This document shows, piece by piece, positions 1 to 35,150 of a stretch of DNA of 35,150 bases (position 1 is its first letter; each line of letters starts with the position of its first letter). This DNA comes from a virus. Position numbers and translations under genes: made by a program. The notes under the pieces were generated by a model. It was not told the origin of the DNA. It saw only the letters and a program-made list of their open reading frames with translations, and ran no database searches. The stretch lies in IMG/VR virus record IMGVR_UViG_3300029319_006793, positions 1 to 35,150 of that record; one strand, 5' to 3'.

Positions 1-1020
1 AAAATCTACATCCAATACTTCATATTCCGCATCAAAGAACTTTTTACATTTCAATAAGTTTTTAGATCTCTTACCCTCATAACCAACATCTTTTCTTAAC
101 ATGATTCCTTCATAGCCTAATCTTTGTGCTTCTTCAATTTTATAACCAAGGTTGGTTTCATCTTGAACAAGATCTTGAGCTAGAAAACTTATTGTATTGG
201 TTTTAGTTTGGCCTCCATATAATCGAGCCAATCGATCTGATAATTTTGTATTGCCTTCTTTAGTATCAAATTCTTCTAATGTTAAATAATCAAATATAAT
301 ATACTTTGGATTGGCAATAGTATGATCTTTTCTTTTGATTTGTTTCATTATACCTTGAAAATCTTCATTACCATTTTCATCCATCAAACAAATTTCACCA
401 TCTAATACAAAATCTCCAGGCATTGTTTTAACATCATCTAATACCTTTTGTAAGGTTGTAAACTCATTACCTTGTCTTGAATAAGCAGTTACCTTATCTC
501 CTTCTTTTCTAATAATACATCTTACACCATCTAATTTTCTAGATGCCAACCATTCTTCATTTTTAAAATCACAAAATTTAGGTTCATACTTAGTTGCTAA
601 TGCAACATCAAAAGTTGGAATCAATCCTGGAATAACTTTATTGATAACAGATGCAGAAGCTCTTAACTCCATATTTCTATCTATAATACTAAAGATTAAA
701 TCTTCATATTCTGGATACTGAAGTACAAATGAATTTACCATTGCAATTGCATCATGACCTGTATATACTCTATCATTAAGGTCGTTTAACAAATGAAATA
801 TACTATCATGAATCTTATTCATATCACATAACTCTTTGTTTTTCTTACATGTTTTACTTGTTACATAATATTTTTTGTAAGGATCATATGCATAAACTAA
901 TGCACTTTTAATAAATGGATTCTTACCATATGCGTTAATGATAGTTTTCTTAGCAATAAGAGAACTATTTGCTTTCATCGAATCTACGAATGCTTGGAGT
1001 ACTTTTAGGTTTTCTTTCAT
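1..1020 (-). CDS. ATP-dependent DNA ligase, 3' end outside window
   Basis: Seals nicks in duplex DNA by self-adenylation, AMP transfer to the 5' phosphate and ligation; in T4-like phages this joins Okazaki fragments. The 340 visible residues show the nucleotidyltransferase motifs in order: motif I K162-L-D-G-V-R (K162 is the predicted adenylated lysine), motif III D207-G-E209, motif IIIa near Y240-L246, motif IV E304-G-I-M-L and motif V L323-K-C-K-K. T4 gp30 has 487 residues with its active lysine at about 159, so roughly the last 100-150 residues, most of the OB domain, lie beyond the left edge. The ATG at 1020 is preceded in frame by a stop two codons upstream; no clear Shine-Dalgarno is seen. 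It is the only replication gene on this side of the glycan locus and follows a putative promoter. Confidence 0.93.
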   Translation of the reverse strand, partial: MKENLKVLQAFVDSMKANSSLIAKKTIINAYGKNPFIKSALVYAYDPYKKYYVTSKTCKKNKELCDMNKIHDSIFHLLNDLNDRVYTGHDAIAMVNSFVLQYPEYEDLIFSIIDRNMELRASASVINKVIPGLIPTFDVALATKYEPKFCDFKNEEWLASRKLDGVRCIIRKEGDKVTAYSRQGNEFTTLQKVLDDVKTMPGDFVLDGEICLMDENGNEDFQGIMKQIKRKDHTIANPKYIIFDYLTLEEFDTKEGNTKLSDRLARLYGGQTKTNTISFLAQDLVQDETNLGYKIEEAQRLGYEGIMLRKDVGYEGKRSKNLLKCKKFFDAEYEVLDVDF

Positions 1021-1050
1021 CTTTTATATTTTATTATTTATAATATAAAG

Positions 1051-1078
1051 ATAAGAAAAATATTTCAAATAACCAAAT
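1051..1078 (-). promoter_or_regulatory. Repeated intergenic motif, copy A (putative promoter)
   Basis: On the minus strand this reads ATTTGGTTATTTGA, an A/T run, then TTCTTAT followed by CTTTATATTATAAATA. It matches copies at 18283-18311 and 32489-32516 in both sequence and spacing. It fills most of the 73-base gap between the 351-residue gene and the ligase ATG. The downstream AT-rich part could hold the -10 element. That this is a promoter is inferred from its position and repetition. Confidence 0.5.
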
Positions 1079-1093
1079 TTTTTGACAGCTTTT

Positions 1094-2149
1094 TTACTTC
1101 TTTTTTGCAGCTTTTTTACGGCCTCTTCTCATGTTTAATTGCCATCTAGCCATTCTACCTTTCTCACCTTTTGCTTTTGCTAGTTTAGCTAATTGAGTTA
1201 ATGTAGCTTTTTTTGGAATACCAACTCTTTTGGATATACCTTTTCGGCCTGGTTTCTTTCCATCTGCAAAATTTTCATCGAATGGTTTGAACTCTGAAGT
1301 TCCTAACTGATAATAATCTGGTTTATGTCCTCTAGATAATTTTGAATGAAGATCTACTTCGTATAAACTAGCCATTTTAAGCTTACTCCAAGGTATCTGT
1401 CCATGATATTCATATGTATCTGAATCATCATTTTGAACATTATCATCATCTTTTAATTTACTCAAATCTAAATCTTTAGATGCTACTTTCAATATTACAA
1501 TACCACTATCATAAATGTCATCTGAAACGTTTTCTGCTGCTTCTGCATATGATTCTGCTACACTTGGATCGTTAGCCAAATAAACAATACCTGGTTTTGA
1601 ATCTTCCCATGCTAGCGCAGCTTCTCTAGTATCTAATCCTGTTGCTTTAATACTTGGTAACAACGCTTTATATGTTGCATGATAAAAGACTTCTGGTATT
1701 TCTTGTGTTAATTTAGATTCTATATCATCTAATTCATTAGGATTGATTTTTACATCTTGTTTACCTACCTCTGGTTTTCTGTCCGGTATTTCTTCTGCCA
1801 TAACAGTATCTCCTGACATTTCCCACGGACCCCAATGGCCTTTATCAACCATAAATTTTGCTGCTTCTTCTGGAGTATAATATTTACATTCTTTAGGATT
1901 GACTCTGCCTAATGCATAATATACTTGTTTTGGTATTTCTAACTTTCTTCCATTAGAATGATCTAACACTGTATCTCTTGATTCTACCCAACAATGACCA
2001 TATCGCATTCCTTCCAAAGCACCTTGACCATTAACCATACCATGTACTAGTTTGTGTTCTTTGTCTCCAAAGAAATTCATAATCAGACGACCTCCTGCAG
2101 GATAACAATCTCCTAATCCTTCTAGTAGTATTTGTTTTAATTTGATCAT
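1094..2149 (-). CDS. Putative capsid-packaged effector: Cys-His-Asp domain plus ADP-ribosyltransferase-like domain
   Basis: This protein has 351 residues in four parts. Residues 1-11, MIKLKQILLE then G, resemble T4 capsid-targeting peptides and end in the prohead-protease consensus (L/I)-x-E before G. Residues 12-115 carry C15, H52 in GHCWVE and D63, the order found in transglutaminase/papain-like folds; the neighbourhood YGHCWVES..TVLDHSNG is typical. Residues 153-260 resemble an ADP-ribosyltransferase fold: YHAT with H157, GL at 171-172, VYLA with Y190, and E247 as the possible third H-Y-E residue. The tail (about 300-351) is very basic and holds a conserved-looking block (GISKRVGIPKKA). 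Its start overlaps the HAD gene stop as ATGA. T4 packages and injects the ADP-ribosyltransferase Alt, so a similar role is inferred. The fold calls rest on motifs read by eye. Confidence 0.6.
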   Translation of the reverse strand: MIKLKQILLEGLGDCYPAGGRLIMNFFGDKEHKLVHGMVNGQGALEGMRYGHCWVESRDTVLDHSNGRKLEIPKQVYYALGRVNPKECKYYTPEEAAKFMVDKGHWGPWEMSGDTVMAEEIPDRKPEVGKQDVKINPNELDDIESKLTQEIPEVFYHATYKALLPSIKATGLDTREAALAWEDSKPGIVYLANDPSVAESYAEAAENVSDDIYDSGIVILKVASKDLDLSKLKDDDNVQNDDSDTYEYHGQIPWSKLKMASLYEVDLHSKLSRGHKPDYYQLGTSEFKPFDENFADGKKPGRKGISKRVGIPKKATLTQLAKLAKAKGEKGRMARWQLNMRRGRKKAAKKK

Positions 2150-2970
2150 TTACTTTTTTTCACTGAATTAATATATTTTCTATATACAGCGGCTGCAGAC
2201 TTCTTACCTGCTGCTTTTGCTCTTTGTTCCATTGCAACTGCAGCTTGAACTTTATGAGCATGTTTTCTACCAGACCCTTTTATTTTTCTAACTGATGCAA
2301 TTGCATCTTTTACTGTGGCAAATTTCAGTCCATGAATAGTTCCTTTTGGATCTTCATCTGTATACAGATCAGAATGTTTTGATGATTTTCTTTTCTGACC
2401 TTTCTTTCTTGGAATTCTAGCTCCTTCCTTTATTAACTTTGTTATGGAAGTTACTTCTGGATATTTATTCAACATATTTTTTACTGCAGCAATATTCTTA
2501 TTACTGTCATCCATAAAATATACTGTATCATATCCTTTTTGAATTTGAGATTCTATCCAATCTGCTTTCTTTTGTGGATCTGCAGAACCCAATGGAACCA
2601 CATAAGCATCTATACCCATTGTTTTTAGAAAACTGGTAACTGGTTGTCCTAATCTTCTTGCAGTTAAAATAGTTACCTTTCTTGCGCCTCGAGAAGCTCG
2701 TCTTGCTTTATCCAATTGTTTTCTTAATAAATCAGCATTTCGTTTTATTAATCTTGGATTTCTAATTTTTCTATCAAAGTCTTTAAAATTAAAATCTTCA
2801 CCTGGTTTAGGTGTATAAACAGCAAATTGTGCAGGATCTAATTTTTTAATTATACGACCTTGTTTTGTGACATATACCCATGCATCCGATTTTGCAATTG
2901 TATCATCAAAATCAAATACTGATAAAACTTTTCTTCCTTCGAATAATATGTCTATTAATTTTATCGCCAT
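2146..2970 (-). CDS. HAD-superfamily phosphatase with capsid-targeting-like N terminus and basic tail
   Basis: This protein has 274 residues. Residues 1-12 (MAIKLIDILFE then G) parallel the start of the next gene and end in an L-F-E|G prohead-protease-like site. The HAD fold follows: D20-F-D22-D-T (nucleophile and acid), T103 in LTARR (motif II) and D154-D155 in YFMDDS (motif IV). The most similar general type is a phage HAD or polynucleotide-kinase-phosphatase-like enzyme acting on nucleic acid or nucleotide phosphates; the substrate cannot be told. From about 185 the protein is rich in K, R and A, with a helical block near 225-268 that looks like a separate DNA-binding or scaffold-binding segment. 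The ATG has no Shine-Dalgarno and lies inside the last codons of the 58-residue membrane ORF, suggesting translational coupling. Confidence 0.75.
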   Translation of the reverse strand: MAIKLIDILFEGRKVLSVFDFDDTIAKSDAWVYVTKQGRIIKKLDPAQFAVYTPKPGEDFNFKDFDRKIRNPRLIKRNADLLRKQLDKARRASRGARKVTILTARRLGQPVTSFLKTMGIDAYVVPLGSADPQKKADWIESQIQKGYDTVYFMDDSNKNIAAVKNMLNKYPEVTSITKLIKEGARIPRKKGQKRKSSKHSDLYTDEDPKGTIHGLKFATVKDAIASVRKIKGSGRKHAHKVQAAVAMEQRAKAAGKKSAAAVYRKYINSVKKSK

Positions 2971-3137
2971 GGTAACATTGTCATGCCTATTGAGTTAATT
3001 AATGATTCCAGTATAATAAATATAATACCACAAACTACTATTTGATAGAACCACCATTTCCATCCTGTAAGTGATAAAGCCCATTTTCGTAATGGGCTTT
3101 TCATTGCGATGTCATATAGTTTTTTCTTCAACCACAT
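2961..3137 (-). CDS. Small single-helix membrane protein, possible holin-like
   Basis: A 58-residue frame starts MWLKKKLYDI and ends in a TAA that overlaps the next gene by 10 bases. Its ATG overlaps the stop of the murein-enzyme gene as TAATG. A basic N-terminal part (K4-K6, R17, K18) and an aromatic stretch WKWWFY (26-31) precede one hydrophobic helix at about residues 31-50. This fits an inner-membrane protein with a positively charged inside end. Its place directly after a putative endolysin makes a holin or spanin-like role possible, but no family is recognised. A perfect 10-bp hairpin lies inside the frame (3076-3100), which could argue for a terminator rather than a gene. No Shine-Dalgarno is seen, so expression would depend on coupling. 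Confidence 0.55.
   Translation of the reverse strand: MWLKKKLYDIAMKSPLRKWALSLTGWKWWFYQIVVCGIIFIILESLINSIGMTMLPWR
3076..3100. terminator. Perfect 10-bp inverted repeat with T-rich flank
   Basis: AAAGCCCATT at 3076-3085 pairs perfectly with AATGGGCTTT at 3091-3100 around a five-base loop. On the plus strand it is followed by another T, on the minus strand by TTTATC. The shape is like a rho-independent terminator, possibly bidirectional. It lies inside the 58-residue membrane ORF, so on the minus strand it could end or attenuate transcription after the murein-enzyme gene or act as an RNA hairpin over the small gene. Terminator function is inferred from shape only. Confidence 0.45.
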
Positions 3138-3748
3138 TATGATATATCATCTGACTCAAGTAATGTATATGAAAATGAATTACCCCATATAGCTTTTGCT
3201 TCATAGCATATATCTAAAAATTCATGCCAATCATCATTATTAGCAATTACCTGACATCCTGCAGACCATTTATCTACTCTAGTAGATGTTCTTCCAGGTC
3301 TTGCAGTTGCTCTATGAATATTAATACCAAACAATCCTGTCATAGTATTATTATCATCTAGATCAAATTTACCGTCTTTATTGTTATCTCTATAAACAGT
3401 TACGTCTCTTTGCTGACCTAATGCAGGATATCTTCCTTGGTGTAATCTAATTTTATGAGATCCTCTATATTGTCCTGGTTTCAATACAGCAACTCCTTCT
3501 TTTCTCATAATGTTTTCAACCCAATGAGTTCCAGGGTCTGTTGTACATTTATAGCAATGAAATTGCCATTCTCCATCTATCTTATACGAGATAGTGATAT
3601 GGTCATCAAATGCATTTGTAACCCTTCCTTTAGTTTCATTGTTTCTAATACCTACGATATTAACATCATACCCTTTGTTGTTAACATCTTCAAACCATTT
3701 ATAGCCTTTTGCTTTTACGGCAGTTTCGATTTGTTCTCTTGTGTACAT
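3137..3748 (-). CDS. L,D-transpeptidase (YkuD)-like murein enzyme with EF-hand loop, candidate endolysin
   Basis: This protein has 203 residues. The C-terminal half holds H145 in GINIHRA and, 16 residues later, S162-A-G-C165, close to the YkuD motif H-x(14-17)-S/T-x-G-C with cysteine as nucleophile. Just before it, residues 121-132 (DNNKDGKFDLDD) match a complete EF-hand calcium loop at positions 1, 3, 5, 6, 9 and 12. The N-terminal 80 residues contain GYDVNIVGIRN and a block of alternating polar and aromatic residues of unknown role. No signal peptide is seen, so delivery to peptidoglycan would need a holin; the next gene is a small membrane protein. A strong AAGGAG lies about 10 bases before the ATG. 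YkuD-fold enzymes can cross-link or cleave peptidoglycan; lysis is inferred from context. Confidence 0.65.
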   Translation of the reverse strand: MYTREQIETAVKAKGYKWFEDVNNKGYDVNIVGIRNNETKGRVTNAFDDHITISYKIDGEWQFHCYKCTTDPGTHWVENIMRKEGVAVLKPGQYRGSHKIRLHQGRYPALGQQRDVTVYRDNNKDGKFDLDDNNTMTGLFGINIHRATARPGRTSTRVDKWSAGCQVIANNDDWHEFLDICYEAKAIWGNSFSYTLLESDDIS

Positions 3749-3790
3749 AGTCGTATTCTCCTTATATATTATGTTTAATATAAATATGAG

Positions 3791-3928
3791 TTACCGACGC
3801 TTCTTTACCCTTTTATTACGCTTACTTGGATCTCGTTGAAATTCTTCGTAATTTTCTTTTTTACGGCGAGGGACTTTTTCTTTATAGGGACGATATTCGT
3901 CCAAACTATCTTGTCTGACTTTTGGCAT
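3791..3928 (-). CDS. Small highly basic protein, 45 residues
   Basis: An uninterrupted frame starts MPKVRQDSLDEYRPYKEKV and ends in a run of lysine and arginine (RNKRVKKRR). Its ATG lies one base after the stop of the 84-residue gene and it fills the gap before the murein-enzyme gene, as expected for a real gene in this packed block. About two fifths of the residues are K or R, so nucleic-acid binding or a structural role is possible, but no family is recognised. Its codons (CGT, CGC, CGG, GTC, CCC) are richer in G and C than the neighbours. The Shine-Dalgarno is weak. Confidence 0.55.
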   Translation of the reverse strand: MPKVRQDSLDEYRPYKEKVPRRKKENYEEFQRDPSKRNKRVKKRR

Positions 3929-3929
3929 T

Positions 3930-4184
3930 TTAATCTGGAATTCTAACTTTGAGTTTTTCGATTGCTTTTAGAAATTCTTCTACGGTCATCTCCTGACCTT
4001 TATCTGTAATAATATTTACCTTTTTTCCAATTAAATAATCTTCATGATTCTGTACAATATTCATTAAAGCTTTAAGACCTGTACCAGCCCAAAACACTCC
4101 AAACCCATTATCTTCGCCTAATAGATTTGTATCATTCATACAATTTTCTATTGGTTCTCCTTCCATTAAAACAAAATATTGCAT
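3930..4184 (-). CDS. Hypothetical protein, 84 residues
   Basis: Small acidic protein starting MQYFVLMEGEPIENC with no recognised family. It has a central segment with alternating hydrophobic residues (FGVFWAGTGLKALMNIV) and ends with a likely amphipathic helix (TVEEFLKAIEKL). No membrane segment, signal peptide or metal-binding pattern is visible. The ATG follows the stop of the UDP-sugar dehydrogenase gene by one base, so it is cotranscribed with the end of the glycan locus, though nothing links it to sugars. Confidence 0.7.
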   Translation of the reverse strand: MQYFVLMEGEPIENCMNDTNLLGEDNGFGVFWAGTGLKALMNIVQNHEDYLIGKKVNIITDKGQEMTVEEFLKAIEKLKVRIPD

Positions 4185-4185
4185 A

Positions 4186-5043
4186 CTAATCTTCTTTTAT
4201 AATTGACCTACCTTTTAATTCTTCCCAATCTCTTTCAGGCCTTACTTCTGTATTTGTTTCCCATGCTCCTTGTAATGTATTTAAATCCATACCTAAATTT
4301 TCACCAATTGAAATCATTGCTAACATATCCTTAGGAAAACAAGAACCACCAAATCCAACCTTACCATCAGGACCTGGAACTTCTAAATGCGAATGACCTA
4401 TTCTTTCATCGTACTGAGCATATTCAATTACCTTATCATAGTCAATATCTAATTTTCCGCAAACGTTATACATTTCATTTGCAAATGATACTTTAGTTGC
4501 AAGAAAACAATTAGTAAAATATTTTATCATTTCAGCTGTTTTCGCATTTGTTTTTATGATAGGCACTTTTGGAAATACTTTTTTAAATATTCTTCTAACC
4601 TGAGTTGCAGCTCTACGTGGTCCTCCAATAATAATTCTATTTTGATTTTTAAAATCCTCAATCGAATTAGCTTCTGTCAAAAATTCTGGATTGAACACAA
4701 TATCCAAACAAGCATAGTTTTTATTCCATGTATCAGTTGTTCCTGGAGGTATTGTTGATTTAACAACTATTGTTTTAACAGCACATGCCACACCATCAAA
4801 TACTTGTAATCTGCTCAATTCTTCCAGTACTGGTTCCACTACACCTAAATGACATTCTCCATTTTTTTGCATCGGTGTTGGAAGACATATAAAAATTAAA
4901 TCTGATTTTTTATCTAATTCTTCTAATGATTTGCATGTACTTTCTTTTGCAATATCAAATGTCTCAATATTAAAATGTTTTGCAAGTCCTTCATTAACAG
5001 CTGAACCGACAAATCCTTGTCCTATTATACCTATTGTTTTCAT
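4186..5043 (-). CDS. UDP-glucose/GDP-mannose dehydrogenase family, short form without C-terminal domain
   Basis: Predicted NAD-dependent oxidation of a nucleotide sugar to its uronic acid (for example UDP-glucose to UDP-glucuronate). The Rossmann motif GIIGQGFVGSA is at residues 5-15, NPEFL with catalytic E120 follows, then EMIKY with K174, N178 and the active cysteine C235 in GFGGSCFPKD. The protein ends at 285 residues, whereas bacterial Ugd enzymes usually have about 390-450; the third, UDP-binding domain is missing. The catalytic core is intact, so it may be active with altered nucleotide binding or need a partner. The Shine-Dalgarno AAAGGA precedes the ATG, which overlaps the epimerase stop as ATGA. 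Confidence 0.85.
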   Translation of the reverse strand: MKTIGIIGQGFVGSAVNEGLAKHFNIETFDIAKESTCKSLEELDKKSDLIFICLPTPMQKNGECHLGVVEPVLEELSRLQVFDGVACAVKTIVVKSTIPPGTTDTWNKNYACLDIVFNPEFLTEANSIEDFKNQNRIIIGGPRRAATQVRRIFKKVFPKVPIIKTNAKTAEMIKYFTNCFLATKVSFANEMYNVCGKLDIDYDKVIEYAQYDERIGHSHLEVPGPDGKVGFGGSCFPKDMLAMISIGENLGMDLNTLQGAWETNTEVRPERDWEELKGRSIIKED

Positions 5044-5945
5044 ATTCCCATTTCCTTTTTATATTTATTTAACCAAGTTTGAAGGTTACCTTTAGCTCTC
5101 CAATCTAAATCTAAATCTATTTTAGCAGTACAAGCCAACGTTTCAAACGGTTCTATAACTTTATTACCATAACTTTTTTCTCCACCCATCATTTCAACTA
5201 ATTCATTAACTGAAGTATTATCTCCATTTCCTATATTGTATACTTCACCACCAAATTCTTTTAATGATTTTGCAACTAATATATTTGCATCAACTACATC
5301 ATCAACATATGTGAAGTCTCTTTTCTGATTACCATCATTATTTATTGTACATGGTTTACCTTCTTTAATTTGTGAAGCAAATATTGGAATAGCTAATCTA
5401 TATGCACCATCCAATGCCATTCTATCTCCGTAAACATTAAAATATCTTAATGATACAGTATCTATATCATATAGAGTACTAAATAGTTTGCAGTATTGTT
5501 CTCCAATTAATTTATGTAATGCATAAGGTGAAATTGGATTGAGTGGATGATCCTCTGATGTTGGAACTTTTGCATCTCCGTATACAGAACTTGATGAACT
5601 AAATACTATTCTTGTAACTCCTGCATCTGAAGCAGCTGCTAGAACATTATGAGTTCCTGTAACATTTACATTATGATATGGAATTGGTTCTTCGATTGAT
5701 GGTTGAACTCTTGCTAATGCAGCCATATGGAATACTACATCCACTCCTTTCATAAATTCTGCTAGATCTTCTACATTTACCGTTGATAGATCTTGTTTCC
5801 AACAATATGCAGCTGGATTAACATTTTCTACTTTACCTGTTGAGAAATCATCAATAATTGTTGTTTGAATTCCCATTTCTATTAATTTATCGACTAGGTG
5901 GGATCCTATAAATCCTGCACCTCCTGTAACTATTGCTTTTCTCAT
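5040..5945 (-). CDS. UDP-glucose 4-epimerase-like (GalE/WbpP family) SDR
   Basis: Extended short-chain dehydrogenase predicted to epimerise C4 of a UDP-hexose or UDP-N-acetylhexosamine. NAD-binding GGAGFIG is at 8-14, the serine patch SSSSSVYG at 117-123, and the catalytic Y141-x-x-x-K145 in SPYALHK. R-Y-F-N-V-Y-G and R-D-F-T-Y-V-D-D, both typical of the epimerase group, follow. Its 301 residues are near the usual length of about 310-340. It overlaps neighbours on both sides by four bases and lies between an RmlB-like dehydratase and a UDP-sugar dehydrogenase, so a galacturonate- or GalNAc-type product is possible. Exact substrate is not determined. Confidence 0.87.
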   Translation of the reverse strand: MRKAIVTGGAGFIGSHLVDKLIEMGIQTTIIDDFSTGKVENVNPAAYCWKQDLSTVNVEDLAEFMKGVDVVFHMAALARVQPSIEEPIPYHNVNVTGTHNVLAAASDAGVTRIVFSSSSSVYGDAKVPTSEDHPLNPISPYALHKLIGEQYCKLFSTLYDIDTVSLRYFNVYGDRMALDGAYRLAIPIFASQIKEGKPCTINNDGNQKRDFTYVDDVVDANILVAKSLKEFGGEVYNIGNGDNTSVNELVEMMGGEKSYGNKVIEPFETLACTAKIDLDLDWRAKGNLQTWLNKYKKEMGI

Positions 5946-6874
5946 TTCTTTGCCTGTTTAAAAAAGTTATTAGTTCCTGAATACCAATCTATAATTCCTG
6001 GTAGTTCATCTTTAAGATTATGTTTTGGTTTCCAACCTAATTCCAAAATCTTTTCATTATTAGTATTATATCTTGGATCATTAAATAATCTATCTTCTAT
6101 GTTCACAACAATATCATCATATGAAACATTCATTGCATTACAGATCATTCGTGTTACATCTGCTACACTATGTTCTTCATTTGTAGCTACATTATAAATT
6201 TCTTTATCTTTTCCTTCTGACATTACCAATAAAACTGCATCTACAAAATCATCTACATGCATGAAACATCTTAAAACAGATCCATCTCCATGCAATGTTA
6301 ATTTTTCTCCATTGTTAATTTTATCAATGAATAATGGAATAAGTTTATCTGGAAATTGTTTTAATCCGTATGTATTATTTAGTCTTACAGCTTTCCAATT
6401 TAATCCATAACATTTACCATATGCATGTAATAATTTTTCTCCTGCTGATTTAGTAAACGCATACGGATTACAAGGTTTATTAAATGAATCTTCATGTATA
6501 GGTTCACCTGTTCCAATTATTTCATCTGTACTCAAATGTAACAATGGTGTATTTGTTTCATAACACCAAGTTGCAAGATTATGTAATCCAATTATATTTG
6601 TATTAATAAAATCCATTGGTCTAACAAATGAATGATCAACATGAGTTTCAGCTGCTGAATTGATAACAAGATCAAATGTATCTATTTTTGATTTCCATTC
6701 TATATTAACTAAATCATATCTTAAAATATTTACATTATCTACTTGTTCAATACGTCTAATATCAGATGCATAATTAAAACAATCTAAAATTGTCACATCA
6801 TGACCTTCTTTAACTAATCTATTTACTAAATGAGAGCCAATAAATCCAGCTCCACCTGTTACCATTATTCGCAT
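5942..6874 (-). CDS. dTDP-glucose 4,6-dehydratase-like (RmlB family) SDR
   Basis: Predicted NAD-dependent 4,6-dehydration of a nucleotide hexose, giving a 4-keto-6-deoxy intermediate. GGAGFIG at 7-13 binds NAD; T116-D117-E118 in LSTDEIIG is the dehydratase signature, and Y138-A-F-T-K142 supplies the base. AAETHVDHS at 74-82 is also typical of RmlB. With 310 residues it is a little shorter than RmlB (about 350). No RmlA, RmlC or RmlD is visible, so it either uses host dTDP-glucose or acts on a different nucleotide sugar. It overlaps the GT2 gene by 10 bases upstream and the epimerase by four. Confidence 0.83.
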   Translation of the reverse strand: MRIMVTGGAGFIGSHLVNRLVKEGHDVTILDCFNYASDIRRIEQVDNVNILRYDLVNIEWKSKIDTFDLVINSAAETHVDHSFVRPMDFINTNIIGLHNLATWCYETNTPLLHLSTDEIIGTGEPIHEDSFNKPCNPYAFTKSAGEKLLHAYGKCYGLNWKAVRLNNTYGLKQFPDKLIPLFIDKINNGEKLTLHGDGSVLRCFMHVDDFVDAVLLVMSEGKDKEIYNVATNEEHSVADVTRMICNAMNVSYDDIVVNIEDRLFNDPRYNTNNEKILELGWKPKHNLKDELPGIIDWYSGTNNFFKQAKK

Positions 6875-8097
6875 ACTATTAATTCTTTCTCTGTTGTTTT
6901 TAAACTTTTTATAGTTATACTTAAATTGTTTAATTTAAATTCTGGATCATCTGAATGATGGATTAATTGTTGTTCAATGTCTTTACGGCCGTTGTCTATA
7001 ATCTCTGACAACATTGATATATGAGACCAATCTCTTTCAGTAAATCTTGGTCCAATTTCAACAATGATATCATTATTTTTTTCATTATTAAAAGGTAATA
7101 CTCTTTCAGATAAATCAAAAGAAGTCCTTTCTTGTTCTGTTGTAATATAATGTTGTCCTAGACTACTATCGCAATATATATTACTACACCATGGTTCTAG
7201 ACCTTTTAACAAATCTAAATTATTTTGATTCAATACTATACCAATATTATACTTTGAAGGAATGATTGGTTTTAAGTATTTATCATGTTTACAAAAATGT
7301 CCCCATTTTCTTATAAACTCTCTAGTTGCTTTTTCATTTTGTTTTAGCCACTCATCTGTTTCTCTGTTCTTCATAAATACTTGACCATCTGGATTTCTTT
7401 TTGCTCCATCTGCAAATCTTGATCCTCTACAAGTCATATGATATACACATCCTTCCCAAGTTTGAATAAATTTAATACCATTCAATTGAAACCTATTAAA
7501 AATATCTGAATCTTCTTTTGACTGCGGAGCATATAATGGATCATGACCACCTATTTCTTGAAAGTCTTTTTTCCAGAATGCCCAAGGTGCAAATATACCT
7601 TCAGTAGTTTTTAAGACTCTATCATTTTTTGAATCTTCCATGTACCTTAGTAATTTTTCTTCATCAAATTCTTCTGGTTCAATACCAAAATCTACTAATA
7701 TTTTTTCTGGACCTGGAGGATGTAAAGGAGGTTCTATTCTTGTTAATGAAACTATTGTTTTATCTTTAAGATACCACTCTATTGAATCTAACGCGCCAGG
7801 ACATAAATACATATCTGCATGATATATCATACAAATATCATGAGTTGCAACTTCATTGACTAATCTATCATATAGTATTGTATGACCTAATCTAGTTGGA
7901 CCTTCATTTCTAATTGCTTTGAAATTAGAATCTTTTTGCATCATTTCTTGGCACCAATCCCAAGTTCCATCATTTGAAAAATCATCTGCAACACAAATTT
8001 CTACTTCATGATTACCTTGATTCTTTCTGATAGAATTATATGACCACTTAAGATATTTTAAGTTGCTTCTTGATGGTTGTATTAAACTTATCTTCAT
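6865..8097 (-). CDS. Family 2 glycosyltransferase with extra C-terminal domain
   Basis: Residues 1 to about 270 form a GT-A domain: MKISLIQPSRSN start, VADDFSNDGTWDWC (D-D of the nucleotide site), MIYHADMYLCPG in the DxD position, and FWKKDFQEIGGHDPLY, the acceptor loop common in GT2. Residues from about 280 to 410 form a second segment (YNIGIVLNQNN to the end) with no recognised fold; GT2 enzymes usually have 250-330 residues, so this is an added module. The first 50 bases overlap the end of the preceding gene in another frame. The start is chosen because MKISLIQPS begins the first beta strand. Confidence 0.8.
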   Translation of the reverse strand: MKISLIQPSRSNLKYLKWSYNSIRKNQGNHEVEICVADDFSNDGTWDWCQEMMQKDSNFKAIRNEGPTRLGHTILYDRLVNEVATHDICMIYHADMYLCPGALDSIEWYLKDKTIVSLTRIEPPLHPPGPEKILVDFGIEPEEFDEEKLLRYMEDSKNDRVLKTTEGIFAPWAFWKKDFQEIGGHDPLYAPQSKEDSDIFNRFQLNGIKFIQTWEGCVYHMTCRGSRFADGAKRNPDGQVFMKNRETDEWLKQNEKATREFIRKWGHFCKHDKYLKPIIPSKYNIGIVLNQNNLDLLKGLEPWCSNIYCDSSLGQHYITTEQERTSFDLSERVLPFNNEKNNDIIVEIGPRFTERDWSHISMLSEIIDNGRKDIEQQLIHHSDDPEFKLNNLSITIKSLKTTEKELIVCE

Positions 8098-8989
8098 TGA
8101 AATGTTCTTTATACTTTTCTTTTGCTTTATTACTACAATATAAATAAAATTCTTCGTTTTTCCTAAGCTTTTCAGCTATTTGTTTGGCTTTTGTTATATC
8201 TCCTAATTCTATTGTACAATCTGGATGACATAGTTCCTGAGTATCCAATCCTTCATAACCAATACATGGTATACCCAAATATGCACAATTAAGAGCAAAT
8301 GTTCCAGCTGCATGAGTTCTCATTAAATGAACACCATACTTAACATCATTTAATCTATGAATCCAATCTGTCCAATCCATATATGGCAAATGAGTTAAGT
8401 TTGGCATTTGTTCTTCACCTTTAATTTTTCTACCCATACTTGGTGCAGTAATTGCACATTCAAATTCTTGGGCAACTATATAAGAATCAAATCCTCCATA
8501 CCATGAACAAAAATTACCTCCAATCATAACACCTGATCTTTCTACTGCTGGCAATTTATTGATGTTATCTTCTAACATTAAGCAAGGCATTAAAAAGCAT
8601 TCTTTACCAGTTAATCCTTCATAATATTTTTTATCAATTTCATTATGAACAAATAAAAAGTCCATTTCCTGTAAAGTATTATAATACCATATCTGTTGTT
8701 CTAATGAATAGTCTTGAAAATACCAATGAGGACCTTCTTGCATAAAAGCAACTTGTTCACATAAACTTCTAATTTTTTCAATATTAAATTCTGGATTCTG
8801 TTTTGGTATTGTAACAATTCCTAAATCATACGGTTTGGTTTCAGCTTTCCACCAATCAACATTATGAATATTATAATGTTCTGCACCTAACGTGCACATC
8901 CAGGCTGAATCGTTTCTCATACCTCGAAAGTTTCTAGGAACTCGTCCTTGCTGACCTCCTTCTGTAAACCATGCTATTTTTAACTCCAT
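8048..8989 (-). CDS. Probable GT-B-like glycosyltransferase
   Basis: This protein has 313 residues. The first half has alternating strands and helices (LKIAWFTEGGQQGRVPRNFRG, PYDLGIVTIP). The second half has the segment GVHLMRTHAAGTFALNCAYLGIPCIGYEG near residue 230-258, resembling the donor-sugar region of GT-B transferases where a conserved acidic or aromatic residue precedes a Gly/Pro-rich turn. The family is not one I can name. It sits between a PseB-like dehydratase and a GT2, overlapping the first by 10 and the second by 50 bases. A non-catalytic glycan-related protein is the main alternative. Confidence 0.6.
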   Translation of the reverse strand: MELKIAWFTEGGQQGRVPRNFRGMRNDSAWMCTLGAEHYNIHNVDWWKAETKPYDLGIVTIPKQNPEFNIEKIRSLCEQVAFMQEGPHWYFQDYSLEQQIWYYNTLQEMDFLFVHNEIDKKYYEGLTGKECFLMPCLMLEDNINKLPAVERSGVMIGGNFCSWYGGFDSYIVAQEFECAITAPSMGRKIKGEEQMPNLTHLPYMDWTDWIHRLNDVKYGVHLMRTHAAGTFALNCAYLGIPCIGYEGLDTQELCHPDCTIELGDITKAKQIAEKLRKNEEFYLYCSNKAKEKYKEHFNEDKFNTTIKKQLKIS

Positions 8990-9900
8990 ACTAATTCTTC
9001 CAATTCTTTAACTGACATCCATTCGGCATTTGCAGATGAATGTTCTTTTACTAATCTAACATTATATAACGTATCTGTTTTGGTTGGAGAAATATATACA
9101 TAATCATCTAATATAAATGTATAAGGAATTTCTCTTTCACTTATTAATGTTTCGTTTAATTTTTCACCAGGCCTTTTACCTATAATTTCTACTTCTTTAT
9201 CTGATAATGATTTTGCCAATTCTAATAAATTTACATTTTTCATTATTTTACAAATTATAAATGATTCATTTGAAACTTGACTTTGATCAATTGCCTTATG
9301 AATTAATTTAGCAGATTCTTTTTTTGAAAACATTAATCTATTCATCTTAGGATCTGTTAATTTTAATGCATTTCCTTTTTTAGCTTCTGAAATCCAGAAT
9401 GGAATAACTGATCCATTACTATTTGCAACATTTGCAAATCTTGTACAAACAAATTTTGTTTTATCGTTATGATATTGTTTAAACATTGATTCCATCATAC
9501 TTTTTGTGTATCCATATACTGAATCTGGTTTGCAAGCTTTATCTGTACTTATACCTATTGTTAAAGGAACTTCAGCTCTAATGCTTGCTTTGATAATATT
9601 CAAACTTCCAACAATATTTATTTCAACTGCTTTGGCAGGATTTTCTTCAGCTAAATTTATATGTTTCATGGCCGCGGCATGAATAACTATATCAGGTTGT
9701 ACTTGTTCAAATATATTTATCATAGAATCTAAATCACATATATCTGCGACAAAACTTTTTACCTTTTCAAATTTTTGTTTTAGATCTGCAATTTGCATTT
9801 CATTCCTACTAACATTAAAAAACTCATAATCGTTATAATATTGTTCTATAAACGATGAACCTACTGTTCCTGCTCCGCCTGTAATTAATATCTTTTTCAT
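8980..9900 (-). CDS. UDP-GlcNAc 4,6-dehydratase-like (FlaA1/PseB/CapD family)
   Basis: Predicted 4,6-dehydration, possibly with C5 inversion, of UDP-GlcNAc, the first step to pseudaminic acid and several bacillosamine- or FucNAc-type sugars. NAD motif GGAGTVG is at 8-14, AAAMKHINLAEENP at 75-88 is a family hallmark, and S118-T-D120-K121 with Y129-G-Y-T-K133 gives the D/K/Y triad with exactly the spacing of D132/K133/Y141 in FlaA1. It has 306 residues against about 330 for PseB. It lies 14 kb from the NeuB and DegT genes, so participation in one pathway is plausible but not proved. Confidence 0.86.
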   Translation of the reverse strand: MKKILITGGAGTVGSSFIEQYYNDYEFFNVSRNEMQIADLKQKFEKVKSFVADICDLDSMINIFEQVQPDIVIHAAAMKHINLAEENPAKAVEINIVGSLNIIKASIRAEVPLTIGISTDKACKPDSVYGYTKSMMESMFKQYHNDKTKFVCTRFANVANSNGSVIPFWISEAKKGNALKLTDPKMNRLMFSKKESAKLIHKAIDQSQVSNESFIICKIMKNVNLLELAKSLSDKEVEIIGKRPGEKLNETLISEREIPYTFILDDYVYISPTKTDTLYNVRLVKEHSSANAEWMSVKELEELVWS

Positions 9901-9901
9901 C

Positions 9902-10825
9902 TTACTCCTTTATTAACGAATTTAATTTTTCGAAAAATTCTTTATCTTTTTGTATCATAAATTTTTGTAGTTCTTCTGAATTATACTTATACTTATCTGG
10001 CTGATTAACTATATCATTTACACGTTCTTTCAATTCAATTGGACTTGATATAAAATTTAAATATTTTTCTGCTCCATACCAATCAATAGTTTCATAATCA
10101 TAAGTAATAATTGGAATGCCACATATAGCCATTTCTGTATATCGATTATTTATCATACCATGTTCTCTTTGCCTTTTTGCAATAATAGCTATACCAGACT
10201 TAGCTGATGAATATAATTTTCCAATATCTAATGGTGGCAATAATCCTTGCCAATGTTTAAATCCATCCCAACCATTTCCGTAGACATTAAAATCAAAATC
10301 TTTATCATGAAAATATAACTCACGTTCTAAACTATATTGTGGATCTGTAAGTCTATTGAATCCCATTCCTAAAAATACGCAATCGTGATTATATTTTTGT
10401 TCGAAAACTTGTTCTTCATCTTTGATCGCTGAATGATAGTATTGATAATGTTCACATGGGATGCCAGCCTTTTTAAATTTTTCTAGCATTATTTTAGAAC
10501 TAGTTAATATCTTATCATACCATTTATCTTTATATTCTAATATTTTATCATATTCAATTAATACACCTCCTGAAGCATGTAGTAATATTCGTTGACATTT
10601 TAATTGTTCTACTATTTTAAATGTTTCATGATCTAACATTTCAAAATATACTAAATCAAAATTCATATCAATAATTTGTTGAATATACTCTTGAGTTGCA
10701 AGTCTTCCGTTTAGTTGTTCTAATGCGTATACTTCATGGCCTTGACTTTCTAATCTGTCAGCTACTGCTACATTTAATTTGTAGTTACCCATTGGCCAAG
10801 GTTGATGAAAAACTAATACTTTCAT
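9902..10825 (-). CDS. GT-B glycosyltransferase, CgeB-like
   Basis: This protein has 307 residues. The N-terminal Rossmann-like half begins MKVLVFHQPWPMGNYK. The C-terminal half contains NNRYTEMAICGIPIITYDYE (about 226-245), matching the donor-site region of CgeB/Glyco_trans_1_2 proteins, where a glutamate and a Gly-Ile-Pro turn hold the nucleotide sugar, followed by the usual C-terminal helices. It overlaps the FkbM-like gene by four bases and is followed after one base by the PseB-like gene. Acceptor and donor cannot be inferred. Confidence 0.72.
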   Translation of the reverse strand: MKVLVFHQPWPMGNYKLNVAVADRLESQGHEVYALEQLNGRLATQEYIQQIIDMNFDLVYFEMLDHETFKIVEQLKCQRILLHASGGVLIEYDKILEYKDKWYDKILTSSKIMLEKFKKAGIPCEHYQYYHSAIKDEEQVFEQKYNHDCVFLGMGFNRLTDPQYSLERELYFHDKDFDFNVYGNGWDGFKHWQGLLPPLDIGKLYSSAKSGIAIIAKRQREHGMINNRYTEMAICGIPIITYDYETIDWYGAEKYLNFISSPIELKERVNDIVNQPDKYKYNSEELQKFMIQKDKEFFEKLNSLIKE

Positions 10826-11481
10826 ATTGCTAATAACATTTCCATTTGATATGGTGCATAAACGCCAATATCATATGATGGGTTTATTTCTAATAATTTT
10901 TGCTCAATTGCTTCATATGTAAGATTTGAATAATCACAAACTACATCACCTTGTTTATTGTATTGTATCTTACCAAATAAATGAGCATCATCTATACCAA
11001 TAACATGATTTTTGATTGAATGATTTTTTATTGCTTCTAGCTCTTTCATTAATGGAACTTCATCTGTACTTGCATATTTATCTGCTCCTCCGTGAGCGTC
11101 TAACCAAAAACAACATGGCTGATCAATTGATTGTAATAAATTTTCTAATTCTACTCCGCTATCGCCATGCACTAAAACTAATCTATTATTGCAATAACTT
11201 CCAGTTTTATTAAAAGTATTATCCATATCATCTGTATGAAGTATTTTTGGATCTACTGGTCCTTGTTCTAATAGTTTAAATCTTCTAGAAGCAATCTTAC
11301 AAATATCTTCACCTAATTCAATTGTCCATATTTTTTCGAACGGATCTAATGTTCCATCTTCATCTAACATACGAGCTGGAATGCCTCCTTTAAACGTTCC
11401 AGTTTCAATAAATATTTTTGGAATATCAATTCCTTTTTCTTCACAAAGTGATTGATATATTTCTGGTTTTATATATCCCAT
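10822..11481 (-). CDS. Class I SAM methyltransferase-like protein (FkbM-type), paralog of 20647-21222
   Basis: This protein has 219 residues: ETGTFKGG (motif I region, about 27-34), an acidic strand end IELGED, HGDSG, FWLDAHGG and a conserved block ELEAIKNHSIKNHVIGIDD. The same order of motifs occurs in the 191-residue protein at 20647-21222. Such proteins are often annotated as methyltransferases acting on glycans, but the glycine-rich loop is unusual (E-T-G-T instead of D-x-G-x-G), so SAM binding is not certain. A strong AGGAG, lying in the end of the gmd frame, is spaced six bases from the ATG. Confidence 0.65.
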   Translation of the reverse strand: MGYIKPEIYQSLCEEKGIDIPKIFIETGTFKGGIPARMLDEDGTLDPFEKIWTIELGEDICKIASRRFKLLEQGPVDPKILHTDDMDNTFNKTGSYCNNRLVLVHGDSGVELENLLQSIDQPCCFWLDAHGGADKYASTDEVPLMKELEAIKNHSIKNHVIGIDDAHLFGKIQYNKQGDVVCDYSNLTYEAIEQKLLEINPSYDIGVYAPYQMEMLLAI

Positions 11482-11482
11482 T

Positions 11483-12466
11483 TTATTCTCCTAACAATTT
11501 TATATCATTTCTAACCATTTTTCTAACTAATTCTTCGAATGATGTTCTTGGTTTCCAATTCAATTGTTTTTTTGCTTTTGATGGATTGCCAATTAAATGA
11601 TCAACTTCTGAAGGCCTCATATATTTTGGATCTTGTTTAACATAATCTTTCCAATCTGTTACTCCAATTTCATTAAATGCAATATCTAAAAACTCTCTGA
11701 TAGAATGACTTTCTCCAGTAGCAATAACATAATCATCTGGTTCATCTTGTTGCATCATTAGCCACATTGCCTCAACATAATCAGGTGCATATCCCCAATC
11801 TCTATAAGCATCAAGATTACCCAATGTAATATGATCTTCTAATCCTAATTTTATTCTTGCAACACCATCTGATATTTTTCTTGTAACAAATTCTATACCT
11901 CTTCTTTCACTTTCATGATTGAAAAGAATACCATTCACATTAAACATATCATATGCTTCTCTATAATTTTTTGTAATCCAATGACCATATAATTTTGCAA
12001 CACCATATGGACTTCTTGGATAAAACGGAGTTGTTTCTGTTTGAGGAGTTTCTTGTACTTTACCAAACATTTCTGATGATGATGCTTGATAAAATTTTAT
12101 TGAAGCTCCATATGGATGCATTCTATCATATTCTCTAATTGCTTCCAACATTCTTAATACACCTAATCCTGTAACATTACTTGTCTGTTCTGGAGATTTA
12201 AAACTTGCATGTACAAATGATTGAGCAGCTAAATTATAAACTTCAGATGGATTACTTTGAAATAAAGCTCGTAACAATGAAGATTGATCTGTTAGATCAG
12301 CCGTTATCAATGTTATTTTATTTTCAATATGTTTGATATTAGTTGTATTACGCACAGATGATCTTCTTTCTATACCATATACCTCATATCCTTTTTCTAA
12401 TAAAAAGTCTGCTAAATGGCTTCCATCCATGCCATTGATTCCTGTTATAAGTGCTTTTTTCTTCAT
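11483..12466 (-). CDS. gmd: GDP-mannose 4,6-dehydratase
   Basis: Converts GDP-D-mannose to GDP-4-keto-6-deoxymannose, the precursor of GDP-L-fucose and related sugars. [20 protein letters not shown] at 7-26 is the Gmd version of the nucleotide loop, followed by [21 protein letters not shown] at 78-89, S131-E132 in SSSEMFG and Y154-G-V-A-K158. Its 327 residues compare with about 345-370 in bacteria. The gene partner, GDP-fucose synthase, lies 5 kb upstream in the same transcription direction. No mannose-1-phosphate guanylyltransferase is present, so GDP-mannose must come from the host. AAAAGGAT precedes the ATG closely. Confidence 0.94.
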
Positions 12467-12478
12467 ATCCTTTTCTTT

Positions 12479-13234
12479 TTATGGTTTTTGGAACCACCAA
12501 GTTCCTGGTCCTTCTTTTGTAGATTTAAATCCTTCCCAACCTTCGGCTGCGTTTATCATTTCTTGATCAAACTTAATTTGATCCGGAACATTATCAATAA
12601 AAATCCATCCTCCAGATTTTAATTTTGAAAGCGAATTGATAAAAGTTTGTTTTCTATATTCTCCATCTATATAAATAAGATCAAAATAATTATCTTCAAA
12701 TTCATCACAACTATAATATGATTCTCCTGTTCTCAATCTGATATCTAAATTATACTCAGGGTTTACAACTGACATCCATAATTTAATTTTATCAGTTCTT
12801 ATACGACCACATCTTGCAGGTGATACACAATAACATTCGCATGCACAAACTCCTTCAGATGTTGTATCATCAAACCATTCTGTAGTAGGATGATCAATTG
12901 ATATCATGTTATCTGTATAATTGCTTGTAAATATTGTAGTTCCACCACAACCAAAATCCAATACTTTCAATCCTTTATTTTTTGGCAGATAGTCTATCAA
13001 CCAATCAATTGCATCTGGATTAAACCATGGCACAATTTGTCCGTATCTATCCGGTAATGGTCCAATTCTATTTGCTATTCTCCATTCTTCTAATTCTTCA
13101 GGTGATAATGCTTGTAATTTTTCTTTTGTCCAGTAGCCTATGTTTCGCTTGATACGCATATATTCAGTTCCTTCTGTAGGCCGAGTATATCCTCTCTGCG
13201 TTGTAAATAACATATTTTCTGCTCTTTGATTCAT
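12479..13234 (-). CDS. Class I SAM-dependent methyltransferase
   Basis: This protein has 251 residues. Motif I VLDFGCGG lies near 93-100, followed by SIDHPTTEWF as the acidic strand, then FDLIYIDGEYRKQTF and GGWIFIDN, the usual motif order. The region between (residues about 125-150) has cysteine-rich CACECYCVSPARC, six cysteines in a short span, which may bind metal and is not part of the standard fold. The start overlaps the preceding stop as ATGA. It lies directly before gmd, so O- or N-methylation of a sugar is the likely job; the substrate is unknown. Confidence 0.78.
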   Translation of the reverse strand: MNQRAENMLFTTQRGYTRPTEGTEYMRIKRNIGYWTKEKLQALSPEELEEWRIANRIGPLPDRYGQIVPWFNPDAIDWLIDYLPKNKGLKVLDFGCGGTTIFTSNYTDNMISIDHPTTEWFDDTTSEGVCACECYCVSPARCGRIRTDKIKLWMSVVNPEYNLDIRLRTGESYYSCDEFEDNYFDLIYIDGEYRKQTFINSLSKLKSGGWIFIDNVPDQIKFDQEMINAAEGWEGFKSTKEGPGTWWFQKP

Positions 13235-14256
13235 AGCTTATCTTGAAAATCTTTATATGTATTAAATCTAGCTTGGCTCTTTCCAAAGTTTGCTAAATTG
13301 AAATGTACTAGTTCTTTCATTTTATAAAACCAATCACCTTTTCTTTCTGTATTAGCTAATGCTAAGTCTCTATCAGAATCCATATCTATTGCATATAAAC
13401 GCTTTTTTGGATGCTGTCTATTATGTACCTTCAAAATATTTTTAACAATAAATTGTACATATGCATCGCCCATTTGTTGAGCACAACTATACATCATACT
13501 AGTATCATCAACTAGATGTCCCATTATACAATGCGGAACATTAACACCATTCTTAATTAAATCACCGGATAAAACTAAGCATGAACCATCAAATTGCGGC
13601 CTATTGATCATTCGAACGTCAAATTCTTCAAATTTTGAATTGATTGCGTTCATTTCATCAATGTTCATAGTATATCGTATACTATGAGGCTCGTTATACG
13701 CTTTAAGATTTATAGTTCCATCTGGATTCTTTGTTTCATAGTATTCTTTATCTTTAAAATCGACATGTTCTAACACTTCCCATGATGCATCCCACATCTT
13801 TCTAGTTGCAAATGTTGTAACATATCTATGAATACCATTTGTATTTGCATAATGCTTTATTTGTTCTAATGCTTGAAATATTTCTTTTGGAATAAGGCAA
13901 TCAGATTCTCCCCATATAATATAATCATATTCTTTACATCCAAAATAATTCAAGTCTCTTCGATAATCAACCATAGTAACAGGATTATCATTATCATCAT
14001 ATATTTTATATGAACATGGACCTTTAACTTTTTGTGCTAATGTTTCAAATTTAGTTATAAGCTCTTCTTTAGATGTTTTTGTCTGATCTATACGTTCAAA
14101 ATATTCTGAAATATTAAAAAATAAATCAACTTGGATATTTTCTACATTTTCAACTAAGTCCAATGCATTATTTATACTCTGAATATGTTCTTCGGCCATA
14201 TCAATTTCATAAAACATGATATGTGTTCCAATAATATATTTGTTTTTTATTTTCAT
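13231..14256 (-). CDS. Putative glycosyltransferase-like protein, 341 residues
   Basis: This protein starts MKIKNKYIIGTHIMFYE; early strands and helices look like a GT-A nucleotide domain. YDYIIWGESDCLIPKEIF near 130-147 sits where GT-A enzymes carry the DxD metal motif, here E-S-D. A later block with IMGHLVDDTSMMYSC could hold the acceptor side. No family is recognised with confidence; the call rests on this motif and on its place between three glycosyltransferase genes and a methyltransferase. A small-molecule acyltransferase or other sugar-locus enzyme cannot be excluded. Confidence 0.5.
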   Translation of the reverse strand: MKIKNKYIIGTHIMFYEIDMAEEHIQSINNALDLVENVENIQVDLFFNISEYFERIDQTKTSKEELITKFETLAQKVKGPCSYKIYDDNDNPVTMVDYRRDLNYFGCKEYDYIIWGESDCLIPKEIFQALEQIKHYANTNGIHRYVTTFATRKMWDASWEVLEHVDFKDKEYYETKNPDGTINLKAYNEPHSIRYTMNIDEMNAINSKFEEFDVRMINRPQFDGSCLVLSGDLIKNGVNVPHCIMGHLVDDTSMMYSCAQQMGDAYVQFIVKNILKVHNRQHPKKRLYAIDMDSDRDLALANTERKGDWFYKMKELVHFNLANFGKSQARFNTYKDFQDKL

Positions 14257-15002
14257 TTGTTCCCTTTAAATAAGTAATTATATGTTGCTTCCATCCATGC
14301 TCTTGGAGTAGGTTTAACTCCACAATTGAAATGATATATCCATCCATGTCTTGTATGTAACATATCAGCTCCTAATACTTCAACTCTATGCATATCTTGC
14401 ATATTATATTCATATGGCAATACCTTTAAATCAATATTATGTTCTCTTAATAAAAAATTAATAGGAGTCTGATCAGTACCACAATACCAAGTATTTTGAA
14501 TTTGCAATAGATTATCTTTGTTTTCCCAATAAAATTTTATTACCTCTTGTAAAAATTGTTTATGATTTTTATTTACGATATGAAATCCTCCATTGATATA
14601 ATATTCAAATGGAATTGTTTTCTTATTAAAAAAATGATGTCCATAATTTTCAATACTCCTTAATACCCAATCCATACTACCATAATTTCTAACACCTGTA
14701 TATTTATGTTCTGTCAATTCAAAAAAGTTTGGACAATCTGGATGTACAATTGTATCAGCGTCTATCATTAATACTTGATCATATTCGATACCAGAATTTT
14801 CTAACAATTCTAAAACATAATATCTTTGCCATGTTATTTTCATTTCATCATAATCATGAATTAAATCTTCCATGATCATTAATTCACAATTATTTTTCTT
14901 ACACCAATGCTGCCAACTTTTTATTGATAAATCGTATGCAACTTCGCGCAAACGTTTTTCATCTGTACCTTTTACATTTGGTATGAATACTATATTTTTC
15001 AT
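14253..15002 (-). CDS. GT-A (GT8-like) glycosyltransferase, intact DxD
   Basis: This protein has 249 residues from MKNIVFIPNV. This start is preferred to a codon nine residues upstream because the ATG overlaps the previous stop as ATGA and has AAAGG nine bases before it. D81-A-D83 in VLMIDADTIVHPD is the metal and nucleotide-sugar motif. INGGFHIVNKNHKQFL and CGTDQTPINFLL follow, the usual GT8-like acceptor and donor elements. The next gene upstream (14999-15802) is a tandem paralog lacking the second aspartate. Predicted to add one sugar from a nucleotide donor with retention; substrate unknown. Confidence 0.75.
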   Translation of the reverse strand: MKNIVFIPNVKGTDEKRLREVAYDLSIKSWQHWCKKNNCELMIMEDLIHDYDEMKITWQRYYVLELLENSGIEYDQVLMIDADTIVHPDCPNFFELTEHKYTGVRNYGSMDWVLRSIENYGHHFFNKKTIPFEYYINGGFHIVNKNHKQFLQEVIKFYWENKDNLLQIQNTWYCGTDQTPINFLLREHNIDLKVLPYEYNMQDMHRVEVLGADMLHTRHGWIYHFNCGVKPTPRAWMEATYNYLFKGNK

Positions 15003-15802
15003 TTGTACTGACCTTTTATCATATCCCAAGTTTGCTTCATTAAATTATATCTATCTCCTCTAGCTGGAAATCCACTATACTTCCAAATATAACCATACTT
15101 TATAAAAAATGGAGTTTTATCAATATTCAATTGCCAGTTATTACTAAACCAATCCCATCTTGTCATATGATTAATCATATATTCAGCTGGAATATTCATT
15201 TCTACATCTACATTTTCGATTTGTAGTAAATAATTATATACTGGTTGATCTGTGCCTCGCTTAACTTTATTATTCTGCAAATCCATTATTTGATCATATT
15301 TTTCATCATATGCAATCTTTAATATGTCTAAAAACTTTTTATGTTCTTTATCAAAAATTTGAAATCCACAATCAATATACTTATTTAATTTAAATTCATA
15401 TCCTCCAAAAAACTCTTTATATCCGTCAACACCTTCTGTAATCCATCTTAAATTATCTAAACTTCTGAAACATGACAATTTTCCATTTGGAGCATATTGA
15501 AAAAATTCTGGAGCATCCCATTTGATCAATGTACTACCGTCAACAACAGCTATCTTATCATAATTAATATTAGCTGCATCTAATTGATCAAATATATCAA
15601 ACCATCTTTGCCATGTTGCTTTATGTGCATTTGTATCTGGCCTAGACGTCTTTTCATATGGAAAAAATACTATATCATTTTTTTCACACCACCATTCCCA
15701 ACATTTTTTTGAAATATCTAAGTATTTAAAATTGCCATGTTTTTCTTGTAAATGAGCATTTTCACTTTTTATTCCTATCCAAAAAACTACATTCTTTTTC
15801 AT
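14999..15802 (-). CDS. GT8-like paralog with altered DxD motif
   Basis: This protein has 267 residues. It follows its tandem paralog's architecture: N-terminal strand KNVVFWIG, the SKKCWEWWCEKND helix, ATWQRWFDIFDQL, then IAVVDGSTLIKWD, where D88-G-S90 replaces the DAD of the neighbour, then DCGFQIFDKEHKKFL and RGTDQPVYNYLL. The loss of the second aspartate at a metal-binding position suggests either a changed metal site or a regulatory or scaffolding paralog. The rest of the fold appears intact and there is no frameshift. Starts one base after the previous gene. Confidence 0.68.
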   Translation of the reverse strand: MKKNVVFWIGIKSENAHLQEKHGNFKYLDISKKCWEWWCEKNDIVFFPYEKTSRPDTNAHKATWQRWFDIFDQLDAANINYDKIAVVDGSTLIKWDAPEFFQYAPNGKLSCFRSLDNLRWITEGVDGYKEFFGGYEFKLNKYIDCGFQIFDKEHKKFLDILKIAYDEKYDQIMDLQNNKVKRGTDQPVYNYLLQIENVDVEMNIPAEYMINHMTRWDWFSNNWQLNIDKTPFFIKYGYIWKYSGFPARGDRYNLMKQTWDMIKGQYK

Positions 15803-16591
15803 TTAGTTAGCCTTTAAATATTTTGATATTTCTGTACGCCATACTTCGTATAGATTGTTATCTCTTGCTGAACCTCTTCCATAATGATATAAAAATGGAA
15901 TGTATTCTGAATCTTCATTTACAGGAATAAAAATTTGTTCTCCATGATTTAAATCTAACACATGATATTGTCTTAAACTTTCATCGCCCCAATGTTTTGC
16001 AGAATTAGGACATATATAATAATCTAAATTATGTTCATGTGCATAATATGTTACATTACCTGTTGTATCACCAACTGAACAATCAGGCATTAAATTGCAT
16101 TCTTCAAATTTTGATCGTTCATATATAAAAAATTGATCTCTTGCAATATTTAAATCACCTCTCCACATTGCTGATACAAAAAAGTTTTTATCAACCATTG
16201 GTAGAACGGATTCTGTCCATTCAGATAAAAATATACAATCGTAATCCAGTAGACAAACATATTTTCCATTTCCAGCTTTTATACCAGTTTCATATGCTAT
16301 ACTTTTAAAAATACTTGCAAGACCAACTTGATTGCCAGCTTCTAATGTTACCCAACCTTCATTACCCATACGAGTATCTTTATTTTCTGATTTCACTATA
16401 AATATATCATCTCTAGAATTATAAAATTCATTCAGATAATCATAAAGTTCTTGTTCTTCTTTATTTCTTATATCTGTTACAATATAAATTTTGTAAGGAT
16501 ATTTAGTATACTTATCTATACTTTCAATTAACAGCTTCACATAATCAGCTCTTAATACAACTGTAATAATAATATCAATGTTATTTGTCAT
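15803..16591 (-). CDS. Family 2-like glycosyltransferase
   Basis: This protein has 262 residues. It begins IDIIITVVLRADYVKLLIESID, the classic first strand and helix of GT2, with IYIVTDIRN as the second strand. CLLDYDCIFLSEWTESV near 110-126 carries D-x-D at the metal site. A stretch rich in Asp, His and Tyr follows (YYAHEHNLDYYICPN; HWGDESLRQYHVL), probably the acceptor side. It is a soluble GT-A protein with no transmembrane segment, between other GT genes with one to two bases spacing. Confidence 0.73.
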   Translation of the reverse strand: MTNNIDIIITVVLRADYVKLLIESIDKYTKYPYKIYIVTDIRNKEEQELYDYLNEFYNSRDDIFIVKSENKDTRMGNEGWVTLEAGNQVGLASIFKSIAYETGIKAGNGKYVCLLDYDCIFLSEWTESVLPMVDKNFFVSAMWRGDLNIARDQFFIYERSKFEECNLMPDCSVGDTTGNVTYYAHEHNLDYYICPNSAKHWGDESLRQYHVLDLNHGEQIFIPVNEDSEYIPFLYHYGRGSARDNNLYEVWRTEISKYLKAN

Positions 16592-16592
16592 A

Positions 16593-17351
16593 TTATACTC
16601 CTATAACTTGATTTTTTATTCCATGATCGCGTTCCCATTGTCCCCATTCTTTATAAAATAATTCTTCTGCTTTTTTTTGAGATGCTAATAATCCTTGAAC
16701 ATTGATAGATGTTTTTGTTTGAAATGGAGTTCCAATATGATTCCATTGTCTTGTTGGCCTATTTAATACTGCAAAATTATTATAACCTAATTTCATAGCT
16801 CGATAACAATAACTCTGAAATTCTCTATCACCTTTATATCTTTCATCTATAAGTCCTACCTTTTCTCGTACATCATGATGTAACCATAAGATACCATCTG
16901 CCCATAAAACTTTGTCTATATCCCAATCATAATGATTACCAAAATTTACACAATATTCATTTCCTGTACTATGTAATCGTAATCCTATTACACCTGTATT
17001 CATTTCTTTATCATCACTTATATTGATACATTTTTGTATCCAATCTTCATCGAGTATAAACATATCATCATGATGAAAACAAAAATATTCGCCAGCCTTT
17101 AATTTTTCTAAAGACATATTTACTGATCTAGAAATATTAAATTCTTCATGATTTTCTAATTTATTAACTTTATCTGCATATTCTTCAAAATCAATTGATT
17201 GAAATAAATCAAAATTTTGATTAGCAATTATATCTATTTCGTAATCTATATCAGCTGCTTCAGCTTGTCTTATTAAATTAGCAAATGATTCCAAATTAAT
17301 TTGTCTTCGTTCAAATAACGTAGGCACACAAAATCTTACAAATTTTTTCAT
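16593..17351 (-). CDS. Family 2-like glycosyltransferase
   Basis: This protein has 252 residues. The first strand is KKFVRFCVPTLFERR; IDYEIDIIANQN is the second. NISRSVNMSLEKL and YFCFHHDDMFILDEDW carry the D-D pair of the nucleotide-binding and metal site (about 112-113). KVGLIDERYKGDREFQSYCYRAMKLGY, with the E-F-Q-x-Y pattern, resembles the GT2 catalytic-base region where E-D or D-x-E is usual. No membrane segment. The gene lies one base before the next gene and one base after GDP-fucose synthase. Confidence 0.75.
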   Translation of the reverse strand: MKKFVRFCVPTLFERRQINLESFANLIRQAEAADIDYEIDIIANQNFDLFQSIDFEEYADKVNKLENHEEFNISRSVNMSLEKLKAGEYFCFHHDDMFILDEDWIQKCINISDDKEMNTGVIGLRLHSTGNEYCVNFGNHYDWDIDKVLWADGILWLHHDVREKVGLIDERYKGDREFQSYCYRAMKLGYNNFAVLNRPTRQWNHIGTPFQTKTSINVQGLLASQKKAEELFYKEWGQWERDHGIKNQVIGV

Positions 17352-18254
17352 TTATTTTCTCGCTTTATCATAATTAGTTACAAACCAATCAACAGTTTCT
17401 TTTATTCCATCTTCAATCGATGTAAATTCAAAATCTGGCAAATATTTTTTTAGTTTTGAATTATCAGCTGGCTTTCTAAATTGGCCTGTTGGTTTATCTG
17501 TTTGATATATTACCTCTCCTTTAAACTCCATTGCATCTACTATCAATTCAACTAAATATTTTATTGTTATCTCATGAGATGTAGAAAGTATAACAGGCTC
17601 AGTTTCATTATAATGATCTAAAGCCCAATTAGCTAACTTACCAACATCTTTTGAAAAAATAAATTCTCTTAATGGAGAACCATCACCCCAAATTTCAAAT
17701 GGAGTATTATTTTGTTTAGCTATATAACATTTATGAATCAATGATGGAATAACATGTCCATTTTCTAAATCAAAATTATCTGCTGGACCGTATATATTAG
17801 TCGGAACAACACTTACAAAATCAACGTCAAATTGATCTCTATATACTGTAGTTTGTACGTCTAACATTCTTTTTGCATATGCATAACCATAATTAGACCA
17901 ATGTGGTGCACCTAAATGAATCTTTTTTTCTGTTAATGGATATTCAACTTTATCAGGAAATATACATGTTGATAAAAAAGAAACTAATTTTTTAACACCA
18001 TAAATTCTACAAGCTTCTAATACATTAGTATTTATTAAAATATTTTCTCTAAAGAAATCTCCTTTATACTTCATGTTACCATAAACACCTCCAACTCTAG
18101 CTGCACAATGAACTACATGGGTTGGTTTATGAGTTTCAAAAATATTTTTTACTTCTGACCATTCTCTTAAATCAGCATCATGAGATCCTAAATATACATC
18201 TGCATTAATTGTAGAACCAACTAATCCTGTACCTCCTGTTACTAATGTTTTCAT
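17352..18254 (-). CDS. fcl: GDP-L-fucose synthase (GDP-4-keto-6-deoxymannose 3,5-epimerase/4-reductase)
   Basis: Completes GDP-L-fucose synthesis from the Gmd product, using NADPH. GGTGLVG at 7-13 binds the cofactor; AARVGGVYGN at 51-60, S95-T-C97-I-F-P-D with the epimerisation cysteine in the S-x-C spacing of E. coli enzyme S107/C109, Y124-x-x-x-K128, and NGHVIPSLIHK with the conserved His all match the family. Its 300 residues are close to the usual 310-320. It is the first gene after motif copy B, and AAAGGA precedes its ATG, so it may open a transcription unit. Confidence 0.93.
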   Translation of the reverse strand: MKTLVTGGTGLVGSTINADVYLGSHDADLREWSEVKNIFETHKPTHVVHCAARVGGVYGNMKYKGDFFRENILINTNVLEACRIYGVKKLVSFLSTCIFPDKVEYPLTEKKIHLGAPHWSNYGYAYAKRMLDVQTTVYRDQFDVDFVSVVPTNIYGPADNFDLENGHVIPSLIHKCYIAKQNNTPFEIWGDGSPLREFIFSKDVGKLANWALDHYNETEPVILSTSHEITIKYLVELIVDAMEFKGEVIYQTDKPTGQFRKPADNSKLKKYLPDFEFTSIEDGIKETVDWFVTNYDKARK

Positions 18255-18282
18255 ATTTTTCTTCCTTTAAATATTTCTATAA

Positions 18283-18311
18283 TATATAAAAATTTTCTCA
18301 AATAACCAAAT
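18283..18311 (-). promoter_or_regulatory. Repeated intergenic motif, copy B (putative promoter)
   Basis: On the minus strand this reads ATTTGGTTATTTGAGAAAATTTTTATATATTAT, matching copies A and C in the TTTGG, TTTGA and T-run elements. It fills the 62-base gap between the sialyltransferase-like gene and GDP-fucose synthase, the longest gap inside the glycan locus, ending about 29 bases before the ATG with AAAGGA between. A promoter for the second half of the locus is inferred. Confidence 0.5.
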
Positions 18312-18316
18312 CCGAA

Positions 18317-18985
18317 TTAAACTTTTATTATTTCTAAATTTGGAAATTTGCATTCTAAATTTCCACTAGTATGTATTGTAAATTGTTTATTTGGAAAGTT
18401 TTTTACAAATCTTACAACTGAATCTTTCATTCTTTTTGAATCTTCTGGGCCACCTGGGCCGCCATCCGCTAAATAACCAACATCATAGAAATCCATTCCA
18501 ATCAAAATTATTTCTGTAGCTCCTGTATCTAATACTGCATATCCTACAGCCGCATTACCAGACGATGGATAATGATGAGGATATCTTTCTTGATATGTAT
18601 CCATATGTTCAATATGATGATCACCTAACCATGTAGCTTGTATTGGTGTTGGTTCTGCACAGAAAAAGAATTTATCATCAATAAATTTATAATATTTGTT
18701 ATTACCATCACCAAAATCTCTTGGATTCTTCATATGAATTGTATATGGCTGAACAATACCTTGAACATTAAATTTTGTATATAGTCCGCGAGTTGACATG
18801 CCTTCTACTTCACCTGGTGTACGACTTAAAATTTGAAATATATTTTTACCTTCCAAATAAGGACCTACTTCTGGTAATTGTAACTCATCTCCAAATCTAT
18901 TAACTAAGATATATAAATCAATATCATTTGGCAATGTTTTTAATGCTTTTAAGGATTGTCCTCTACATACAACTGCTACTTTCAT
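18317..18985 (-). CDS. GT42 sialyltransferase/DUF115-like protein
   Basis: This protein has 222 residues. The N-terminal strand is followed by C7-R-G-Q-S-L, like the C-N-G-P-S-L nucleotide loop of GT42 sialyltransferases. SSGNAAVGYAVLDTG then IILIGMDFYD (141-168) matches the TSG....A...G.KEIYL.GIDFY element of those enzymes and of the related DUF115/MptE-like group. A conserved catalytic histidine is not clearly assigned; H184-H185-type residues are absent but H210-region IHTSGN might serve. The gene is near NeuB and a cytidylyltransferase, so transfer of a CMP-nonulosonate is the favoured role. It is shorter than typical GT42 enzymes (about 260-300). Confidence 0.55.
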   Translation of the reverse strand: MKVAVVCRGQSLKALKTLPNDIDLYILVNRFGDELQLPEVGPYLEGKNIFQILSRTPGEVEGMSTRGLYTKFNVQGIVQPYTIHMKNPRDFGDGNNKYYKFIDDKFFFCAEPTPIQATWLGDHHIEHMDTYQERYPHHYPSSGNAAVGYAVLDTGATEIILIGMDFYDVGYLADGGPGGPEDSKRMKDSVVRFVKNFPNKQFTIHTSGNLECKFPNLEIIKV

Positions 18986-20646
18986 GATTTTCTTTTTATT
19001 AGAATATTATGTTCAGCAAAATAAAGATAATCAATATTTGTACCCAAAAAACAATTAATTGCATGTTCTGGTGTTTCTACTATAGGTTCTCTATCATTAA
19101 AACTTGTATTTAATAATATAGGAACTCCTGTTTTTTCATGAAACTTTTTTATTAATGTATAATACCATTCATTATTATTTTTTGTCACTGTTTGTAATCT
19201 TGCAGTTCCGTCAAAATGCACTACAGCTGGTACTTTATCTTTCATATTATCTTTGAACGGTATAGCAAAATTCATATACGGACTTTCAATATCATATTCA
19301 AACCAATTTTTAACTTCTTCTCTTAATATAGATGGCGCGAAAGGTCTGAACCATTGTCTATGTTTCACTTTTTCATTGATGATATCTTTCATTTTATCAC
19401 TTCTTGGATCTGCCAATATACTTCTATTACCTAATGCTCTTCTACCAGATTCAGATCCTTCATTGAATACAGATACAATATTTTGATCGGCCAATAAATT
19501 AACAACATCGTTATCTTTTGCAACTGAAATTTCAATTTTATCGTATGATTTATCAATTGCCTTTCTAACTGATTCAATATCATACCGTTCACCTAAATAT
19601 GGAGTAAAATTATCTTTCCATTCAATTCTTTTATTTTTTAAAAGATGATAATAAACATATTGTGCCGCACCTAATACTAATCCACCATCATATGGGACTG
19701 GATCGACATGTATATGATCAAAATTAAATTTTTCTAATAATTTACCCACTGCAACACAATTTAATGCCACTCCTCCAGATAAACATAAATTTTTACAATA
19801 TCCTTTTAGTTCAGGATTATCTAAATATGATTGTATTGTATCTACTAACCAATCTTCTGTAAATTGTTGTAATGCTGCAGCTATATCAAATGATCCTTGT
19901 TCATCTTTACCAATATCTGTTATATTTTTTGCTTCGTTGATAAATCCAATCGGATTATTTTTTAATTGAGATAAATATTTATTTCTATCTCCTAATGCTG
20001 CCATTCCCATAACTGTTCCTGCAGAATGACCATATGGATGTCCTGTCGATAAACCAAAAACTTGGCCTGTATAATATGACCATAGTTGGCCGATCGTAAA
20101 ACCTCTTTGTTCTAAATCTTCAAATCCCATATCAATAGGATGAATTTCATTATCTTGGCCAAACCAAACCGTACGACAAGTCGCTCTACCAACTGGATAA
20201 TCTGCTGATGATTCTTCCCTACCGCCGCCATCAATTGTAATAATTAATGATTCTGATAAGTTACTTGAATAAAATGCAGCTGCTGCATGACATTTATGAT
20301 GACCTATTTGAATAAGTTCACCATCTTGATATGCTAATTGACTTTTAACATTTGGATCAGATTTTTGTTTTGATATATCAGGAACAGGTCTTCCAGTTGC
20401 TTCTGGATATGAATCTTTCCATTCTGGTCTATTTCGAAGTATATTTTTTATACCAGAAGCTCCACAACCTACCACATAATCAATATCATCACATTTACCT
20501 ACCACATCAAGAAATAATCCATATGGATCACCATTAGGTTCTTTTTCTCTTATATATCTTTCAAGTTCTGCATGTATAATTGGAATTCCATCTTCTAATA
20601 CACAAAATGAACAATCATGTCCTTGCCAAAATGCTGCTATTTTCAT
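18982..20646 (-). CDS. Carbamoyltransferase (NodU/CmcH/TobZ family)
   Basis: Predicted to make carbamoyl-adenylate from carbamoyl phosphate and ATP and transfer the carbamoyl group to a sugar hydroxyl. The 554-residue length fits the full two-domain family. The N-terminal metal site G115-H-H-K-C-H120 and D139-G-G-G lie in the Kae1-like domain. CLSGGVALNC and DPVPYDGGLVLGAAQ belong to the same ASKHA-type fold. SESGRRALGNRSILADPR and QWFRPFAPSIL are strong family hallmarks. Its start overlaps nothing: it follows the FkbM-like gene directly, and it overlaps the next gene as ATGA. Acceptor is probably a sugar of the encoded glycan, inferred from context. Confidence 0.93.
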   Translation of the reverse strand: MKIAAFWQGHDCSFCVLEDGIPIIHAELERYIREKEPNGDPYGLFLDVVGKCDDIDYVVGCGASGIKNILRNRPEWKDSYPEATGRPVPDISKQKSDPNVKSQLAYQDGELIQIGHHKCHAAAAFYSSNLSESLIITIDGGGREESSADYPVGRATCRTVWFGQDNEIHPIDMGFEDLEQRGFTIGQLWSYYTGQVFGLSTGHPYGHSAGTVMGMAALGDRNKYLSQLKNNPIGFINEAKNITDIGKDEQGSFDIAAALQQFTEDWLVDTIQSYLDNPELKGYCKNLCLSGGVALNCVAVGKLLEKFNFDHIHVDPVPYDGGLVLGAAQYVYYHLLKNKRIEWKDNFTPYLGERYDIESVRKAIDKSYDKIEISVAKDNDVVNLLADQNIVSVFNEGSESGRRALGNRSILADPRSDKMKDIINEKVKHRQWFRPFAPSILREEVKNWFEYDIESPYMNFAIPFKDNMKDKVPAVVHFDGTARLQTVTKNNNEWYYTLIKKFHEKTGVPILLNTSFNDREPIVETPEHAINCFLGTNIDYLYFAEHNILIKRKS

Positions 20647-21222
20647 TTAACTCTCCACTTTATCTTCTGGTAACATTGCAACTATCATATCATTATATTC
20701 CATTACAGTGTACTGTGAATTAATATCTTGCAATTGATTTTTTAATTCATCAATTGATACTTTGCTCCAACAAGGATCTGATGGATCACCTATTCTTCGT
20801 AAATCATCTATTACAATAATATGATTTTTAATTGGATGATTTTTTATAGCTTCTAATTCATTGTATAATGGATTAGGTCCTTGAACATTAATATCACCAT
20901 GAGCATCTAAAAATATAAAACATGGTTCTGTTATTTCGTTAAGAATTTCTGGTAATACTGTTCTTGAATCACCTAAATGAATTTTAACTTTTGGATTATC
21001 TTTAAATTTTTCAACACATGGAGTATAAAATGGTTCATGAATTTCAATCGAATGTATTGTTTTAAAATATCCATCTGCCCATGAAATACCGTTACCTCTA
21101 TAAGTTCCTGTCTCGATATAAGTTTGCTGTGGTCTATCAAATCGTATTAATCCAAATATTTCTTTTGATGATATATCTCCTGGTTGTATACCAGCTGGGA
21201 CTGGTCTAGGTGTCCAATTCAT
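20647..21222 (-). CDS. FkbM-type methyltransferase-like protein, paralog of 10822-11481
   Basis: This protein has 191 residues: YIETGTYRGNG near 35-45, SIEIHEPF, HLGDSRTVLPEIL, FIFLDAHGD and ELEAIKNHPIKNHIIVIDD, the same motif order as the protein at 10822-11481. The first motif has E-T-G-T in place of the classical D-x-G-x-G. It lies between NeuB and the carbamoyltransferase, 11 bases after NeuB's neighbour. A sugar-modifying transferase is inferred; binding of S-adenosylmethionine is not proved. A candidate start near MNWTPRPVPAG is used because the N terminus is Pro-rich and fits the next beta strand. Confidence 0.65.
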   Translation of the reverse strand: MNWTPRPVPAGIQPGDISSKEIFGLIRFDRPQQTYIETGTYRGNGISWADGYFKTIHSIEIHEPFYTPCVEKFKDNPKVKIHLGDSRTVLPEILNEITEPCFIFLDAHGDINVQGPNPLYNELEAIKNHPIKNHIIVIDDLRRIGDPSDPCWSKVSIDELKNQLQDINSQYTVMEYNDMIVAMLPEDKVES

Positions 21223-21233
21223 AATATTTCCTC

Positions 21234-22088
21234 TTATATTGTTTTACGTAATTTATTCCTAATTGGTAATTCACTTTCAGTTACCATTTTACTATCTGTT
21301 CCTAACATATCATTTATATCGATACATCGTTTTCTTAATTTATCCATTCCGATTACTTCCAAACTCGATTTTTGATCAGTTCCCCACATATCATGTGATA
21401 ATGTAATATGACGTTCAATTACTTTAGCTCCTAATGAAACTGCTATAACTGTTGGTTCAAGATCAGGTTCATGGCCAGAGTATCCAACTATACAATCATA
21501 TCTTTTTTTATAAAATGGAATCAATTTTAAATTTATTTCTTTTCTAGGTGTTGGATAACTAGAATTAGTATGCATTACGACTGGTGATTTACCATGTTTA
21601 CATATTTCATTAAATGCTGTATCAACTTCTTTTAATGTTGACATACCTGTAGACATTATTATCTGAGTTCCAGATAATGCTGATTGTTTCAATAATTCTA
21701 AATCTGTTATCAAAGCTGATGGTATTTTTATAAATGGAATATTATATTGCATTAAAAATTCTAATGAATCTAAATCCCATACAGATGCAGACCAATCAAC
21801 AGGTTTTTCAGAACTATATTTATCAATGTAATCATATTCTGATTTTTCAAACTCTACTTTGTATTTATAATCTAAATATGTCATGGTTCCCCAAGGTGTT
21901 TCTCTCATTACAGATTTTTGATGATCAGGAACACATACATCTGGATTTCTTTTTTGAAATTTAGCACAATCCCATCCACATGCATTTACTGCATCAATTA
22001 ATTTTTTAGTGATATTTAAATCTCCGTTATGATTAATACCTATTTCTCCTATAAAATACGGAGTATCAAGTTTATTAAAGTCTATCAT
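21234..22088 (-). CDS. neuB: NeuB-family nonulosonate synthase lacking the SAF domain
   Basis: Condenses an N-acyl hexosamine (or its 6-phosphate) with phosphoenolpyruvate to give a nine-carbon acid such as sialic, legionaminic or pseudaminic acid. EIGINHNGD (15-23), AKFQKRNP (42-49), PSALITDLELL, MSTGMSTLKEV, HTNSSYPTP, VGYSGHEPD and ERHITL follow in the NeuB TIM-barrel order, with the histidines of GYSGHE and ERHIT as predicted metal ligands. At 284 residues it stops where the barrel ends; cellular NeuB has about 345-350 with a C-terminal SAF (antifreeze-like) domain. It overlaps the HAD gene as ATGA, so the two are coupled. Confidence 0.9.
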   Translation of the reverse strand: MIDFNKLDTPYFIGEIGINHNGDLNITKKLIDAVNACGWDCAKFQKRNPDVCVPDHQKSVMRETPWGTMTYLDYKYKVEFEKSEYDYIDKYSSEKPVDWSASVWDLDSLEFLMQYNIPFIKIPSALITDLELLKQSALSGTQIIMSTGMSTLKEVDTAFNEICKHGKSPVVMHTNSSYPTPRKEINLKLIPFYKKRYDCIVGYSGHEPDLEPTVIAVSLGAKVIERHITLSHDMWGTDQKSSLEVIGMDKLRKRCIDINDMLGTDSKMVTESELPIRNKLRKTI

Positions 22089-22384
22089 ATTTCTTCTATT
22101 CTTTTAGTTTTATCACATATCAATAAATCATAGTCAGGTTTTTCGCCTACACTTAATTTATGATATTTACAACCCCATTTATCTAATTGTTTTTTAGTTA
22201 TATCAAACCAATCTATACCAGTTACAGATCCTCGTGCTGTATAATATGTTATTTTATTTCCTTCATCATACAGTTTATTTATTTTAGTTATATTTTTTCT
22301 AATTGGTATAGCATGTGGATAATATCTTTCATCTATATATCTACAAATAGTTTCATCAATATCTACGTATATATTTTTTACCAT
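22085..22384 (-). CDS. Small HAD-superfamily phosphatase, candidate nonulosonate-9-phosphatase
   Basis: This protein has 99 residues from MVKNIYVDIDE. This start is chosen because GGAGG lies nine bases before it; an ATG three codons upstream is only one base after that GGAGG. Catalytic D8-x-D10, T49 in YYTARG, K82 and D86/D91 in YDLLICDKT form the four HAD motifs in a minimal capless fold. It overlaps NeuB by four bases and follows the SDR by a few. Adjacent phosphatase and NeuB genes suggest removal of the 9-phosphate from a nonulosonate made from a 6-phosphate precursor, as known for eukaryotic and some bacterial pathways; this is inference. Confidence 0.75.
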   Translation of the reverse strand: MVKNIYVDIDETICRYIDERYYPHAIPIRKNITKINKLYDEGNKITYYTARGSVTGIDWFDITKKQLDKWGCKYHKLSVGEKPDYDLLICDKTKRIEEI

Positions 22385-23058
22385 GCCGTCCATCCTCCAT
22401 CAACTTTTATTTCTGTTCCTGTTATATAACTTGAATTTTCAGATGCTAAAAATTCAATCGCACCATATAATTCTTTTGCATTCATCATTCTTTGCAAAGG
22501 AGTCTGTAATGAATATTTAGTTTTAAATGTATTATCTTGTTCGTGATTTACACCTCCTGGTATAATAGTATTAACTCTTATTTTTGGTGCTAAATGTGTT
22601 GCTAAATGCTTTGATAACATTATCACTGCAGATTTTGATACACTATATCCAATATGTTTTTCATCGTCAACATATAAATCTTTTCTAGGTGAAACAACTC
22701 CATAAGTAGATGAAAAATTAATAATACTACCTTCTTTAAATGTTCGAGCATACTCTCTACAGACACAAAATAATGCTGTTATATTTGTATCTAAATATTG
22801 TTTAAATGAATCTAAACTTATGTTAAACAAGTTATTATCTGATGTCTTATCATCTATATGATGATTCAATGCAAATAAATTTACTAACGCATCTATATCA
22901 TCTGAAATATTTTTAAAATATGTTTTTACAAATAATTCGTCTGTTAAATCATGTCCAAGAGATAAATCAAGTCTATATACTGTATGACCGTTTGCCTCAA
23001 ACATATTACAAATAGATTTTCCAATCAAACCTTCTGAACCTGTAACTATTACATTCAT
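22378..23058 (-). CDS. Short-chain dehydrogenase/reductase (SDR), PtmA-like position
   Basis: Classical SDR of 226 residues, NAD(P)-dependent. TGSEGLIGKSI near 6-16 is the cofactor loop, NFSSTYG holds the catalytic serine, and Y-S-V-S-K is the Y-x-x-x-K. IIPGGVNHEQDNTF and ITGTEIKVDGGW complete the family pattern. SDRs of this kind are found with NeuB and DegT genes (for example PtmA in the Campylobacter legionaminate cluster). Its substrate may be a keto-sugar intermediate. It overlaps the HAD gene and ends with the Shine-Dalgarno of that gene. Confidence 0.85.
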   Translation of the reverse strand: MNVIVTGSEGLIGKSICNMFEANGHTVYRLDLSLGHDLTDELFVKTYFKNISDDIDALVNLFALNHHIDDKTSDNNLFNISLDSFKQYLDTNITALFCVCREYARTFKEGSIINFSSTYGVVSPRKDLYVDDEKHIGYSVSKSAVIMLSKHLATHLAPKIRVNTIIPGGVNHEQDNTFKTKYSLQTPLQRMMNAKELYGAIEFLASENSSYITGTEIKVDGGWTAW

Positions 23059-23059
23059 A

Positions 23060-24286
23060 TTATCCCCATAAAGTATTATCCCAAGAATCTGCGTCTTGAT
23101 TCTTAAAATGTTCTAATTTAAAATATTCTATTGTTCTTGTTAAACATAATGCTTGAAATTCTCTTTCTTCCGCATTAGCTTGATTACAAGTAAACTGCAT
23201 TATTCTTTGTTGTAACCATTCTGCTATAGGAGCACGGCCCCATCCTATTTTTTGATCTTTAAAACAAGGTTCATTATAAACTAATTGCCAAGCTGCATAT
23301 ATTCCATCTCCGCCAAATTGCATATACATTTTTCTAAACTCTTGCCAAGTAACTCCATATTGTTCACCGTTAAATACCGCTGCAAATGTATAATAAGAAT
23401 TTGTATATCCTGTCGGTGTTCTTTGTGGTATTAAAATATCAAACTCAGATTTTTTTATAACATCAAGATATGCCTTACCCATTAAAGTTCGTTTTAAACA
23501 TAATTCATCTATTTTTTCTACTTGAGCTAATGCAACTGCAGCACAAATTTCAGGTAATCTATAATTATACGCTAAAATATTATGACGTTTCCAGTCTGGG
23601 TTCTGAAATTTATCTCTTGATATCCTAACTTTACCGCTAGATGCTGTTATATTCTTGAAACCTACTCCTGCATATTGTCTCATAAATTTTGCAAGGTCAG
23701 GATTATCTGTAGTAACTATTCCTCCATCACCACATGATAAATGTTTAGAATTTTCAAAACTCCAACTTCCAACATCTCCAATTGTTCCAGCTATTCTACC
23801 TTTACGATCTGTAGCCATAAAACATTGAGCACAATCTTCAAGAACATATAAACCATTTTCTTTTGCTATTTTTTCTATAGCTTCCATGTCACACATTAAA
23901 CCGTATAGATGTACTACCATTATAGCTTTAGTCTTAGGTGTAATTTTCTTTTTTATATCTTCTGGGTCTATACAAAACGTATCCTTACGAACATCAACAT
24001 ATACTGGAGTTGCATTAGCATGTGTAACTGCATATCCACACATCGCAACAGTTAATGCTGGAATAATTACTTCATCACCTTCTCCTACTCCAAATGCTTC
24101 TAAAGCTGCATGTAACGTCGATGTTCCAGAATTGCATCCAATGCCATATTTCTGTCCATGCTTTTCTGCAAATAGATTTTCCAAACGCTCTGTAAACGCT
24201 CCTGTTTCGCTAGCTCCAAATCCATTTTGTAAAACTTCAGAAACATACTGCATTTCATTTGTTTGAAATCTCCAACCTTTGCCCAT
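23060..24286 (-). CDS. DegT/DnrJ/EryC1/StrS-family PLP aminotransferase
   Basis: Transfers an amino group from glutamate to a keto-sugar nucleotide. 408 residues from MGKGWRF; this start is chosen over one ten codons earlier because its ATG overlaps the previous stop as TAATG and has AAAGGA eight bases before it. GCNSGTSTLHAALEAFGVG (50-68), DEVIIPALT, LEDCAQ with D151 contacting the PLP ring, and SFENSKHLSCGDGG with K181 forming the Schiff base all agree. It could use the product of the PseB-like dehydratase and lies directly after the cytidylyltransferase. PseC/LegC-like roles are possible. Confidence 0.9.
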   Translation of the reverse strand: MGKGWRFQTNEMQYVSEVLQNGFGASETGAFTERLENLFAEKHGQKYGIGCNSGTSTLHAALEAFGVGEGDEVIIPALTVAMCGYAVTHANATPVYVDVRKDTFCIDPEDIKKKITPKTKAIMVVHLYGLMCDMEAIEKIAKENGLYVLEDCAQCFMATDRKGRIAGTIGDVGSWSFENSKHLSCGDGGIVTTDNPDLAKFMRQYAGVGFKNITASSGKVRISRDKFQNPDWKRHNILAYNYRLPEICAAVALAQVEKIDELCLKRTLMGKAYLDVIKKSEFDILIPQRTPTGYTNSYYTFAAVFNGEQYGVTWQEFRKMYMQFGGDGIYAAWQLVYNEPCFKDQKIGWGRAPIAEWLQQRIMQFTCNQANAEEREFQALCLTRTIEYFKLEHFKNQDADSWDNTLWG

Positions 24287-25026
24287 TAATTTTTCCTTTT
24301 TTGATTTTCTTTCCATGCCATCTCTAAATGATTATTGATACTTTTAACTTCTGGATTATCATTAATATATTGAATAATTTCCAATAATCCAAATGTTTTT
24401 CCTTGAAAGTGTTCAATAACATTTTTAAAAAATTCAAAGTCTTCTGTATAATCTAATGTCATGCGAATATCGTTCTTTTTGTATATGTCCGGTACATTTG
24501 TTATTTTAATAGGTTTGATATTGCTATCTTGTAAATATTTTACAATATTATGTGGTTCAATATCTTCAATATTCTTTTGTGAACATATTTTTTCTAATGC
24601 ATGTATATCAATCCCATACACGTCATTATATAATCCTTGGCCATCTATAAATGTATTAGGCATTGCATTAGAATCTAAATACTGTTTAAAACATATATCT
24701 GCAAGACCTGCTTCATAAAATAGATCATCACCATCAGCTGTTACAAAAAAGTTTATGTTAAATTCTTTACAAGCTCCTAACCATCTATCCCATTTATTTG
24801 TCGGATGGCCTTTAAAATATTTAATATTATTTTTTTTAGCTATAGAACATAAAATATCATCTTCATCTAGAGTTGTTGTACATAATATAATATTATCTGC
24901 TAGATCTGATTGTTTAACTCTTTCAATTAAATATTCTATTGTAGGACGTCCATTAATTTCTAATATTGATTTATCTACTAATCGAGTAGATCCTGTACGT
25001 ACAGTTACAAATATTGCTTTATTCAT
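24286..25026 (-). CDS. SpsF-like sugar nucleotidyl/cytidylyltransferase
   Basis: Activates a sugar acid or sugar phosphate with a nucleotide, most likely CMP for a nonulosonate. 246 residues from MNKAIFVTVR; an upstream codon gives a longer non-conserved tail and overlaps the previous gene, whereas this ATG lies two bases after its stop. RTGSTRLVDKSILEINGRP is the N-terminal nucleotide motif (R-x-G-S-T-R-L...K), and FVTADGDDLFYE holds the metal-site aspartates. The protein is in the SpsF group, which also includes glycosyltransferase-like members, so CMP-transfer is inferred from context with NeuB. Confidence 0.8.
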   Translation of the reverse strand: MNKAIFVTVRTGSTRLVDKSILEINGRPTIEYLIERVKQSDLADNIILCTTTLDEDDILCSIAKKNNIKYFKGHPTNKWDRWLGACKEFNINFFVTADGDDLFYEAGLADICFKQYLDSNAMPNTFIDGQGLYNDVYGIDIHALEKICSQKNIEDIEPHNIVKYLQDSNIKPIKITNVPDIYKKNDIRMTLDYTEDFEFFKNVIEHFQGKTFGLLEIIQYINDNPEVKSINNHLEMAWKENQKRKN

Positions 25027-25028
25027 TT

Positions 25029-25715
25029 TTATTCTTTTGTACATGTTAATTTTACATGACATTGGCCATGCCCGTCTGTAAATCCATGTTCTTTATCACG
25101 ACATTCGCCTGGTCTTGTATAAATTTCATGCCAATGTAACTTAAATCCATTATTTTCTAAACTTCTAATCCATTGCTCAGCTGATAAAGGCTGTATATGC
25201 AAATCATTTAAATTCCATTTAGTTATAATATCCTTATGAGTTACAGCTTGTTCGTATGTAGTTGATATATTAGCATAAAATACACCATCTGCTTTCAATA
25301 TTCTATATATTTCTTTTAATCCTTTAGTTCGATCATCTGGATGTAAATGTTCTAGAACGTCGGATGAATGTATAACATCAAAATAATTATCTTCATACGG
25401 AGTATTAGTAATACTACCTACAACACATGTTAAATCTTTTTCTATACATCTTTGTATTGCAGTTGTAGATGGATCAATACCATACACATTTAAATTAGTT
25501 TGTTTTTTTATCTTTTCTAAATAATATCCATATCCACAACCTATATCTAATATATTTCCTTGATCATATTTTGAAATGTCAATTTTATAATATTCAAAAT
25601 CATAAGCATCGCGACGAGGACCTCCAGGATGATATCCATTTTTATATAACTCTTCGTATACATCTGTATACATTGTAGGCCAATTACTACCAGTATCACT
25701 AAGAAATTTATTCAT
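25029..25715 (-). CDS. Class I SAM-dependent methyltransferase (UbiE/COQ5-like)
   Basis: This protein has 228 residues. NILDIGCGYGYYLEKI near 55-70 is motif I with D-I-G-C-G-x-G; VYGIDPS is the acidic motif II; DVIHSSDVLEHLHPDDR and LKADGVFYANI are motifs III and IV. Probable O-, N- or C-methylation of a sugar nucleotide or glycan. It overlaps the preceding glycosyltransferase gene by eight bases and ends two bases before the cytidylyltransferase. Its N-terminal 50 residues may form a small cap domain. Substrate is unknown. Confidence 0.86.
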   Translation of the reverse strand: MNKFLSDTGSNWPTMYTDVYEELYKNGYHPGGPRRDAYDFEYYKIDISKYDQGNILDIGCGYGYYLEKIKKQTNLNVYGIDPSTTAIQRCIEKDLTCVVGSITNTPYEDNYFDVIHSSDVLEHLHPDDRTKGLKEIYRILKADGVFYANISTTYEQAVTHKDIITKWNLNDLHIQPLSAEQWIRSLENNGFKLHWHEIYTRPGECRDKEHGFTDGHGQCHVKLTCTKE

Positions 25716-26733
25716 TTTCGGTTGTCTCTAACTCATTAAATATTTTATACCAATGGTAACATAATTTATCATAATCATATCCTTCAATAAATCGTTTACG
25801 TATTTCTAAATTTATACGTTCATTTAGTTCATCAAAATTTGACATAACGTAATCAATTTTTTCTTCTAGGTCTGACCAATCATATTTACATCCAATATAT
25901 GTTTTACCATCTTCATATATATTTGGAATTGTATGTACTAAATCTTGATTTGGTTTGATAAATATAGTTCCAAACTGCATACATTCAAAATCTCTAAAAC
26001 AAATTTCTCCCATACCAAATGGAGAAAATGATATTTTCGAATTCCATAAGTTTTTTAAGTATTCTTCTTTTGGTAGTCTATCACATACCATACTATAGTT
26101 CTGCTTTAACCCTTCTAATTTATCCCATAATCCTGCTCTATGATTTTGATAGAAATGATTATTTTGAGAATTGTGATCTGTATTCCAATCCATTTTACCA
26201 CGGAATATAGCACATATATCCAATGTTTTATTTTTATTTATTTCAGTAAATTGTTTATAATCAGGAACTAATTGACCTACATTCCATCCTGTAAATTTTA
26301 TACGATTCCATTCTTTTTCTGAAATATCATATGATAAATCTAAATCACTTCCATCTCCCCAGAACCATTTATTATGGGCATACGGAGTTTTATAATGTTC
26401 TCTAGATGGTAATAATTGATTTTTAAACATGTATATTGCATCACTTTGACGAAATACTTCTATACCACCCATTAACGATGTAGAATCAGATCCTTCAAAT
26501 AAAAAATAATCTCCTGTAATTTTTGATAGATTTTCTAATCCATAATCAACAGATTCTTGTAAAGATCTTTTCTTATCAATAAAATCATGCATACCAACAA
26601 ATAAATAATCAAAGTCATTTGATTCTGTTATATCTATACTGTAATCTCGCAATCGATTTTTGATAAACCAGAATGGTCTAAACGTTGGTTCATTCCTATA
26701 GGTAGTTGGATTGAGTATTTTTATTTTTATCAT
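25708..26733 (-). CDS. GT-B-like glycosyltransferase, exostosin/CgeB-type
   Basis: This protein has 341 residues. The C-terminal half has FSPFGMGEICFRDFECMQFGTIFIKP (about 236-261), where a glutamate-containing loop ahead of a Gly-Thr turn matches the donor site of exostosin- and CgeB-type transferases. The N-terminal half starts with short strands (IKIKILNPTTYRN), includes DYLFVGMHDF and FLFEGSDSTSLMGG, and is likely the acceptor domain. No membrane segment. It lies between a GT2 gene and a methyltransferase, overlapping the latter by eight bases. Confidence 0.7.
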   Translation of the reverse strand: MIKIKILNPTTYRNEPTFRPFWFIKNRLRDYSIDITESNDFDYLFVGMHDFIDKKRSLQESVDYGLENLSKITGDYFLFEGSDSTSLMGGIEVFRQSDAIYMFKNQLLPSREHYKTPYAHNKWFWGDGSDLDLSYDISEKEWNRIKFTGWNVGQLVPDYKQFTEINKNKTLDICAIFRGKMDWNTDHNSQNNHFYQNHRAGLWDKLEGLKQNYSMVCDRLPKEEYLKNLWNSKISFSPFGMGEICFRDFECMQFGTIFIKPNQDLVHTIPNIYEDGKTYIGCKYDWSDLEEKIDYVMSNFDELNERINLEIRKRFIEGYDYDKLCYHWYKIFNELETTENE

Positions 26734-26735
26734 AA

Positions 26736-27362
26736 CTATATTGTATCATAAAATGCATTTTGTTTTTCTTGTCTTCCAATATCTTTTGGATGATACAAAG
26801 AAAACTTTTCTTCTGCTGGAAGATTAGCAAATTTAGTATAACCTTTTAATTGTTCATGTACTGGTTTTATCCAATATATTTCTTCTTTATTTCTGTATAT
26901 TCTCATTTGCCAATCAGGAAAGTTAACCCAGCCCATATCATCGACTCTCCAACCCCATTTAGCAATATGCTGATCTGTAATACCAGCTACAGTATTTACT
27001 CTTGGCACCCAGAAAGCTTCTGTATCTTCATTTGCTTCTAAAATGAATGGAAGTGCCTCCATTAAATATTCATTTGGAATTTCATCTGCATCAATTTGAA
27101 ATATCCAATCACCATTACATGCTTTGTTTAAATTATTTTTATAAGCTGCAAAATTTTTATTTAACGCAAATTGATTTAAAGTATATTCATTATGTGGTTT
27201 AGATTCCCATCTTTCACAAACGTTAATAACTTCTGGTGTTGCATTCAAATCCATTTGAACTACAACTTGGTCTTCTTGTCTCTTATGTTCGAACAAAAAT
27301 GTTAACAGTCTTTCTATTTCTTTATGTTCATTACATACTGTAATTGCGTAACTTATTTTCAT
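26736..27362 (-). CDS. Family 2 glycosyltransferase
   Basis: This protein has 208 residues, shorter than the usual 250-300, but with the core complete: MKISYAITVCNEHKEIERLL as first strand and helix, VVVQMDLN as the second strand, NGDWIFQIDADEIPNEYL with D-A-D as the metal motif. A tail with HPKDIGRQEKQNAF follows. It may lack most of the acceptor-binding C terminus of longer GT2 enzymes. Soluble, with no membrane helix. The stop is two bases before the next gene. Donor sugar unknown. Confidence 0.83.
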   Translation of the reverse strand: MKISYAITVCNEHKEIERLLTFLFEHKRQEDQVVVQMDLNATPEVINVCERWESKPHNEYTLNQFALNKNFAAYKNNLNKACNGDWIFQIDADEIPNEYLMEALPFILEANEDTEAFWVPRVNTVAGITDQHIAKWGWRVDDMGWVNFPDWQMRIYRNKEEIYWIKPVHEQLKGYTKFANLPAEEKFSLYHPKDIGRQEKQNAFYDTI

Positions 27363-27368
27363 AACTAA

Positions 27369-27896
27369 TTATTTATTTTCTGCCACTTCTTTTACTAATT
27401 CATAAAATCTATTCAATGCATTTTCAAAATCATGGCCATTAAACTTTTCTGCATTTTCAACATCCAATCTAGTTGTATAATATTCATTTTCTTTTCCTGG
27501 AATTGGATACTTTAACCGTTCTTCTCCTACAATAGGAACAACTGTTGCTATTCTCCAATTGTAATCTAATGGATGAGCGCCTCCTCCATCACAATATAAC
27601 ATTACACCTGGCATTCTCATAAACGTTGGATACCATACTGAATTTAAATTCATATCTACCATTTGTAATCGTTTCATAAGATCCGAACAACCTTTTTCAT
27701 GTTCTGTACAAGCATCTGATCCTAATACTAATGTTGATCTAGTTACATATCCAGATTCCATACACATTCTATGTTCTTCACCTGTATCTGAATCTGCTTC
27801 TAATATAACACACATATTTCCAGTTACTGGAGATTTTTCATCGTAATCTAATTTTAAGTCACTTGTATTATTTGTTATTTCTATTTTGTTTTCCAT
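27369..27896 (-). CDS. Conserved-looking protein of unknown function, 175 residues
   Basis: An acidic N-terminal section (YDEKSPVTGNMCVILEAD) is followed by RMCMESGYVTRST, then CTEHEKGC, and a later block LYCDGGGAHPLDYNWRIATVVPI. Four to five cysteines in two pairs could bind a metal, though the pattern is not a standard zinc finger. No signal peptide or membrane helix. It lies between a GT2 and a GT4-like gene, with ATGA-type adjacency to the latter, so a glycan-locus role is possible but nothing in the sequence shows it. I recall similar proteins as anonymous entries in T4-like phages; no function can be given. Confidence 0.7.
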   Translation of the reverse strand: MENKIEITNNTSDLKLDYDEKSPVTGNMCVILEADSDTGEEHRMCMESGYVTRSTLVLGSDACTEHEKGCSDLMKRLQMVDMNLNSVWYPTFMRMPGVMLYCDGGGAHPLDYNWRIATVVPIVGEERLKYPIPGKENEYYTTRLDVENAEKFNGHDFENALNRFYELVKEVAENK

Positions 27897-29251
27897 TACA
27901 CCTCTACCTTTTTTAATTTTGGAAGTTTAATTTGTCCAGGATTGCTGCCTCCTACCTTTTTTAATTTTGGAAGTTTTAATGCAACCGCTTCTGGAACCTT
28001 AACATGCTTTTCAATAATTTCTGTAAACTTTTCTGTCATATGTTTCATAGTAAAGTTATCCTTTATATATTGTGGTTGCTTTCTAGAATTAGCAATATAT
28101 TTTTTATAATTCTTTTCGCAATCTTTAATAACTTGACTTGCATATTGATAATTTACAGTAAACCATTGAGACTCTTTTAGTATAAAATGATCAGCTGCTG
28201 ATCCATGTACCTTTGTCATTTGGCCTGGTAACAATACACAATGTTCAGGTTTTAAGAAATCTAACTGTCCTGACCATCCAGATGCAATAATTGGTTTACC
28301 TGTTATTCCAAATTCCATTAATGGTCTACCAAATCCTTCTCCTTTAGTAAATGATATCATTGCTTTTATTTTAGGATGATTATATAATGAATTCATTTCA
28401 TTACTTGTCATACCTCCATGTAATAAATAAACTTTTGGAGCTCTATCACCATACGGTTTTACAACTAAATTTATTTTTCTTAAACATTCATCTCTATCTA
28501 TGATACTAAATCCAGCTCCAGATGTTTTTAATAAAAGAGCTGGTTTATTATGTTTCGCAACATTTTTAAATGTTTCGCAAAAAGTTTTTATCATCATACC
28601 AACATCTTTTCTATCTTGGCCAATATCTCCTTTTATCCAATGACCGACAAATAAATAACATGACTTTTCTTTTATTTGAGATAATTCATCAACTACTGTC
28701 TTATCAAGTTCATTAGTTTTAAAGAATATATCAAGATCCAATCCTTCAAATAAAACTTCAATTGGAGTTTCAAGTTTTAATTCACCTTCTTTTTGATTTG
28801 TTTGTTGATTAATTCTATCATATTTAGTATTAACTAATCCATCTTTTGAATGTTCTGACGTTGTAATAATCAAATCCATTCTGTTACATCCTTCTATAAA
28901 CGAATGAGGAACTTGGTTTGTTTCAATACCTGCTGTAACACCGATATTAAATTTACCAGGCTTCATTGGTTTACCATCAGGAGATAAACAAAATTCATTT
29001 GGAACTGATACTTGAATAAAAATATCTGGTTGTCTTGTTATATTACCTTTTGCTAGTCTATCAATAATTAACTTATCTTTTTTATTTTGGATATTTAATG
29101 CATCCATAGGACAAGCACCCCATGGTAGCGATATAATATCAATATCATATTTATCCATTGCAATTAAACTATGAACTAAATCTCTTGTATGATCTCCATA
29201 ACCTGATCTAGTTGCAACTGGTCCTTGTACTACTATATATTTTTTTGTCAT
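27896..29251 (-). CDS. GT4-like glycosyltransferase with C-terminal KLPKLKK repeats
   Basis: This protein has 451 residues. GT-B enzyme: N-terminal ATRSGYGDHTRDLVHSLI, the acceptor domain with a helix after SGYG; the donor domain holds FTKGEGFGRPLMEFGITGKPIIASGWSG, the E-x(7)-E element of GT4 enzymes, near 300-330. The last 30 residues carry two copies of a (I/L)KLPKLKKV motif separated by GGSNPGQ; the same motif begins the next gene upstream. It overlaps that gene as ATGA. Predicted retaining transfer of a sugar from a nucleotide donor, in the cytoplasm. The tail is probably a docking or localisation signal (inference). Confidence 0.85.
   Translation of the reverse strand: MTKKYIVVQGPVATRSGYGDHTRDLVHSLIAMDKYDIDIISLPWGACPMDALNIQNKKDKLIIDRLAKGNITRQPDIFIQVSVPNEFCLSPDGKPMKPGKFNIGVTAGIETNQVPHSFIEGCNRMDLIITTSEHSKDGLVNTKYDRINQQTNQKEGELKLETPIEVLFEGLDLDIFFKTNELDKTVVDELSQIKEKSCYLFVGHWIKGDIGQDRKDVGMMIKTFCETFKNVAKHNKPALLLKTSGAGFSIIDRDECLRKINLVVKPYGDRAPKVYLLHGGMTSNEMNSLYNHPKIKAMISFTKGEGFGRPLMEFGITGKPIIASGWSGQLDFLKPEHCVLLPGQMTKVHGSAADHFILKESQWFTVNYQYASQVIKDCEKNYKKYIANSRKQPQYIKDNFTMKHMTEKFTEIIEKHVKVPEAVALKLPKLKKVGGSNPGQIKLPKLKKVEV
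27905..27980 (-). repeat. Direct repeat encoding the KLPKLKK motif
   Basis: Two copies of a 24-base unit (plus strand TACCTTTTTTAATTTTGGAA and four more bases, GTTT) begin at 27905 and 27953, 48 bases apart, which is 16 codons. They encode the two KLPKLKKV motifs at the end of the GT4-like protein. A third, more divergent encoding lies at about 30670-30700 at the start of the other GT4-like gene. Confidence 0.85.
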
Positions 29252-30708
29252 GCTATAACCCCTGTTTTATTAATATCTAATTCAATATCATTTACATCAT
29301 ATAATGTAAATCTTTTTCTTGGAGTCCATTTTTCAAAACATTCCTCCATGCATTCAATAAATCTTTTACCCATATTATGAGCAGACATATTTGTTTCTTC
29401 TCCCATAACCCATTCATGTCCTTCCATTCCATATGCATCTCTTGTTTCTTTATCCGTATCATACCATTCTTTAATGGCTAAAGCAACGTCTCTAAAATCT
29501 GCTCTATCATCAAATATATAAGGTGTCATTGGCGAACCTTGAACCGATCTATTAGTTGGAAATACTGGCTTTACCCAATTGGCATGCTTCTTATAAGTTG
29601 CATCATGATTAGTTGGAAAGTCTGTATTAAATTCTATCCAATCTCCATTTTCATCTTCGAATCTACAACCATCCTGTAATCCACCAGTTACATTATTTAC
29701 TATAGGAGTTCCAGCCATTAATGACTCGCACCATGAAATACCAAATCCTTCATTTGAAGCTATATTAACAGTTACATCTGCCATATTATACCAGAAGTTC
29801 ATTTCTTTTGGTTCAATACTTGCATCATGAATAAATACTTTATAATCAGGACAAAGAGCATTTTTTACAGCAACTAAGTCAGTTCCATTAGGATCTGATG
29901 TTTGAGTTTTCATAACTAGTATACATTTTTCTGCTTTTTCCTTTGGTAATTGATCACAAAAATGTTTATATGCTAAAATTAAATCACCTGGTTGCTTTCT
30001 TCTAATATTTCTGTTATTCCAGAAAATAACAAAATCAACTTTATTCTGAGCTTTGAATCCTGCAGACCATTGTTCAAATTCAGGTGCATATGGATGTAAT
30101 GCTGTTATAGGAAAGAATGAATTTGTATTCATACCATGCGGCACCCATTGTACTGCCCAATCTGGCTTAGGAAATTTTTGTAATACATTTTTTACGATGT
30201 TCTGAGTCTGTCTTGAAATATTCATTAATAAATCGCATGACTCATAAAATGGTTCATTCCAATGCGGATAAGGAAGATCATCCCATATATTATAATACAT
30301 TAAAGGAATATTCTGTCTTACTTCATGCTCCATGTTATATAACCATTGCCAGAATCTAGGATCTGTAAAATGTAATATTGCATCTGGCTTTTCTACTTCT
30401 AATAATTGATTTAATATTTGAGCATTACCATAACCATCACAACAATATATTTTACAGTAAGCATCATCTTTACCAGTTTGTTTATTTAAATCATCTGACA
30501 AATCAAATACCTTTCCTGCCTCAGGATGTTTAACTGCAGCTCCTAATTGTACCCAATCATATTTATCAATTGTATTTAATACAATTTCTTTACTCATTGT
30601 TCCTATACCAGAATATAATCTAAGATCATCTGATAACAATAAAATTTTCTTCTTTGTAGGTCTGTTTTTATTGATTTTTTTTAGCTTTGGTAACTTTATT
30701 GGTTCCAT
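29248..30708 (-). CDS. GT4-like glycosyltransferase with N-terminal KLPKLKK motif
   Basis: This protein has 486 residues. It begins MEPIKLPKLKKI, the same motif found twice at the end of the next gene. The GT-B fold follows with SDDLRLYSGIGTMSKEIVLN as the acceptor domain start and NEGFGISWCESLMAGTPIVNNVTGG (about 320-345) as the E-x(7)-E donor element. AGGAG lies about nine bases before the ATG. It is the first gene of the glycan locus in the transcription direction, 54 bases after a small membrane-protein gene. Predicted to act together with its neighbour on the same acceptor, inferred from the shared motif. Confidence 0.86.
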   Translation of the reverse strand: MEPIKLPKLKKINKNRPTKKKILLLSDDLRLYSGIGTMSKEIVLNTIDKYDWVQLGAAVKHPEAGKVFDLSDDLNKQTGKDDAYCKIYCCDGYGNAQILNQLLEVEKPDAILHFTDPRFWQWLYNMEHEVRQNIPLMYYNIWDDLPYPHWNEPFYESCDLLMNISRQTQNIVKNVLQKFPKPDWAVQWVPHGMNTNSFFPITALHPYAPEFEQWSAGFKAQNKVDFVIFWNNRNIRRKQPGDLILAYKHFCDQLPKEKAEKCILVMKTQTSDPNGTDLVAVKNALCPDYKVFIHDASIEPKEMNFWYNMADVTVNIASNEGFGISWCESLMAGTPIVNNVTGGLQDGCRFEDENGDWIEFNTDFPTNHDATYKKHANWVKPVFPTNRSVQGSPMTPYIFDDRADFRDVALAIKEWYDTDKETRDAYGMEGHEWVMGEETNMSAHNMGKRFIECMEECFEKWTPRKRFTLYDVNDIELDINKTGVIA

Positions 30709-30762
30709 ACATTTCTCCTATAACCGTTCTTTTTATATATAATAAATATGCTTTTCTCGTCA

Positions 30763-30948
30763 TTAACCTTTCATTTTTCTGAAAATAAATTTATCTATTG
30801 GCCAGAAAATACAAGCTCCTACAAACTGAAATCCAATTACAGTTGCTAGATTAGACCATCCTAAGATATCTGAGAATAGATACATACATGGCCAGGAAAC
30901 TATTATACCTAATTGCCATTTTGCATGATATGTTAAATACTTTTTCAT
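30763..30948 (-). CDS. Small membrane protein with two helices
   Basis: This protein has 61 residues. Two hydrophobic segments, about WQLGIIVSWPCMYLF (11-25) and ATVIGFQFVGACIFWPI (35-51), are separated by a short loop, with basic ends (MKKYLTYHAKW and FIFRKMKG) that would face the cytoplasm. No enzyme motif is present. The ATG overlaps the stop of the SLOG-family gene by four bases. Its role in the replication module is unclear; an inner-membrane phage protein of unknown function is the safest call. Confidence 0.7.
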   Translation of the reverse strand: MKKYLTYHAKWQLGIIVSWPCMYLFSDILGWSNLATVIGFQFVGACIFWPIDKFIFRKMKG

Positions 30949-31346
30949 GTTATTATTGTTACGGGTTTTTTTAATTTTTTTGCATTTTTGATTGCACTTA
31001 AACTTCCATTTGCATTATCTCCATTTGGAATAAATGCCATCATAACATCACAAGCTCTTGCTATCAACATATTTCTATGATGAAACTGTGATACATGATA
31101 TGGTTTATCATAATAGTTATCTGACATTGCTGAATATAAATTTTTAGGTGTATGAGCAGGATTGAACTCTTGATAATTGATTCCAAACTCTAATGCATAC
31201 TTTCTTGCAAATTTATCAGCTCCATACTGAGCTCCACCTGAAACTATTATTAATTCACTTCCAAATTTTTGTTTCAGTTGAAATAACGCATCTTTTATTT
31301 TACGAACATTTTCGTAATGTCTACTTCCTATTATCGCTACTTTCAT
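30945..31346 (-). CDS. SLOG-superfamily (DUF2493-like) protein
   Basis: This protein has 133 residues from MKVAIIGSRHYEN. The ATG at 31346 is preferred because AGGA is eight bases upstream; a TTG two codons earlier has too little room. GSRxxxN (7-13) and IVSGGAQYGADKFARKYA (34-51) are the nucleotide-binding signatures of SLOG proteins, which bind nucleotides, NAD derivatives or nucleotide signals. The usual length of the family is about 120-150. It overlaps the 73-residue gene by 26 bases. A nucleotide-processing or sensing role in the replication module is likely; the ligand is unknown. Confidence 0.82.
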   Translation of the reverse strand: MKVAIIGSRHYENVRKIKDALFQLKQKFGSELIIVSGGAQYGADKFARKYALEFGINYQEFNPAHTPKNLYSAMSDNYYDKPYHVSQFHHRNMLIARACDVMMAFIPNGDNANGSLSAIKNAKKLKKPVTIIT

Positions 31347-31542
31347 TAACAAGATCCTTTACGGTGTTTGCAATTTCTCTTGCATTAGCAATATCTTCAA
31401 CTAGTTTAGCACATTCAGCAACAACATCTGGATGTTCTCCGATACCAGCTGAATTGCTCATGTAGTTTTGTAAATTTGCTACTGCTTTCGCTTCTTTCGC
31501 TTCTGCTTCTTTTAATAAAGCATTCATAATTAATTGACTCAT
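31321..31542 (-). CDS. Small helical protein, 73 residues
   Basis: Almost wholly helical: it begins MSQLIMNALLKEAEAKEAKAV and has heptad-like spacing of A, L and V with charged residues, suggesting a coiled coil and perhaps oligomerisation. No motif is recognised. A good Shine-Dalgarno (AAAGGAG) precedes the ATG by about six bases, which supports the call. Lies between the nuclease and the SLOG gene in the same unit. Confidence 0.7.
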   Translation of the reverse strand: MSQLIMNALLKEAEAKEAKAVANLQNYMSNSAGIGEHPDVVAECAKLVEDIANAREIANTVKDLVNESSDNRK

Positions 31543-31546
31543 AATT

Positions 31547-32479
31547 TTACTCCTTTATTCTATTTTTGGTTGGACATAAATCTGGTTGATCTTTAAATTC
31601 GCAATACTTGCAATTTTTATTGTTCTTACCAGCTACTGCGGCAAATTCTTTATCTCTATAAGATCCATCCGCATTAAAATTTAATTCTACAAATGATTGT
31701 ATTGATCGAGCTAATTTATTCCGAGTTGGTTTACCTGATGCTGGCATAAATTCTGTTATCCTTTTTTGTGGAAACATTGCTCCTTCAATTAATTTTCTTT
31801 TAACAATCATATACTTAATATCTATCTTTTCAACATCAAATCCATATTGTTCTGCAAAATATTTTTTATATAATACCAATTGGGATGTTTTTACTTTATC
31901 AGCTTTCTGATATTTATTCCAACCCATTGTCGATGTTTTAATATCAATAATAGTTATTTTACCATCTCGTTTATCTCTAACAACTACATCTAAATATCCT
32001 AACATCATAACATTATCATTATGTTCATTGACAGGATGATATATAGGAATTTCGATTCCTAATAACTCTTCATTCTTAGCTGAAAAATATGCTCCTCTTT
32101 TCTTTTTAAACCAATCTAATATTGCAACACCATCTGAATAAAATTCATTCATCTCAATATTTGTAGAAAAATGTTCTCCCATTTTTTCAACTGCTTCTTT
32201 ATATAAGGTATACATTTGATCTCGTAGATATTGATTAAGATCAATTTCATTAGCTTTTTTAACTGAATCATTAAACATAACAGTTAGATAATTTTGTAAT
32301 GTTTCATGAAAGGCAGTACCAAATATAGTATGTATTGATTGACTAAATGTTCGAAGATTTTTTACATATGCTAACTCCCAATGTTTTGGACATTGAGAAT
32401 ACATTGCATATTGTGAATATGATATTTTTCTATCTCCTTTCTTTGGCTCTCTCTGATTGTATTTTAGGAACTTATTCAT
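31547..32479 (-). CDS. PD-(D/E)XK nuclease, RecB/Cas4-like with four-cysteine Fe-S-type pattern
   Basis: This protein has 310 residues. SQYAMYSQC30PKHWE and FGTAFHE (H58) are the N-terminal part of the fold; GYLDVVV with D164 and IIDIK with D179 and K181 form the catalytic D...(D/E)XK; KTSQLVLYKKYF is the helical QxxxY motif. C30 with C290, C293 and C302 gives the four-cysteine set expected of Cas4/AddB-type Fe-S nucleases. Predicted single-strand exonuclease used in replication or recombination, or in host DNA processing. The ATG directly follows motif copy C with no Shine-Dalgarno, so a very short leader is likely. Confidence 0.88.
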   Translation of the reverse strand: MNKFLKYNQREPKKGDRKISYSQYAMYSQCPKHWELAYVKNLRTFSQSIHTIFGTAFHETLQNYLTVMFNDSVKKANEIDLNQYLRDQMYTLYKEAVEKMGEHFSTNIEMNEFYSDGVAILDWFKKKRGAYFSAKNEELLGIEIPIYHPVNEHNDNVMMLGYLDVVVRDKRDGKITIIDIKTSTMGWNKYQKADKVKTSQLVLYKKYFAEQYGFDVEKIDIKYMIVKRKLIEGAMFPQKRITEFMPASGKPTRNKLARSIQSFVELNFNADGSYRDKEFAAVAGKNNKNCKYCEFKDQPDLCPTKNRIKE

Positions 32480-32488
32480 ATATTAAAT

Positions 32489-32516
32489 ATAAGAAAAATT
32501 TTTCAAAGTACCAAAT
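32489..32516 (-). promoter_or_regulatory. Repeated intergenic motif, copy C (putative promoter)
   Basis: On the minus strand this reads ATTTGGTACTTTGAAAAATTTTTCTTATATTTAATAT immediately before the ATG of the nuclease gene at 32479. It matches copies A and B, with one or two changes in the first element. If TATATTTA is the -10 element, transcription would start at or within the start codon, giving a leaderless message; this fits the lack of a Shine-Dalgarno. Confidence 0.5.
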
Positions 32517-32950
32517 TATTTGCCCCATTTCTTTGCAGAAACTATTTGCGCTATAATACCATATACTGAAAGATCTTGGAATGTATCTAATTCAGATTCT
32601 CCAACATTATCTTTATGACCTAATATAATTAATTGTTTTAGTCTTTGTATTTTATCGTTTATTCTGAACCATAATCCAGTTAATGATAATTTAACGTCAT
32701 TATCTGTACTTAAATCAGTTCCTACTGATATATTACCTGGTCCATAATTTTTTTGTTTCTTACAAAATAAAACATATTGATCAGCCATTATATTTAAGAA
32801 TTCATCACATGTCTCTGGATAATTCTCTTGACAATATGTAACTGCTTCATCATCATGATCTTTCATTCGTTGTTGAAGTTGATTAAATACTACTTTATGC
32901 GTTTTGCTAGTTTCTTTAACTCTTCCTGGCGTATCTTTTATTGTTTTCAT
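32516..32950 (-). CDS. DUF1599/Nmad1-like protein (nucleotide-modification-associated domain)
   Basis: This protein has 144 residues. It contains CKKQKNYGPGNI (about 63-74), GLWFRINDKIQRLKQL (92-107) and an acidic end ESELDTFQDLSVYGIIA, the sequence pattern I associate with DUF1599 or nucleotide modification associated domain 1. That family has been predicted to act on modified nucleotides, but no reaction has been established as far as I know. It overlaps the gp62-like gene as ATGA, so it is made along with the clamp loader. The sequence is mainly helical, without a metal site or membrane helix. Confidence 0.7.
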   Translation of the reverse strand: MKTIKDTPGRVKETSKTHKVVFNQLQQRMKDHDDEAVTYCQENYPETCDEFLNIMADQYVLFCKKQKNYGPGNISVGTDLSTDNDVKLSLTGLWFRINDKIQRLKQLIILGHKDNVGESELDTFQDLSVYGIIAQIVSAKKWGK

Positions 32951-33399
32951 TTTAATAACTTTTTTATTTCTTTTTCTGTTTTACCATACGTTTTCATGAT
33001 ATCAACTAAACTTTGAATGCCTGAATTAGTACGTATAAATATATCAATATATTCTTCCGCTTCACGTGAATTGATTTCAAAATGATCTCTTACAAAATTT
33101 ACTAAATCTTTGTTATATTTATTCATCTTCTTTCCTTTGATATATTTTGCTCTTACATTAGCATTAGGCAGTATATCATAATATAATTGATAAACATGTT
33201 TTTTACTTAACGGACCAATTGTATATTGTTGTAATGCATCTACAGTTTCTATAAGATCAATATGCATAGACAACCATCTATTAATAATATATGGTGAAAA
33301 AGATTTTTGATCTGCTTCTGACAGCGAATGCCATTCTTTTTTCTTACTGGTTATTCCAGCAATATGATCAAATATTGTAGCTGGTTTATTTGTCTTCAC
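32947..33399 (-). CDS. 62: Clamp-loader small subunit (gp62-like)
   Basis: This protein has 150 residues. The pattern FDHIAGIT..KKEW..L then PYIINRWLSM near 45, an I-E-T-V-D-x-L-Q helix and a C-terminal Y-I-K-x-K-K segment with EAEEYIDIF agree with the small clamp-loader subunit of T4-like phages, which is about 130-190 residues. It has no ATPase motif; it binds the gp44-like ATPase and the clamp. The match is from recall of the family, not from a search. The gene overlaps the zinc-ribbon gene by 14 bases, in the usual order around the clamp-loader genes. Confidence 0.7.
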   Translation of the reverse strand: MKTNKPATIFDHIAGITSKKKEWHSLSEADQKSFSPYIINRWLSMHIDLIETVDALQQYTIGPLSKKHVYQLYYDILPNANVRAKYIKGKKMNKYNKDLVNFVRDHFEINSREAEEYIDIFIRTNSGIQSLVDIMKTYGKTEKEIKKLLK

Positions 33400-33634
33400 G
33401 GCCTTCTATCGGTCTAAATTCTTCGTTAATAAATCCACAGTCATCACATCTAAATGTTGGAACTGGAATAATTTGTTCTTTACCTGTCGGTGATAATAAT
33501 GCTGAAACGCGTTTAAAAGCATTTACTTGTCTGAAGAATTGACATCCACAGTTTTCGCATTTAATATCTTTCAAAGATGATGGATCTATATTTAATCCAC
33601 TTTGCCTTCCATCTGATCCTAATATTTTTGACAT
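33386..33634 (-). CDS. Zinc-ribbon protein, 82 residues
   Basis: Four cysteines in two pairs, C26-x-x-C29 and C63-x-x-C66, form a zinc ribbon with a 33-residue insert containing a hydrophobic basic segment FKRVSALLS. The N-terminal 20 residues are polar and possibly unstructured. Function is unknown, but its position between the clamp loader subunits is common in T4-like phages of aquatic origin and suggests a replication or transcription link. Start supported by AGGAG about 10 bases upstream. Confidence 0.78.
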   Translation of the reverse strand: MSKILGSDGRQSGLNIDPSSLKDIKCENCGCQFFRQVNAFKRVSALLSPTGKEQIIPVPTFRCDDCGFINEEFRPIEGREDK

Positions 33635-33643
33635 ATCTGTCTC

Positions 33644-34573
33644 CTATTTTAATTCGTTAATTATTTTTACCATTGTAGCCATAATATGTAATTCTTTATC
33701 AACTGCAAATGCATCTTGATATTGAGCTTCTGCTAAAATTAAAATAACACTTGCGATATGGCCTTTAGCATAATTATCAATTTCATCGAATAAAAATTTA
33801 TATAATGCAGTGAAATCTTTTACTTTACTATCATTAATGAGTTGTCTAATATCTTGAAAACAAGTTTTTTTATCATTTGTTTTTTGAAAGATATCTAATA
33901 GTTTAGTCATATAATTTGCTTGTACTAAACTTTCTTTATCAATTTGTAATTTTCCATCAATCACTTGTCGCTGAGCTGAATTAAGAACTCTTCTTATATC
34001 TGGATATCCATTGTTAATTAATGTTACCAAATCATTCATTTCAAATTCAATCTTTTGTTCTTTTAATATAGCAACAATTCTTTTTGCAACTTCTTTTTTA
34101 TTAGGTGGAGTTATTCCAAATACCTGACATCTAGATTGAATTGGATCAATAATTTTTTCAACATAATTACATGTTAGAATAAATCTAGTTGTTTTAGAAA
34201 ATGTTTCCATTAAATTTCTTAACGCAGCTTGACCGTTAGGAGTCATATAATCTGCTTCATCTAATATAACAATTTTCCATCTTTTAAATCCAATTGTACT
34301 TGCAAAGTTTTTTACTTTGGTTCTAACTGTCTCAACATTGTTTTCATCGGATGCATTTATATACATAAGATCTGCATCCACATTACCTGCAATAATTTTG
34401 GCTAATGTTGTTTTACCAGTACCTGCACCTCCATAAAATAATAAATGCGGAACATCTCCATTTTCAAGATATAACTTTACTTTGCTAATAACTAACTCGT
34501 TACCAACATAACCATCTAATGTATCGGGTCTAAACTTTTCTACCCATAATGTATTTTCTACGTTTCCAAACAT
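33644..34573 (-). CDS. 44: Clamp-loader large subunit, AAA+ ATPase (gp44-like)
   Basis: This protein has 309 residues. The N-terminal WVEKFRPDTLDGYVGNE is the RFC box, G48-G-A-G-T-G-K54-T55 the Walker A, D105-E-A-D108 the Walker B (DEAD) and S147-R-C149 the arginine-finger region of clamp loaders. In T4, four gp44 plus one gp62 load the gp45 clamp onto primed DNA. Length is close to gp44 (319). The gene begins two bases after the clamp stop without a Shine-Dalgarno, so translation is probably coupled to the clamp. Confidence 0.95.
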   Translation of the reverse strand: MFGNVENTLWVEKFRPDTLDGYVGNELVISKVKLYLENGDVPHLLFYGGAGTGKTTLAKIIAGNVDADLMYINASDENNVETVRTKVKNFASTIGFKRWKIVILDEADYMTPNGQAALRNLMETFSKTTRFILTCNYVEKIIDPIQSRCQVFGITPPNKKEVAKRIVAILKEQKIEFEMNDLVTLINNGYPDIRRVLNSAQRQVIDGKLQIDKESLVQANYMTKLLDIFQKTNDKKTCFQDIRQLINDSKVKDFTALYKFLFDEIDNYAKGHIASVILILAEAQYQDAFAVDKELHIMATMVKIINELK

Positions 34574-34574
34574 A

Positions 34575-35150
34575 TTATGCAGCTTGTAATTGTACTAAAT
34601 AGTACGTTGATGAATAATCTTTTCCTGTAAATGTAACTCTTGCTAATCCTGCTTCAGATACTTCAATACAACCTGATTCAGCATCTTTATTTGCAACTAA
34701 TATTTCTTTAAATAGATTAGCTGAAAAACAAGTTGCTTTTAAATCGCTAGCCTCTCCTTCTGGAGTAGTTGGCCATGTTATTCTATTTGTATTCAAAGTT
34801 GAATAATTTAAAATCATATTAGTTCCTAATGCATCACTTTCGATTGCAAAATTTTCTGTTTCTGGCAATGCATTTTTAGATTTAACAAATTTGCTTGCAA
34901 AATCTTTTGTTAATTTAATTTTAACATTAAAATCAGGCAATTGTTTCATTGCAGGAACTTGTCTTATAACTGATAAATCAGCTAACATAAATGTTACATC
35001 AGTTGTTTTATCTGATAAGTTTATTGAGAATGCAGTACCATCTGCATTATTAACTCTTAATGTTACATCTTCATCTAATGCAGTTAACAACTTAGTTAGT
35101 TGAGAAGTTGCATAAACTCCTAATGTTACATCTTCAATATCAAAATTATC
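34575..35150 (-). CDS. 45: Sliding clamp (gp45-like), 5' end outside window
   Basis: The open frame runs to the right edge without a stop, giving 191 visible residues. The sequence (INLSDKTTDVTFMLADLSVIRQV, DFNVKIKLTKDFASKFVKSK, FKEILVANKDAESGCIEV) shows repeated strand-and-helix units of the sliding-clamp fold as in T4 gp45 (228 residues); the first approx 30-40 residues are missing. A TTG inside the frame at 35090 is not needed as a start. Gene order clamp, gp44, zinc ribbon, gp62 supports the call. Confidence 0.85.
   Translation of the reverse strand, partial: DNFDIEDVTLGVYATSQLTKLLTALDEDVTLRVNNADGTAFSINLSDKTTDVTFMLADLSVIRQVPAMKQLPDFNVKIKLTKDFASKFVKSKNALPETENFAIESDALGTNMILNYSTLNTNRITWPTTPEGEASDLKATCFSANLFKEILVANKDAESGCIEVSEAGLARVTFTGKDYSSTYYLVQLQAA

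What the first reader, a model, noticed from the sequence alone, without database searches (positions are those of the whole stretch)
30945..32950. Nmad1-like, SLOG and Fe-S-nuclease genes together in the replication block
A nucleotide-modification-associated domain, a SLOG protein (nucleotide or NAD-derivative ligand) and a RecB/Cas4-like nuclease lie between the clamp loader and the glycan locus. This may be a nucleotide-modification, sensing or anti-defence set. If the phage DNA carries sugar modifications, the glycan locus could supply them.
Basis: inference. Interest (0 to 1): 0.5.

Follow-up and report, generated by a model that had tools for sequence, protein, structure and literature searches.

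The report
DNA-modifying gene pair beside replication genes

Summary
Observation confirmed: a DUF1599/Nmad1-like gene, an Fe-S PD-(D/E)XK nuclease and a YAcAr-type SLOG gene lie between the T4-like clamp loader (gp44/gp62) and a glycan locus. As a "modification/sensing/anti-defence set" it is not supported. Nuclease and SLOG are stable parts of the block (SLOG follows the nuclease in 72 of 76 distinct loci). Nmad1 occupies a slot that in 33 of 88 loci holds a DUF3310 ("nucleotide kinase"-annotated) gene instead, never both; its allele in the window came from another lineage, and its presence is independent of DNA-modification genes. A nucleotide-supply role is the likeliest reading. The real modification signal lies beside the window: directly upstream of gp45, in the window's own record, is a TGT-fold, DpdA-like 7-deazaguanine transglycosylase, preceded by a GT4-like glycosyltransferase. 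Relatives add FolE, QueD and QueE; QueC was not detected. The glycosyltransferase family occurs in only 20 of 50,697 phage records, all with a DpdA-like gene, adjacent in 15. Best prediction: 7-carboxy-7-deazaguanine (or a derivative) is inserted after replication and then glycosylated: a new variant of the known phage 7-deazaguanine systems. Chemistry is untested; a 10-N scaffold gap separates this pair from the window.

The parts
30763..30948 (-). 61-aa protein, two hydrophobic stretches by eye; follows SLOG in many relatives
   Evidence: ORF; no Pfam/PHROG match; tblastn hits at the same place in relatives, 58-98% identity
30945..31352 (-). SLOG (YAcAr/DprA-like Rossmann) gene; likely start ATG at 31346
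   Evidence: PF10686 40.2 bits over cut-off, PF02481 36.6 bits over cut-off; alignment A4
31321..31542 (-). 73-aa protein, phrog_1811, unknown function; present in some relatives only
   Evidence: phrog_1811 7.6e-15; slot B
31547..32479 (-). RecB/Cas4-like PD-(D/E)XK nuclease with a four-cysteine (Fe-S type) signature
   Evidence: PF12705 2.4e-20; conserved catalytic and Cys residues
32516..32950 (-). Nmad1/DUF1599-like all-helical protein; exchangeable slot gene
   Evidence: family; helical model; slot; allele exchange
32947..33399 (-). clamp loader small subunit, gp62-like
   Evidence: phrog_225 2.5e-18
33386..33634 (-). 82-aa zinc-ribbon protein between gp44 and gp62
   Evidence: CxxC...CxxC in the ORF; weak Zn-ribbon Pfam hits below cut-off; conserved position
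33644..34573 (-). clamp loader large subunit, gp44-like
   Evidence: phrog_168 1.6e-80
34575..35150 (-). sliding clamp gp45-like, cut by the window end; beyond it in the same record (G000:C1, same numbering) lie 10 N (35151-35160), the rest of gp45, a DpdA-like gene (35321-36505, -) and the end of a glycosyltransferase gene (36507-36746, -)
   Evidence: phrog_223 3e-6; record end read; Ns located
4186..30708 (-). glycan locus: glycosyltransferases and sugar-nucleotide enzymes (UDPG/GDP-mannose dehydrogenase, GDP-mannose dehydratase, NeuB, cytidylyltransferase, DegT aminotransferase, carbamoyltransferase)
   Evidence: ORFs, Pfam of ten of them; first two glycosyltransferases conserved in relatives

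Best explanation
Two things lie side by side. (1) Nuclease, SLOG and Nmad1-like genes are accessory-to-core parts of a T4-like replication block (polymerase gp43, clamp gp45, clamp loader gp44/gp62). The nuclease most likely processes DNA ends in replication-coupled recombination (inferred from family). The Nmad1-like protein most likely acts on nucleotides near the replisome, as a functional substitute for the DUF3310 ('nucleotide kinase') protein that fills the same slot in sister viruses (slot exchange shown, activity inferred). SLOG binds an unknown nucleotide or protein partner (inferred). (2) The DNA-modification machinery is the neighbouring gene pair upstream of gp45: a TGT-fold, DpdA-like enzyme exchanges guanine in finished DNA for a 7-deazaguanine made by FolE, QueD and QueE; as QueC was not found, the inserted base is most likely 7-carboxy-7-deazaguanine or a product of it, and the paired GT4-like enzyme then adds a sugar. 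Shown: gene order, fold, motifs, co-occurrence, failure to detect QueC. Inferred: substrate, product, order of steps.
For: Slot: of 88 distinct loci with gp62 and nuclease, 54 hold Nmad1, 33 hold the alternative protein, 0 both, 1 neither; 5 of 6 scanned alternatives pass the DUF3310 cut-off, and 3 of 4 scanned match phrog_236 'nucleotide kinase' at 2.7e-24 or better. Nmad1 allele exchange: gp44 places the window with L023/L028 (window+K rejected, p 5e-77), Nmad1 places it within another clade (100/100; window+W rejected, p 4e-10); DNA identity to L023 falls to 72% in Nmad1 against 84-94% in gp62, gp44, gp45, nuclease and SLOG. DpdA-like: GDSGGFQ and HVLGIS motifs, Foldseek best hits TGT 7b2i 7e-7 and DpdA 7ui4 5.6e-6, Z 20.6 over 297 residues to human TGT, all 50 listed rows TGTs, PADLOC DpdA 9e-5. 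Pathway: FolE 8e-45, QueE 9e-48, QueD 9e-32 in a relative; QueD in 8 of 13 records of the DpdA group and 0 of 7 others; QueC over cut-off in 0 of 20 and 0 of 5 records, controls positive. Pairing: 29 of 29 distinct DpdA loci with room have the glycosyltransferase directly upstream; two queries from divergent alleles return the same 20 of 50,697 phage records, all 20 with a DpdA-like gene (16; X1, BUCT-ZZ01 and ACP17, the second ACP17 record being a duplicate), adjacent or one gene apart in 15.
Against: No chemistry or activity data. A 10-N scaffold gap inside gp45 separates window and DpdA, although 44 of 44 distinct DpdA loci have gp45 directly downstream. Pfam TGT found nothing in 20 records at E <= 0.1; the NCBIfam DpdA equivalog scores 18.4 bits against a cut-off of 200. 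The window-type DpdA allele lacks the C/C/C/H residues that the other allele keeps. The glycosyltransferase of the window group is below the Pfam cut-off (20.8 of 26.4), though the X1 and BUCT-ZZ01 relatives pass it. Host QueC could complete preQ0. Co-switching of the two alleles may be mere linkage: only 3 supported independent pairs. In Phosso, Ep032 and PhiXhv the two genes are not adjacent. The shared tail of Nmad1 and DUF3310 proteins is significant in only 6 of 55 (p <= 0.01) by the ungapped test. 'Nucleotide kinase' is a database label.
Confidence: 0.55

Rival explanations
1. The three genes are one nucleotide-modification or anti-defence set: Nmad1 modifies or reads nucleotides, SLOG senses a defence signal, the nuclease destroys host or competing DNA.
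For: Adjacency; Pfam calls DUF1599 'nucleotide modification associated domain 1'; SLOG and nuclease have weak defence-library hits (ShosA 7e-7, Aga Cas4-like 1e-5, DruK 5e-5); Nmad1 alleles are exchanged between lineages, as arms-race genes often are.
Against: Nmad1 is dispensable for the other two (33 of 88 loci have DUF3310 instead); the defence hits match only shared folds; Nmad1 goes with replication genes in two different contexts; no defence or counter-defence partner seen.
Confidence: 0.12
2. The DpdA-like protein and FolE/QueD/QueE serve tRNA (queuosine) or a protein target rather than DNA, and the glycosyltransferase belongs to the glycan machinery.
For: The best structural matches are tRNA TGTs; a Cap10-CdnD complex with a deazaguanine-type modification also appears in the list (9ntn); Hutinet 2019 notes phages that may boost Q in host tRNA (section read).
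Against: Bacterial DpdA (7ui4) ranks second in Foldseek; the gene sits between polymerase and clamp genes; the glycosyltransferase accompanies DpdA-like genes in unrelated phages, with no glycan locus in the stretches shown.
Confidence: 0.2
3. Ordinary 7-deazaguanine phage: QueC is supplied by the host, DpdA inserts preQ0, and the paired glycosyltransferase is unrelated to DNA.
For: Known for many phages; 76 phages encode DpdA with no synthesis genes (Hutinet 2019).
Against: The glycosyltransferase family was found only in DpdA-bearing phage records (20 of 20) and directly upstream of DpdA in 29 of 29 loci.
Confidence: 0.25
4. The Nmad1-like protein is a MazG-type nucleotide pyrophosphatase.
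For: All-helical model with conserved acidic and basic residues; one weak structural match over the whole domain to AF_0060 (2p06, Z 4.8, 78 of 84 residues), which I recall being classed with all-alpha NTP pyrophosphatases.
Against: hhalign against three MazG sequences gave probability 0.4%; Pfam scan of 33 members gave no MazG hit; the EExxE/ExxD pattern (recalled) is not kept.
Confidence: 0.2

Closest known systems
Phage 7-deazaguanine DNA modification (FolE-QueD-QueE-QueC-DpdA; phages 9g, CAjan, nt-1; Hutinet et al. 2019, PMC6884629, passages and section 8 read)
   Same: DpdA-like TGT-fold enzyme with FolE, QueD, QueE in the same genomes
   Different: QueC not detected; DpdA subfamily too divergent for Pfam TGT or NCBIfam DpdA cut-offs; a GT4-like glycosyltransferase is its constant neighbour
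Mycobacterium phage Bipper (as described in PMC6884629 section 8)
   Same: lacks only QueC, for which the authors suggested 7-carboxy-7-deazaguanine
   Different: no glycosyltransferase is mentioned in the section read
CmoX/CmoY carboxymethylcytosine hypermodification (PMC12783734, passages read)
   Same: a carboxyl group on a base as a handle for further decoration
   Different: cytosine, methyltransferase-based, amide ligation instead of glycosylation
T4 alpha/beta DNA glucosyltransferases (PMC13216743, one passage and abstract start seen)
   Same: sugar added to modified bases in phage DNA
   Different: act on hydroxymethylcytosine; no TS-family hydroxymethylase found in the near relatives G001, G002
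DUF3310 / phage 'nucleotide kinase' families (PF11753, phrog_236)
   Same: fills the same slot between gp62 and the nuclease; similar N-terminal tail
   Different: the folded domains do not align with Nmad1
Microcystis phage Mel-JY01 and Flavobacterium phage immuto blocks
   Same: gp44-Zn ribbon-gp62-Nmad1-...-nuclease-...-glycan genes; DUF3310-nuclease-glycan genes
   Different: Mel-JY01 has MetK and others inserted and no DpdA between gp43 and gp45; immuto shows no clamp-loader genes in the 20.8 kb read

Membership tests
DUF1599 / Nmad1 (PF07659) | score over the curated cut-off | tested here: inconclusive
   window protein 21.5 of 25 bits; 33 of 33 relatives match at E <= 0.01; two close homologues in MAGs pass it with 30.9 and 29 bits
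DUF1599 / Nmad1 (PF07659) | association with DNA-modification genes | tested here: inconclusive
   DpdA and Nmad1 combine freely: 30 both, 12 DpdA only, 7 Nmad1 only of 49
SLOG, YAcAr (PF10686) | score over cut-off and GSR / GG-GAD motifs | tested here: met
   40.2 of 28.2 bits; motifs in the window protein; lost in the DpdA-less clade L046, L049, L050, L052, L057
DprA (TIGR00732) | score over the equivalog cut-off | tested here: not met
   26.3 of 191 bits
PD-(D/E)XK RecB/Cas4-like Fe-S nuclease | catalytic residues and four cysteines | tested here: met
Cas4 (TIGR00372) | score over the equivalog cut-off | tested here: not met
   16.2 of 65 bits
MazG all-alpha NTP pyrophosphatase | profile similarity and EExxE/ExxD residues | tested here: inconclusive
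   hhalign probability 0.4% against only three MazG sequences; no MazG hit among 33 members
DpdA / TGT superfamily | TGT-type barrel with DSGG[FYL]Q motif | tested here: met
DpdA (NCBIfam NF041059 equivalog) | score over the curated cut-off | tested here: not met
   18.4 of 200 bits; hence called DpdA-like, not a member of that equivalog
DpdA / TGT superfamily | exchanges guanine in DNA | not testable with these tools
   needs nucleoside analysis
preQ0-type phage pathway (FolE, QueD, QueE, QueC, DpdA) | QueC present | tested here: not met
   over cut-off in 0 of 20 and 0 of 5 records, most of the 20 being fragments
GT4-type glycosyltransferase | GT-B profile and R-x3-EK / E residues | tested here: met
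   R208, E212, K213, E300 invariant in 17 rows; PDB GT4 hits from 4e-5; Pfam cut-off passed by X1 and BUCT-ZZ01 only
DUF3310 (PF11753), the alternative slot gene | score over the curated cut-off | tested here: met
   5 of 6 scanned, 59.8-67.5 of 24 bits

The most novel reading that the evidence does not exclude
A scattered family of tailed phages carries glycosylated 7-deazaguanine in its DNA: FolE, QueD and QueE make 7-carboxy-7-deazaguanine, a divergent DpdA inserts it, and a dedicated GT4-like enzyme, inherited with DpdA as a swappable cassette in two alleles, attaches a sugar. This would be the first sugar-bearing 7-deazaguanine DNA base that I know of, analogous to glycosylated queuosine in tRNA (recalled).
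Probability: 0.4. Interest if true: 0.85.

Novelty: new variant of a known kind. Interest (0 to 1): 0.6.

Why it matters
If the glycosyltransferase acts on a DpdA-inserted base, it adds sugar decoration to the known set of phage 7-deazaguanine modifications, with consequences for restriction, type IV enzymes and CRISPR escape. The gene pair is in cultured phages (PA5oct, Paride, X1, ACP17, BUCT-ZZ01), so the prediction can be tested by mass spectrometry now. Separately, the either/or slot shared by DUF1599 and DUF3310 gives a concrete handle on the function of DUF1599, a family known mainly by a 'nucleotide modification associated' label.

Tried and rejected
MazG membership for Nmad1: profile comparison negative, but only three MazG sequences. 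Fold search of the Nmad1 model: no Foldseek hit at E <= 0.001; best E 3.1; second look Z <= 7.4, within the range of chance for helical bundles. Sequence search of Nmad1 in the PDB: nothing below E 0.6.

T4-style hydroxymethylation: TS-family hits in 2 of 12 records (G004, G005), neither in the DpdA group.

SLOG pocket decay tied to loss of DpdA: all 5 DpdA-less loci with visible sites have a decayed pocket, but they are one clade, and true decay also occurs in DpdA-bearing L129 and L098 (L025 and L155 count as decayed there only through a narrow pattern or truncation). Left as a lead.

Shared N-terminal tail of Nmad1 and DUF3310 proteins: visible by eye and the only part aligned by hhalign (E 0.002, probability 14%), but an ungapped test reached p <= 0.01 in 6 of 55 and p <= 0.05 in 13 of 55. 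The profile came from 9 tails chosen to be of the long form; short-tailed DUF3310 proteins were left out of it. Two members counted in the 33 (L099, L100) are divergent; L100 has no Pfam hit but weak nucleotide-kinase PHROG hits.

Co-switching of DpdA and glycosyltransferase alleles: 30 + 25 matched and 3 mismatched of 58 loci with both, near-copies included; 16 + 14 matched against 3 after removing duplicates; too few independent pairs for a test.

Literature: searches (all ten allowed). None of the listed titles, abstract starts or passages read described a glycosyltransferase paired with DpdA. Cui et al. 2023 (gkad657) and the 2024 review (mmbr.00199-23) are not held and were not read, so this is no proof of absence from print.
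Full report
What was claimed.

Observation. It is correct. On the - strand run gp45 (cut by the window end), gp44, a Zn-ribbon protein, gp62, the Nmad1-like protein, the nuclease, a 73-aa protein, SLOG, a 61-aa protein, then glycosyltransferases. The nuclease keeps H58, D164, D179/K181, Q200 and C30/C290/C293/C302. The SLOG protein passes the cut-offs of YAcAr and of the Pfam DprA domain but not of the DprA equivalog. The Nmad1 label is weak for the single protein (21.5 of 25 bits) but holds for the group (33 of 33 at E <= 0.01).

The record. The window is bases 1-35150 of an IMG/VR virus record of 36,748 bases. It is a fragment of a T4-like phage; its nearest named kin share only short DNA stretches and, by protein, Microcystis phage Mel-JY01 and Flavobacterium phage immuto stand closest.

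The three genes are not one unit. In 96 distinct nuclease loci, gp62 lies upstream in 76 of the 79 with at least 1,600 bases upstream, and SLOG downstream in 72 of the 76 with at least 1,000 bases downstream; in 52 of these 72 the two genes overlap or lie within 30 bases. So nuclease and SLOG are stable parts of the block. Nmad1 is not. Of 88 distinct loci with gp62 and nuclease, 54 have Nmad1 between them, 33 another small protein, none both and one neither. The other protein is DUF3310 (5 of 6 scanned pass the cut-off), whose PHROG relatives are annotated as nucleotide kinases. Members of both kinds tend to begin with a similar tail (M..IKD...V.F.E), but the statistics are modest. In a second set of viruses Nmad1 sits directly upstream of gp32 and uvsX (products named by eye; one search confirms gp32 and uvsX by tblastn). 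Relatives of Nmad1 in cellular genome assemblies are five MAG contigs only, and of the four longest of these, three (L161, L162, L164) again carry clamp-loader genes beside it, so they are probably viral contigs.

Allele exchange. gp44 puts the window with L023 and L028; Nmad1 puts it inside a different clade, and each tree rejects the other's grouping (AU p 5e-77 and 4e-10). DNA identity to L023 dips to 72% in Nmad1, and to 40-51% around its first part, between gp62 (84%) and the nuclease (86%); to L007 of the other clade it rises to 86% in Nmad1 against 73% and 81% in the flanks. The Zn-ribbon gene dips as well (70%). So Nmad1 is passed around inside an otherwise syntenic block.

What Nmad1 may do. 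The model is all-helical with mean pLDDT 80. Conserved residues include K65, Y69-G70, N73, R96, N98-D99-K100, R103, E118, D122-T123 and D126. No solved structure matches convincingly, and a MazG comparison was negative though thin. The strongest functional hint is the either/or slot with DUF3310. I read it as a nucleotide-metabolism protein serving replication, at about even odds.

The modification genes next door. Reading the end of the record showed a complete gene directly upstream of gp45 with GDSGGFQ and HVLGIS motifs. In 44 of 44 distinct loci that hold a relative of it with gp45 in view, gp45 lies directly downstream. An AlphaFold2 model of the 99%-identical L023 protein (mean pLDDT 67) finds tRNA-guanine transglycosylases and bacterial DpdA as the only Foldseek hits below 0.001, and the second look gives Z 20.6 over 297 residues with all 50 rows TGTs. 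Curated DpdA models see it only weakly (PADLOC 9e-5; NCBIfam 18.4 of 200 bits), and Pfam TGT found none in 20 records, so I call it DpdA-like. The two alleles in this virus group are about 53% identical; the one in the window's record lacks cysteines and a histidine that the other keeps towards the C-terminus, residues that I recall as the TGT zinc site.

Pathway. In the relative G001, beyond the polymerase gene, come a phosphoribosyltransferase, FolE (PF01227 8e-45), GroES (by eye), QueE (phrog_2076 9e-48) and QueD (phrog_2389 9e-32). QueD is over cut-off in 8 of 13 searched records of the DpdA group (mostly fragments) and in 0 of 7 records without DpdA. QueC is over cut-off in 0 of these 20, and in 0 of 5 named phages that share the gene pair, while the control genomes ring. 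Hutinet et al. 2019 (section 8 read) describe FolE-QueD-QueE-QueC-DpdA as the preQ0 route and note that a phage lacking only QueC might carry 7-carboxy-7-deazaguanine.

The glycosyltransferase. Directly upstream of DpdA, in 29 of 29 distinct loci with room, lies a GT4-like gene; its last 79 codons are in the window's own record. The alignment keeps R208, E212-K213 and E300, and the PDB profile search finds GT4-type enzymes (WlaC 4e-5, Gtf1, TarM). Two allelic queries, about 23% identical to each other, return the same 20 of 50,697 phage records. All 20 carry a DpdA-like gene: 16 by tblastn with the window record's protein; X1, BUCT-ZZ01 and ACP17 (two records of one genome, one inspected) by phrog_10773 at 1e-87 to 1e-168, a family that the window-group DpdA-like proteins also match weakly. 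In 15 of 20 the two genes are neighbours or one gene apart (the 11 Pseudomonas records by hit coordinates, with Paride inspected; X1, BUCT-ZZ01 and ACP17). In Phosso, Ep032 and the three PhiXhv records they are far apart. The 20 records fall into about six lineages, so the count is not 20 independent events.

Independence of Nmad1 and DpdA. Of 49 distinct loci where both sites can be seen, 30 have both, 12 DpdA only, 7 Nmad1 only. Nmad1 is therefore neither needed for nor confined to the modification genes.

Mechanism proposed. FolE, QueD and QueE make 7-carboxy-7-deazaguanine; the DpdA-like enzyme swaps it for guanine in finished DNA; the paired glycosyltransferase decorates it, with sugar nucleotides from the host or from the glycan locus, which encodes several sugar-nucleotide enzymes. 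The phosphoribosyltransferase found beside FolE here and near QueE in BUCT-ZZ01 could salvage the guanine released. Gene presence, order, fold and co-occurrence are shown; every chemical step is inferred. A carboxyl handle for further decoration has a recent parallel in carboxymethylcytosine (passages of PMC12783734).

Limits. The link between window and DpdA crosses ten Ns inside gp45, but L023, with no Ns, has the same order. No DNA of this virus exists to analyse. Ten literature searches of the held library showed no description of the pair; the most relevant paper (Cui et al. 2023) is not held.

Noticed in passing
window 35150 / L002 1152-1161: The window ends exactly at a run of 10 Ns inside gp45 in its record, so gp45 looks truncated for a technical reason.
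   Followed up: yes
L030, L034, L043 and others, between gp44 and gp62 (G001 44505-46127): A GroEL-like gene is inserted inside the clamp-loader gene pair of many relatives, with a GroES-like gene near FolE; the window has none there.
   Followed up: partly
window 33386-33634: The Zn-ribbon gene between gp44 and gp62 is also more similar to other clades (88% to L009, 68% to L023) than its neighbours are: a second exchanged gene, not tested by tree.
   Followed up: partly
G001 53882-54385; BUCT-ZZ01 71302-71763: A purine-type phosphoribosyltransferase gene lies next to FolE/QueE genes in two unrelated phages; it might salvage guanine released by the transglycosylase.
   Followed up: no
L046, L049, L050, L052, L057 (SLOG): In a DpdA-less clade SLOG has lost its nucleotide-binding motifs but largely keeps the N-x-A-x-T...NLYSGM...YYxKPxHxxQ block, so that block, not the pocket, is the conserved core of the protein.
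   Followed up: partly
G001 49714-50964 against G002 106362-107489, with the adjacent small gene and gp45: The stretch orf139-glycosyltransferase-DpdA-gp45 exists in two allelic forms whose type changes at least six times on the best gp44 tree.
   Followed up: yes
Mel-JY01 78787-79989 (L159): An S-adenosylmethionine synthase gene directly follows Nmad1 in Microcystis phage Mel-JY01.
   Followed up: no
BUCT-ZZ01 68503-69846 (L190 3007-4350): A second glycosyltransferase-like gene (PF13692 3e-5) lies between FolE and the DpdA-like gene.
   Followed up: no
window 18982-22088: Carbamoyltransferase and NeuB genes in the glycan locus suggest carbamoylated and nonulosonic-acid-type sugars.
   Followed up: no
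L071-L073, L075, L076 next to Nmad1: A small membrane protein resembling DUF2061 (by eye) stands directly upstream of Nmad1 in one lineage (cluster 11).
   Followed up: no
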